Of a stretch of DNA of 64,000 nucleotides, positions 1 through 64,000 are shown in pieces; position 1 is the first letter of the stretch, and each line of letters starts with the position of its first letter. The DNA is taken from positions 11,956,635-12,020,634 of the forward strand of contig NC_087079.1 in the NCBI RefSeq assembly GCF_026151205.1, in the 5' to 3' direction. The notes under the pieces are model-generated. The model did not search any database, was not told the DNA's origin, and saw only the letters and a list, made by a program, of their open reading frames with translations. This DNA comes from Bolinopsis microptera. Its lineage: Eukaryota; Ctenophora; Tentaculata; Lobata; Bolinopsidae. Both the position numbers and the translations under genes were made by a program.

Positions 1-273
1 TCGCGCGAGACGTCGAAAGACGCAGCCATTTAGTACATTTCCATTTATTGAACCGAGTAGCGCCATATTTTAATTTGCTTACTAATTGCTGGTGCATACG
101 AAGTTTTGAGCGGCGTACAAACACTTACCGTATTATTTCTATAACGAATGCAAATACAAAGTTGCTTAAGTCAAGTGATAAGACGAATGGTTGTCTTCAA
201 TTGAACGCCCAAATTCCTGGCTTTAGAAGAAACTTGTTTTATTTAATAACCAGTAATTAAAAATATCAGGTAC
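1..273. other. Laminin intron, no feature seen
   Basis: No recognisable exon or repeat. The open frame at 48-260 has no family signal. Confidence 0.4.
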
Positions 274-447
274 CTGTACATCCCAGAGGGTTGCCAGCAG
301 AAAGACCGTAGTGCTCAGGTTTGCAGGTGTCACATTTAGCGGAGGGTTCAACATTAGCTTTGCAAATACAAGTTCCTGCCTGGACATCATCCTCTGTTAT
401 ACTAGCGCAAATCTCTGATGTAGTTCCAGCTTCGTTACAGTTACATG
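274..447 (-). CDS. Laminin beta-like exon 12: third LE repeat
   Basis: It encodes [20 protein letters not shown], then [20 protein letters not shown] and [13 protein letters not shown], which is LE repeat 3. Acceptor TTCCCAG and donor ACAG/GTACCT, phase 1. Further exons must lie left of the window; I see none in 1-273. Confidence 0.9.
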
Positions 448-3400
448 CTGGGAAGAACAGAGTCAGTAACTTGTTATTACTTCTTATTATTGTTAAATCT
501 AGGATAATATTTTACATATTCTATTACATCGTCACTGCATTCCACTAACCTACAGTAAAAGGACGTATTTTGAGATTCATTTCATCGATATATGCATGCT
601 CTGAGCGCTCTCTGACCATATTTTAAGTTGGTGATAATTTCGCATATTTTAGTAATCTCATTTCTAGCAACATTTAAAATATGGCAGGAAAGCGTGTTGG
701 GACTTTAAATTGTGTTATAAGAGTAAAAAAGGGGCTGACGATAGAGCGTGTAGTGTGGGACTCTAATGATATTACAATCTGTAAACCAATCAACCTATCA
801 TCTTACAGTCTGTCAGACAGATTACATTATACATACTAGCAAGGGGCAATAAGGCAATACAAGCTGATGGGGGCTGTTTGGTAGAATGTGTCCGGAGTGT
901 ACATCTGGAATGTGTCCTCACACGATAATTGATGGGCCCAGGGCCGGTAATCAGGTTTTCTAAAATGTAGAGAGGTATGTCCTGCATACCTTGCTCGGGG
1001 ACTGGAGCCTAAGTTTATTTATAGACATGATCCAGTTTAGCACAAATCTTATCACTATGATATAATCACAAAACTCATTATGTCTACGCGTAACCCAAAG
1101 CTTATCCCTAAACTTGCAGTCTTTTGCAGCGTTTCCTCGAAATATGAACGTGCCAATTACAATCTTAAGTTTCACCTAAAATCGGCGGATATTTTCAGGA
1201 AATTGAAATCTTGGAAACATGAGATGGGGAGCTCTTAGGAGAGTAAACTTTCAATAATTAGAGGTTTCAATTACTTTCAATAATTAGAGGTTGGGAGATT
1301 GGTGGCTGGAACCCCAGTAGCCCCAATAACCACTTATCATTTACTTAATCATGTGTTGTGCACAGGTCCGACCTTCAGAAATTACATTTGCAAGTTACAT
1401 TTAAGAAGTAAAAACCCAAATCTTCTTTTAAATGCAGGAGCAGCATTTAGATTAGATATTAAAGTTAAGTAACTAATATGCAGTATATATTTAGATTAGA
1501 TAAATTAAAGTTAAGTAACTAATATGCAGCATCGTGAGAATATCAGCTAGCCAACTTAATTTAGCATATTCAGGCAATTTGTGATTTATAGTGTTTTAAA
1601 GCAGGGAAATATGCCCATACTTACGTTGGCAGATATCAGTTTCTGCGAGCTCCTTGCCGTCCACCTGATAGTAACCGTACACACAGCGGTCACAGTGTGC
1701 TCCTGCTGTCGCATGCTCACATTCCATACATCGTCCACCGTCACCTGCACGACATTAGTTAGTCTCTGCATATTCTCTCTGTTTGGGCTACTCAAACAAC
1801 GAGGGATATTCATCAAAAGCAAAGATAATAGATGTGATGCACTATGTAGGATATTACTGATGAAACTATTTTCTACAATATCTGGTCTTAACCAGTAGTC
1901 ACTTTCTCTAGAAACAATACAGTAGCTTTGTATTGACAGTAACTAACAGACCAACTGGCTACAGACAACCTAACAAAATTTGACATAGTGACTACTGTTA
2001 GTTATACTGAGTACTACTAACTATACTGATAATTATAAATTTTATCCTTTAAATAATGTAGACGTTCTCATGATTGTCGTCAAAATAATCCTTATTAGGT
2101 TTAATAGAAAAACTACAAGTATGTATCAGCAATAAAGTCTTTTGCTTTCTTCAGTTAATTTTTAGCTGTAGTTGTGTGTTTTTATAGCTGTTGCCATGAT
2201 GGCAGTGATGGTTGCTATGGTTACAGGTAAGTTGTTGTCATGATGGCAGTGATGGTTGCTATGGTTACAGATAAGCTGAAACCATGATGGCAGTGATGGT
2301 TGTTATGGTTACAAATAAGCTGAAACCATGATGACAGTGATGGTTGCTATGGTTACCGACCTGTTTGTACGTAAAGCTGTTCATCAAACTCGCATCTGTC
2401 CGTGTGTCCGTTACAGGTGCACTCTGAAACATGAAATATTATAACGATGTTATAACAATGATATAATGTGGTAATATAATGTGGTAACCTGTTGTAAAAT
2501 ACTGTTATAATAGTCCCACACTGAGAAAGATTGTATGAGAGGGATCTAAAAGTTAGGAAATATCTAATGTCCTTGAAACTTTAACTATGACTTTAGATAA
2601 TTTCTCCGATCATGCTGAAGATGGGCGGGGCCAGGTCGGAGAATCTGTACATTCCGATCCCGTGAAACTATGCACATTCCGAAGTAGGGTGAATATTTCC
2701 GTTACACCCAACTCCTGTGTGTTAGCTGGGGCTAATTGGTAATTAATTAGGTACACAGTGCAGAAGTGAGTTGACAGATTAGAAAATGCACTCGATATAT
2801 TGGGGCGAGCAAGCTTGCATGGGTTTAGCAAGCAGACCATGCGTTAGACACTAAAATACAGGTTAAACTACATTAGGTGTGCAAACTTGCACAGAGTTAT
2901 TCTGTGTAATGAGCTTTACCCAACTTAGTGATATCATGATCAATAGTGGAATAGTGAACACTATCAAACCAGACAAAGAAAATACCTAGTATTAATAGTA
3001 GAAGTATTATTACTAGTGATAATAGTAGAAGTATATTACTAGTGATAATTTAGAGAAACATTCCGTCTACACCACCCAACTAAGTCTCCATAATATAATT
3101 TATTGTAATATATATAACTCATTACTGTAAAGACTACACACACCATTCAATAGTTTCTAATCTTAGACCTCATATCACTTGTAATCTCTAATCTTACACG
3201 ATTTCATGAATCGTTTTACACTCTCAGCTGATAGCTTATTACGTTTAAATAAGCAGAACCTTGCTTATTAGATTACAAAATCTGGGAGAATCTAATTAAG
3301 GAGGAAGACAGGGTCCCTGAACACAAGAATCAGGGAGCATGTTTGAGTGATGTTTGTGCAGGAATGTACAAGTTACACTCACCGCAACATGTCAGATACT

Positions 3401-6400
3401 CGCAGAATCCTTAAGATAAGGTTTACAAGCTTTTAAGCCAAAGTCTTCTAGACTTTCTGTTGTGGTTAATATAAGGAGAGGAGTGTGTAGATATACACGT
3501 TGGGATCTAGTAGCTAGTAGTAGTGTCCTACTGTAGTGGCTCATCAGTGGAACTAAAGTATTTTAGAGAGGGGTGTACTGGCACAATTCACTGTTCTAGA
3601 CAATTCACTATTCCACTGTCAGGATTGGTCACAATAGAAAATTAACAGAAAATCATTTGAATGCTGGTGGGTGGGGGGGGGGGGGGGGGGGGTACTGTAG
3701 ACAGTCTGTATCTCTCTGTCTGTATCTCTCTCAGGTAGAGGAGATCCCACTAATTGATAATGAATTGTGACAGAAAGTCAGTAAAACTGAGACTGATAGA
3801 TTGAGTGGTATCACATACTAGTTAAACAGGTGGGGTAGAGTCTAGACTAGCACAGCAGATGCGTACAGATCATTTGCTTAAATCCAGGAAACTGATAAAA
3901 ATTATTCCAAGAAGGACACTGTGTCTCAACTCTGCCCAGATTATTATCAAAAACGTTTTTAAATAAGTCTTTGCATAAGTATGCAAAAATTTCTGAATCT
4001 AATGTAATTATGCTGATATCTAAATAAAATGAATGTTTTAACACTCAATGCAAACAAATGTTTCTAAATATAAACATATAGGCTGCAGGTAAATATTGGG
4101 TAAATGTAACAGAAATAGGCTGCAGAATGTGAAAATCGTTTACAGCCCCTGAATCCAGTAAACTCCTAACCAAACATTTCTTTTCAGGCAAAATCATCAA
4201 CTTCTCCTCCTTTTATTGGCCATACAGTAACGTGTAAAAAGAGGAGGTTTACTTGTGGTAGTACCGTTTAAAAAGAAGAGGTTTACTTGTGGTAGAACCG
4301 TGTAAAAAGAAGAGGTTTACTTGTGGTAGTGCCGTTTAAAAAGAAGAGGTTTACTTGTGGTAGTACCGTGTAAAAAGAAGAGGTTTACTTGTGGTAGTGC
4401 CGTTTAAAAAGAGAGGTTTACTTGTGGTAGTACCGTGTAAAAAGAAGAGGTTTACTTGTGGTAGTGCCGTTTAAAAAGAAGAGGTTTACTTGTGGTAGTA
4501 CCGTGTAAAAAGAAGAGGTTTACTTGTGGTAGTGCCGTTTAAAAAGAGAGGTTTACTTGTGGTAGTACCATGTAAAAAGAAGAGGTTTACTTGTGGTAGT
4601 ACCGTGTAAAAAGAAGAGGTTTACTTGAGGTAGTACCGTGTAAAAAGAAGAGGTTTACTTGTTGTAGTACCGTGTAAAAAGAAGAGGTTTACTTGTGGTA
4701 GTACCGTGTAAAAAGAAGAGGTTTACTTGTGGTAGTACCGTGTAAAAAGAAGAGGTTTACTTGTGGTAGTACCGTGTAAAAAGAAGAGGTTTACTTGAGG
4801 TAGTACCGTGTAAAAAAAGAGGTTTACTTGAGGTAGTACCGTGTAAAAAGAAGAGGTTTACTTGTAGTAGTACCGTGTAAAAAGAAGAGGTTTACTTGTG
4901 GTAGTGCCGTTTAAAAAGAAGAGGTTTACTTGTGGTAGTACCGTGTAAAAAGAAGAGGTTTACTTGTGGTAGTACCGTGTAAAAAGAAGAGGTTTACTTG
5001 TGGTAGTACCAGGTAAAAAGAAGAGGTTTACTTGTGGTAGTACCGTGTAAAAAGAAGAGGTTTACTTGTGGTAGTGCCGTTTAAAAAGAAGAGGTTTACT
5101 TGTGGTAGTACCGTGTAAAAAGAAGAGGATTACTTGTGGTAGTAGCGTGTAAAAAGAAGAGGTTTACTTGTGGTAGTACCGTGTAAAAAGAAGAGGTTTA
5201 CTTGTGGTAGTACCGTGTAAAAAGAAGAGGTTTACTTGTTGGAGTACCGTGTAAAAAGAAGAGGTTTACTTGTGGTAGTACCGTGTAAAAAGAAGAGGTT
5301 TACTTGTGGTAGTGCCATTTAAAAAGAAGAGGTTTACTTGTGGTAGTGCCGTTTAAAAAGAAGAGGTTTACTCGTGGTAGTACCGTGTAAAAAGAAGAGG
5401 TTTACTTGTGGTAGTGCCGTTTAAAAAGAAGAGGTTTACTTGAGGTAGTACCGTGTAAAAAGAAGAGGTTTACTTGTAGTAGTGCCGTTTAAAAAGAAGA
5501 GGTTTACTTGTGGTAGTACCGTGTAAAAAGAAGAGGTTTACTTGTGGTAGTGCCGTTTAAAAAGAAGAGGTTTACTTGAGGTAGTACCGTGTAAAAAGAA
5601 GAGGTTTACTTGTAGTAGTACCGTGTAAAAAGAAGAGGTTTACTTGTGGTAGTACCGTGTAAAAAGAAGAGGTTTACTTGTGGTAGTACCGTGTAAAAAG
5701 AAGAGGTTTACTTGTGGTAGTGCCGTTTAAAAAGAAGAGGTTTACTTGTGGTAGTGCCGTTTAAAAAGAAGAGGTTTACTTGTGGTAGTACCGTGTAAAA
5801 AGAAGAGGTTTACTTGTGGTAGTGCCGTTTAAAAAGAAGAGGTCTACTTGTGGTAGTAACGTGTAAAAAGAAGAGGTTTACTTGTGGTAGTAACGTGTAA
5901 AAAGAAGAGGTTTACTTGTGGTAGTAACGTGTAAAAAAAGAAGAGGTTTACTTGTGGTAGTACCGTGTAAAAAGAGAGAGGTTTACTTGTGGTAGTACCG
6001 TGTAAAAAGAAGAGGTTTACTTGTGGTAGTGCCGTTTAAAAAGAAGAGGTTTACTTGTGGTAGTACCGTGTATAAAGAAGAGGTTTACTTGTGGTAGTAG
6101 CGTGTAAAAAGAAGAGGTTTACTTGTGGTAGTAACGTGTAAAAAGAAGAGGTTTACTTGTGGTAGTAACGTGTAAAAAGAAGAGGTTTACTTGAGGTAGT
6201 ACCGTGTAAAAAGAAGAGGTTTACTTGTGGTAGTACCGTTAAAAAAAAGAGGTTTACTTGTGGTAGTGCCGTGTAAAAAAAGAAGAGGTTTACTTGTGGT
6301 AGTACCGTTTAAAAAGAAGAGGTTTACTTGTGGTAGTAGCGTGTAAAAAGAAGAGGTTTACTTGTGGTAGTACCGTTTAAAAAGAAGAGGTTTACTTGAG

Positions 6401-9400
6401 GTAGTACCGTGTAAAAAGAAGAGGTTTACTTGTGGTAGTACCGTTTAAAAAAAAGAGGTTTACTTGTGGTAGTACCGTGTAAAAAGAAGAGGTTTACTTG
6501 TGGTAGTAACGTGTAAAAAGAAGAGGTTTACTTGTTGTAGTACCGTGTAAAAAGAAGAGGTTTACTTGTGGTAGTACCGTGTAAAAAAAGAAGAGGTTTA
6601 CTTGTGGTAGTACCGTTTAAAAAGAAGAGGTTTACTTGTGGTAGTAGCGTGTAAAAAGAAGAGGTTTACTTGTGTAGTACGTGTAAAAAGAAGAGGTTTA
6701 CTTGTGGTAGTAGCGTGTAAAAAGAAGAGGTTTACTTGTGGTAGTAGCGTGTATAAAGAAGAGGTTTACTTGTGGTAGTAGCGTGTAAAAAGAAGAGGTT
6801 TACTTGTGGTAGTAGCGTGTAAAAAGAAGAGGTTTACTTGTGGTAGTACCGTGTAAAAAGAAGAGGTTTACTTGTGGTAGTACCGTGTAAAAAGAAGAGG
6901 TTTACTTGTGGTAGTACCGTGTAAAAAGAAGAGGTTTACTTGTGGTAGTACCGTGTAAAAAGAAGAGGTTTACTTGTGGTAGTGCCGTTTAAAAAGAAGA
7001 GGTTTACTTGAGGTAGTACCGTGTAAAAAGAAGAGGTTTACTTGTGGTAGTGCCGTTTAAAAAGAAGAGGTTTACTTGTGGTAGTACCGTGTAAAAAGAA
7101 GAGGTTTACTTGTGGTAGTGCCGTTTAAAAAGAAGAGGTTTACTTGTGGTAGTGCCGTTTAAAAAGAAGAGGTTTACTTGTGGTAGTACCGTGTAAAAAG
7201 AAGAGGTTTACTTGTGGTAGTGCCGTTTAAAAAGAAGAGGTTTACTTGTGGTATACGTCAGCTGGAAGCCTTAAAAAGAAAGAGATCTCGGATCACGTGA
7301 TGAGAAGTACAGTGACCAGTAGTTACTACACCACTACTGTAGTGGTGTAGTAGTAGCTACTACTACCACACCGGCTACCTTGACATTACACAATTAACTA
7401 GATGACATATCACAGAGCACTTACTGAAACAGGTTGATGAAGTGAGGGGATATAATTATACTACTTGTTCTTATTAACAATCATTACGTACTACACTGTT
7501 ACAGGAACAATACTTTCTTCAGTTAGTTCACGTTTTCAGTCTTTTCGTTTCGCTCCTATTCAGCTTCAGCCTAAAACCCTTGCACTATCCTAACCTTTGA
7601 ATGATAGGGGACGGGGGGGGGGGGGGGGGGGCGGGTACTCTTGGGGGGGGGGGGGGGGGGGGGGGGGTACTACTGGGGGGAGGGAGGCGGGTACTACCTT
7701 GCACTATCCTAACGTTTGAATGGAGGGGGTACTCCTGGGGGGGGGGGGGGGGGTACTCCCGTATGGGAGTACTCCTGGGGACGCTGTAGTACCCCAAACA
7801 ACTCTACTAACTATTACTAAGTACTCTGTTACTAACTATAGCTATTTACTATTATTAACTAACTATAATAACTTAATAATATAACTAAGTAATATATTAT
7901 ATAATTAGTAGTGTAACCTGTCCTAATACCCAGTCAGCAGTATGTAATCCTTGGTCTGTATTACTAAAGTAATCATGATACCACTATTCAGCATTATATA
8001 CCATAATATCAGTTAATTAGTAAAGTTCCTCCTCTAACTTGCCTAGTAGAACACATTAACAGGACTGTAGTCTATAATAAACAAGCACCAGCACACAGTT
8101 GCAGTAGTTCATGTTATTATCTAACCCTTGTAAACTAGATAAAATCTTTGATTCCTTGTATTGGTCAATTAGGGGGTAATTAAAGAGAAATTATAAGTGA
8201 CCAGTGATTAGTGGCCGATTAGGTAGTACTACAGTAGGTAGAAAAGTAGGTACTGTATTAGTAGAGCTCTGCGGGTTACTACGCTAGTTTTCCAGCCAGC
8301 TATTAGAATACTGGTCGTGAAGCAAAGATTTGTAGTAGTAGTTTGTAGTAATAGTTTGTAGTATTAGTTTGTAGTATTGGTTTGTAGTATTAGTTTGTAG
8401 TATTAGTTTGTAGCATTAGTTTGTAGTATTAGTTTGTAGTATTAGTTTGTAGTAATAGTTTGTAGTATTAGTTTGTAGTATTAGTTTGTAGCAGTAGTTT
8501 GTAGTATTAGTTTGTAGTATTAGTTTGTAGGGGGGGGGGGGGGGGGGGTGTTATGTCCGTCTATGTCCGCCTATGTCCTGTCCTTTTTGGATTCTATGAG
8601 ACAACGGACGTGTTTTTTGGGACATTGGCGGACTCGGACGGACATTGGCGGACTCGGACGGACATTGGCGGACTCGGACGGACATTGGCGGACCCAGACG
8701 GACATTGGCGGACTTGGATGGACATTGGTGGACATTAGCGGACATTGGTGGACATTAGCGGACAAACATTTTGAGGACTGAAGAGTACTGAAGAGTACTG
8801 AAGAGTACTGAGGAGGATGGCTGAGAAGGATGGCTGAGGAGGATGGCTGAGGAGGATGACTGAGGAGGATGACTGAGGAGGATGACTGAGAGGGAGGAGA
8901 AGGATCAGGAAGACCCAGGAGGAGGAGGAGGAGGAGGACCCAGAAGGAGGACCTAGGAGGAGGAGGAGGAGAACTGAGGAGGATGACTCAGGAGGAGGAG
9001 GACTCAGGAGGAGGACTGAGGAGGACTGAGAAGGGGGAGGACTGAGGAGGATCGCTGAGGAGGATGGCTGAGGAGGATGACTGAGAGGGAGGAGGAGGAG
9101 GAAGAGGAGGAAGAGGACTGAGGAGGAGGAGGAGGAGGAGAAGGACTGAGGAGGAGAAGGAGGACCCATGAGGAGGAGAACCCAGGAGGAGGAGGACCCA
9201 GGAAAAGGCCCCAGGAGGAGGAGGAGGACTGGGGAGGAGGAGAACTGTTGAGGACTGATGAGGAGGACTGAGGACGAGGAGGAAGAGTAGGAGGAGGACT
9301 GAGGAGGGGAGGAGGAAGGGGACTGGGGAGGATCAGGAAGACCCAGGAGGACCCAGGAGGAGGAGGAGGAGGAGGACCCAGGAGGAGGAGGAGGACTGAG

Positions 9401-12400
9401 GAGGACTGAGGAGGAGGACTGACGATGACTGAGAAGGAGGAGGACTGAGGAGTACTGAGGAGGATGGCTGAGGAGGATGGCTGGGGAGGATGGCTGAGGA
9501 GGATGACTGAGGAGGATGACTGAGAGGGAGGAGGAGGAGGACTCAGGAGGAGGACTCAGAAGGAAGAGGAGGAGGACTCAGGAGGAGGACTTAGGAGAAA
9601 TGAGAAGGAGGACTGAGGAGAACTGAGGAGGAGGAGGAGGAGGAGGAGGACTGAATAGGAGGAGGAGAAGGAGGGGGCATAGGTGCAGATTTCGTTTTGA
9701 GGTGAACTTTTAAGTTCCCGAGAAATTTTCTTAAGTTTGCTTTTTTTTTCCTCCTCGGGCACATTCGTAACCTACGGGCCAGGTAAACCTAAACTACATA
9801 TTGACCGTTATGTACGTCGGTATCTGTTGAGGAGCCAAATCATCTGAAAAGCCCTTAACCTATATTTTGCTCAGGCACGTAGCCAGGATTTTTCTTTGGG
9901 GGGGGGGGGGGGGGGGCTGTCGGCGAGCGAAGCTGCAGGCTGTGGCAGGGGTCTGGGGGCGCGGCCCCCAGCGGGGTCCAGGTAAGGGGCGGACCACATT
10001 GGCGGGGGCTAGGGGGGCGCAGCCCCCCGGAAAAATTTTGCGAAATAGGGTGTTTTAGGCTAAATTGAAAGTTTAATGAATTTACAAAAATGTATGGTTT
10101 GGCATAATCATTGCCTACAATCCTGACCTGAGTAATTTACCCCTTTGAGACTTTATTTTGGGTTGAAAATTAAGTTTATCGAGAGGAAGTGAAAAATCTC
10201 TGGTTCAAATTTGGATTTGAAGCCATGTTTAATGTCAATTTTTTGCGCAGAAAGCGTTCGATTTTAGGGGAAAATATTTATGTTTGCTTTTAATTTTTAT
10301 GGTGCCGACGGCACCTGAAATCGACGAAATCTGCAGGGGTGGGAGGGGGACTGGGAGAGGACTGGGGAGAAGGAGGACTGATGAGAAGGATCAGGAGGAG
10401 GACCCAGGAGGATCAGGAAGAGGACTGAGGACCGAGGAGGAAGAGGAGGAGGATGAAGAGGAGGAGGACCCAGGAGGAGGAGGACTGAGGAGGAGGACTG
10501 AGGAGGACTGAGGAGGACTGAGGAGGACTGAGGAGGATGGCTGAGGAGGATGACTGAGAGGGAAGAGGAGGAGGAGGACTGAGGAGGAGGACTGAATAGG
10601 AGGAGGAGGAGGGGGACTGGGGGAGGACTGAGGAGGAGGATGGAGGACTGAGGAGAAGGATGAGGAGGAGGACTGAGGAGGACTGAGGAGGACTGAGGAC
10701 TGAGGAGGAAGAGGAGGAGGATGAAGAGGAGGAGGAGGACCCAGGAGGAGGACTCAGGAGGAGGACTCAGACCCAGGAGGAGGAGGACTGTTGAGGACTG
10801 ATGAGGAGGACTGAGGACGAGGAGGAGGAGTAGGAGGAGGACTGAGGAGGGGAGGAGGAAAAGGACTGAGGAAGATCAGGAAGACCCAGGGGGAGGGGGA
10901 GGAAGAGTAGGAGGAGGAAGCATCTAAATGTTATTTCCATTTTTGTCCGTTTTTGTCCATTTTTGTCCGCTCTATTTTTTGTCCGTTTTGAAATTAATAT
11001 AGGGTACCGAACGGACACAAAACATGATCCCCCTATAACAGCAAAAATTGAACATTTTATTTAGCAATTTAGGTGTCCATTAATGTCCGCCTATGTCCGC
11101 CTATGTCCGCCTATGTCCGCCTATGTCCGCCTATGTCCGCCTATGTCCGTCTATGTCCGCCTATGTCCTGTCCTTTTTGGATTCTATGAGACAAGCGGAC
11201 ATAGACGGACGTGACACCCCCCCCCCCCCCCCCCTTTGTAGTATAAGTATGTAGTATTAGTTTGTAGTATTAGTTTGTAGTATTAGTTTGTAGTATTAGT
11301 TTGTAGTATTAGTTTGTAGTATTAGTTTGTAGTATTAGTTTGTAGTATTAGTTTGTAGTATTAGTTTGTAGTTAATGAGTTTAGATTGAAATTGGCTAAT
11401 CTCCTCTGAATTGAATACAAATAACACACGTTAGTGCCGACGTTTCGCCTCCATGGCTTCTTCAAGGCGGAACAAAAACTTTGTTACATAGTGACCTGGT
11501 AAATATCCAAATTAATACATAAAACTCTGAGAAACATTAAAAATAAAATGGGAAGATTCTAAGCGGTAGAAAATTTTTCAAAGCAAAAGATAGATGTTAG
11601 GCCAAAGAATCTAGAACTGTCCAATATTTGAGAGCTAGACCAACGTACACAAACCAGCAACAAAAATAGCTTCCTACTTTGTTGCTGGTTTGTGTACGTT
11701 GGTCTAGCTCTCAAATATTGGACAGTTCTAGATTCTTTGGCCTAACATCTATCTTTTGCTTTGAAAAATTTTCTACCGCTTAGAATCTTCCCATTTTATT
11801 TTTAATGTTTCTCAGAGTTTTATGTATTAATTTGGATATTTACCAGGTCACTATGTAACAAAGTTTTTGTTCCGCCTTGAAGAAGCCATGGAGGCGAAAT
11901 GTCGGCACTAACGTGTGTTATTTGTATTCAATTCAGAGGAGATTAGCCAATTTCAATCTAAACTTATAATGATAGACCCTCTGACAAGGGTGTAGAGCAT
12001 ATAATTTCATTTCTTAATTTTAATTCTAATATTTCATGTTTTATTCCTGGACGGCTTCAAATAAACTCATACTAATTTCACAAAGCATTGCCTACAAGTT
12101 TCAACACTTCAAGTTCACACCTATTAGTAATACCTCCCCTACGAATTCATTCTCAGAAACCTTAAGACTAAGTACCTACCTTCACCTTTCACCGTCCTAA
12201 CACTATCTTAACATCAGCCAATGACAATTGAGAAACACGACTCACATGACACTACTTTCGTCTTTCACCTCCATAGCCGTCCGTGGCTACGATTGTAAAA
12301 TAAGTCTGTCTGAACCGTTTTGAGAGATACAAATGAAATTGTGTTTAGTTCCCATATTCTAAAAAGCCTTTGTTGACTTTACCTTTCAAGAAGTCAAACT

Positions 12401-15400
12401 AATATAACGAGTATCACTTTGTATTAGACGCCTAAAAAAGTACTTGAACTAGTCCTCAAGATCCCGGTATAACACCAACCTCTACATTGGTGGAGAACCC
12501 GGGCACTATTTGTTTTTGCTTGTTTTTGCTTGGAACAACTAATCGAACTCAGCTTAACGGCAGTGCAGTGAGGTCATTTTCTAAACGATCCTCGATTTGT
12601 TTTAGTTAATCTCGCTAAGTTACTAATTCTCTTAGTACGTGACCAGTGCGAATCTTTATATTTTTAGAATTTACATTAACTAAATTCTAACTAATTGTGA
12701 TTGTCATTCATCACTAAGCAACATCCGAGTTACTACTAATCATCCACTGAACCTACCGCATTTTGTATCCAAGACGGACTGAACTTGTAATCATCCGCCC
12801 CTGCAACAAAGTCACATCCTTCGAATCTTGTTTCTAATTCCCGGTAACCAAAATCTCTAACCGAACATGGCAACCGTGGAAGCTCTCGGTATCACCGAAG
12901 ATCAGAAAGCCCAAGTAAGAAACCTCATTGAGACTGCTACAAGAAATGCAGGAGCCGCAGCGGTAGAACAAGCTAGGGTGGATTTCAGAGCAGGCGTCGC
13001 TAGAACTCGAAGACCAGAGATTTTTGACCCTGCTAAAACCTCCATCACTGCGTACTTCGAATGTTTCGAACCCTTTAGGCGAGTCGTTGGACTAAAGGAC
13101 GCAAACGCTGTACAATCATTTCAGACTTATCTGGACCCTAAGTCTCTAGCTATAGTTCTAGCTATGGACTCCGCTACCGAGGATGATTGGAACACCTTCA
13201 AAGACGAAGTAATCAGGGCTCTAAGTTCTCCTCGCGAAGCAGTACAAGCAAGGTTCGAATTGAAGAAAGCAATCTAACGAGCTGACGAGACCGTGGCCCA
13301 GTTTGGTGAGAGGCTACGAGACCTGGGAAGACTCGGTTACCGTTCTGACAACCAAGCAGCCATGGAATCAGCTCTGATTGACGCACTCTCGGGTGGAGTT
13401 CTCCGAGATGAAATCTCTATTGTCCTAATAGGGAACGCAGACAACACGTTTGCCAGAAATCTCGAGGTAGCGGTGAAATTGGACTGCGCTTATCGAGCCA
13501 GATCCACTCTCAAAGAAGGCGATGATATCACAGTATCGGTACTATAGAACGAGAGAACCGCTGCAGCAGATACTGCTAGTAACAACTCATTCCTTCCTCA
13601 GCACCCCATTCGAAGACCTGAATTATACGCAAACGATGAAAACTCTGACCACCCCTATAAACACCCTACTGCACATCAATCCGCTTTCTACAAGACCCGA
13701 ATCCCATACGAAGTAACCAGCCTCAGAGCTCTTACAACGACAATCTAAGAGATAACAGACATTCAGGAAGACCCCCTGTTATCTGTTATGGATGTCAGAG
13801 ACCGGGGCATTATATCATCGACTGTCCACTAAAAGATCCTCGCTCCAGTCCACCCAACCGGAACCATCGAAATTTCTCGTGTCACTATTGCGGAATGGCT
13901 GGGCACATAATTCGGAATTGCAGAAACCGGGTTAGTGACCTAAGTAGGTTTCAATCACAGAGAGGATACCACAGTGAAACAGAATTTAGAGGGTATCCGG
14001 GACAAGGCAACCACACCAGACCAGAACTATCTGAAACGAACGTTAGAAATTACGCCTCAAACTAGGATGCTCGAGTACATTTCGATGAAGCTCAGTTACC
14101 TGGACAGCTCTCACCAGACTCACCCACCAACCACTGTACTAATCCACACCTCCCGTACAATGGAATAAATGCATATTCTGATTATGGACCGGCACCCTAC
14201 GACCAAAGTCCAGTGCAAGAATGGAACTGTAATACTCAAGATGCTGCTAGCAACGGCAGATTCTACTCCAAAACTACCTCAACAGTCCCAAAAAACTAGT
14301 TTACCCTTCCCCTGGAGGGAGGGAGGAGCTATCGCCACATACGCTGAAACATGACACATCTGTGAATTCGTGCAATGGATATGTATATCTAGATGCTTCC
14401 ATATTTGACATCCGTACAACCTTTCTCCTAGATTTTTTTTTTTTTTTTTTTGTAACTTTGCGATAAGTTCAGTTTGCTGCTACCGCGTAGTAAGCCTTTG
14501 CGTGTGTATACTTGTACATTACTATACAATGTACACCACGGAGGATGATCTACATTTGACCCGATCTCAGAAGAAACTCAAGGATTTCAACTATGAAGAA
14601 AAGGAAGATGTAGAGGGCTGTGCTGATAGATGGTTCACTTCGATGGCAAGTCTACTGAAATTAGAAAACTTCGAAATTCGTGGAGATATGGACCAAGAAA
14701 TTCTCATGTCTCCGTCTATCTATAAAAGGTATATGGCAGAATGGGTTATGCAAGCAGCAGACCTCGTACGACGGCAGAGTAGTCAGATGAGCGCTATGAT
14801 GGAAATCGTTGAGTGCCTCAAGACGGAAGCACTAGCAGACAAGGAAAAGATGGTCAGGTTGCAGGACCAGTTGCTAGTGCAGAAGGACGAACAACTACAG
14901 TTGTTTAAGACGTCAGTTGAAGAGACAGTACAAACAACGGTGGAGACAGGGATTAAGAGCTACAGTGCCGCTGTACAAAAGAACAGCACAAATGGCGCGG
15001 TCTGCAACAGTAAAATTCTGAAGAATGTTATGAAGAGTGTGGCTGCAGAGGAGGACAGGAGCAAGAATCTGATAGTGTTTGGACTGAAAGAAGAGGATGG
15101 AGAACAGCTTTCAGCTCTGGTAGCGGCAGTATTGGAGGAGATCGGGGAGAAACCTCATTTTGAAGCGACTAGAGTCGGCTGGAAGAGGCCAGGTATCACG
15201 GCTATCCGACCAGTCAAGATCACCGTCCCAAGCTCAACAGCAGTTCATCAGATTCTGATGAAAACAGGGAGACTGAGGATGGCTGATGCACACAAAGATG
15301 TATGGATCTGTCCTGATAGATCCAGTGAAGAGCGTGCAACAAGGAAGAACGTGGTAACTGACCTGAAGAAGAAGAGGGCTGAACAGACTCATCTCGACCA

Positions 15401-18400
15401 CTACATCTGTAACGGGAAGGTCTGTAGCCGTGTTAAGAAGGCACCATGATGACGTAATTCATGTTTCTCGGACACCGATCAGTATAATATGTACTTGTAG
15501 GAGTATTTTAAGAGTTTACGGACGTTATCTGTATTTGAGAGACAATTATATTATATAAATACATTATTATTTGATTGTTTCACACTTTTCACGTTTCATA
15601 ATTTTATTACTAGGTGGAGGTGATGTTATTGAGACTTTGGGCGGCCAAAAAACTTCTGTTCTGAAAGTTGTCCTCTGTACTTGTTTCACTGACCCACGCT
15701 TTTTAGCATTTATACATTTCGGCCCATTTTATATATTTGTTCGAATTGCTGTACATTTGTATACTTGCTATTTTGTAAAAGTTTCAAATCAAATCAGATA
15801 CTGGAGCCTCTATGAACCTAGTAAGCGAAGACTTCGTCAAAAAACATAATCTCTTATACCTGGTTAAAAACGCCACTTTCAAACTAGTAGGGATAACGGG
15901 TATGCCATTACAAGTTCTAGGAGTCATTCGAGGTGCTCATGTCATTATTAAGGGAACTGTTTTCGAAATAGATCTTGTGGTTACATCTAAAATGAAAGAA
16001 GAGTGTATTCTAGGACAAATCTTCTTCGAAAAGTACGGGATGATCCTAGACTTTAATAATAAGACGGTGAGCAACTATTCCTTCATTGCTAATCTTTGCG
16101 AAAGACCACCCAACTCCCAAGAACCACCCTCTCCTATCAAAGAACCACCCTTTCCTGTCAAAGAATTATCCTCTCCTATCAAAGAACCACCTTCTCCTGT
16201 CAAAGAATTATTCTCTCCTGTCAAAGAACCACCTTCTCCTGTCAAAGAACCACCCTCTACTGTCAAAGAACCACCCTCTCCTGTCAAAGAACCACCTTAT
16301 GTTGTCAAAGAATTATTCTCTCCTGTCAAAGAACCACCCTCTACTGTCAAAGAATCACATTCTCCTGTCAACGAACCACTCTCTCCTGTCAAAGAACCAC
16401 CCTCTACTGTCAAAGAACCACCCTCTCCTGTCAAAGAACCACCTTCTACTGTCAAAGAACCACCCTCTCCTGTCAAAGAACCACCTTCTGTTGTCAAAGA
16501 ATTACTCTCTCCTGTCAAAGAACCACCCTCTCCTGTCAAAGAACCACCTTCTGTTGTCAAAGAATTATTCTCTCCTGTCACAGAATCACCTATTCCTGTC
16601 GGAAAGTCACCTCCTCCAGGAGTCCAAAGAGACTCGAGCCTTGAAACTAAGCCGCAATACAGCGTCAAAGATTTAATATTAATGTTTGACCTTAAATCTC
16701 AAAAAGAGCATGATACTGCAGACACGCACACAAAGAAACAGAATAACTTCAAGAAAGAACCTCTCCCTCAACATGCTGTAGAAAATAACCCGGCTTTGAG
16801 AGAGAAAAGCCTATCAAAGTCACCTTTGGTGAACCATACTGCCTTCGAAAGTCTCCCTACACAAACTTACTTTATATGCGTTGCGAACAAAGTGAAGACT
16901 AACAACGAAGATAAAATGGATACCGAATCAGAGGAATCCACTAAACAGGACTCCACTCCAATCAGGAACTCTGATACCCCTATTGATCCTCATGCATCCC
17001 TAAAAACCGATAGCACAGTATATTATAAATCCGGTGCTCATCTCGCTCCAGCCACGTACCACGATATGAAAGACTTGTACAATGTCGTAAGAAACAACAT
17101 TAGTGTAAGTCAAATACGCCACAAGACTTTTCACGATAAAACGAGAAGGTTCCGCAGAACAGACAAAAGAGGTGACAAGGTATTGGTCCTGAAACCTTTA
17201 TCTCCTTCCATCAAACATTACCGTAAATTCAGAAAGTACTACAGGGATCCGTGGTGCATCAAGAAAGTCTTATCTCAATGGACTTATTCATACACCAAAT
17301 GACTGTGATAAATGTCGGTATCGGCCATCGGGAAATCAGTGACCTGGCTAAATAAGTCTGATCTCGAGTAATGCGGAGTCACCATGTGTAGAGGTTTGCT
17401 GTCACAAGGAGCTGGCGCCCTGAGTGGTCAGTAAACCCGCGCCAGACGCACATGGCTCTGTAACTTTACCACCGATTTCCCGTACCCACAGTACCTCTAT
17501 TATAGTCTCCTATCACCTGTAAACCGTAAAATGTCTTCACTATACCTAATAATGAATGTCTAGACACCTCATTTGGTAAAAACTAACTAATCGGACAACA
17601 ATCCTTTTTCGTAATTAGGCGCTAATTTCGAGAATGTTGCTTTGAAACTGCTCTTTTGTGAACATTCCTAAAAAAGCCATAATCATATCAAGCACTTTTG
17701 CGGACCTTGAATATTCCTAATCTCCCTTTTCGAATTCCAACTCTCAAAATACTCATTGCAACTACTAATCAGCCTACTTCCTAAAACGCAATGAGTATTA
17801 ACTAACAATCACCCAGCACCCTTTACCTACAAGATGAATGTGTTAGACTCGGATTCTGAAACGGATACCGATTTGGACTAAATTAATTTTTCTATTTAAA
17901 CTTTTTAATCTGAAAGGGCGCCTAATGCACCCTGGATGATCAGTGAGCCGAATCACATGATTATTTAATGTAACGAATTTATTTTTGTGTAACAAGAACG
18001 AATTTAAAACGAAAGACGAATAGAAGTATACGTGTAGAAGTTAACTTACGAAATGAAACGAATCGATATCGAAGGTTAAGTTAACAGTATAAAACACTAA
18101 CATTTTCGTATGTTTTACTCGTTTAAATTTTTTTAAATGTTTATTAATTGATGTTTTGCAAAAACATCAACTGTAATACCTGTTATTTTATAATCCTAAT
18201 ACATTTTACTAAATTATTGGAGGGTCTTAAATTTTACTAAATTTCTGAACGGAAGATTGTAGAGCATATAATTTCATTTCTTAATTTTAATTCTAATATT
18301 TCATGTTTTATTCCTGGACGGCTTCAAATAAACTCATACTAATTTCACAAAGCATTGCCTACAAGTTTCAACACTTCAAGTTCACACCTATTAGTAATAC

Positions 18401-19898
18401 CTCCCCTACGAATTCATTCTCAGAAACCTTAAGACTAAGTACCTACCTTTACCTTTCACCGTCCTAACACTATCTTAACATCAGCCAATGACAATTGAGA
18501 AACACGACTCACATGACACTACTTTCGTCTTTCACCTCCATAGCCGTCCGTGGCTACGATTGTAAAATAAGTCTGTCTGAACCGTTTTGAGAGATACAAA
18601 TGAACTTGTGTTTAGTTCCCATATTCTAAAAAGCCTTTGTTGACTTTACCTTTCAAGAAGTCAAACTAATATAACGAGTATCACTTTGTATTAGACGCCT
18701 AAAAAAGTACTTGAACTAGTCCTCAAGATCCCGGTATAACACCAACCTCTACAAGGGCAAAGCGTCATATATACGCTACAAACTCAATTAGTATTTAGTT
18801 TGTAGTATTAGTTTTTAGTATTAGTTTTTAGTATTAGTTTGTAGTATTAGTTTGTAGTATTAGTTTTTAGTATTAGTTTGTAGTATTAGTTTGTAGTATT
18901 AGTTTTTAGTATTAGTTTGTAGTATGAGTTTGTAGTATTAGTTTGTAGTATTAGTTTGTAGTATTAGTTTGTAGTATTAGTTTGTAGTATTAGTTTGTAG
19001 TAGTAGTTTGTAGTATTAGTTTGTAGTATTAGTTTGTAGTATTGGTTTGTAGTATTAGATTTTAGTATTAGTTTTAAGTATTAGTTTGTAGTATTAGTTT
19101 GTAGTATTGGTTTGTAGTATTAGATTTTAGTATTAGTTTTAAGTATTAGTTTGTAGTATTAGTTTGTAGTATTAGTAGTATCTATATAGGACAGTCACTG
19201 GGCGATAAAGTGGTTAAGAGACCACTGTCAGTCCCAATTATAAGGATCTAATGATTTTTAGTCACAATAATAGTCACAATGATAGGATTATCAAACAGGA
19301 TTATGTTAGACATACATTTGTGATTGCAGTCGATAAATTTAGTCTCGATATTTTCACTTGTTGACAATGTATTACAAAAGATCCCTTGGAAATGCAGCTG
19401 TAATCCAGCGCCTCAAATATTAACACATTCTTTAAAATATTTTACACCTCAAAACTTAATAATTGTGTTTTAAGAATGCCCAAGAATAGTAAAATAGTTA
19501 GTGTTTGTGATTTCGCGGAACGTTGTTGACAGAAAACGGCCTAAAACCAGGACCCCTCATGCTCACAACCCTTGTTAGTCAGATCATTGCTTCTAACACT
19601 GTTCTTACTGTTGGTTTTAACAGACCTTGTTTGCTAACTTTCTTATAACTCCCTTCAAATTATACCGATTTTCTTTAGTTAGGTTCAGTCACGATGGCTC
19701 GAAGTTCGCAACAATATAATAATAACACAAATATATGATATTAATAAAATATATCCTCATCACAATGACATTGAAGACAATTCACTATTCCACCGTCAGA
19801 ATTGGTCACAATAGAAAATTAACAGAAAATCATTTGAATGCTGGTCTCAGTCCGATAAAGCCAGTAGGAAATAGTAATCCAGAATACTCTCATTTGGG

Positions 19899-19929
<31 letters not shown>

Positions 19930-22900
19930 TGTAGTTGAGGATGGCTCTCTTTGCAGGTTAGTGTTCTTCTGTTGGTTAATTAATAAGCCTGGACATGCAG
20001 CAGGTCTCTGAATGTAGACATGTATCGTGCTACTAGATACATGTAGCCTTATACTACTATGTAGCGTACTACTACTATGTTATCATACAAATCACACACA
20101 CACGGCTTGATCTACATCACGTTGGAGGTCTATACTTGTTTTTGTTCGCTTTGTCAGTAGTTACTAGTGTGAGTTGCAGGTACTGCCTACCCTGCCTGCC
20201 TTGTGCCTCTGTCCTCTTCCCCATACGTATCCTTCTCTTTCTAGATCTCTTTTCTTCAGGATCACATACCAAATATCCGTTATTTTACAGTATTAGTTAC
20301 ATAATGTGGATATTTCTCGCTTGCTCACCACATAATCCTCAGTAATGGATATAGTGAACCATCTCCCCCCTGTTATGAATACAGACAGAGTGAATCCTCC
20401 CTCCCTCCCTCGCTCAACCTCGTATCCCACTCTCAACCACGTGGATAAACAGACCGAACAGCAGATTCTAGGAGACAACTCTAAACAAGACCCTATCTTC
20501 AGCGGGTCCTCTCCTGCAGTTTACAACAGGAAATCCTTTAACTATGTCAATATTTACGTGTCTGGATATTACTTTAAAACACTTGAAGAAACATTGCAGA
20601 GATTCCCTGATACCCTGTTAGGAAACGTTAAGAAGAGAGCAAAGTACTGGGACGAAGAGAGACAAGCTCTGGTGTTCCACAGATGTAGACAATCATTCGA
20701 GTCTATCCTGTACTTCTACCAGAGTCAAGGTAGCTTGATACAGCCCATCAACGTAGAGCAGGATATATTCCTGGAAGAGTCCAAGTTCTTCAAACTCCCG
20801 CTCCTCAACTACTTCATGGTGGATGATCAGGACTCTCTCCCCCGCAAAACCCGACCTCCAAAACAAAGATCTGACTTGCTCGAAAGAGTGCACGCTATTG
20901 TACAAGATACCACTACTATTGGTTGGAAGGCTCTGGCCGTGTTTGACGTGGGGATGACAATAGTGTTTGTTACTCTGCAGTGTCTGAGAACTGAGAACTC
21001 ACTGCAAGGTAGTTCCAATCAAGTACAGATAGTTGCTAGTGAGTCTATGTGTATTATCTGGTTCCTGGGTATATTCATCTTAAGACTCCTCATAGCACCG
21101 GACAAGAAGAACTTTCTCCTGCAGTTCATGTCTGTTGTGGACGTTGTAGTTATCGTCTCTTTCATGGTAGACTTTGGAATGTACCTAAAGGTAACAGAAG
21201 AGGATAAGATAATAGGACTGATAGCCATAGTGCGGATAGGTGGTTTTCTGCGGCTGTTCAACATGGCTCGCTACTCTGAGCTGCTCTTCTCAATGGGAGT
21301 TGCTCTGAAGCGCTCCTTAGCTGACCTAGCTCAGGTCATGGTGCTTATCTTCCTAGTGACGTTCATCTTCGCTACTTTAGCGTATTATATCGAGGAGGAT
21401 GACGCAGATGATGATAAGGATCATTTCAGAACATTTTCTAGTGTGTTCGATGCCATCTACTGGGGCACTATCACTATTGCTACAGTTGGTTATGGAGATA
21501 TCTATCCCAAAACTGCAGGTTAGTTTCAGTTAGAATTGTCAGAAAAGTTGTAGTGTTTCTAAGCAGTATTTGTACCCCCCCCCCCTCACATTAATAACTC
21601 CAGGAGGAAAGTCAGTAGGAGCAGCACTAGCTCTGTTAGGGCTCCCTCTCATTGCCATACCAATGCCTCTGATAATGTCTAAGTTTGATGGGTACTACCA
21701 GGACATCAAGAGAAAGAGGGAAAACAATGAGGTAAAATTAAACACAGGGTCTAAACTAACATTTTAAAGTTGATAGTTCACGAATATAATATTGCCTCGC
21801 TATGACCATAATATAACGGAAGGTATAAACTCTAATCCCAATAAATCAGGAATATGAATGCAGCCTAGATAACCTAATCTTATTTCTCAAGTCTATCTTT
21901 AGCATGACTCTACACAGAATCAATCTTATTATAGCGAATACCACACCTCTACACCGCTTGATCCTGTGTATTAACCTACCTGCCTAACCTGCATAACCGC
22001 AACTAATTAGATTTAGGCCTCCACTTGAGACCCTGTGTGTTTTACAACTGTACCTTTCTTTATTATCATCCTTCGTTCTAAAGCGGTCCTCAAACGGGTT
22101 ATTCTCTACCACAAAGTATTTAATAAGCAAGTTCACTAAAATATATTTAATTTTTACAGGTACGAGAAAAAATTATGGAGGATATGAGGAACTCGGACGA
22201 CGAGGAAGGAGGAGAAGAAGAAATGAGAGAGGGAGGAAGAGGGAGAGGAGGAGTAGGTGGGAGCTTGAATCTGAATGGGGAGGAAGCAAACAGCTCCACA
22301 AGATATAACCTCCACATGAAGAGGAACAGGTCGAATAGCTCACTAACAGAAACCCCCTCAGAGCGTGCCAACATGACCTGGAACCAAGTGGTGAAGGAGG
22401 GGTACGGGTGGGGGATACACCACCCCTCCCCAGGTGGTAACAACACTCTCCACCTAGACAGTAGGATCTGCCTCTCCTTCTCAGACTTGTCTACAATATT
22501 CCCCTCAGTGGAGACAGTCCACCACTCGTCCCAACAAGATTCTAGTTCCCTCCCCTCCCTTTCTGATAACTACCTCTCTCCAATGAGCTGCTACGAGAAG
22601 GTAGACCCCGATACAGCTAGTGTGGAAACGTTACATCTCCTCAAGAAGTAGAGACAGTAAAACGGGGTAAAAACTTCAACTAGCTGCCTTCATGAACAAA
22701 CTATTTAGAGGATATTTTCTAGATTCACAGCTTTGAATGTGGTTACATGAGATTGTAGAAAGTGTGATGAGAGTAACTGTGAGTCACTCTTAAAGCTGAT
22801 GATGTCTAATTCCAGATATAGAGTAGGGAGGCTGCAGTACAGAGGCTGTCTTCTAGATTGTAGTTTTACTAGTTGTAGTAGCTCAGTTAGACATGAACAC

Positions 22901-25900
22901 TGAACAGAGCTTGTAATATGTGAATAATGATCTTAATGTGCTATCAATTAACTGCTGATTGATAAAAGTAGGAAGTTTCAAAAACTTGTAAAGTACTCTT
23001 TACAAGCTAATGGCTTTTGCAAGTGTGATTGACGAACTGAATACATTAAATTACGGTACGGTACATTTTATAAAGAATATATATCAGATTAGGAAGTGTT
23101 AAACGAAGAATCAACAAAAATAAATTATTAATCGTTTTAATTGGAATGTAATAATAGTGTGATACGTCATAATATGGACATATTATATAAATAATATTAT
23201 GTAGATATTGTGACCTATGTATTTAAATGTTTTCTAAATATTGTAACTTCAGTACGTTTCTATAGTTTCCATTTTCAACTACGTATAACCTTCAACCTTA
23301 AGTAAAAGAGAAATCATTCAATCAGTTGCAGTTACCATTAACTTGCTTACAAACAGCAGCAAGTAACTAAAATGACTAACCTTTACAAGAGTGTGCCTCC
23401 CCAGAGTTGGGGTCACCAGGAGACCAGGGCAGGGCGTGGTGGAAGTCCTTACACCGCTCACAGTTACTACCAGCAGTGTTGTGCTCACACTCACACTGTC
23501 CGTTTATCATGTTCTTTATCTGCTCAGAACCTTCCATTCCTGGGACAAGACAGTGGTTACTGTGTGTAACTTAGTTTTACTGTGCTGTAGTGCTGTGTGT
23601 AACTTAGTTTTACTGTGCTGTAGTGCTGTGTGTAACTTAGTTTTACTGTGCTGTAGTGCTGTGTGTAACTTAGTTTTACTGTGCTGTAGTGCTGTGTGTA
23701 ACTTAGTTTTACTGTGCTGCAGTGCTGTGTGTAACTTAGTTTTACTGTGCTGTAGTGCTGTGTGTAACTTAGTTTTACTGTGCTGCAGTGCTGTGTGTAA
23801 CTTAGTTTTACTGTGCTGCAGTGCTGTGTGTTACTTAGTTTTGCTGTGCTGCAGTGCTGTGTGTAACTTAGTTTTACTGTGCTGTGTGTTACTTAGTTTT
23901 ACTGTGCTGCAGTGCTGTGTGTAACTTAGTTTTACTATGCTGTGTGTAACTTAGTTTTACTATGCTGTGTGTAACTTAGTTTTACTATGTTGTTGAGTTT
24001 GGATAAATATTGTTTATTTTCTAGAACCCCGACTCTAAAGCTCTAACAAACCAAGTGTCACACTGACTACTCCTAGTGTTACACCAGTGTTACAGTAGAC
24101 TGTAACACTGGTGTAACACTAGTGTAACACTGAGTACTCACCAGGCAAGGGAGTACACAAATCAGCGTGTCCGTTACAGAAGCAGCTTCCTCGGACTACC
24201 CAATCTTCTACTGCGTAGAAATACCTGGGGAGGAATATTAAGATTAGGGGCTTTTAACCTTCCTTTATGGTAGTAGTAACAGTGGTAGTAGTGGTAGTAA
24301 CAGTAGTAGTGGTAATCATTAATAATATCTTGTACACTACAAAGCAGATATTATCTAATAGTGTCTGCTCTCAATCGTGTTACGTTTAACCTCCGATAGC
24401 CGTGTGTAAAAACGAGGAGGTAATAAAGTTAGGGTCGCTAGGGGGCGGCTAGGAATGTAAGCCTCGTCATTTGTTACTGGAGTCTAATTTTATGGAATGA
24501 ACTGATACTCCTTCGGCGTGATGTTAGAAAGACGGATATGTTAGGACATGATCTTTTCACTTAGGACAGTCAGGTACGCACTGCCTTTAAACATTTAGGC
24601 GATGAGTCATAAGTTTTTAGTTCGCGGTATAACAATTTAACAATGTCAAGAGTAGTTCCAAGTCTAAGATAAATTAATCACAAGGATGCCCTAATAAGGA
24701 GTTTAATCACCAAGATACCTGATATTCTCAAAACGAACAAGTAAAAAGTGACACAGCACGAAGCTAGCTATTGTTGGTACTTTTCAGAGAGAAGTTGTTA
24801 GGATGTGGTTAATATGTTGTTAATAAGTTTTTATTATGTGATTGATAAGTTGTTAATATGCGAGTAAATGTAGAATATGAATATGCACTCACCTCTTCTT
24901 AGCTTCAGCATCGTTAGGGTCCCAAAGGTCGTCTCCGAGAGTATGTAGCTGAACAAACCTCACTCTGAGGTTGGTGAGGAGGAGGAGGTTACGGAGAGAG
25001 GCCCTGTTAGTGTTGCTAGTAGGACGACCTCTTACTACCTGCACACAGAGATCTTGTTAACTGAGATCTGTTCATATATCACGTGTTAAATCTCGTCTGT
25101 TCATATATCACGTGTGAAATCTCATCTGTTCATATATCACGTGTGAAATCTCATCTGTTCAATTCATCACGTGTTAATTGAATCTCTCCTTTTGTAATTT
25201 AACGCCATGCAAATATTTAGGGCTGCTCATTTCGACCTCTTTCATTGCAAAGCATTGTGGCTACAATATTATAATCATTTACATTTTACCATACACACAT
25301 CTTTTTTCTTGAACAATATCCGGCATGATACCTTTATACGAGATGATCTATGACATCTATTTCTATTTTGCGATCAAGATTGCATCATCATAACATGACG
25401 GGAGTTTCCTTTAAAGTTTGCTTGAAGTGATCTCACACTAGTCCTAGTTTGCAGGAATATTAAATTATCCTCCCCAGTTATACATACCAGGAATATGCAG
25501 AGCAAGATACTAATATGTCTGATCGAATAGCACGGGGGGCACGCCTAGTAATAATGAACAACTCTCCCTTACCAATTTACAATGTGAACTCAAAATAAGT
25601 TGGGTGGAGCGAGATAAAATGGAATGAATCAGGCGCCTACTTTTCTTAATTAAATAGCGTATACTAAGGAAAGTGTTTTGTGTATATAACCTTGTAAATG
25701 ACCTCCCCACCCTGAGCAGGCTCTCAGAAACTGTATTTGCTGGTACATACATTCAACACTAACCTTGTAAATGACCTCCCCACCCTGAGCAGGCTCTAAG
25801 AAACTATATTTGCTGGTACAGATAACATCCTCGTCCGGATGACGTCTAACTCCGTACTCGTCCTGCTCCCCCAGCTCCCGCTCTTTCATCCCGAATACCT

Positions 25901-27770
25901 TCTGACAGTCGTACGCGAAATACTGGTACGGCTGAGAGGGAAGTGTTAATTCAAATGCTTATATTTCTTCTTTAACCAGTCTTACGATTAATATTATATT
26001 CTAAGAAGTATCAAATATCACACAACATTCATGAAAATTAAAATTAACACCAAATGCAAAGAAACGATCATTATTCATTGGAAAAGAATGCAAACAGGAA
26101 CATTTTCAAAATATTGAACTTACAATCCAGTTTTTGCCGTAGTCAGTACTCCTTTCGATAACCATAGCACCAGGACGGAAAGAGTAGAAGACCATGATGA
26201 GATGAGTAAACTGGAATGTAGTCTCCAGGTCCAACTGTAGTGTTACCTTGTCCAAACCTGAACAGGTATTCAGGGTAACATGCCTCTCTAATCAAACTAT
26301 ACTGTAGCGAATATTAGTGTTACTTTGTTATAGTATTTAAGAAGAAAGGGAACTAAGACTTATACTACTAGGAGTAATATGTTTATTAGTGTGTCGTGCT
26401 GTGCTTACACTTGTTAACAAAGGATAATTACTTAAACTCTTTGTTACAAGGATAAAGTATTTTATCGACAGGAATGTCTTATTTTGTCTTATTTTGTCTT
26501 ATTTCTACATGAGCGACACTGACGAATATTTACCCCTGGTAAAATGCAACAAAATACCAACATTGTGCACATTTACATTGTCCGCTTCACTAAAACTCTC
26601 AACTGGAGACAGACAAACAGTTCCTGCCCCCCCCTCATTTCAATCATCCTGGACAACTCTTACCATTCTCAGCTTTCCACCAAGTAGTGCGAGACTTGAT
26701 TCTCCTATCTTTCATGTAGTTTGGAGGATGTTGTTTGTAGATGTTACTGGCGTCACAATTGTCACACATGATCTCTTCTCGGTCGTTAGAGATAAGACAA
26801 TATTCCTGCAGTCATTTATATTACTTGGTGGTAATATGTTAATCGAGATTAATTAGTAACTTTTAATTTAAGTCAAGTGTTCAGAAATACTGCTTATTTT
26901 TGGGCATATCATTACCTCAGCACTTTCTTGCCCACAGGTGGAATTAGCTGTAACTCGTCTTCCCTTCAGAAGATTACCCCATCTTGGGTAACAGCTACTA
27001 TTTGCACACAGAGACTCGTACTCATCTGCAGGAGGAATCATGTGATGACTATAGGTAGTTCAAGCGGTTCCAATTATAAGTTATCTTTACTAATCAATGG
27101 AAACACTACTAAAAACATCTCAATTAACGTACCTGTACCAACACCTCTGAATCGGACAGAGGCAGTGTCGACAGACAGGAACATTATAGAATCAACATCT
27201 TGACTCCAGGAGACACTACATTGAGCTTCTTCTGAGCTTTCAAATACATATTCTAGAACAAGTACATCATTGCATTCCAAGGTCAATGAATTGTCCTTCT
27301 TTTTGATGGTCCAGAATTTAGTATCATCCTCAGGTAATGAGCTGAACTTCATTTGAATTGCCGTACACGGAGAGATAGTGTAAGTTGGCTCTGCTCCAAA
27401 AGTAATAGTCAGATCGCCAATCACACTCCCTTCTCCCCAAAAGCGTATTGAGACCTTATCATCACTACCAAGGGATGATTTCGTTTCTATTTGCAGAGGG
27501 TAGGTCATTATATCAAATTCTAGTTTATTATCATGATCCACATCAGCCCAATCTGAAATTATAAAAGTTAATAACATATCATCTTACAGTCTGGATACTT
27601 GATTGAGCCAAATTATGGTAAACGTTATGTTATAACCAATTGTGAAGATGTGTCTTAGCTTACTGACCTGTAAGATCAACGCCTTCATCGTCCAGGACAA
27701 AATCTCCCTCATCAAGAATATTAGCAGAGGAGCGGACAAGAAGGAGGCACGATATCAAGATGCCTATCAT
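274..27770 (-). CDS. Laminin beta-like chain, 12 exons, 3' part outside window
   Basis: This is a secreted basement-membrane subunit. Exons, in transcript order: 27770-27668, 27552-27133, 27025-26916, 26805-26664, 26257-26124, 25931-25764, 25038-24893, 24224-24142, 23539-23381, 2423-2361, 1744-1625, 447-274. Every junction is GT/AG and the phases agree throughout, giving about 607 residues: signal peptide, an extra 140-residue module, LN domain (about 175-435), then LE (EGF-like) repeats. Family hallmarks are [28 protein letters not shown] and [15 protein letters not shown]; the last points to beta rather than gamma or alpha chains. LN domains polymerise laminin networks and LE repeats form the rod-like short arm. 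The gene continues beyond the left edge, so the coiled-coil part is not seen. The module after the signal peptide is unusual. Exon joins are by eye, without transcript support. Confidence 0.9.
448..1624. other. Laminin intron, mostly unique AT-rich DNA
   Basis: The only structure noted is a pair of near copies of an ATTTAGATTAGATA...AGTTAAGTAACTAATATGCAG block at about 1447-1480 and 1491-1528. No coding signal. Confidence 0.4.
1625..1744 (-). CDS. Laminin beta-like exon 11: rest of second LE repeat
   Basis: It encodes [20 protein letters not shown], then [17 protein letters not shown], a complete LE cysteine pattern. It is phase 1 on both sides, with donor C/GTAAGT. Confidence 0.9.
2195..2356. 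repeat. 44-bp tandem repeat, four copies
   Basis: The unit begins CATGATGGCAGTGATGG and recurs at 2195, 2239, 2283 and 2327. It ends four bases before the donor of the 63-bp laminin exon. Confidence 0.85.
2361..2423 (-). CDS. Laminin beta-like exon 10: start of second LE repeat
   Basis: This 63-bp exon encodes [19 protein letters not shown], the CNCN.H...C.FD start of LE repeat 2. It is phase 1 on both sides. Its donor (CAG/GTCGGT) lies four bases from a 44-bp tandem repeat in the following intron. Confidence 0.88.
2424..4225. other. Left end of the 21-kb laminin intron
   Basis: No exon recognised. It holds a long G-run at about 3670-3692 and, at 3599-3668, a 70-bp segment repeated at 19774-19844. 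Confidence 0.4.
3599..3668. repeat. Dispersed 70-bp repeat, copy 1
   Basis: It begins GACAATTCACTATTCCAC and is nearly identical to 19774-19844, in the same orientation. Here it is followed directly by a G-run, which suggests that a G-run element end joined at this point. Confidence 0.75.
4226..7256. repeat. 34-bp minisatellite, about 89 copies
   Basis: The unit is AAAAAGAAGAGGTTTACTTG followed by TGGTAGTACCGTGT. Variants of the last part (GTACCGTGT, GTGCCGTTT, GTAACGTGT, GTAGCGTGT) are interspersed and sometimes alternate, as in higher-order arrays. Small indels in the A-run are common. There are no unique spacers, so it is not a CRISPR array. It lies wholly in a laminin intron. Confidence 0.95.
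7257..8335. other. Intron DNA with G-run cluster
   Basis: Between 7609 and 7790 several G-runs of up to about 20 are separated by GGGTACT(C/A)C motifs. The 30-bp phrase CTTGCACTATCCTAAC with its flank occurs twice (about 7577 and 7696). The rest is unique AT-rich DNA. Confidence 0.5.
7323..7350. repeat. Short near-perfect palindrome
   Basis: ACTACACCACTAC, one base, then its inverse complement, in the unique DNA just after the 34-bp array. Confidence 0.7.
8336..8530. repeat. 13-bp minisatellite, left segment
   Basis: Repeats of TTAGTTTGTAGTA. The same array reappears at 11235-11371 and 18788-19176, so the segments were one array before insertions split it. Confidence 0.9.
8620..8762. repeat. 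20-bp tandem repeat GGACATTGGCGGACTCGGAC
   Basis: About seven copies, decaying rightwards, next to the left end of TIR element 1. Open frames here on both strands are repeat artefacts. Confidence 0.85.
8770..9690. repeat. GGA/ACTGAGGA-rich polypurine tract
   Basis: Almost uninterrupted purine-rich imperfect repeats (AGGAGGAGGACTGAGGAGG). It continues at 10335-10910 after an insertion, and the complementary form is found in TIR element 2. Confidence 0.9.
9870..10325. mobile_element. Putative small insertion with GC-rich hairpin
   Basis: It starts GCACGTAGCCAGGATTTTTC, then a G-run, then GC-rich DNA with the self-complementary GGGGGGCGCAGCCCCCC. It ends near a hairpin GGTGCCGACGGCACC. It interrupts the purine tract. 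Its boundaries are not defined by a target duplication. Confidence 0.4.
10335..10910. repeat. GGA-rich polypurine tract, right segment
   Basis: Same composition as 8770-9690. It is followed at about 10920-11035 by a 115-bp unique-looking segment that recurs inverted at about 34890-34990. Confidence 0.9.
11081..11170. repeat. 10-bp tandem repeat CTATGTCCGC
   Basis: About eight to nine copies just inside the right terminal repeat of TIR element 1. Confidence 0.9.
11235..11371. repeat. 13-bp minisatellite, middle segment
   Basis: TTAGTTTGTAGTA units between TIR element 1 and the long palindrome. Confidence 0.9.
11378..11964. repeat. Near-perfect long inverted repeat (hairpin)
   Basis: Arms 11378-11664 and 11678-11964 (287 bp each) are inverse complements with one mismatch that I can see (GACGTTTCG against GACATTTCG). 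The spacer is 13 bp. There is no coding capacity. It may be a foldback element; if transcribed, the RNA would form a long duplex. Confidence 0.93.
11991..12486 (+). repeat. 5' LTR
   Basis: 496 bp, TG...CA ends with 7-bp inverted termini TGTAGAG/CTCTACA. Confidence 0.95.
12488..12505 (+). promoter_or_regulatory. Primer-binding site of the LTR element
   Basis: TGGTGGAGAACCCGGGCA starts one base after the 5' LTR. It begins TGG, as expected for pairing with a tRNA 3' CCA end. The tRNA species is not determined. Confidence 0.65.
12867..13547 (+). pseudogene. gag (capsid region), one in-frame stop
   Basis: The frame opens [20 protein letters not shown] and continues past a TAA at 13275-13277 in the same frame ([20 protein letters not shown]) to 13547. 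The Retrotrans_gag signature is clear: [16 protein letters not shown], a tryptophan helix, [17 protein letters not shown] and [11 protein letters not shown]. Capsid proteins of this family assemble the particle that packages element RNA. After 13547 the frame is lost, although the nucleocapsid zinc knuckles can be read further on. The stop could be suppressed, but the later frameshifts suggest decay. Confidence 0.85.
13784..13927 (+). pseudogene. gag nucleocapsid, two CCHC zinc knuckles
   Basis: [14 protein letters not shown] and [14 protein letters not shown] both fit CX2CX4HX4C, the RNA-binding knuckles of retroelement nucleocapsids. They lie in a different frame from the capsid part, so at least one frameshift lies between 13500 and 13780. 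Confidence 0.85.
14434..15795 (+). mobile_element. ORF1-only LINE-type insertion inside the protease
   Basis: AGAT is duplicated at 14430-14433 and 15796-15799. Removing 14434-15799 restores a retropepsin active site, since the left flank encodes TTFLLD and the right DTGAS. The insert starts with a T-run, carries one ORF and ends with a short TCAAATCAAATC tail. It has no endonuclease or reverse transcriptase, so it resembles the known half-LINE type of non-autonomous element. Confidence 0.75.
14502..15449 (+). CDS. LINE ORF1-type protein (coiled coil plus RRM-like)
   Basis: 315 residues; the second methionine at 14529 ([10 protein letters not shown]) is also a possible start. A long charged helical stretch (about 85-160, repeated E/K/Q/L) looks like a coiled coil. 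A domain follows with [38 protein letters not shown] and a basic [13 protein letters not shown] segment. Many non-LTR retrotransposon ORF1 proteins have this order, with an RNA-binding domain after the coiled coil. The frame is fully open although the host element is decaying, which suggests a recent insertion. No ORF2 follows. It is unrelated to the AlkB-bearing ORF1 proteins at 42-58 kb. Confidence 0.75.
   Translation: MCILVHYYTMYTTEDDLHLTRSQKKLKDFNYEEKEDVEGCADRWFTSMASLLKLENFEIRGDMDQEILMSPSIYKRYMAEWVMQAADLVRRQSSQMSAMMEIVECLKTEALADKEKMVRLQDQLLVQKDEQLQLFKTSVEETVQTTVETGIKSYSAAVQKNSTNGAVCNSKILKNVMKSVAAEEDRSKNLIVFGLKEEDGEQLSALVAAVLEEIGEKPHFEATRVGWKRPGITAIRPVKITVPSSTAVHQILMKTGRLRMADAHKDVWICPDRSSEERATRKNVVTDLKKKRAEQTHLDHYICNGKVCSRVKKAP
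15797..17302 (+). CDS. Retropepsin, heptad-repeat linker and integrase tail
   Basis: The frame is open from the active-site DTGAS (15797-15811) through to 17302. About 100 residues match a Gypsy protease ([15 protein letters not shown], the flap region, [13 protein letters not shown]). A proline-rich tract of about 23 seven-residue repeats follows (EPPSPVK type; 16120-16605), then a charged linker. The last 60 residues look like an integrase C-terminus ([20 protein letters not shown]). In a normal element RT, RNase H and the integrase core lie between these parts. Here an in-frame deletion replaced by repeats has left one long open frame. The first residues of the protease lie left of the 14434-15795 insertion. 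Confidence 0.75.
   Translation, partial: DTGASMNLVSEDFVKKHNLLYLVKNATFKLVGITGMPLQVLGVIRGAHVIIKGTVFEIDLVVTSKMKEECILGQIFFEKYGMILDFNNKTVSNYSFIANLCERPPNSQEPPSPIKEPPFPVKELSSPIKEPPSPVKELFSPVKEPPSPVKEPPSTVKEPPSPVKEPPYVVKELFSPVKEPPSTVKESHSPVNEPLSPVKEPPSTVKEPPSPVKEPPSTVKEPPSPVKEPPSVVKELLSPVKEPPSPVKEPPSVVKELFSPVTESPIPVGKSPPPGVQRDSSLETKPQYSVKDLILMFDLKSQKEHDTADTHTKKQNNFKKEPLPQHAVENNPALREKSLSKSPLVNHTAFESLPTQTYFICVANKVKTNNEDKMDTESEESTKQDSTPIRNSDTPIDPHASLKTDSTVYYKSGAHLAPATYHDMKDLYNVVRNNISVSQIRHKTFHDKTRRFRRTDKRGDKVLVLKPLSPSIKHYRKFRKYYRDPWCIKKVLSQWTYSYTK
16120..16605 (+). repeat. 21-bp tandem repeat coding for EPPSPVK heptads
   Basis: About 23 units, all multiples of 21 bp, keep the frame open. Variants are [14 protein letters not shown] and EPPSVVK. 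Two other frames are also open, purely from the repeat. Confidence 0.9.
17303..18257 (+). other. 3' untranslated part of the LTR element
   Basis: No coding signal. A purine stretch at about 18220-18229 (TTGGAGGGT) or just before the 3' LTR may be the polypurine tract; this is not certain. Confidence 0.45.
18258..18753 (+). repeat. 3' LTR
   Basis: Same length as the 5' LTR, with about two substitutions. The AGGG target copy follows at 18754. Confidence 0.95.
18788..19176. repeat. 13-bp minisatellite, right segment
   Basis: TTAGTTTGTAGTA units with variants such as TTTTTAG and TTTTAAG. It completes the array interrupted from 8530. Confidence 0.9.
19177..20344. other. Region upstream of the K+ channel
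   Basis: It holds the second copy of the 70-bp dispersed repeat (19774-19844), a (GTA)n microsatellite at about 19902-19930 and a short CA repeat near 20095. A 5' UTR exon and promoter are expected here, but I cannot place them. Confidence 0.4.
19774..19844. repeat. Dispersed 70-bp repeat, copy 2
   Basis: Nearly identical to 3599-3668; here it is not followed by a G-run. Confidence 0.75.
20345..21518 (+). CDS. K+ channel exon 1: T1 domain to pore
   Basis: Starts at ATG 20345 and ends ACTGCAG/GTTAGT in phase 1, just after the filter and IYPKTAG. An upstream coding exon cannot be excluded, but the N-terminus already has a normal length for the family. Confidence 0.9.
20345..22651 (+). CDS. 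Shaker-type (Kv1-like) voltage-gated K+ channel, 3 coding exons
   Basis: A plasma-membrane potassium channel subunit that would form tetramers. Exons 20345-21518, 21604-21731 and 22160-22651 join in frame to 597 residues. Order: a 60-residue tail, T1 tetramerisation domain (about 66-158; [21 protein letters not shown]), S1 (194-213), S2 (231-251), S3 (260-280), S4 (289-312), S5 (327-348), pore helix and filter TVGYGD (380-385), and S6 with an IPMP kink in place of the usual PVP. The C-terminus is acidic and then Ser-rich. S4 is charge-poor: only R297, R303 and R309 lie at the usual positions, with A, G and N at the other charged sites. The gene lies inside a laminin intron on the opposite strand. 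Confidence 0.93.
21604..21731 (+). CDS. K+ channel exon 2: S6 segment
   Basis: Acceptor CTCCAG, donor GAG/GTAAAA, 128 bp. It encodes [20 protein letters not shown] and the start of the cytoplasmic tail ([13 protein letters not shown]). Confidence 0.92.
22160..22651 (+). CDS. K+ channel exon 3: cytoplasmic C-terminus
   Basis: Acceptor TTTTTACAG, open from [12 protein letters not shown] to the stop at 22649-22651. It has a Glu/Gly/Arg-rich stretch followed by Ser/Thr-rich sequence. If exon 2 were not spliced, its frame would stop at 21767, giving a short tail. Confidence 0.85.
   Translation, partial: VREKIMEDMRNSDDEEGGEEEMREGGRGRGGVGGSLNLNGEEANSSTRYNLHMKRNRSNSSLTETPSERANMTWNQVVKEGYGWGIHHPSPGGNNTLHLDSRICLSFSDLSTIFPSVETVHHSSQQDSSSLPSLSDNYLSPMSCYEKVDPDTASVETLHLLKK
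22652..23380. other. K+ channel 3' UTR and intron remainder
   Basis: AT-rich, no further exon. Several AATAAA-like motifs (for example near 23117) could serve as poly(A) signals. Confidence 0.4.
23381..23539 (-). CDS. Laminin beta-like exon 9: LE repeat
   Basis: It encodes [20 protein letters not shown], then [14 protein letters not shown]. This is a standard LE repeat, and the LPW motif after FxH.. is typical of beta LE1. It is phase 1 on both sides. The next exon is 21 kb away, and the K+ channel gene lies inside that intron. Confidence 0.93.
23567..23990. repeat. 33-bp tandem repeat in laminin intron
   Basis: Unit GTGTGTAACTTAGTTTTACT plus GTGCTGTAGTGCT, about 12 copies with shortened units at the right end. 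It starts about 30 bp upstream of the acceptor of laminin exon 9. The 177-residue open frame through it is an artefact. Confidence 0.9.
24073..24122. repeat. Perfect 24-bp inverted repeat beside laminin exon 8
   Basis: Arms 24073-24096 and 24099-24122, spacer AG. It begins about 20 bp beyond the exon 8 donor, inside the intron. Confidence 0.9.
24142..24224 (-). CDS. Laminin beta-like exon 8: LN end and first LE repeat start
   Basis: It encodes [13 protein letters not shown], then [21 protein letters not shown] is the LN-to-LE boundary typical of beta chains. Acceptor CCCCAG and donor TG/GTGAGT, phase 1. A perfect 24-bp inverted repeat lies just beyond the donor. Confidence 0.93.
24225..24892. 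other. Laminin intron
   Basis: Unique AT-rich DNA with a short GTA/GTG microsatellite at about 24270-24315. Nothing else recognised. Confidence 0.4.
24893..25038 (-). CDS. Laminin beta-like exon 7: LN domain
   Basis: It encodes [20 protein letters not shown], matching the beta-chain TNLRI.F..LHTLGD motif. Acceptor GTGCAG; it leaves in phase 2 at AG/GTGAGT. Confidence 0.93.
25060..25175. repeat. About 30-bp tandem repeat in laminin intron
   Basis: Three to four copies of ATCTGTTCATATATCACGTG with TGAAATCTC. Confidence 0.8.
25692..25748 (-). repeat. Duplicated 3' end of laminin exon 6
   Basis: Nearly identical to 25764-25818, lying about 15 bp inside the intron. The copy also ends AAG/GTTA, so it carries a donor-like site. 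Read through from exon 6 it is out of frame and soon stops, so it is probably non-functional. Confidence 0.85.
25764..25931 (-). CDS. Laminin beta-like exon 6: LN domain
   Basis: Its 56 codons encode [14 protein letters not shown], then [19 protein letters not shown]. These match the YFAYDC and DVIC(D/T)S(R/K)YS..EP motifs. The donor is AAG/GTTAGT. The last 55 bp recur in the next intron at 25692-25748. Confidence 0.93.
26124..26257 (-). CDS. Laminin beta-like exon 5: LN domain core
   Basis: It encodes [18 protein letters not shown], then [18 protein letters not shown]. These match the conserved jelly-roll strands of laminin beta LN domains. Acceptor TTCAG and donor ATT/GTAAGT; it leaves in phase 0. 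Confidence 0.93.
26664..26805 (-). CDS. Laminin beta-like exon 4: LN domain
   Basis: It encodes [18 protein letters not shown] and ends TTWWKAENG. The Tyr-Cys pair, the paired cysteines and the WW..ENG signature are LN hallmarks. The acceptor is CTGCAG and the donor is G/GTAAGA, phase 1. Confidence 0.9.
26916..27025 (-). CDS. Laminin beta-like exon 3: start of LN domain
   Basis: It encodes [18 protein letters not shown] and continues to STCGQESAE, the conserved opening of laminin N-terminal domains (SSCYP, then ...ASSTCG in the family). It enters in phase 1 and leaves in phase 0 at GAG/GTAATG. Confidence 0.88.
27133..27552 (-). CDS. Laminin beta-like exon 2: extra N-terminal module of unknown family
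   Basis: This exon is 420 bp (140 residues), phase 1 on both sides, between acceptor TTTCAG and donor ACAG/GTACGT. It lies between the signal peptide and the LN domain, where usual laminin beta chains have nothing. The sequence is rich in alternating hydrophobic and polar residues, as in a beta-sandwich. It contains phrases such as [19 protein letters not shown] and [14 protein letters not shown], with four cysteines. I do not recognise the family. A symmetric 1-1 exon is what exon shuffling would leave. It could instead be a separate upstream gene, but the phase match argues for one reading frame. Confidence 0.65.
27668..27770 (-). CDS. Laminin beta-like exon 1: signal peptide
   Basis: The start ATG is at 27770. 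The first residues, [16 protein letters not shown], form a typical secretion signal and are followed by an acidic stretch. The donor CAG/GTCAGT leaves phase 1, which fits the next exon exactly. No upstream promoter motif is recognisable. Confidence 0.75.
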
Positions 27771-29011
27771 TGTCTCTGATTATACTTTCACCAGAACATG
27801 AGACTAGGCTTTCTAAGAAATACCATAAAGTTATTGAATAAACTAAATTTAGCGTTATTTGCTATTCTTTTCATGTCATCAAAAAAATTTATAGTTTGGT
27901 GGAACTTGGGCAATGTTATAATAGAAGCTGGTACAGAAAAATGCCACTCTTCTGCTATAGGTTTTGCAACCTAATAGTACTATACAAATGCATATATAAA
28001 CTTTTGTAGCCTAGAACTTTTGAACTAATTAAGTGACTGTATTCATGCATCACATCGTCCTCTTGTGTGAAAAGAGGAGCCAAAAAGATGACTGTTTTCA
28101 CAGTGTGGTGAGAGGATAGTGATAACACTAAATGCTTTTGAGTCCCAACATGCACAGCAAATTTTGTGAAATACCCCTGCAGAGTAAAAAGATAAAACTT
28201 CAATAAAGTAGTATATCAAGTAGGCACTTCTTGGAAAAGAAAATTTGCGACAAAAACAATACAAATATTTGCATGTTCCTTAAAATTTGTTTTATTTTAT
28301 AATAAACATTAAATTGTACTGAAGGACGCCCCTACAAGATCCATGATCTTTTAACAAGGCCCCCTACTATCCTGTGCCAGTTAATACATACACTATGGGT
28401 AAATATGATTCAACTATGCATATGTATCTAGAGACCACTTAAAAGCAATTTTAAATATATTTATACGTTTTAAAGGGCATCTTGACATACAAGGTAAGAC
28501 CAATTAATTAAGATGATGGGTTATCTTGTTTCGCCTTGTATTAACTGTTAACACTTCCTGAATAGCACGTGAGAGTTATGAAAATAGACGAAGAATGTCC
28601 TATAGGCTTAATGTCGAAGTTATTAAAGTTATTGTCGTGGAGTAATGTTTAGTGTACACATGTTATTGGATAGGTATTATAGTATAGTATGGTATAGTAC
28701 TGTCTTTACAAAACACTACAATTCAGATGTACTGAGGGAGTAACCTAAGAAGGATAATGATTAAGAGCAGCCAGTAAAAACTAAAAAATGTAAACATTAG
28801 TAATAAGCATTTTCGGACTCAATTAACAAACAACAGCAAAAACGTGAATACAATCAAATACTACAGAATGTCGAAAAAGCCTCCATCACCCCCACTATAC
28901 TATACTAATTTTCAGTACAATAGGAAAAATAGCACCAGAGGCATTTCAGTTCTTGTATTGAGGCATCTTGTATTGAGGCATATCTTCAATCACCTAGCAG
29001 AAAAGGCTTGA
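27771..29011. other. 5' flank of the laminin gene
   Basis: The promoter is expected here. No clear TATA box or coding exon was seen; small open frames at 27955-28264 have no family signal. Confidence 0.4.
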
Positions 29012-31055
29012 AGGTTTACAACCTACCAGGACGCGCGCCGAGTTGGACTCGTCGAACAAATATTTTACGAGTATCACCCGTTGAGAAAAGGCTTGCTCAG
29101 AGCATGTATTATTTTAGGGGGTTATAGGGGAGCAAAAACATTGCAAACTGCTGCAATTTACGACAAAATTTCACACCGATTTCCTTTGTAGCCCAATAAT
29201 AGTGCTACGCCAGGGTAGTCCATTAACAATGGACAATGTAGTAGCTAAAAGTATTATTTGAGTATTCTACCAAGACGCACGCCGAGTTTGACTTGTTTAC
29301 AGTAATATTTGGAGCAAATATTTTTCAAATTTCACCCGTTAAATTTTACCAAACGTGCCTGTCTCTATTGTCTATGCACGGCAATCTTTTATAGATCTTG
29401 CATACATGGTCCTCTATACGTAATAAAGAAGCAAGCAATAAACTAATAAGCCAGGTATAAAGTTAAATCAATACACAAATTATTTGTAGCGCTGTAAAAG
29501 TATCATCCTGGGATCTCAATCCATCAATAATAATAACACCTGGACTTACCACAACTTCCACATCGCCCCTCACTCAATCACAGACCAAACCATCTCATCA
29601 CTCACTCACCAAATTGCCGACCCAATATCTATTGAAGTGGCGAAAATTTTCTAGACAAATGATATTTCGATATTATTGCTGCAGCAGATACAAATACCAA
29701 CATTATTATATTCCCAAACGTTTGAACCTTTAAATTAACTAGGAAAGTCAATCCTCAACTTGATTTTTACTGTTTTAAACAGATATGATGATATTAACTT
29801 AATTTATTATTATTATTATTTTTTTTTTTTTTTTTACATACTCCTTCTTAGTGTGGTGACTTGGGGTCCATAAATATAACAATACAAGCTGATAAACCAA
29901 AAAGAACAACTGGGGTAGGTAGGTAGCCCTGGTGGGTGCGTAAACTTTACGGTCTGCTCTCTCCAAGATCAGCCTGCTTCTCCATTTTACCGTGAGGCCT
30001 AATTTCTAGATTTTATAAAATATACAATGCAAGTGCAGGTTTACTAATCTTAATCTACTTAACAACTCAATAGCCCAAGTCACCATACCCGTAGTATATT
30101 CCATGGTAATAGAAGAGCTTTAAAGTTTTTCAAATTGTTGCTATAATTGATTTAAATAAAAATTTGTTGTTTTCTTGAAAAAATTTGTTGTTTTCTTGAT
30201 GCACTACTGGGTCGCGCGCGCATCCAATAATGCTTCTCGCAACCGCTTAAGCAGATCGGCGAGATGCAAAGGATTGACATCGTGAATCAAACAAATTATA
30301 TTTGAGTATTTAATTTGTATTTGTAGTTTTAGCGCCATGCACTACTGGTGCGCTGCGCATCTTCTCGCAACCACAAATTGGTGGGATGTGCACCAGTACT
30401 AGGCTTTGCCGAGCTACGAATGATCGACATCGTGAATCATTAATGAATATTTATAGTTTCATTCCAATGAAATAAATTTCTAAATTTGGGATTTTGTATA
30501 ATTCCCGTTTATTTATTTGAAGGAGGGATTTAAATTTTGGATAATATTATTTTGTTATACGTTCTGATTCTTATCGTCATTTACCGTGGCAAAAGCCATA
30601 TAGCCAGGATACGGCCGCGTACTTGGTACTCGTGCGCGGTGTGCCCACAACGTGAAAAATATTAACGTAAGCTTTTGCTCTAACCAGAGCCCTCTCGCTT
30701 GCAGTAGCGCGCGACCGCTTGTGAAACAAGCGCGTCACGCAGTACGCGTACACACATGGCTATGTGAACGTAAGCTTCAATAATAGTCTTATTGCTCATT
30801 CATAAAAACTTTATGATAGACAACAGCTTAATTGACGTTGTCAATTCTTCGCAGCTTGGTGAGGCCCAGTAGTGCATTTCGCCGCACGTACGCGCCGATC
30901 GTTGTTGCGAGAAGCATAATTGAGTGCGCGGCGCGGCACAGTTACGCATCGCGCTACATATAAATTTAACGGGTGATACTCGTAAAATATTTGTTCCATA
31001 TATTAGGACCGTCGACGAGTCCAACTCGGCGCGTGTCCTGGTAGGTTGTAAACCT
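29012..31055. mobile_element. TIR element without ORF
   Basis: The ends are inverse complements for about 44 bp: AGGTTTACAACCTACCAGGA, then CGCGCCGAGTTGGACTCGTC (29012-29055 against 31012-31055). A diverged internal copy lies at about 29268-29340. A third copy of the right end is at 62041-62135. No transposase and no clear target duplication. Relatives near 37880-38060 suggest that the true repeat may extend to about 31150. Confidence 0.6.
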
Positions 31056-31205
31056 ACACCATATAAAGGCCATTAAAGCATTTGAATCAGTTAAAAAAGT
31101 TTCAGTTTTATATCTTGTACGGTTTTTGCGGAAACCCGAGTTAAAGTTGATGCCGTGGTGTCAGTAAAATGGTGCGGATAAATAAATATATATATATATT
31201 AATTT

Positions 31206-33136
31206 GAGACAGAAATTTTGGACAATTTATCTGCTTACGTGTAATTTCAAACTCTTATCAGTTACCATGTCTTTTATCTAATTTTTATCAGCAGAGTTAT
31301 AAATCTGCTGTTCATTTGTAGTTATTACCTTGCTAGTTATGAGTAAATTTTTGCCTTCCATCAATTGAGTGCAGCTTTCAGTTTTAAAATTTTCAGTTTA
31401 TTCAGATTTTTCGTTTTCGATATTGCAAATTTTTAATAAATCATGTTCAGATTATGGTGATAATGGATGTAAAGGTACTTCAACCGAATTAACAATCCAA
31501 CCGTGTGTATGACGTGTCCCAGTAGCCAATCATAATATATGTATTTCTACCGGTGACACATTTAGATGGCGGTTAGATGAGTACACTACTCTCACAAGCA
31601 TCTCGAGTCTCTCGGTGATCCTGCCTCCACACCACACTCAGTCTGGACTCCCTTCCGGCCGACCGAACTATTTTCCTAATATCTCCTAATATAACTTTGA
31701 TCGAACAAGCCTAAATTCATGATGCACTATAAACTTGATTAGAGACAGAAATTTTAGACAATTTATCTGCTTACGTGTAATTTCAAACTCTTATCAGTTA
31801 CCATGTCTTTTATCTAATTTTTATCAGAAGATTTATAAATCTGCTGTTCATTTGTAGTTATTACCTTGCTAGTTATGAGTAAATTTTTGCCTTCCATCAA
31901 TTGAGTGCAGCTTTCAGTTTTAAAATTTTCAGTTTATTCAGATTTTTCGTTTTCGATATTGCAAATTTTTAATAAATCATGTTCAGATTATGGTGATAAT
32001 GGATGTAAAGGTACTTCAACCGAATTAACAATCCAACCGTGTGTATGACGTGTCCCAGTAGCCAATCATAATATATGTATTTCTACCGGTGACACATTTG
32101 GATGGCGGTTAGATGAGTACACTACTCCCACAAGCATCTCGAGTCTCTCGGTGATCCTGCCTCCACACCACACTCAGTCTGGACTTCCCTTCCGGCCGAC
32201 CGAACTATTTTCCTAATATCTCCTAATATAACTTTGATCGAACAAGCCTAAATTCATGATGCACTATAAACTTGATTTGAGACAGAAATTTTAGACAATT
32301 TATCTGCTTACGTGTAATTTCAAACTCTTATCAGTTACCATGTCTTTTATCTAATTTTTATCAGAAGATTTATAAATCTGCTGTTCATTTGTAGTTATTA
32401 CCTTACTAGTTATGAGTAAATTTTTGCCTTCCATCAATTGAGTGCAGCTTTCAGTTTTAAAATTTTCAGTTTATTCAGATTTTTCGTTTTCGATATTGCA
32501 AATTTTTAATAAATCATGTTCAGATTATGGTGATAATGGATGTAAAGGTACTTCAACCGAATTAACAATCCAACCGTGTGTATGACGTGTCCCAGTAGCC
32601 AATCATAATATATGTATTTCTACCGGTGACACATTTGGATGGCGGTTAGATGAGTACACTACTCCCACAAGCATCTCGAGTCTCTCGGTGATCCTGCCTC
32701 CACACCACACTCAGTCTGGACTTCCCTTCCGGCCGACCGAACTATTTTCCTAATATCTCCTAATATAACTTTGATCGAACAAGCCTAAATTCATGATGCA
32801 CTATAAACTTGATTTGAGACAGAAATTTTAGACAATTTATCTGCTTACGTGTAATTTCAAACTCTTATCAGTTACCATGTCTTTTATCTAATTTTTATCA
32901 GAAGATTTATAAATCTGCTGTTCATTTGTAGTTATTACCTTACTAGTTATGAGTAAATTTTTGCCTTCCATCAATTGAGTGCAGCTTTCAGTTTTAAAAT
33001 TTTCAGTTTATTCAGATTTTTCGTTTTCGATATTGCAAATTTTTAATAAATCATGTTCAGATTATGGTGATAATGGATGTAAAGGTACTTCAACCGAATT
33101 AACAATCCAACCGTGTGAGACGTGTCCCAGTAGCCA
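31206..33136. repeat. 537-bp tandem repeat, 3.6 copies
   Basis: Units start GAGACAGAAATTTT at 31206, 31742, 32279 and 32816; the last is truncated. Copies differ at only a few positions. No ORF. The array is bordered on both sides by short (AT)n runs. Confidence 0.95.
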
Positions 33137-33160
33137 ATCATAATATATATATATATTTAA

Positions 33161-33490
33161 GCGGCCAGGTAGCGCAGTTGGTTAGAACGCCTGTCTTACA
33201 ATCGTTAGGTTGCGAGTTCGAAACCCACTGACTGCCTGGTCGTGGGGTGAGCGTCGTCGACGTTCAGCTAAGGATCATGAGTGGTCTATGCAGCCTCCCG
33301 GTCTACTCAGCCGAATACTCGAGAAATCGGGTGTGAGGGTTAAATGAGGAGCTGCACATTGCAGCAAAGTCTCGGACGAAGAAAGTATGGTACACACTAC
33401 CTTAACCGTCACTGGCCAAAAAAGATCCTTCGGCTTCCTGTAATTGGCTGGTTGCACTTGTGTAACATTGTGGCTGTTGGAATACACCGA
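33161..33490 (+). mobile_element. tRNA-derived SINE-like unit
   Basis: The head has a Pol III A box (TAGCGCAGTTGGTTAGAACG) and B box (GAGTTCGAAACCC) at tRNA spacing, but the stems are poorly paired, so it is not a working tRNA. A body of about 250 bp follows, running up to the G-run element. The 3' boundary is not certain. Confidence 0.6.
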
Positions 33491-34428
33491 AGAAAAATAA
33501 GTGTGGGGGGGGGGAGTAATGACTACTTTTGGGGACTTGGGGAATTACGTCAACGATTTTACCCCGAGTCCCCATGATTTTTAGTCCCCATTAGTCCCCA
33601 AAAGTCTCCATTAGTCCCCATTTAGATTTCAAAAAATCTGGCTTTTCCAGACCAGATCGTAAACTTCTCAAGACTGAAGTCTAGAATATTTATAAATGGT
33701 CACTGGACATTCCTGACTTCTTGGGAGCTACTTGAGGGCTGTTAGAGTACCTCAGGTAAATTAAGGGAGGGGGCGGGGGCGACTACCTATACCAATGACA
33801 ACATTGAGGAGACATATTGCATATATACGCTTATTTTATCAGATTGATCTAGTAACACGAGTTGTAGCGCAAGGAAAATAAACGCATTATCAATTTTTCT
33901 TATTACTTTTGTATTGATTTGTTGAAATGATATGCTCAGTAATTTGAAATTGGCGTTGGTTTCTTTTGTTTTTGACGATCATTTATGGAAATATTCACAA
34001 AAAGGATATTGGAAAGCCCTGTCAGGTGGTGCAGTACCGTTACTCTAGAGACCTGTGCATCGTGCAAGGAGGGGGGGGGGGGGGTCCAACCCGATTTCCG
34101 ATATGAGGGTTGATGAGGCCAAAATCGGAATCGGAAAAATCGGAAAATTGAGAAATTTACAGAATCGATCTCCCGACTACCATGAGCCTAAAACCTCTAT
34201 ATTGTTATGTTTTATGTGTTTTTCCACTGCAGGGGCTAGTATGCTCACTACTAGTCGGAGTTGTCATGTACTCCCAGACCCGAGTGCTTCGGCCTCTTGA
34301 CGTGAGATCGATTGTTTCTGCTCATTAATTTTATCCCTGTTACTTGTTTTTATGTATTAGTACAACACTAGGTACCGGGTTATATTTTGTGGTCCGGTCT
34401 TTAAACATACCATAATATCACTAGTACA

Positions 34429-34827
34429 GGGGAGGGGGGGGGGAGCCAAGCGGATATTTGTAGATATTTGGATAATGTCATCCACTTTTTTCGTGAATTA
34501 TCCATTACAATAATGTACAAATATCTACATTTATCTACAAAAAATGTATATCTCAAATATGTGCCCAGAAATTCTACTGAATTTTTGGAAATAAATGTAT
34601 AAATTTGTAGAATTTGTAGAATTTTCGTGAATCATCCATTGACAATAATCTACAAATATCTACATTATTTTATCTACAAAAAATGTAATATCAAATATGT
34701 GCCCAGAAATTCTACTGAACTGTTGGAGATAAATGTCTAAATTTGTAGAATGTCATCCACTTTTTTCGTGGATTATCCATTCTACATTAATCTACAAATA
34801 TCTACAAATATCCACTTGGCTCCCCCC
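34429..34827. mobile_element. 399-bp MITE-like G-run TIR element, nested
   Basis: CTAGTACA is duplicated at 34421-34428 and 34828-34835. Termini: G-run then GAGCCAAG(C/T)GGATATTTG on both sides. The interior has inverted and direct copies of TCTACAAATATCTAC and TCATCCACTTTTTTCGTG. No ORF. Confidence 0.88.
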
Positions 34828-34887
34828 CTAGTACACTGCACCTTAAATGTATAGTCAATTACATTTGTATTGTAACACATGCTTGGC

Positions 34888-34990
34888 TGGGGGATCATGT
34901 TTTGTGTCCGTTCGGTACCCTTTATTTTCAAAACGGACAAAAAGTAGGGCGGACAAAAACGGACAAAAACAGACAAAACATTTCGATGTC
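34888..34990. repeat. Segment shared (inverted) with TIR element 1
   Basis: GGGGGATCATGTTTTGTGTC, then CGTTCGGTACCC and GGACAAAAA units. The inverse complement lies at about 10920-11035, in both cases bordering the purine/pyrimidine tract. Confidence 0.8.
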
Positions 34991-37015
34991 CTCCTACTCC
35001 CTAGTCTTCCTCCTCCTTCTCATCAGTCCTCTTCCATCTCCTCCTCCTGAGTCCTTCTCCTCCTGAGTCCTCTTCAGTCCTCTTCCTGGCTCTTCGTCCT
35101 CCTCCTCGTCCTTCTCCTCAGTCCTCCTCAGTCCCCTCCTCCTCAGTCCTACTCCCAGTCCTTCTCCTCCTCCTCCTCATCCTCATTTATCATCCTCCTC
35201 CTCCTTCTCCTGGCTCCTCGTCCTCCTCCTCGTCCTTCTCCTCAGTCCCCTCCTCCTCGGTCCTACTCCCAGTCCTTCTCCTCCTCCTCCTCCTCCTCAT
35301 CCTCATTTCTCATCCTCCTCCTCCTTCTCCTCCCCATCAGTTCTCCTCAGTCCTCCCCATAGTCGTCCTCCTCCTGAGTCCTCCTCATCCTCCTCCTGAG
35401 TCATCCTCCCCAGTCCTCCTCCTCCTTCTCCTCCTCCTCCTCATCAGTCCTCATCCTCTGTCCTCCTCATAATCGTCCTCGTCCTCATCCTCGTCCTTAG
35501 TCCTCCTCCTCCTTATCGTCCTCCTTAGTCCTCCCCCAGTCCTCCTCCTCATTCTCCTTGTTCTCCTCATCCTCCTCATCCTCTTCCTCCTTCTCCTCTT
35601 TCTTCTCCTCCTAATCATTCCTCCTCCTCAGTCCTCCACTAGTCATGCTCGTCCTCGTCCTTAGTCCTCTTCCTCCACCTGAGTCCTCCTCCTCCTCCTC
35701 TTCAGTCCTCCTCCTCTTCAGTCATCCTCCTGAGTTCTCCTCCTCATCCTCCTCCACCTCCTTAGTCCTCCTCCTGAGTCATCCTCCTCTTCTTCCTCCT
35801 CAATCTCCTCCTTATCCTCCTCTTCCTTCTCCTCTTCTTTCTCCTGATCAGTCCTCTTCCTTAGTCCTCGTTATCATCCTCCTAATCCTCGTCCTTAATA
35901 CTCGTCCTCATCCTCTTCATTCCTCCTCCTCAGTCCTCCTCCTCCTTCTCCTCCTCATCAGTCCTCCTCCTCCTCAGTCCCCCTCCTCCTCAGCCTCCTC
36001 CTCCTCCTCCTTTGTCCTCATCCTCAGTCCTCCTCTTCCTCATCCTCCCTAGTCCTCTTCCTCAGTCCTCATCCTCTTCCTCCTCAGTCCTCCTCCTCAG
36101 TCCCCAGTCCTCCTCCTACTCGTCAGTCCTCCTCCTCCTCATCCTCCTCCTCCTCCTCAGTCCTTCTCCTCCTCGTCAGTCCTCCTCCTCCTCCTCCTCC
36201 TTCTCCTCCTTCTCCTCCTTCTCCTCCTTCTCCTCCTTCTCCTCCTTCTCCTCCTTCTCCTCATTCTCCTCCTTCTCCTCCTTTTCCTCCTTCTACACCC
36301 GAAGTCCTCCTCCTCCTCAGTCCTCCTCCAGTCCTCCTCCTCATCTGCATCAGTCCTCCCCCAGTCCTCCTTCTCCTTCTCCTCATCCTCGGTCCTCCTC
36401 CTCATCATCTTCCTCCTCATCATCCTCCTCAGTCCTACCCCAGGCCTCCTCCTCAGTCCTCCCCAAGTCCTCCTCTTCCCCAGTCCTCCTTCTCCTTTTC
36501 CTCATCCTCAGTCTTCTTCCTCCTTCTCCTTCTCATCAGTCCTCCTCCTCAGTCCTCCTCCTCCTCATCTTCGCTCTCGTCCTCCTCCTCAGTCCTCCTC
36601 GTCCTTAGTCCTCCTCCTCCTCCTCCTCCTCCCCGTCCTCAGTCCTCCTCCTCCTCCTGAGTCCTCCTCCTCCTCATCATTCCTCCTCCTCCTCTTCAGT
36701 CCTCCTCCTGAGTCCTCCTCATCCTCCTCCACCTCCTGAGTCCTCCTCCTGAGTCTTCCTCCTCCTCCTCCTCCTCATCAGTCCTCATCCTCCTCCTCAG
36801 TCCTCTTCATCCTTAGTCCTTCTCCTCCTCCTCCCCGTCCTCAGTCCTCCTCCTTCTCCTCCTTCTCGTTTTCCTCCTCCTTCTCACCAATCCTGCTCCT
36901 CTTCCTCAGTCCTCCCTCTCCTCTTCAGTCCTCCTCCTCCTCAGTCCTCCTCGGTCCTTCTCCTCCTCCTCAGTCCTCCTCAGTCCTCCTCTTTCTCCTC
37001 AGTCTTCCTCCTTCT
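34990..37015. repeat. TCC/CTCAGTCCTCC-rich polypyrimidine tract
   Basis: 2 kb of imperfect (TCC)n and CTCCTCAGTCCTC repeats, the complement of the tract in TIR element 1. It includes a regular (TTCTCC)n stretch at about 36200-36290. The long open frames on both strands are compositional artefacts. Confidence 0.92.
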
Positions 37016-37489
37016 GGGAGGAGTAACTGTAAGATTCTAAGGAGGAGTAACTGTAAGATTCTAATCGATCATCATTTTCCCCGATAATGTCCATGCTGAT
37101 GGGTCAAAAGATTCAAGAGTTCAGCGAGTCGGCTACTTCTACCTTCACGAGAGCTAAACTTCAATTTACCTCAATCTGAACTGACTTGTACAGTGGTAGA
37201 ACACATTACAACCGGGCTTATCATTTTACTTTTAAGTCAGATTTATCCTACTCTTATCTTGGACAAAACATCTCGATCGTATCGTTATTAAACTAACTTG
37301 AAAACCATAAATAACTGTCAAAAATTCTGGGGACTTATGGGGACAAATGGTGAATTACGTCAACGAGTTGACCTCTAGTCCCCACGATTTTTAGTCCCCA
37401 TTAGTCCCCAAAAGTCTCCATTGGTAGTCATTACTCCCCCCCCATAAGTGTCTAGAAAAAAATATATATATCGTCTCGCTTTATATATA

Positions 37490-38060
37490 GTTGATACAAC
37501 GGCGCGCGCTTCGCGCGAGAAAAGTGGCATGCAACTTATGTCAAATATATAGTAAGATGAGGCTTCTCACACTTTAAACGGATCCGTAAATGATATTCAT
37601 TTTTGGTATGTTTCGGACGAAGTATTAGGAAAGATTGAGGGATTAAATTATGCTACTAATAAAGAGAAGCACAATGAATATCTTGTGTGTCATCCTCATG
37701 TTGCTAAGAAACGCTTTATTAACTTATATAGTAGTGGAAAGTATGTAAATTAGATTCATTTTATCTTGGTTGTTTAGGCCAATAGATTTAAGATATTTTA
37801 AAAATTTTAGTAGATATATTTTTGATGATGTGTGATGATGTTTGTGTCATTATATTTTGATTTATGATTTTTGATCTGGCTAGATCGGCGAGATGCGCTA
37901 CTGTGCCGCGCCGAGCTGCCATGAATTGACATCGTCAATTAACTGTATTATATACTGCATGAAACCACGATCACATCGACTTTGAACTTAAACGCTAATT
38001 TCCGCAAAAACTGTAAAAGATATACAGTTGAAACCTTTTTAGCTCAGTCAAATGATTTTA
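37490..38060. repeat. Diverged relative of the 29-31 kb TIR family
   Basis: It shares GATCGGCGAGATGCG with CGCGCCGAGC and AATTGACATCGTCAATT blocks, and a TTTCCGCAAAAACTGT segment, with the 30.2-31.1 kb region. Orientation differs in part. Confidence 0.5.
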
Positions 38061-38307
38061 TGGCCTTTTAATCATTTCAGTTTGAAGAAATACAAATTTG
38101 GCTAAAGAATACAAATTTTATGTCCCGAAATTTGAACCCCTAAATGGTTTTAAAATTGCAAAATACATAAATATTGTTGTTTTGCTACACTTTGTACCCT
38201 TTTGCCAGGATTTTGCGGCCGGCCGACAGGGGTTGCAGCGTGTGTCAATTGTTGTTTCTTGACACCACTCACTGTAGGGCCGGTTGAACAGTTTCCTGCT
38301 AGTAAGG

Positions 38308-38465
38308 AACTAGACAACTATGGAATACGTGGAAACGCCAATAGACTCATCGCTAGTTATCTCTCTAATAGATATCAATATGTCTCTGTACTGGGCGAAG
38401 AGTCTGACAAGCTGCCTGTTCTCTTTGGAGTTCCCCAAGGCTCTTGTCTCGGACCCTTGCTATTT
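38308..38465 (+). pseudogene. C1 fragment: RT (NYGIRG to GPLLF)
   Basis: It encodes LDNYGIRGNANRLIASYLSN, then FGVPQGSCLGPLLF, the RT block before the catalytic FADD. It stops where the tail of LINE A begins. Confidence 0.9.
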
Positions 38466-39069
38466 CAATGAAACAAGAAATTTCAATGAAACAAGAAATT
38501 TAATTTTTAGCACATTTTACAGAGTAAAGAGATGTAAAACAATTTATAAAAATATAATGCTCATTTGGTGTATGACTTTTTGTCCTTGACTGTTAGTTTG
38601 ATTTTGAAGGGACAGGCAACTAACGGGGCAGGGAATGTGCGTGCCTGAAAGCTTTTGCACACACCAAAACGCTAGTTCAGTTGAGTTTTTAGAGACAGGG
38701 CTCATATGAGGATCAGAAGAAAATTGTTAGCAGACGTTAGGGGTTCTGTTTGTGTTTGTTACTATGGGTTACAGTCTTGTTGTGACAGAAAGTCTACACT
38801 ATATATATGCCTAAGTTTAAATTGTGTAGTTTGAGGATATAAGATGCAACTTTAAGATGGATATTGGAGAGCTGTTGAAAAATTATGTTCGTTGTATCAA
38901 TGGTTATAATAAGCTAATATAAATATCTTAAACTAAACAGTGCTAATTAAAAATTTCTTTATACTGCATTATCAAATTAAATGTTAAAAATTCAAAAATA
39001 TTCATTCATTTTATTTTATTAAAGACTTTCTCACACATACTTTTCTCACAGAACAAGACTTGGAAAACA

Positions 39070-42000
39070 CTAGACTAGGGGAATTTCGCTGACATGTGTG
39101 TGACCAGCAAGTAGTGATCTTTCGAAGACAATATTGTTGCAGTCAAAATCTTTGATTGTCCAATCAAGCGGGGCGTGGCTGTGTTGATTATTTATTAGTG
39201 CACGTTTAAGCTTTCCCCGCAAACACATAACACTCATGGTAAAGTCATCCATTCTAATTTTTGGAGTAATCATGTTAAAAATTTTGGTTGATCTTGTATT
39301 ATGGTTATCAGGTGGGTCAGCCTGACAAATAAGTAGGGTCGGCTTCCTTGTCGAGCATGTGTAGCCTTCATGTAAGGATATTGGAGCACGAAATTTCATT
39401 ATCTTGTAGAGCTCGAGGTAACAGTGGTATGTATAGAGATTTTGGATAGCTAGGATATTATTATGTTTGAATAGCGGTTTAGTATGTTCTTTTATGAAAA
39501 ACTTGTTGTTAAGTCTTTGGTGCCCTATTGGTCTGGTACGTGCACAGGTCTTAAACTTATCAAGGTAAGCCTCCCTATCACCGAACATAACCCTAAGACA
39601 GTACTTCTGGGCGGTAAACAGAGAGCTTATACGATGCTTCGCTGCCCCACCCCAGACAGATATACAGTAAGAGAGATGGGATTCAAACAAAGTATAGTAT
39701 AGTTGTTGATGTAGAAATTCTGGAAGGGAGCAGCGAAGTCGACATAAGGTGGAAGTGGAATGATTTAGATTTCGCTTAAGGGCTTTAATGTGTTCTTCCC
39801 ATGAAAGGTTTTCATCAATTATAACTCCAAGGAATTTAGTGCATGAAACTTTTTTTATCGGAAAGTTGTCTATAGTAAGTCCTACTTCATCATCTGATAG
39901 AGTCTCTGACTTAGAACCTTTCATGGGAGGCTTGAAGTGTATGTAGCAGCACTTGGACATATTTATATGTAACTTATTTGCTCGCATGTAAGACTGCAAT
40001 GATGAAAGAAGCTTATTTCCACGTTCATAGGCCTCACGTTTTGTTTTTCCTACAACAAATATATTGGTATCATCAGCAAATGTAACAAATGATCCTAGTT
40101 TAGAACTGTTTGAGATGTCGTTCATGTAGAGGAGAAATAGGAGAGGTCCAAGTATTGAACCCTGCGGGACACCAAATTGAATAGATAGGGTGTCTGATTT
40201 TTCTCCCACAACTTCGGTGTATTGTAGTCTATTTGTTAAGTAGCTTTTTATAAGGTTATTTGCTACTCCTCTAATTCCACAGCCCTCTAATTTTATAAGT
40301 AGTGTTGAATGATCGATAGTGTCAAAGGCTTTGCTTAAGTCAATGAATATTCCTAGAACATGATTCTTGAGTTTAAGAGATTTTGTAATTAAATCTACAG
40401 AGTAATTGACTGCATGAGATGTAGAATGGGATTGCCTAAATCCAAACTGTGTCTCCGATATGGCTCCTCGAGAGCTAACAAATCCGTATATTCTTGAGTA
40501 AATGAGCTTTTCGAAGATTTTACCGAAGACAGACAGTGTGGAGATAGGACGGTAGTTCTCAATTTCTTCAGGGTTACCTTTCTTATATACAGGTGTTATC
40601 TTACCAGTTTTCAGGACATCTGGAAATATACCTTCGGCCATAAGGATATTGAAGTAATTTGATAAGACAGGTGCAATTATATGAGATGACTTTTTTATTA
40701 CACTTATTGGAATGTCACTAGCTTTGCCGTTTTCAAACTGATTTATAATTTTCAATATTTCGGTCGGGGAGCAATCTTCTAGCATAATAGTTTTTTCATT
40801 TCTTTTATTCAGGAAGTCATAAAAAGTTTTCATGGGTAATATAGGCATGCCATGAGATAGGTCATTAAGCGTCTCATTCAGCTTGGGTGCAATAGAGACA
40901 AACCAAGCATTGAATCCATTAGCGATTGTCCTTCTATCAACTATTCTTTGATTATCAATGATAAACGGGGGTTTGGTTTGTCTCTTCTTCTTGCCTCTAA
41001 GTTCATTGATAATTTGCCAAGTTTTCTTGCTGTTTTCACAGTTGTTGAGGATTTCGTTGCAGTAATGCGAACGTTTGGCAGCTTTAATGATGGCTTTAAG
41101 CATCCTACGATAATTGCTGAATACTTGGTAGAACAAGAGATTACCACCAGGGTTCTTATTGGTAACAGTGTCAGACCACTCCTTACGTAGTTCATGTTTT
41201 CTTTCTACCGACTGGATGATACCGTCTGTAATCCATGGGTTGAGTTTCGGAGTTCTTTTTGTCACTTTTGGTACTTCCAGTTTACAGTGTTTATCAAGTG
41301 TCTGGTCAAAACATGCCGTAAACTCATCAAATTGTGTCGAAGGAGTCAGCTGGTTTACCTTCACCTCAAGTTCAGTTACGAAACTTTTTAATTTGGAGCT
41401 TGAGTAATCATAATATCGGACATGTTTCTGGGGCTCTGTATTGCGAGGGGTCTCTGCTGAGGTAAAGGTAAATATAGGGGCATGCTCACCAAGCCGCTCC
41501 TCGATAACACCTGATAAGACTACATTCTCTATTTTATTTGTTAAAATGTTATCAATACATGAACTTTTACAGTTTTGACGAAAATGTGTTGCAATGGATA
41601 TAGTCGGATAGAAGCCATTTCTGTACAATGTATCCTCAAAGAGCTGGGAACTGGTAGAAATATTAAGTATGTTTGAGTTAAAGTCGCCCAACAAATTGAC
41701 AGTTTTTCCATTTAGCTGTCTTGCAATTAACTCCAGCGTTTCACAAAAGCTGTCAAAGCAGCCATTTGGGGGTCGGTACATGACTCCATGAACAATTTTG
41801 CAGCCTGCGCTATCTGTGGTTTCAACAAAGAGGCTTTCAATATTTGGAGTACAATGTGATACTTTTTCTAAGACCACAGTGTTTAGATTGTCAGATACAT
41901 AGAGTGCAACACCAGTGCCTTTCTTCTTGCCCGCCAATGTTTCCCCATAGAATCCTGTGTATGCTGGAATTTGATACAGACCCTGCTGCGCAGGATCAGT

Positions 42001-42477
42001 ATTGGTTTCAGCAAGGCCTATCATATCAAACGAGTGTCCTATACTTCTGAGCTCAATCAAGAAGCTATCAAAGTTGGATGCATTTCCATCCACATTGTAG
42101 AATAGAGATGATAACATGGGTTTTTTTAAGGAATTAAGCTGCTTAATTGCATTTAGAAATTCAATTTTAGAGTAGCGACGACAGCGTTCAAGTACAAGGG
42201 AATACGATGCAATCAGGGTATCCTCCTGGTTCCTATTTTCATAGAATCTGTCAGAGTCATAAGATTCTTCATTAGATGGAAATGGATAGTATCGTTCCTC
42301 TGCAGAACTAGCACACTCGTAACACATCCACAGACCATTTTTGCAAGAATATTTGGCAGATTTGAAGCATTTGGTATGGATTGCATTATTGCAGTTTTCA
42401 CACTCCAGTAAAGGTTGTCCAATGTTAATAGATCTGCTGCATGGGCCACACACATCTTTAATCAGTTTTATATTCAT
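39070..42477 (-). CDS. LINE A ORF2: PHD, endonuclease, reverse transcriptase
   Basis: An open frame of 1135 residues. An N-terminal C4HC3 zinc finger (CGPC, CENC, HTKC, CYEC; about 10-56) is followed by an exonuclease-endonuclease-phosphatase domain: LAETNTDP, MYRPPNG, LLGDFNSN, CIDNILTN and GEHAPIF. The reverse transcriptase has ENYRPISTLSVFGKIFEKLI, QFGFRQSHSTSHAV, GIFIDLSKAFDTIDHSTLL, GVPQGSILGPLLF and catalytic FADD. A cysteine/histidine-containing C-terminal part follows. It would nick target DNA and copy element RNA in place. The start MNIKLIKDVCG lies five bases after the ORF1 stop. All core motifs are intact. Confidence 0.95.
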   Translation of the reverse strand: MNIKLIKDVCGPCSRSINIGQPLLECENCNNAIHTKCFKSAKYSCKNGLWMCYECASSAEERYYPFPSNEESYDSDRFYENRNQEDTLIASYSLVLERCRRYSKIEFLNAIKQLNSLKKPMLSSLFYNVDGNASNFDSFLIELRSIGHSFDMIGLAETNTDPAQQGLYQIPAYTGFYGETLAGKKKGTGVALYVSDNLNTVVLEKVSHCTPNIESLFVETTDSAGCKIVHGVMYRPPNGCFDSFCETLELIARQLNGKTVNLLGDFNSNILNISTSSQLFEDTLYRNGFYPTISIATHFRQNCKSSCIDNILTNKIENVVLSGVIEERLGEHAPIFTFTSAETPRNTEPQKHVRYYDYSSSKLKSFVTELEVKVNQLTPSTQFDEFTACFDQTLDKHCKLEVPKVTKRTPKLNPWITDGIIQSVERKHELRKEWSDTVTNKNPGGNLLFYQVFSNYRRMLKAIIKAAKRSHYCNEILNNCENSKKTWQIINELRGKKKRQTKPPFIIDNQRIVDRRTIANGFNAWFVSIAPKLNETLNDLSHGMPILPMKTFYDFLNKRNEKTIMLEDCSPTEILKIINQFENGKASDIPISVIKKSSHIIAPVLSNYFNILMAEGIFPDVLKTGKITPVYKKGNPEEIENYRPISTLSVFGKIFEKLIYSRIYGFVSSRGAISETQFGFRQSHSTSHAVNYSVDLITKSLKLKNHVLGIFIDLSKAFDTIDHSTLLIKLEGCGIRGVANNLIKSYLTNRLQYTEVVGEKSDTLSIQFGVPQGSILGPLLFLLYMNDISNSSKLGSFVTFADDTNIFVVGKTKREAYERGNKLLSSLQSYMRANKLHINMSKCCYIHFKPPMKGSKSETLSDDEVGLTIDNFPIKKVSCTKFLGVIIDENLSWEEHIKALKRNLNHSTSTLCRLRCSLPEFLHQQLYYTLFESHLSYCISVWGGAAKHRISSLFTAQKYCLRVMFGDREAYLDKFKTCARTRPIGHQRLNNKFFIKEHTKPLFKHNNILAIQNLYTYHCYLELYKIMKFRAPISLHEGYTCSTRKPTLLICQADPPDNHNTRSTKIFNMITPKIRMDDFTMSVMCLRGKLKRALINNQHSHAPLDWTIKDFDCNNIVFERSLLAGHTHVSEIPLV

Positions 42478-42482
42478 TTTTA

Positions 42483-44550
42483 CTAAGTGGGGTTGTTAGA
42501 CCCCACTGACTGGTTGTGTTTTCCACGTCTTGTCCACTCTTGCCTCGCTCTCACATACACCCAGTGCTTCACACATCTCACAAATTTTGCAATACCATAA
42601 ATACCTAAATGTATATCATCACCACTTCTGGTCAGATTAGTGGCAAGGAGTCCACTACTGTCCAGAAAGTGGCCAACTCCAATGTGCCATACAGTCTGGT
42701 TAAAGTTGGCACTCAACAATTCATCGACTAGTCGGTTGAAGATCATGATGTTCTTGTTCATTTGGGGCAGTCTGGTTGGGAGGACTGCGGTGACAAAGAG
42801 TTTGATTTTAGGGGAGAGCTTTTTTATCTGTTCAATCTTCATGCGGAGAATGTCAACCAGCTGATAGATTGCATTCTCTCCTCTAAGGTTGTCTACTCGA
42901 AGGTCATTTGTACCACACACAATAACAGCATTGCTGTATCCGATACAGTGACATGGGTCAATCAAACCAACTTTGCCCGCCTTAACTCTTTCGCCAGGGA
43001 AAGACTGACCCATAGTACCAACACCGCTCCCAAACTTGATAGTTTTGGTGTTGGAATCTCCAAGTATGATGGTGCTTCTTCGAAATTTTTTGTCAACTGT
43101 TCTAAGGGTAATTGAGTAACGTCCTATGGACGGGGTTACCTTGGTCTGTTGGGTAGCTTTAATACCATGTTTGAACCATGCCTGTGAGGAACGTGTCATG
43201 ATATAAACTGAGTTTGATTCCAGGGACATTTCAGTGTTTTTTTGTGGGTGTTTGTCCTTCGTGGATGGGCATGAAACTTATTTTTCTGACCTCTCCTATG
43301 GAAATTGTGGCTATGTCAGAGTCAGCGAGGATCTCTGGCTCGTCATCACAGTGAAAGGGCAACATACTTTCCTCTGCACCGCTGCTTGGAGGGAAGTAGT
43401 TTATGAGCACAGAGTTAGGCCTGTGCGTGAGTTTGCACTGAGACGTGACTCTATCAATGGCAGCTGTTAAAACTGATGGAATGGCTGCTGATGACGGGGC
43501 ATTTGAGTCTCCAGAATAGTTGTAGCTTTCGCCGTATTTGAGGACTGCCCTTCCATTCATCTGGCTAAACTTACCAGAATCTTTGCTCTCAGTGAGAAAT
43601 CTGGATACCTCATCAAGCAGATCTTTGTCCAAGATGTCTACTTGGTAGTCCTTTATCGGTGGCTGTACACATTTAGGGAGAGCTACTGACGGCTTACTCT
43701 CTCGTTTCACTGCTGCATCATGGGTAGAGGCGAGATGATTCCTTGATTTTTGGAAGGAGTGGATCTCTTCACTCAGTTGTGAAAGTCTGGCCTCCAATGA
43801 AGATATCTCCACAGTGGGTATGCTGTTAGATACAGCACTCGAGATGGCATCAGATACAGCTTGGATGTTTTTACTGTAGTCAACACTAGACTGGAGAGCT
43901 TTATCAAATTTAGACGCGGTGCTGCTGTTTGGTTTGGGATGAAATGACGTGAAGCACCATGGACATTCCCAGTACTGAAGGATGGCATCAAGATCAATCT
44001 GACCAATCTGGTTTGATCCCTTCAGGTTGCTGCAGGAGGCGTGCCAATGCTGAGAGCATCTGCAACATTTGAGAAGCCATTCTTTGCCCTCGGAGCTTGC
44101 TCTACAAGGGCAGTTACCTTTGTTGGCACGTTGCGTTGGACTTGGTTGATCCTTTTCTTCTTCTTCTACATGGAAGGGTGGGAATGGTTTGTAGATAGGG
44201 CTCATAGGGCTCTGCGGACTATCTTTTAGGCAAACAGGGTCTATTACATGGCTAGGACTGATTTTTAGGATGAGAGATGAAGGTGGCTGTAAAGTTGATG
44301 GTCCCAATGGAGAAACAGTAGCCTGCTTTGCAGCTGACTTAGTTGGTAGACTGTTAGATCTTCGTCGTCCTGAGATGTTGGCTGCAGGGTTCTTTAGATT
44401 AGCCTTATTGGCGAGAGGGCTCTTCCTGTGAAGAGGATTAGTCACTTTAGGAGAATGAGGTGGAGTAGCCTTAGCCTTAACAGATGCTGCAGGAGAGGCG
44501 TTTCTGGGCGAGCGTCTGGTTTCTGGTGGTGGTGGTGGAGTACTCTTCAT
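42483..44550 (-). pseudogene. LINE A ORF1: PHD, coiled coil, AlkB, SGNH (one frameshift)
   Basis: The likely start is ATG at 44550 (MKSTPPPPPE). A basic, proline-rich N-terminus is followed by a PHD-type finger (CPC, CCRC, HASC, CPWC), a coiled-coil stretch, then an AlkB-like dioxygenase: YGESYNYSG, NSVLINYFP, HCDDEPEI (H400, D402), AWFKHGI and RYSITLR. The SGNH hydrolase has ILGDSNT, CGTNDLR and DDIHLG. One extra A in an A7 run near 43240 shifts the frame inside the AlkB domain. The downstream part is open from 43229 to 42483. The shift is +1, so it is not a usual -1 slippery site, and a simple mutation is likely. All catalytic residues remain on either side. Confidence 0.88.
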
Positions 44551-44676
44551 GACTGTTGATTGATCAAGGGGATGAGCTGAGTGCCCTCCAGGCTGCCACC
44601 ACGTGACACGCGCTACTGCAAGCAAGAGGACTCTGGTTAGAGCAAAAATTTGATTACCTGGGGACCTCAGGCTATT

Positions 44677-44715
44677 AGGATACAAGGATACAAGGATACA
44701 AGGATACAAGGATAC
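44677..44715. repeat. 8-bp microsatellite at LINE A 5' junction
   Basis: AGGATACA repeated about 4.9 times exactly between the 5' end of LINE A and the resumed C1 sequence. It may be filler DNA made during integration. Confidence 0.85.
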
Positions 44716-44717
44716 TT

Positions 44718-44960
44718 GACTTATTTAGAACAACTGATCTGGGCAAGTTCATACTATTTGCAGATGACACAAACATATTCGTAGTAGATGAATGTAGAAA
44801 AAAACTGTATGAAAGAGCAAACGAAATTCTCCGTTTGTTACACCAGTACATGAAATGCAATCTATTACATATAAATATAAAGAAATGCTGCTACATTCAC
44901 TTCAATCCGTCACGTACAGCTACTGATAATGAGGCAGTTAACGAATCAGAATATATACTA
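44718..44960 (+). pseudogene. C1 fragment: RT catalytic block
   Basis: It encodes DLFRTTDLGKFILFADDTNI, then the HINIKKCCYIHFNP block. It continues the 38308-38465 fragment after a gap of about 15 bases. Its open frame runs by chance into LINE B. Confidence 0.9.
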
Positions 44961-45122
44961 AAAACTGCTCATCTTGATTTCAAATTACTTTTCTTCTTTA
45001 TATCACTCACTCATATGTCAAAACTCTTTTACTCTCATCATCTTATTTTCAGGCTGCTGGCTGGTTCTATGGTGCCCTGGTCCCGATCTCATCATGTGCT
45101 CCTTGCTAACCATACACTAATA

Positions 45123-47018
45123 ATGCAGAAAAACACAGAAAAGAAAACTCTATCCTCTGGATCACCCACCCAGAAGTCCTCGAACCTACAAGCCAAACGT
45201 CGTCAAAGCCCACGTGGTGTAAGTCCTCTGGCGAAAGGAGGACAAGCCAGTCCCCTCGCAAACAAATCTACTACTCCCAAGTCAAGTTCAACAAGCTCCA
45301 ATGAGCAGAAAAACAGTAGTGATCAGACAAAGAAAAAGTCAGAATCTACTAAAAAGACCTCTTGCCCATGTAGCAGTTCCCTAGACGGAAAAGACTGGGT
45401 AATACAGTGCTCAGACTGTAAACAATCATGGCATGCCTCTTGCGGTAATCTACCTGGTACCAATAAACTCTCCCAGGGTGATTTAGACTGCATCAGCCAA
45501 AAATGGCTATGTCCCTGGTGTTACACTTGCATCTTTCCTAGGCCTAAGAACCACCCATCTGCTAAAAAAGAAAAAATTCTTGCTGAAGAAGCCATTACCT
45601 GTGCCACAGCAGTTCAACTCAACGAGAGCACCCTCCTGGAAAATTCATTGCTCCAGAAGATAAGTGAATCAGTTAAAGAAACCATTGAAAGGTCAATTCC
45701 GAGCGTCGACATTACATCCCTGAATGCTCGACTAGAAGACCTTAACAATGAAATTCAGGAGTTCAAAGGAAGAACAAATGCATCCCCTCAGCTTAACTTC
45801 AGAGAACAACCTAGACCTGTTATTCCATCACCCACCAAAAGAAATCTAAAATGTCCTGAACAGCCTTACGAGCAGTACAAAGAGTTATACCTGACAGACA
45901 AGGAACTGAGCAGTGTAGGAGACCTTCTAGGTTATCTGAAGGACTCTGGAGACTTCATCGAAGAGAATGGCCACAGCGTCCGGCTGTATGGAGAGCCCTA
46001 CAGCTACACTGGTTCCCAGCCCCCTAAAGAACACGAGCCTATCCCACCTGAACTTGTTTCTATTATTGACAGGTTCTCCTCAGAACTACAACTCGAGCAC
46101 AAGCCAAACTCGGTCCTCATTAACCACTACCCTTCCTCAGACAGACTCTCTCCATCCCAAAGCTACCTAGCTATGCATTCTGATGATGAATCCACTATTC
46201 TTGCCAACTCGAAAATCGTCACGATCTCAATTGGTGCGACTAGAACTGTGCTTTTTGAATCCAAACAAGACAAAGACCTAGATCCTAGTGAGCTTGATGT
46301 GAAGTCTAACTCACTTTACACTATGACAAGGTCTTCACAAAATTGGTACCGCCACGGTGTGCCAAAATTACCTGATGATAACCCAACAGAGGAGAGATTT
46401 TCGATCACCTTCAGATCTCTCAGCAGCCAGTCTCGACGAAGCATCGTTTTAATCGGTGATTCGAATACCAAAGATGTCAACTTTGGGGATGGTGCAGGTA
46501 AAGTCGGTCATTCCTTCCCTGGTAAACGAGTCAAGGCTGCCCGTGTCAAAGACATCGATCCACACCTGTGTGCTGGATTCTCCAACGCTTTCCTTATGTG
46601 TGGTACCAACGATCTACGCTGTGAAAACGTAAGAAATGTCTCAGATATCCACGAGACAGTGTCAACTTTAAAGAACAAACTAACTGAAATACGTCAATTG
46701 TGTCCACTTACTAACATTTTTGTTGTACCTGTTTTACCATCAAGAATCCATGAAATGAATAAAAATATAATGCTCTACAACAACTTGGTACAGGAGATGA
46801 TAAAGAACTGTTTTCCTAATATTTGGTTTCAGGGTATGTATGGTTTTTTAGATAACAATAGGCTATTATCGGTTAAGTTCACTAGGGGTAACGACACGAT
46901 TCACTTAGGAAGTAGAGGTTTAGCTAAGTTTGTAAGCCACATGAAAAACTGTGTGTTTCTGAAGGAAAAGGTGTCTAGGGAGTCAGCACAGAGGGTTGGA
47001 TCCACTGGTCCAACCTAA
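45123..47018 (+). CDS. LINE B ORF1: PHD, coiled coil, AlkB-like dioxygenase, SGNH esterase
   Basis: 631 residues from MQKNTEKKTL; an in-frame ATG at 45069 is an alternative, and still further upstream the frame is C1 sequence. Basic Ser/Pro-rich tail (1-75); PHD finger (81-137: CPC, CSDC, HASC, CPWC); coiled coil (about 180-225). AlkB-like domain (about 250-433): YGEPYSYTGS lid, NSVLINHYP, H352-S-D354-D-E, IVTISIGATR, H411 in WYRHGVP, and R425/R431 in RFSITFR. These are the Fe(II) ligands and 2-oxoglutarate arginines of the family. SGNH hydrolase (440-620): S447 in GDSNT, GTND (494-497), D591..H594. The SGNH and PHD parts are known in CR1/L2-group ORF1 proteins; the AlkB domain is the surprise. 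It probably binds and protects element RNA. Confidence 0.93.
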   Translation: MQKNTEKKTLSSGSPTQKSSNLQAKRRQSPRGVSPLAKGGQASPLANKSTTPKSSSTSSNEQKNSSDQTKKKSESTKKTSCPCSSSLDGKDWVIQCSDCKQSWHASCGNLPGTNKLSQGDLDCISQKWLCPWCYTCIFPRPKNHPSAKKEKILAEEAITCATAVQLNESTLLENSLLQKISESVKETIERSIPSVDITSLNARLEDLNNEIQEFKGRTNASPQLNFREQPRPVIPSPTKRNLKCPEQPYEQYKELYLTDKELSSVGDLLGYLKDSGDFIEENGHSVRLYGEPYSYTGSQPPKEHEPIPPELVSIIDRFSSELQLEHKPNSVLINHYPSSDRLSPSQSYLAMHSDDESTILANSKIVTISIGATRTVLFESKQDKDLDPSELDVKSNSLYTMTRSSQNWYRHGVPKLPDDNPTEERFSITFRSLSSQSRRSIVLIGDSNTKDVNFGDGAGKVGHSFPGKRVKAARVKDIDPHLCAGFSNAFLMCGTNDLRCENVRNVSDIHETVSTLKNKLTEIRQLCPLTNIFVVPVLPSRIHEMNKNIMLYNNLVQEMIKNCFPNIWFQGMYGFLDNNRLLSVKFTRGNDTIHLGSRGLAKFVSHMKNCVFLKEKVSRESAQRVGSTGPT

Positions 47019-47031
47019 CCGACACATAACT

Positions 47032-50000
47032 ATGATCATGAAATTAATCAAGGAGGTCTGTGAGCCATGCTCAAGGCCCATCAACATTGGGCAGCCCCTA
47101 CTGGAATGTGAAGCCTGTCGGACAGCTATTCATACTAAATGTTTTAAAGTAGCAGGTTTCTGCCCCACCAATGGTCTATGGGTATGTAAGGTTTGTTCAC
47201 TGAACGTGATACCACGCTACAACCCCTTCTCTGGGATGATTAGTGATGGTGGTGATAAATTCTACGATGATGAAGGTGGATGTGATGACGAAACTATTCA
47301 AAAAATTTCGAATGTTCTAGACCAATGTCAGAGCTACTCTACAACTGATCTTAATAGGGTAGTCAGGGAGCTTCAAAACACATGTAATCCTTCATCCACA
47401 CACTCAAAATTCACATCCTACTTTGTCAACTTAGATGGTAACAAAACCAACTTCGATTGTCTTAATGTTGAACTCAAACGGATTGAACTAAATTTCTCTG
47501 TAATTGGTATCGCTGAAACAAACACAGATGAACCTCTTAAAGAACTATACAGAATACCGCAATACAACAGTTTTTATCAGGTCACTCAGGAGAACAAGCT
47601 GAAAGGGACTGGTGTTGCCCTGTATGTAGCAAATCACCTTAATGCAGAAGTCATAGAAAATCTTGGCTACTGCACGCCTGATATTGAATCAATCTTTGTT
47701 AAGATCACTCAATCATCCAGCAAGCTCACACTCATCTCAGGGGTCATCTATCGCCCTCCTAATGGTGACATTCATAATTTCCTTAAGTCATTTGATCACA
47801 TATGTAAACTCCTCCCTAAATCTGGTATACGTATAATGGGGGACTTTAATGTTGACCTTCTTAAAGTGAATGGTGACGCTGGTCATGGCAACTATACTCT
47901 TTTTGAAGAATGCTTATTTAGAAATGGTTTCGCTCCCGTTATTTCGATACCTACACATGAGAGACCAAATTGCAAACCATCTTGTATTGACAACATCCTC
48001 ACGAATGACCCTGGTAACTGTGTTCTCTCAGGTTGTATAACAGATAGAATTGGTGACCATGCTCCAACATTTGAATTCACTGACATCGAATTTGAGGTTG
48101 GTCCAAAAAGTGAAAAACATGTCCAGTACTACGACTTCAGTAATGCCAACCTTAATAAATTCCTAACCCTACTGAACACTGACCTCTCAAAGCTCCACAC
48201 TTCTCATGAATTCTCGGATTTTACTAAATTATTTGATCGTGTACTTGATGCAACATGCAAACTTGTAAAGCCAAAAACTACTAAACGGAATCCTATCAAT
48301 AACCCCTGGATAACAGATAGTATCTCAGCAGCTGTTGAAAAAAAACATGAATTAAAAGATAACTGGATTACATCTAAAACTAAGGCAAACCCTGATGGAG
48401 ACCATGTTCTCGAACAAACCTTCAAAGTATACCGAAGGATCCTCAAATCTGTAATTAACTCTGCAAAAAATACTTACTCTTGCAACCAAATCATAGAAAA
48501 TAAGCACGACCGTAAGAAGACATGGCAGATCATTAATGAACTTAGAGGGAAGTGTAAAAAGACTATAAAACCCTCATTTATAATCGACAACAGAAAAATA
48601 ACAGATAGAAGGGTTATTGCAAACGAGTTCAACAAATACTTTAACTCAATTGCCTCCACTCTAAATGAATCAATAGCTGACCTGCCTATACAGGCTTCTG
48701 AATTTTCAACATTTGAAGACTACCTCCTGCCATCCAACAATAACTCTATATTCCTATCTGACTGTTCACATACTGAGCTCATGGAAATAATTTCCAAGTT
48801 GGAAAATGGCAAATCTAGTGATATTCCGATCCGTATAATCAAAAAGTCAGCTCATTTAATCTGCCCTGTTTTAGCCCAACATTTCAACAAACTCATGATG
48901 AGCGGGGTATTTCCTGATGTTTTGAAAGTTGGGAAAGTTACTCCCATATTTAAGAAAGGAAACCAAGAGGATGTAGGAAACTACAGACCTGTCTCTACAC
49001 TGCCTATATTTGGTAAGATATTTGAAAAAGTGATATACAGCCGTATCTACAGTTTCGCTCTGTCACAAAATATCCTTGATGAAAACCAATTTGGCTTCCG
49101 CAAGTCCCATTCTACTAGCCATGCTGTTAACTACTCTGTTAGGATTATTGAAGATAGCATAAAAAAACGAAACCATGTTCTAGGAATATTTATAGATTTG
49201 AGTAAAGCATTTGATACAATCGACCATAGTACACTCCTAACAAAACTAGATAGGTATGGAATAAGAGGCAATGCAAACTGTCTTATTAAAAGCTACTTAT
49301 CAAATAGAACACAGTATACAGAAGTCCTTAATGAAAAATCCGAAAACCTTATCATTAAATATGGAGTTCCACAAGGCTCTGTTTTGGGACCGCTCCTTTT
49401 TCTTCTATACATAAATGATATTGCCAATTCCTCGGATTTAGGAACCTTCATACTATTTGCTGACGACACCAATATTTTTATTGATGGAAAAACTGTAGAA
49501 GAAGCTTATGAGAAAGGCAACAAATTGCTAAGCTGTATAAAAAAGTATATGATCCTTAACAAACTTCACATCAACATGTCAAAGTGCTGTTATATGCATT
49601 TTAAACCAAAGGCTAGTAAATCAGTAGAATTGCCAGATTCGCTTCAACTCCATATTGATGGCTTTCCAATTAAAAAAACCAAAGCAACTAAGTTTCTTGG
49701 AGTTGTTATTGACGAACAGCTTTCCTGGGGGCCTCATATAACAGCACTTAAACGAAAGTTAAACTATGCCTCTGCCACCTTAAATAGAATTAGGGACTCT
49801 GTACCAAAGGAACTCCATAAAGACCTCTACCACACACTATTTGAATCCCACCTCACATATTGTATCTCAGTTTGGGGTGATGCAGCACTCTTTAGGACAG
49901 CAAGTATCTGGCTGTCTCAGAAGCACTGTGTACGGGTCCTCTTTGGTGATAAAGAGGCATACCTAAACAAGTTCCTTACATGTGCAAGAACAAGAGAGTT

Positions 50001-50427
50001 TGACAGCCAGGCACTTGACCATACATTCTTCCAACTAGAGCACTGTAAACCACTTTTCAAGCAACAAAACATCCTGGCTTTCAAAAATTTATATACATAT
50101 CACACATTTATGGAAGTTTTTAAAATACTAAAACTAAGGTGCCCAGCATCACTGCAACAGCATTATCAGTCATCTTCTAGAAAGGAAACCACTATCATTT
50201 CACAACTCCCATCTAATGACTTTATATCAAGATCCACCAAAATTTGGAACACAATTGCACCTAAACTTAAGCTCTTTGACTACTCCTACAAGATTAGCCT
50301 TGCTAAAAGTCGCCTGAAAAAGGCACTTCTAAAGCTGCAACATGCTTATAATGATTCGGCATGGACCACAAGCGATTATGACATAATGCAGCTGTCATTT
50401 GAAAACAATCCCCTTCATCAAATTTAA
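47032..50427 (+). CDS. LINE B ORF2: PHD, endonuclease, reverse transcriptase
   Basis: 1131 residues from MIMKLIKEVCEPC; the frame is open from 46996, overlapping the ORF1 end, but the sequence before MIMK is ORF1 sequence read in another frame. C4HC3 finger (CEPC, CEAC, HTKC, CKVC). Endonuclease with IAETNTD, IYRPPNGD, MGDFNVD, CIDNILTN and GDHAPTF. Reverse transcriptase with NYRPVSTLPIFGKIFEK, NQFGFRKSHSTSHAV, IFIDLSKAFDTIDHSTLL, GVPQGSVLGPLLF and FADD at about residue 810, then FLGVVIDEQLSWGPH and the C-terminal domain. Closely parallel to the LINE A ORF2, with substitutions spread along the length. ORF1 and ORF2 are 13 bases apart, so reinitiation is plausible. Confidence 0.95.
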   Translation: MIMKLIKEVCEPCSRPINIGQPLLECEACRTAIHTKCFKVAGFCPTNGLWVCKVCSLNVIPRYNPFSGMISDGGDKFYDDEGGCDDETIQKISNVLDQCQSYSTTDLNRVVRELQNTCNPSSTHSKFTSYFVNLDGNKTNFDCLNVELKRIELNFSVIGIAETNTDEPLKELYRIPQYNSFYQVTQENKLKGTGVALYVANHLNAEVIENLGYCTPDIESIFVKITQSSSKLTLISGVIYRPPNGDIHNFLKSFDHICKLLPKSGIRIMGDFNVDLLKVNGDAGHGNYTLFEECLFRNGFAPVISIPTHERPNCKPSCIDNILTNDPGNCVLSGCITDRIGDHAPTFEFTDIEFEVGPKSEKHVQYYDFSNANLNKFLTLLNTDLSKLHTSHEFSDFTKLFDRVLDATCKLVKPKTTKRNPINNPWITDSISAAVEKKHELKDNWITSKTKANPDGDHVLEQTFKVYRRILKSVINSAKNTYSCNQIIENKHDRKKTWQIINELRGKCKKTIKPSFIIDNRKITDRRVIANEFNKYFNSIASTLNESIADLPIQASEFSTFEDYLLPSNNNSIFLSDCSHTELMEIISKLENGKSSDIPIRIIKKSAHLICPVLAQHFNKLMMSGVFPDVLKVGKVTPIFKKGNQEDVGNYRPVSTLPIFGKIFEKVIYSRIYSFALSQNILDENQFGFRKSHSTSHAVNYSVRIIEDSIKKRNHVLGIFIDLSKAFDTIDHSTLLTKLDRYGIRGNANCLIKSYLSNRTQYTEVLNEKSENLIIKYGVPQGSVLGPLLFLLYINDIANSSDLGTFILFADDTNIFIDGKTVEEAYEKGNKLLSCIKKYMILNKLHINMSKCCYMHFKPKASKSVELPDSLQLHIDGFPIKKTKATKFLGVVIDEQLSWGPHITALKRKLNYASATLNRIRDSVPKELHKDLYHTLFESHLTYCISVWGDAALFRTASIWLSQKHCVRVLFGDKEAYLNKFLTCARTREFDSQALDHTFFQLEHCKPLFKQQNILAFKNLYTYHTFMEVFKILKLRCPASLQQHYQSSSRKETTIISQLPSNDFISRSTKIWNTIAPKLKLFDYSYKISLAKSRLKKALLKLQHAYNDSAWTTSDYDIMQLSFENNPLHQI

Positions 50428-51146
50428 TTCAGTGATCTCGGCCCACAGGCTCCTCCTATTAAACAATTTTGATTTTGGTAAATGTGTGCTGACTCCACCA
50501 CCTATGTATTTAACCTAATATTTAGTGTATTACAGGTAGAAATTGACTTAGGTAGGTATTTTTATCTTAGGTAGATATTAAGAATTTGGATAATTTCTTA
50601 ATTGTATGACTATTTCCATTACTGAGACGTTTTTAATATTTAATTTAGGAGGGTTTTTGGAATTTTTTTAGGACTGGTTCACAGAGTGAACAGATTCCAG
50701 ATTTATATATTTTTAAACTGATATTTAATAAATGATTAAAAGAACAAATTTTAAAGTTGCCATTAGATCCAAAAATACACCCATTATGCTCACTTAAAAA
50801 CAACTCTAAATCAGTAGGCTGTCACTCTATTAATGCACCACACCGCTACCTCCACTGCACTAATAGTTATACAATAAATTCTACAATCCTAATTTTGTGT
50901 CGTGATGGAGACCGGTGTTCATACAAAACATTTACTAGGTTGCCGTTTGGTGTGAGCAATAGCGAACAGCACGCACACTCCTTTGCCCCGTCAACCTATA
51001 TCTAATATATTTAAAGAGTGACAACCATACTGCACATTGAATTAGGATTCCGTTTAATATCAAATTGATTTATTGTAAACTTGTTTAATCTGTAATAAAT
51101 GGCATAAAATTGAAATTTTTGTTTAACTGAAATTTTTGTTTAACTG
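50428..51146 (+). other. LINE B 3' UTR and tail
   Basis: About 720 bp without an ORF of interest, ending in two 17-bp tail repeats. Confidence 0.8.
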
Positions 51147-51150
51147 ACTA

Positions 51151-51770
51151 ACTCTGAATAATACGGTAATAAAGCAAGTTAGAGAGACCAAGTTTTTAGG
51201 TGTTATTATTGGAAAACAAATTTTTGGAAAACAAATTTAAATTTTGGTATTTATTAATAACAATCAAAACATATCATATCATAAAAATAAAGCCGCGCGT
51301 TGGTTGACTGCCTCAGTAAGGTGAATAATTTAAGCTTGAGGGTGTCCTGCGCATTTACAGAACCTTATGCGGCGATCACATATTCACGAGGACCTGTGAG
51401 CGCCAAAATTAATTTAAAGTTTCTAGAAATCATACATCACTAATGAGGCAGTTAACGAATCAGAATGTATACTAACTCTGAATAATACGGTAATAAAGCA
51501 AGTTAGAGAGACCAAGTTTTTAGGTGTTATTATTGGAAAACAAATTTTTGGAAAACAAATTTAAATTTTGGTATTTATTAATAACAATCAAAACATATCA
51601 TATCATAAAAATAAAGCCGCGCGTTGGTTGACTGCCTCAGTAAGGTGAATAATTTAAGCTTGAAGGTGCCCTGCGCATTTACAGAACCTTATGCGGCGAT
51701 CACATATTCACGAGGACCTGTGAGCGCCAAAATTAATTTAAAGTTTCTAGAAATCATACATCACTACGAG
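51151..51770. repeat. 324-bp tandem duplication across the C1/C2 junction
   Basis: The first unit is 44927-44960 plus 51151-51440, interrupted by LINE B; the second starts at 51441. Each unit carries C1 sequence, the C2 tail and about 230 bp of the C2 3' end. Hence C2 inserted before the duplication, and B inserted after it. Confidence 0.85.
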
Positions 51771-53069
51771 TTACTCATGCTTTTGGATTATAAGAGTGCG
51801 GATTGTCAGGTATTTCATTCATTCATACTTAATCGGTTTAAAGCTGTATATTTAGAACTCACTATTGTTTAAACTACGAAAGCAGAACGTAGATAATGGA
51901 CAATATACCGACGACAATACCAAGGACCTGAGTGCCGCATTGACTTTTCCGGATCCGTTTTTACCGAAGGCTTATCCACCAGTTACTCGTGCTGCATGTA
52001 TAGTCTGATCATATTTTGTCTTATCTCTAGCAAGCATTCTGTAAATTGAAGTGTCGTATTTATTATAGAAGAGCCAGCCAACCTCCGCATTATAATCTTT
52101 TGTGTGCCAAGTTCGTTTATAAAATCTAATCATATGATAAGATTGATCCAATAGTCTAAGATGAACGGTATATCATAGCTCATCGTTATTAAAATCCGAA
52201 TGGATGAATTAATCAAGTAATGTTCCCTTTCAACACAACTAAACAACAAACAAATGCTTGCTCACCAGTGATGACGCAATCGTAGGGGCATGCAGTTGGT
52301 TCAGATAACTCTCACCCCGACGACGGCGTCGAGAAATTATCAAATTATGCATTTGCGCCATACTGGACACATTTTATATTTAATATTTTGTGGTTTGTAG
52401 AAATTAGTGTCATCTACAGTACAGTATAGCTTAACTGGCGAGCAAGCATCGTCCCACTCGGCCGGGACGAAAATACCGAGTCCAATCACAGAAAGTTAAC
52501 CAAAAGATAAAAATAAGAGCTCGGATATCAACAAAAATCACACGCTCCAGACGACGGGGAAGAGAGGAAAGGAAGTAAGCTGCTGGGCTCAACAAATTTT
52601 GATAACTGTAAACAAATTCGTTCTTGTGCCCTATAATAATTTGGTATTGAGGTATGACCCTGTACTGTGCGTGATAGTGAAAATGAAAGTGAATGTGAAT
52701 CTATAATGCAAACGAAATGAGTTATGGCCAGACGATTCTTCAATTTCAAAATAATAAAGTCAAAGGACTCTTTTTAAAAAATACAAGCTCATTCTTATCG
52801 AAGTTTAATTCTATCCATTCTAATTCTTCGTACCTGGACTGTATCTTGAGTAGCTCACTTTTCAGTGTTACTTTAACTAAGTTCGTTGACTTAGTAAAGC
52901 TTATCAAACTGTCAATTTTTCGACAGTCGTTCCACATTTTTGTTGATTGATAAATGAAAGAGGATGATGGGTTCGGGGTGATGAACTGGTCTGAACGTCT
53001 TTGTGATGGTGATCTGTGAAGTAAAGATAGGAGTGAGATTGGAGATTCTAATCTGACAATTTTGAACAG
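51535..53069 (-). other. LINE C2 3' UTR
   Basis: No coding signal. The same sequence follows C1 at 58920-61631, in inverse orientation. Confidence 0.75.
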
Positions 53070-56000
53070 TTATAATAGACAAGTGTATTTGTACAGGTTG
53101 TGGACGGTAAGAAGGCCGTTCTTGTTAAACAACGGCTTTGTATGCTCTTTTTCAAAGAATTCCCTTCCTAGGATTTGTTCATCTATACAACGTGTTCTGG
53201 CACATGTTCTAAATTTATCTAGATATGCTTCAAGGTCACCAAATAGTATTCTGATACATTTTTTTCTGAGTGATGAAGATAGGTTGAAGCATATTGTTAC
53301 TCGACCCACCCCATACCGATATTCCAAATCTTAGGTGTGACTCAAATAACGTGTGGTACAGTTCTTTATGGTGTTTTTTTGGGATAACGTGTCGTATTCT
53401 ACTGAGTCTTCCGATCTCACACCTAAGTTTCGAGTTGAGGGCTCTTATTTGAACATCCCATTTTAGCTTTTCGTCAATAATAACACCTAAAAACTTGGTC
53501 TCTTTAACTTGCTTTATTACCGTATTATTCAGAGTTAGTATATATTCTGATTCGTTATCTGCCTCATTATCAGTAGCTGTACGTGAAGGATTGAAGTGAA
53601 TGTAGCAGCATTTCTTTATATTTATATGTAATAGATTGCATTTCATGTACTGGTGTAACAAACGGAGAATTTCGTTTGCTCTTTCATACAGTTTTTTTCT
53701 ACATTCATCTACTACGAATATGTTTGTGTCATCTGCAAATATAGTATGAACTTGCCCAGATCAGTTGTTCTAAATAAGTCGTTAACATATATTATAAATA
53801 GCAAGGGTCCGAGACAAGAGCCTTGGGGAACTCCAAAGAGAACAGGCAGCTTGTCAGACTCTTCGCCCAGTACAGAGACATATTGATATCTATTAGAGAG
53901 ATAACTAGCGATGAGTCTATTGTCGTTTCCACGTATTCCATAGTTGTCTAGTTTATTAAGTAGTTTTACATGTGAGATCGTGTCAAACGCTTTAGATAGA
54001 TCAATAAATATTCCAAGTACATGCAGTTTTTTGCTAAGTCAGGATTCTATGTAATTCACTGAGGAGTTGAGGGCATGGCTTGTGGAGTGATTTTTTCTAA
54101 ATCCGTACTGGTTCTCGTAAATCATTTTCTGGGACTGAAAGAAGCTATACAGTCTGTTGTAAATAATTTTTTCAAATATCTTACCAAAAACAGCTAAGGT
54201 TGATACTGGCCTATAGTTTTCCAGCAATTCCTCATTATCCTTCTTATAGATCGGACTGATTCTCCCAGTCTTTAAATCATCTGGGAATACTCCATTCCTC
54301 ATGCATTCACTGTATAATAAAGATAGTATAGGACAGATCACTTTAGACGATTCTTTAACTATATGTATTGGGATGTCGGATGACTTCCCATTCTTCAGTT
54401 CAGATATAATCATTCTAACCTCGTCAGCTGTACAGTCATTCATCAAAATACTGGACGTGTTTGCTCTAGGCAGGTAGTCATAAAAACTAGGAAGAGTGTT
54501 AATAGTTAGTTCTCCAATTTCATTATATGCCCCGTTTAAATTAGACGCTAGAGAAACAAAATACTTATTAAATTCATTGGCTATTACTCTACGATTGGTT
54601 ATCTTCTCATTGTTTATAGTAAACAGTGGTTTTATTTGCCGTTTCTGTTTGCCCCGTATTTGATTAATCAGTTCCCATGTCTTCTTACTATTACCGTTTG
54701 TGTCTGCAAATTTTCCCATAAAATACTTAGTTTGAACATCTTTGCGATTTTTTTTTAACCATCCTTCTATAATCCTTATAAGTTTTGTATCTAGAACGTT
54801 TTTCACAACATTTCAAGCATTGACATGTTCAACCTTTATAATCAGTTTCACCAAGTTTACATTTTTTCTTTCTAACTTTAGCCCAATTGTCATAGAGTTG
54901 GTGCTGATGCTTGATTTTGGCTATAAGCCCAGGTGTGATCCATGGGTTATTTTGTGTAGTTCTTTTGGAAGACTTAGGGGTTGCCAACTTACACGTTTTA
55001 TCGATACTACTTTTGAAAACATCATGAAATACCGTGAAGTTGTCAATTACTTTATTCTCTAATTCATGTTCCAAGTCCTTTACAAAAGAGGTAACATTAG
55101 ACTTACAGTAGTCGTAATATTGTTTATATTTTAGGTTACTCTTAGTGGATCCCATACTCTTTTCAAATATTTGAAAGACTGGTGAGTGGTGGGATATACG
55201 ATCAGTAAGTGTGCCTGAGGCTATTATACTCTCTACATCGTTAGTTATAATATTGTCAATACAACCTGGCTTCTCATGAGTTGGCAGAGATATTAGGGGA
55301 AAAAATTCTCTACTGAACAGGATTTCCTCATAACGTTTTACAATCGCATTATCCTTATTATGTAGATCAATGTTGAAATCACCTGCCAGGTAACTGCATT
55401 TCGGCAAATTATCGAGAATTGCTGAGAGTTCTAATAATGCAACATTTACATTGACACCACTTGGAGGGCGATAAACTACACCAACAGTGACCGGAGTATT
55501 CTTGCTGCTTATCGTGACAAATAGAGTTTCTAGGTTTTCAGATATATGGGACAAATTGCCATTTACTGTAGCACTGAGGGTATCACATACATAAAGAGCG
55601 ACTCCAGAGCCTTTTCTTTTATCTTGCAAAGTGTTTTGGTAGAAACTATTGTATCCAGTCAGTTGGTAAAGGTCACTTAATTCGGGGCCTTCATTTGTTT
55701 CTGCTAAAGCAATGATCGAAAATTTCATATATCTCTGTAGTTCTATTGCCAGAGTATCAAAGTTAGATTTATTACCATCAATATTTTGAAATAATAATGA
55801 TGAGTACTCGTTCATTTGGTTGCAAAATGTTTTATTAAATTCTTTAACACTATATGGGTTACAGTTATTGAGTAATCGGTTGATGTTTACAAGTGTTTCA
55901 TCAATGTCAGTACTATTATTTTCAGAGTCAGTATCTTCAATATATAAACGGATTGTAACGAGTACTTGCTAAGTGTACACAGTTAGGGCAGTAAAAATCT

Positions 56001-56140
56001 TCATATATTTTGTTTGTACTGGATTTAGTATAGCATTTATGGTGCATAGCACAGTCACACCTACAACATTCAGCAATGAATTGGCCAATGGAAATGAATT
56101 TTGTACAGACAGGGCATACCTCTTTGGTCAATTTATTCAT
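53070..56140 (-). pseudogene. LINE C2 ORF2, several disabling changes
   Basis: The start at 56140 (MNKLTKEVCPVC) overlaps the ORF1 stop as ATGA. The N-terminal C4HC3 finger is intact. A frameshift near 55944 precedes the endonuclease part (55815-54829: LAETNEG, VYRPPSG, LAGDFNID, CIDNIITN). A stop follows near 54827, then RT blocks (54806-54039), an in-frame TGA near 54039, and a 2-bp insertion in the codons of the FADD motif near 53742, which C1 lacks. The RT C-terminus is open to 53236 and the remainder can be read to 53070. So this copy cannot make working RT. Confidence 0.88.
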
Positions 56141-58374
56141 GGGTACGGTACGTAACCTTCCCCTAGTTGAGTCGCAGCAGCAGCAGGAGAGGAACCACCC
56201 ATCGTCTGGGAGTATAAGCGATTGTCAACTTTATCCGATCTCTTCTTCCTTCTATCAGTCCCTCCATTCATCCTTAAAAGTATTGTATCACGTATAAGAA
56301 CCCCCAGTTTTGCTGTACCACTCCAATTGAGGTGTAAATAGTCCGGTCTCTGGTTTCGTCCAATGTTCCTAGAGAATTGCTGGCTTAGGAGCCCAGCCTC
56401 ATCACAGAACATGTCAAAACCAGGTACCAAAGTCACACCAAAGTTGGAATGGAGCAGCTCCTTAAAAATTAATTCATTATAATGTACAACTTTACGATTT
56501 AGCTCAACGAGTTTGGTTGGCAGCAGCGGACACACAAATATATTCGCTTTGGGGTTAAGCGCTTGGATCATTTCTACTTTCTGAACAAATGGTGTAAAAA
56601 TATTGTTCTTTATATCAGCGGTATTTTTGATCTCAGGTTTCCTGATATCATTTATACCACACATCAAGAGAACATTCCTGTATCCACATGAAACTATAGG
56701 ATTTATATCCCCCACTACCGGAGCAAAATACGGTTTTCCGGGGAGCCACTGCCCAAATGATTTTTTGGGGTCCAGCCCGAATTTGAGACCACCAGTATGC
56801 GAGTCTCCGATGATGCATGTAGAGTTCCTGTTCCTAAAGCTAACTGAACGAAAAGTTAGGCTGTATCTCACCCCACCAGTTATTGCCCCATCCTCGATAC
56901 AGTGGCTGTAGAACTCTTGGCTACGTCGAGTCATGCGATACATGGATCTTGGCACACATGTATGGTCAAGAGCCATATGATCCGTCTTCTTATCAAAGAA
57001 TTTGATGTTGCACTGGCCTCCAATAGACACAGTGAAAATTTCGGATTCAGGGTGGATGGTAGCTTCATCATCTGAGTGTTTCGGTAGGGAGCCATCCTCT
57101 TTGAAGCGGTTGATCAGCAGGCTATTGATCTTCGGTTTTTCACCACTACAGAATGCACCATTGATTTTGTCCACTAGATTGGAGAAGCTAGTTAAAGCTA
57201 GTTGGCCATTGGATGACTTGGAGCCATTATACTTGTATGGTTCTCCCAAAGAATACACAGCACGAGCTCCCTCCACAACAAAATCCTCCTCAAGTGATTG
57301 GCAGGCAAGGAGGAGAGTTTCCTGCTCTTCTGTGGTAATAAACTCTTCTATAGCGCCTACAACTGGTTCTTCTTTTGATTGGAGATGCTCATTAGCTATT
57401 AGGTCTGGGCCAGGGGCAAGTGAAAAACTGGTAAGTTGGATGTTTAAATGGTCAGAAGAAGCCAAAGAATTTCGCTCAAGAGTGTTCAAAGACTGTCTAA
57501 TGGCTGTTAGCTCCTGATTCGTCTCCAGAGACTGCTTGGAATTTAGCTCATGGAGATTCTTCTCTATTTTTTCCATGAGATCATTGGTCTTGGATGAAGA
57601 TTGAGCACTTACTTGAGGAATAGAAAAGTCCTGCAGTTGCTTGTTCGACACTTTAATCTGATCTGTTAGGCCACTATCAGTCTCAGAAACCTTTCCGAGT
57701 GTAGAGTCAACTGAAGTTTTCAGCTGCTTTAAATCTCCTTCCATCACTTCAACCCATGCTGGAGCAGTGCCCTTGTCACTAACCAGTAGGTGCTTGATAT
57801 GGAGGTCAAGGTTCTGGATGGCAGCAATGCTGTCGTTTAGACTGTCAAAGTCAACCTTGGCAAGCTTTTCACCAAAAGCTGTGATGGTATTAAGCTTCTC
57901 TGTGGCAATAGCTGTCTCACACTGACTGTTAGATTTTTGAAGTGTCAGACTGTTCCTACACACATAACACACATCTGCATCAGTTTCGAGTGTGGGAATT
58001 GGTGAAACCAAACAAAAAGGGCAGTGCCAATTGGTCATGCTGTTGACATTTTTCTGGTTGAGTCCATTCATAGTTAGACAGTCTATGTGCCAATATTGCT
58101 TGCACTTTACACAGTCAATCTTCCATGACGATATTGACTTACTACATGGACATTTCGTCTTGTCCCTGTGTGAACTGTCAAACTTTGGGGGTGTTACATC
58201 ACTGTCTACAACAATAGTTTCACAAGATACGTCCTTTCCCTTCGCCTCTGGTCCTGGAGTGTTGTTCTTGATTCGGGACTTTGCCTTTTTGTCCGCAGGG
58301 GAAGGAATCCGAGACATATTGGTAATAGATGAGGCTCTCTTGTTACTCTTGTTGTTGTCACCCATACTCAGCAA
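56137..58374 (-). CDS. LINE C2 ORF1: PHD, coiled coil, AlkB, SGNH (intact)
   Basis: 745 residues, fully open although ORF2 of the same copy is broken. PHD finger (about 75-122: CPC, CVKC, HIDC, CPFC), an extra CYVC pair, a long predicted coiled coil (about 175-310), then the AlkB-like domain: YSLGEPYKYNGS, NSLLINRFK, H433-S-D435-D-E, FTVSIGG, H491 in FYSHCI, and R503/R509 in RYSLTFR. SGNH esterase: S525 in IIGDSHT, CGINDIR and DYLHLN. It is clearly diverged from A and B outside the motifs, so it represents a separate LINE subfamily with the same domain order. The ATGA overlap with ORF2 suggests coupled translation. Confidence 0.92.
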   Translation of the reverse strand: MLSMGDNNKSNKRASSITNMSRIPSPADKKAKSRIKNNTPGPEAKGKDVSCETIVVDSDVTPPKFDSSHRDKTKCPCSKSISSWKIDCVKCKQYWHIDCLTMNGLNQKNVNSMTNWHCPFCLVSPIPTLETDADVCYVCRNSLTLQKSNSQCETAIATEKLNTITAFGEKLAKVDFDSLNDSIAAIQNLDLHIKHLLVSDKGTAPAWVEVMEGDLKQLKTSVDSTLGKVSETDSGLTDQIKVSNKQLQDFSIPQVSAQSSSKTNDLMEKIEKNLHELNSKQSLETNQELTAIRQSLNTLERNSLASSDHLNIQLTSFSLAPGPDLIANEHLQSKEEPVVGAIEEFITTEEQETLLLACQSLEEDFVVEGARAVYSLGEPYKYNGSKSSNGQLALTSFSNLVDKINGAFCSGEKPKINSLLINRFKEDGSLPKHSDDEATIHPESEIFTVSIGGQCNIKFFDKKTDHMALDHTCVPRSMYRMTRRSQEFYSHCIEDGAITGGVRYSLTFRSVSFRNRNSTCIIGDSHTGGLKFGLDPKKSFGQWLPGKPYFAPVVGDINPIVSCGYRNVLLMCGINDIRKPEIKNTADIKNNIFTPFVQKVEMIQALNPKANIFVCPLLPTKLVELNRKVVHYNELIFKELLHSNFGVTLVPGFDMFCDEAGLLSQQFSRNIGRNQRPDYLHLNWSGTAKLGVLIRDTILLRMNGGTDRRKKRSDKVDNRLYSQTMGGSSPAAAATQLGEGYVPYP

Positions 58375-58510
58375 AAGTTAAAACAAACAGCCAGCAAAAG
58401 TCAAAACAATCAGCTGTTAAAGCAACGTGTAAACTTACGACACCCTTTTGAGGGAATTACGACATACTTTCCCTGAACTCAAATTATTTGTTATATAGCA
58501 GCGCTGAAAG
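58375..58510 (-). other. LINE C2 5' UTR
   Basis: Short leader with two near copies of CAGCAAAAGT(T/C)AAAACAA just upstream of ORF1. Confidence 0.6.
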
Positions 58511-58514
58511 TATT

Positions 58515-59446
58515 GACGAAAAGCTAAAATGGGATGTCCAAATAAGAGCCCTCAACTCGAAACTTAGGTGTGAGATCGGAAGACTCAGTAGAATACGACA
58601 CGTTATCCCGAAAAAACACCATAAAGAATTGTACCACACGTTATTTGAGTCACACCTAAGATTTGGAATATCGGTATGGGGTGGGTCGAGTAACAATATG
58701 CTTCAACCTATCTTCATCACTCAGAAAAAATGTATCAGAATACTATTTGGTGACCTTGAAGCATATCTAGATAAATTTAGAACATGTGCCAGAACACGTT
58801 GTATAGATGAACAAATCCTAGGAAGGGAATTCTTTGAAAAAGAGCATACAAAGCCGTTGTTTAACAAGAACGGCCTTCTTACCGTCCACAACCTGTACAA
58901 ATACACTTGTCTATTATAACTGTTCAAAATTGTCAGATTAGAATCTCCAATCTCACTCCTATCTTTACTCCACAGATCACCATCTCAAAGACGTTCAGAC
59001 CAGTTTATCACCCCGAACCCATCATCCTCTTTCATTTATCAATCAACAAAAATGTGGAACGACTGTCGAAAAATTGACAGTTTGATAAGCTTTACTAAGT
59101 CAACGAACTTAGTTAAAGTAACACTGAAAAGTGAGCTACTCAAGATACAGTCCAGGTACGAAGAATTAGAATGGACAGAATTAAACTTCGATAAGAATGA
59201 GCTTGTATTTTAAAACAGAGTCCTTTGACTTTATTATTTTGAAATTGAAGAATCGTCTGGCCATAACTCATTTCGTTCGCATTATAGATTCACATTCACT
59301 TTCATTTTCACTATCACACACAGTACAGGGTCATACCTCAATACCAAATTATTATAGGGCACAAGAACAAATTTGTTTACAATTATCAAAATATGTTGAG
59401 CCCAGCAGCTTACTTCCTTTCCTCTCTTCCCCCGTCGTCTGGAGCG
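58515..59446 (+). pseudogene. C1 fragment: RT C-terminus and 3' UTR
   Basis: It encodes DEKLKWDVQIRALNSKLRC through KCIRILFGDLEAYLDKFRTC to LYKYTCLL, ending at about 58919. It resumes C1 exactly after the C2 insertion point and is nearly identical to the C2 3' part at 53490-53070. Confidence 0.9.
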
Positions 59447-60604
59447 CCCAGCTCAAGATTTATGCGAGATTGCGAGCCGGACTCATCGCACAAAATTTGT
59501 AAATAAATGAGGAAACAGAAAAAGTTTAACTTAAAAGTTGAGGTAATTAGGAACTTAACATGTATTTTATCACTTGTTTATAGCGTGAAAACTTCGACGT
59601 AACGCGTGCGAGATTTTTGCCAGATTTTTGCGAGTTTCGTTTAAATCTCATAGTATAGCTAGGCTCACGATATCGTGAGATTCTCCGCGAGATTTCGGCA
59701 TCCTCTTTCAGCACTACATATTCGGTCGCGCGCTTGCATTTTCATCGCTTTTCAGCGTGTTTATTCACTGTACTGTCTAAGTCTTAAAGGATACTAGTTG
59801 TTATAAGATCAAGATTCACAGTGGTTACTATAGTTACCATGGTTACCATTAAAGGAGGTACTATTCCTGGCTACAGTCTACTCAATCTTTCTCAGAATAT
59901 ACTTGATACTGCCATAGGCATAGTGAATTAAAAGTTTGAGAAAGGGTCTCTTCAACTGGAGAACTGACTTATTAATCCTAGCAGGTAATTAACTCTGGAT
60001 CCTCATCACATTGATTCCATTCTAAATTCTAGCCATAAACAAAACAAACATTACCAGATAACTCCGTTTACAATAATTTGACATGTTCCAGTGTGAACGA
60101 GGCCTTCCCCGGACAAATCCTTAAATGCCAGTCTTCTTTTGATCTTAGTTCTCTAGATGAAGTACGAACAGTATAATCTATCGGATAACGTATATAACAA
60201 GGTGCTCTGATAATAATTTTAGTAAAATAATTAATAATTGCCAAAAGAATGACCGCTGACGAGACTCGAACCCGAGTCAACTGCTTGGCGAGCGCGCCCT
60301 AAACTATCGGGCTACGTGAGGCTTACCATAATTACAATATGTAACATAATATAATTCATAAAAATACGCACGTAAATTTTTCGTTATTTATGGATCCAAT
60401 AACAGTGACATACTTTTCGCTTACAAAGGGACTCGCGAAATCTTTTTAAATACAAAATAATAAGTGGGGCAAGAAATCTTGCAGGCTGGAGGGGGGGGGG
60501 GGGGGGTGGGGAGTACATTTCGCCACTGCACGTGACACGTGAAAATCGCACTTCTAGTGTCAAAATCCAATCTCATCGCACTTTTTTTAGAATCTTGATA
60601 GGGG
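59447..60604. mobile_element. hAT-like 1.16-kb insertion
   Basis: CTGGAGCG is duplicated at 59439-59446 and 60605-60612. The uninterrupted site exists at 52548 in the C2 copy, which proves the insertion. The ends are imperfect inverted repeats (CCCAGCTCAAGATT against CCCCTATCAAGATT), with further similar blocks (GCGA(T)GAGATTG). No ORF. It contains a G-run at about 60490-60507 and a tRNA-like sequence. Confidence 0.85.
60254..60323 (-). tRNA. tRNA-like sequence (pseudo-tRNA or SINE head)
   Basis: Read on the minus strand it starts GCCTCACGTAGCCCGATAGT. It has an A box (TAGCCCGATAGTTTAGGGCG) and a strong B box (GGGTTCGAGTCTC). The acceptor stem does not pair, so it is unlikely to be a working tRNA. 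It lies inside the hAT-like insertion. Confidence 0.5.
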
Positions 60605-60612
60605 CTGGAGCG

Positions 60613-61631
60613 TGTGATTTTTGTTGATATCCGAGCTCTTGTTGTTTTTATCTTTTGGTTAACTTTCTGTGATCGGACTCGGTATTTTCGTCCCGGCCGA
60701 GTGGGACGATGCTTGCTCGCCAGTTAAGCTATACTGTAGATGACACTAATTTCTACAAACCAAAATATTAACCAAAATATTAAATATAAAATGTGTCCAG
60801 TATGGCGCAAATGCATAATTTGATAATTTCTCGACGCCGTCGTCGGGGTGAGAGTTATCTGAACCAACTGCATGCCCCTACGATTGCGTCATCACTGGTG
60901 AGCAAGCATTTGTTTGTTGTTTAGTTGTGTTGAAAGGGAACATTACTTGATTAATTCATCCATTCGGATTTTAATAACGATGAGCTATGATATACCGTTC
61001 ATCTTAGACTATTGGATCAATCTTATTACATGATTAGATTTTATAAACGAACTTGGCATACAAAAGATTATAATGCGGAGGTTGGCTGGCTCTTCTATAA
61101 TAAATACGACACTTCAATTTACAGAATGCTTGCTAGAGATAAGACAAAATATTATCAGACTATACATGCAGCATGAGTAACTGGTGGATAAGCCTTCGGT
61201 AAAAACGGATCCGGAAAAGTCAATGCGGCACTCGGGTCCTTGGTATTGTCGTCGGTATATTGTCCATTATCTACGTTCTGCTTTTGTAGTTTAAACAATA
61301 GTGAGTTCTAACTATACAGCTTTAAACCGATTAAGTATGAATGAATGAAATACCTGACAATCCGCACTCTTATAATCCAAAAGCATGAGTAACTCGTAGT
61401 GATGTATGATTTCTAGAAACTTTAAATTAATTTTGGCGCTCACAGGTCCTCATGAATATATGTGATTGCCGCATAAGGTTCTGTAAATGCGCAGGACACC
61501 TTCAAGCTTAAATTATTCACCTTACTGAGGCAGTCAACCAACGCGTGGCTTTATTTTTATGATATGATATGTTTTGATTGTTATTAATAAATACCAAAAT
61601 TTAAATTTGTTTTCCTAAAATTTGTTTTCCT
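60613..61631 (+). other. C1 3' UTR, right part, and tail
   Basis: Inverse near-copy of 52548-51535. It ends in two copies of an AAATTTGTTTTCCT tail and the AAGG target copy. Confidence 0.85.
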
Positions 61632-62040
61632 AAGGATAATGTATCAAGTGCTAAGTTTTTAATATATACTAAGAATAACTCATTTTGGGCTCATTCATCA
61701 TCGCAGCCGAAAAACTGCATGATTTTTGTATGTTGCATGATACACATCTATTTTTTATTTATATCATGCAACGTATATATTATATATTTATAGTAAGAAG
61801 ATTGTAGTAACTTTTCCAATGTTGCAAAATGTTTGCAATGACCACATTTATATAAGACTTATGAATCATAATATGCTTTTATAATTTAACTTGATTTTAA
61901 AGATATCGACAAAGATCGTGATCGGTTATCTTTTCGCTGCATATTTTAATACTAAAATTGTCAAGAGCTCAGAGACTGTTCTAAATTTTAAAGTCAAATT
62001 AGAAGAACCCACTTAATCCACATGCCTTGCAAACTTACAT

Positions 62041-62135
62041 TAACGGGTGATACTCGTAAAATACCTGTTCCATATATTAGGACCGTCGACGAGTCGAAGT
62101 CCAACTCAGCGCGCGTCCTAGTAGGTTGTAAACCT
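62041..62135. repeat. Solitary end of the 29-31 kb TIR family
   Basis: AACGGGTGATACTCGTAAAA to GTAGGTTGTAAACCTAC, nearly identical to 30968-31055, without a matching partner end in the window. Confidence 0.8.
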
Positions 62136-63464
62136 ACAAAAACTTACAGCACGGTATTTGTAATGGTTTGAGTTCCTAATACTCACAAAGATGGTTCCTC
62201 TCTAGCCAATCGTAGGAGAAGAAAGCTTAACAGCAAATTAGGTGGCTGCATTTTGTTTAGAAATTTAGAAATTTTTCCCTGTAGGACTAGGACTACCGAT
62301 TCAAATTGGGTATCCCATACCTAGATGATTTTGGTTTAGAATGACCCAATGAAAGACTCTGGGTGGTAAAAAATTGTGTACATCGAAGTTCACATTCAGC
62401 TACACTCTGCTACTAGAGTAATTGTTCGGTGTTAATTTGTATTATTTCCCAATAATTGTACAAAACGACTCTCTTTTGTATATGAAAATCAAGTGTTTCA
62501 GCCATGTGAAATTACACTGACATTATTTTTATGTACAACCAATGGAAAAAAAGGTACTGCAATATAAGTTGCATACTTATTTCTATGATTGAACATTATA
62601 AATAAAAATGTAGATTTTCCAAATCCTAACTTTCCCATATACTATATTAGCAACTATCTAAACTAGAAAAATAAACTTGATTAAATGTAATAATTAATTT
62701 TTCGCGGTTGAACCAACACGTCATAGCTGGAGCCACATTAATGTTGGGGACGTCTCATAGCAAACATCTTTTTGTATTTTCCCATAATATAGTATATGAG
62801 AAAGTAAGGATTTGGATTATTTATAATGTTCAATCATTTTGGTGCATGGTTCTAACATCGAATATAATGTTTTAACGTAGAATGATTTTGGTTCATAGTG
62901 AACTAAAATGCTGTTAAAACAAAGAATTATTTAGCTTCAAAGTTTGATTGGGAAATGAAGAGGTGATGGAATGCGCTAACCCTGTACAGTTGTACAATTT
63001 CCTCATTTGTACGACTGGTACTGTCATAATCGACTGCCGGCCTGAGGAGAAATATTTAAGGTGAATTTATTTAGCAGTTTTTTATTGACAATATTTGCGT
63101 TATTATATTATGATGATTATCCATTTCCTTGCTATTATTGTCCTAGAACTTAGATTAATCAATAAAATATAGATTATAGTTTTATATGTATAGTGTATAC
63201 ACTATACAATATACATATAGGTATATAAGTTTAAGCAACTCTTAATAGCTATAGTCTCTAGACAAAACATTTAAATTACATTTCAGCCTATTTAATATTT
63301 TCAGTATAATGGTCGTTGCGTTGCCCCCTCACTCGTGGTTATAACCATGTTAAAATGTAACTCTATATTAGATAATAGCAGTAACCATTGCATGGTAACA
63401 TGGTGTAGAAGGGGTATGTGATTTGGTTTGTTAAAATACATTCCAGCACTACATATAAATAAAC

Positions 63465-63545
63465 TACATATAAATGAACTACATATAAATGAACTACATA
63501 TAAATGAACTACATATAAATGAACTACATATAAATGAACTACATA
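63465..63545. repeat. 15-bp tandem repeat AACTACATATAAATG
   Basis: About five to six copies. The minus-strand reading CSSFI repeat is an artefact. Confidence 0.9.
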
Positions 63546-64000
63546 TATTATTATAACTTAATAGCAAATATAATTGCAGGCACAAGTTGAAGTACCCCCT
63601 GTTGATACCTCTGCTCCTTGACAAGTTACCAGATCTTGGCTGCTCCAGGAAGTGGAGTAATAGATATGACACTGGATCCTCGGCGCTCACTTTAAGTTGG
63701 TTCAGAATGCGCGAGTGCAGCAAGGTTTTTTCTACGGCCTTTTGTATTGTCATAACCATAATCATTGACCCAAAATCACCTCAACAATCCAACTATTATG
63801 GTAAATTATCTAACACTAACCTACTTAGGAAAGAAGGGTCACTCCGAAAATTCTCACCGCTATGGACTCCGATTGATTTTCCAAAGGAAAACCAGCCTGC
63901 GGACCACAAGGACACTCCTGCAAAAACGACATCTATTCTGACACAATAGCATTATGATGTCATCTATAACATTAGCGGCCTCTCCATTCCGGGTGACTCA

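Follow-up and report, generated by a model that had tools for sequence, protein, structure and literature searches.

The window analysed here, a stretch of 64,000 nucleotides (64 kb) of contig NC_087079.1 from the ctenophore Bolinopsis microptera, contains three LINEs with an AlkB domain, namely the elements A, B and C, the last of which is decayed (Table 1). In element B, ORF1 and ORF2 are both open reading frames. The element is inserted in a fragment of the reverse transcriptase (RT) gene of another LINE, and the empty site is seen in an uninterrupted relative. Three other copies of element B (L036, L037 and L038) are 98.8-99.5% identical across about 6 kb; L036, which is the same place as L003, lies on the same contig as element B, and L037 and L038 lie on different contigs. 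Because homology with these copies and with L008 extends further 5' than the start of element B, the copy in the window is 5'-truncated; it retains ORF1 from the ATG at position 45123 on, the putative start. The ORF2 product matches the Pfam profiles RVT_1 (E 4.7e-38) and, after an N-terminal PHD-like finger, Exo_endo_phos_2 (E 1.9e-5; 25.0 bits, just under the cut-off of 27.4), and in element A the endonuclease profile scores above its cut-off (26.0 vs 24.5). With its endonuclease, RT and target-site duplication, element B is an endonuclease-bearing LINE, i.e. a non-LTR retrotransposon, which was inserted recently by ordinary target-primed retrotransposition. Judging from the PHD finger and esterase of ORF1 and from the short repeats at the 3' end, the elements are probably LINEs of the CR1/L2 type.

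Table 1. Features of the AlkB-bearing LINEs in the window (positions refer to the first letter of the window as 1).
Feature	Position	Strand	Basis and remarks
LINE element A; ORF2 open (39070-42477), ORF1 frameshifted inside AlkB (43231-44709, 42483-43229)	38466..44602 (about)	-	ORFs, Pfam, copies
Target-site duplication ACTAA of element B, 5' copy	44957..44961	.	boundaries +-3 bases; flanks compared with uninterrupted homologue near 53535-53600
LINE element B	44962..51146 (about)	+	near-identical copies, flank comparison; 5'-truncated vs other copies
ORF1 of B (631 aa), from a basic disordered N-terminus through PHD finger, coiled coil and AlkB to the SGNH esterase	45123..47018	+	Pfam, alignments, model
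PHD-like zinc finger, residues 81-133	45363..45521	+	PF00628 E 0.0029, 18 bits, below cut-off 24; Cys/His conserved
Coiled coil predicted from long helices at residues 145-219	45555..45779	+	structure model, moderate confidence
AlkB-type Fe(II)/2OG dioxygenase domain (about residues 250-431) with H352, D354, H411, R425, R431	45870..46415	+	Pfam, profile, model, conservation
SGNH/GDSL esterase, residues 440-620; S447, N496, D591, H594	46440..46982	+	PF00657 E 0.0019, weak, below cut-off; GDSL profiles in relatives
ORF2 of B (1143 aa) with PHD-like finger, endonuclease and reverse transcriptase	46996..50427	+	Pfam
3' tail of element B, short tandem repeat GAAATTTTTGTTTAACT	51112..51146	+	flank comparison
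Target-site duplication ACTAA of element B, 3' copy	51147..51151	.	same flank comparison as 5' copy
LINE element C; ORF1 open (56137-58374), AlkB about 56821-57369	53236..58374 (about)	-	PF13532 E 4e-11
ORF2 pieces of element C	54829-55815, 54039-54806, 53236-53661	-	assigned to C by position only

A model of the whole ORF1 protein (mean pLDDT 76.9, pTM 0.62) places a disordered N-terminus, the PHD finger, long helices, the AlkB domain and the SGNH region in this order. The first 78 residues include 17 K/R and only 4 D/E. In the C-terminal region, the esterase residues S447, N496 and H594 are invariant in a 30-member alignment (A2), and D591 is kept in at least 90% of its rows; esterase profiles match weakly across the same alignment (PF13472 in 21 and PF00657 in 11 of the 30 members). 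By this predicted SGNH esterase with its catalytic residues, ORF1 is a member of the type IV (esterase) class.

The first-pass annotation had placed an AlkB-like dioxygenase at 45873..46428 within ORF1, a span that agrees with the domain boundaries in Table 1; the domain in the elements A and C had not been noted there. The five motifs on which it relied (NSVLINHYP, HSDDE, IVTISIGATR, WYRHGVP and RFSITFR) do occur in this order in the single open frame of 631 codons, and the comparison with the Pfam family 2OG-FeII_Oxy_2 that it had suggested gives a significant match: residues 291-431 fit PF13532 with E 4.6e-21 (76.3 bits vs a cut-off of 31.2). Every member of alignment A2 likewise matches this profile, with E values of 0.01 or less. 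A profile built from 17 LINE copies of the AlkB domain finds, among PDB sequences, ALKBH2 (1.6e-19), ALKBH3 (2.3e-16) and ALKBH8 (2.9e-14), and more weakly E. coli AlkB (6.7e-7) and ALKBH6 (8.6e-6). The fold tells the same story: the AlphaFold model of the domain (pLDDT 87.2, pTM 0.85), whose comparison with AlkB had also been proposed, has ALKBH2 and ALKBH3 as its leading PDB matches in Foldseek (ALKBH2 on top with E 6.4e-13), followed by E. coli AlkB and ALKBH6. All of the top 25 fold matches are ALKBH2 or ALKBH3, with TM scores (query) of 0.66-0.75. Profile and fold thus speak against both outcomes named in the first-pass annotation as refuting it, a missing AlkB profile hit and a predicted fold of another kind. 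Chains of ALKBH5 and FTO are absent from the 31 sequence matches and from the best 50 fold matches of the domain; in the search with the whole-ORF1 model, ALKBH5 enters at rank 32 onward. The bacterial AlkB equivalog of NCBIfam, whose cut-off is 231 bits, scores just 21.1 bits, so the LINE domain falls outside the bacterial AlkB subfamily.

According to the alignments, the putative iron ligands are H352 (position 46176), D354 (46182) and H411 (46353), and the putative 2OG/substrate arginines are R425 (46395) and R431 (46413), spaced six residues apart. In the profile alignment, H352, D354 and H411 each share a column with one of the ALKBH2 residues that we take to be its iron ligands. The upstream motif YGEPYSYTG aligns with YTFSG of ALKBH2, a motif that presumably lines the base site. 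The RxN motif of ALKBH2/3 is replaced by RxS in ORF1 (RFSITFR), and Ser is found in 80/80 rows of an alignment that consists of 78 relatives and the elements B and C; the two pieces of element A are excluded from the counts. F278, which is Phe in 100 of 122 relatives, aligns with an ALKBH2 position that we assume to be its duplex-probing finger. E356 corresponds to the residue of ALKBH2 that presumably governs base choice; this alignment is compatible also with m6A or 6mA. Taken together, the ORF1 protein almost certainly contains an AlkB domain, which is predicted to be catalytically competent. Because ALKBH2/3 are its nearest relatives and it retains an aromatic motif that aligns with the base site of ALKBH2, we strongly infer that it demethylates nucleic acids.

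The first-pass annotation had assigned iron binding to HxD and a distal H, and the binding of 2-oxoglutarate and substrate to a pair of arginines. These residues are retained almost throughout: H352, D354, H411 and R425 are found in 122/122 database relatives of the ORF1 type, as is Q406, while R431, E356 and S397 are kept in 121, Y293 in 120 and Y295 in 117 of them. These relatives were gathered with AlkB-containing queries, by which AlkB-less relatives could be missed; hence the presence of the domain in this set is given by construction, but the retention of the catalytic residues is not. The host genome offers a second sample of 44 domains covering at least 150 profile columns (L001-L005, duplicates of other loci, are omitted). 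H352 and D354 are present in 44/44 of these domains, H411 in all 43 readable cases, and R425 and R431 in all 42 readable cases; L007 is not counted for the two arginines, since the letters there lie beyond a frame break. The catalytic codons of the genome copies vary only synonymously, without any residue change in the codon table, which directly shows that the protein is under selection. Estimates of dN/dS (Nei-Gojobori; pairs with dS 0.1-1.5 only) have a median of 0.132 for AlkB (range 0.082-0.649; 51 of 903 pairs) and of 0.126 for the esterase (up to 0.564; 46 of 946 pairs). For the RT the median is 0.086 (up to 0.112; 22 of 561 pairs), and the RT is under tighter constraint than AlkB.

The domain recurs throughout the genome (264.65 Mb in 232 contigs), in which 150 AlkB matches, the best of 708 candidates, were scored. 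At 32 of the 39 loci retrieved for AlkB, an RT frame of at least 240 query columns lies within the stretch, and in the copies compared AlkB begins 3.0-3.1 kb ahead of the RT domain; a random control locus (L044) has no match. The reverse direction was examined with three loci that possess whole ORF2 frames and come from two previously unsampled RT groups, which share 61% and 57% identity with the query and are unmatched in the AlkB list; only the predicted place was read. All three contain AlkB with H, D, H, R and R at the predicted place, followed by the esterase, the residues being read by eye. Among the six RT-picked places read in all, five hold AlkB, two of them only its last part owing to 5' truncation, and one holds none. 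On a larger scale, 35 of 53 RT copies with whole ORF2 (drawn from the best 142 of 6124 candidates) have AlkB upstream and 18 do not, when compared with the AlkB list of the best 150 of 708 candidates. Three of these 18 were read: L049 and L050 are 5'-truncated inside AlkB, and L051 retains neither AlkB nor esterase nor a long frame at the place read; no AlkB-less sister LINE was found among the three. Profile and fold, together with the unchanged catalytic residues, the purifying selection and the many LINE families in which the domain recurs, thus bear out the earlier proposal of an AlkB-type domain inside a LINE ORF1.

The host possesses an ALKBH2 gene of its own at C5:18690424-18690933, with 51% identity to the human ALKBH2 query. 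The same query also matches many repeated frames of 537-646 aa (best 150 of 579 candidates). One of them, L055 (491 aa read), contains AlkB (4.4e-18) and, behind it, a weak match to GDSL (0.015), and among 241 database proteins it is closest to the ORF1-type proteins P0240 and P0239. Mnemiopsis leidyi (P0037, P0043, P0071, P0094) is the only animal named among the protein relatives. The same ORF1 is also found in a 'Moritella MAG' (P0050, P0051), most likely a contamination. In IMG/VR contigs, 11 stretches fit the one pattern used from the AlkB alignment, and none of them is a relative.

Concerning the origin of the domain, AlkB and RT distances correlate across 32 copies (r 0.93; reached in 0 of 2000 permutations), and esterase distances correlate too. 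Among 14 representatives, identity drops to 29% for AlkB and to 53% for the RT. In a tree with 51 other sequences (49 database AlkBs and human ALKBH2/3), 17 LINE AlkB domains form one group with a support of 92/93. This group stands beside the one with human ALKBH2/3; support is low at the deep branches, and three rows on long branches attach to the stem of the LINE group. The parallel distances and the single group suggest that, within the sample, AlkB was most likely acquired once and then inherited with the LINE. One pair, L027 and L032, is 97-98% identical in AlkB and esterase but just 72% in RT, a mismatch that points to an exchange of ORF1.

As regards the function of the enzyme in the life cycle of the element, we propose, as the best explanation of the whole and a fairly probable one, that the ALKBH2/3-type dioxygenase of ORF1 clears RT-blocking methylation from element RNA or cDNA. 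Element RNA would be coated by ORF1p in a ribonucleoprotein, in which the AlkB domain would strip methyl groups from the Watson-Crick face (m1A, m3C) in a 2OG-dependent manner; with the template RNA and/or the nascent cDNA cleared, full-length copying and integration would succeed. The substrate and the step, i.e. m1A/m3C-type removal from template RNA and/or nascent cDNA, are proposed more tentatively, at not quite an even chance. We favour such a substrate for two reasons: ALKBH2/3 are the nearest enzymes, and these methyl groups hinder reverse transcriptases; m1A and m3C are described as disturbing reverse transcription, and AlkB as removing both (PMC12140624). The host probably has writers for several marks, since its genome contains seven MT-A70 matches, all above the cut-off, and two DNA_methylase matches.

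Alternatively, the domain could remove host-set m6A from element RNA and thereby evade epitranscriptomic restriction, as proposed for the AlkBH5-like protein of an orchid Ty3/Gypsy element. The AlkB of the orchid element is reported to act as a demethylase in vitro (PMC9289625), and the MT-A70 matches indicate that m6A writers are likely available in the host as well. We nevertheless consider an m6A eraser unlikely, because the LINE domain is nearest to ALKBH2/3, with ALKBH5 and FTO absent from the sequence and best fold matches, and because in human L1, as described, METTL3 promotes and ALKBH5 suppresses retrotransposition, i.e. the opposite direction (PMC7873242). An action on DNA has a similarly small chance; the domain would then repair 3mC/1mA at the target site or in the cDNA, or would free element copies of 6mA or of methyltransferase-caused 3mC. 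ALKBH2 is described as repairing 3mC in DNA and as co-evolving with 3mC-making DNMTs (PMC9246332). In agreement with an action on DNA are also the DNA_methylase matches of the host, the lower CpG o/e of the elements A (0.48) and B (0.46) compared with the first 38 kb of the window (0.60), and Phe at position 278, aligned with the presumed duplex-probing finger. However, a general need for DNA repair is already met, since the host retains its own ALKBH2, and the main target of ORF1p in the particle is generally considered to be RNA.

It is rather improbable that the AlkB fold provides a structured module for binding RNA, or hydroxylates a protein, instead of demethylating nucleic acids. Such a module could fill a gap, given that the esterase-type ORF1ps in RepBase are described as lacking a structured RNA-binding domain (PMC3905857); yet mere binding needs no invariant iron/2OG site, and here H, D, H and R are retained in every database relative, with only synonymous change in the codons. 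The frameshifted ORF1 of element A and the fragmented ORF2 of element C might suggest a dead passenger, a host gene fragment or a chimeric assembly. These explanations have practically no probability left: they are refuted by the many scored genome matches and the near-identical copies of about 6 kb at three other places, by the target-site duplication and by dN/dS values well under 1.

With a chance somewhat below even, the elements represent a whole clade of animal LINEs, of old age and still growing, for whose retrotransposition the ALKBH2/3-type demethylase of ORF1 would be obligatory, as a repair enzyme that accompanies the RT and clears template-blocking methylation. In that case, element RNA or cDNA would receive methyl groups on its Watson-Crick face from the host or the environment, as a layer of defence or damage. 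To our knowledge, Watson-Crick-face methylation has not been described as an anti-retrotransposon layer in animals. The frames of about 540-650 aa with AlkB and GDSL in the same genome would then be further branches of this strategy.

Compared with known systems, the LINE domain shares with human ALKBH2/ALKBH3 the fold, the HxD...H iron site, the paired Arg, the HSDDE-type motif and an aromatic motif that aligns with the base site. It differs in its low identity (20-24% in the best fold matches), in RxS instead of RxN, and in being embedded in ORF1 between a predicted coiled coil and esterase. The overall organization is that of LINEs of the CR1/L2 group with type IV ORF1, e.g. zebrafish ZfL2-1, with coiled coil and SGNH esterase in ORF1 and EN-RT in ORF2, but the ctenophore ORF1 has a second enzyme, AlkB, ahead of the esterase. 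PHD fingers are known from CR1 ORF1s (PMC3905857, PMC4120745). A survey of ORF1 in the Jockey superfamily distinguishes RRM, CCHC, PHD, esterase and Tnp22 types, and AlkB is not among the types it names (PMC4120745). The accounts of esterase ORF1s differ, since they are placed in vertebrate groups only by one source (PMC4120745) and in many animal phyla by another (PMC3905857).

Other mobile elements and viruses possess related enzymes. The paALKBH5-like ORF2 of the Phalaenopsis orchid Ty3/Gypsy element is likewise an AlkB encoded by a retrotransposon, for which RNA demethylation in vitro is described (PMC9289625); it belongs to an LTR element of one plant genus, is of the ALKBH5 type and forms a separate ORF, whereas here an ALKBH2/3-type domain lies within the LINE ORF1 of many families. 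Assignment to the orchid type of m6A-eraser retrotransposon was therefore rejected, the element being a LINE and its domain being nearest to ALKBH2/3 rather than ALKBH5. AlkB domains of the same fold are found among the BFVD matches, including the Pinela virus polyprotein, the Grapevine virus T replicase, proteins of grapevine leafroll-associated virus and of pithoviruses, but these are viral proteins and do not belong to a LINE. Fungal DNA transposons are also described as carrying 2OG oxygenases, which differ in being of the TET/JBP family and in residing on DNA transposons (PMC12730594).

In the literature searched on AlkB, dioxygenases and demethylases in mobile elements, we found no non-LTR element described as carrying AlkB; within this literature, the orchid Ty3/Gypsy element is the nearest described case. 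An article by Iyer and Aravind in BioEssays from 2016 is said to survey the enzymes of adenine methylation in eukaryotes including mobile elements, and it may hold an earlier mention. Together with the orchid LTR elements, AlkB would have been recruited at least twice by retrotransposons, besides viruses. The poorly understood ORF1 proteins of LINEs gain a second predicted enzyme domain, of known chemistry and easily assayed, beside the esterase, which has been called unique among ORF1ps as enzymatic and described as their sole enzyme (PMC3905857). Esterase-type ORF1s would not be confined to vertebrates, since one is present here in a ctenophore. Many LINE families of this ctenophore have kept the AlkB domain, and ctenophores are held to be the sister phylum to other animals (PMC10232365). 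With a point mutant, the effect of methylation on a retrotransposon template becomes directly testable. The presence of AlkB in these LINEs suggests that the element may clean or repair its own genetic material during copying.

At two loci of the Bolinopsis genome, L027 and L032, the AlkB and esterase regions are 97-98% alike, while the reverse transcriptases are just 72% alike; this pattern argues for an exchange of ORF1 and ORF2 between LINE lineages. The database relative P0001 appears to be a mosaic ORF1, with an N-terminal part that resembles ORF1 of element A when compared by eye, and an AlkB domain that is 89% alike to that of element B.

Among the matches listed from the genome search with human ALKBH2 are additional, repeated AlkB-GDSL frames of 537-646 aa. 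The example read, L055, scores higher against ALKBH2 than element B does (55 versus 23 bits), and a profile search of this single frame gave no PHD match. Two further ALKBH2-like matches among those listed lie on contig C9 within very long open frames, i.e. one of 3226 aa (match at 15868150-15868581) and one of 2225 aa (11092850-11093284); these are perhaps AlkB domains fused to other polyproteins. In Mnemiopsis leidyi, pieces of the LINE AlkB and esterase are, by eye, joined to other sequence in two gene models annotated as host proteins (P0071 and P0037), and these fusions represent either gene-model chimeras or exonisation.

Coordinates of the AlkB-GDSL example and of other features of the window
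Feature	Location	Remarks
AlkB-GDSL frame L055	contig C6:860300-861900	example read from the repeated frames
Inverted repeat, 98%	52543-53479 and 58511-59446	on both sides of element C; contains LINE RT pieces
Open frame resembling a voltage-gated potassium channel	20345-21523	TVGYGD filter motif, by eye
Retropepsin-like frame	15812-17302	appearance by eye
Long tandem repeat	16086-16676	several frames open; within the retropepsin-like frame; by eye

Because the observed/expected ratio of CpG is 0.48 in element A (38470-44602) and 0.46 in element B (44961-51144), compared with 0.60 in the window's first 38 kb, there is a hint that both elements are methylated in the germ line.
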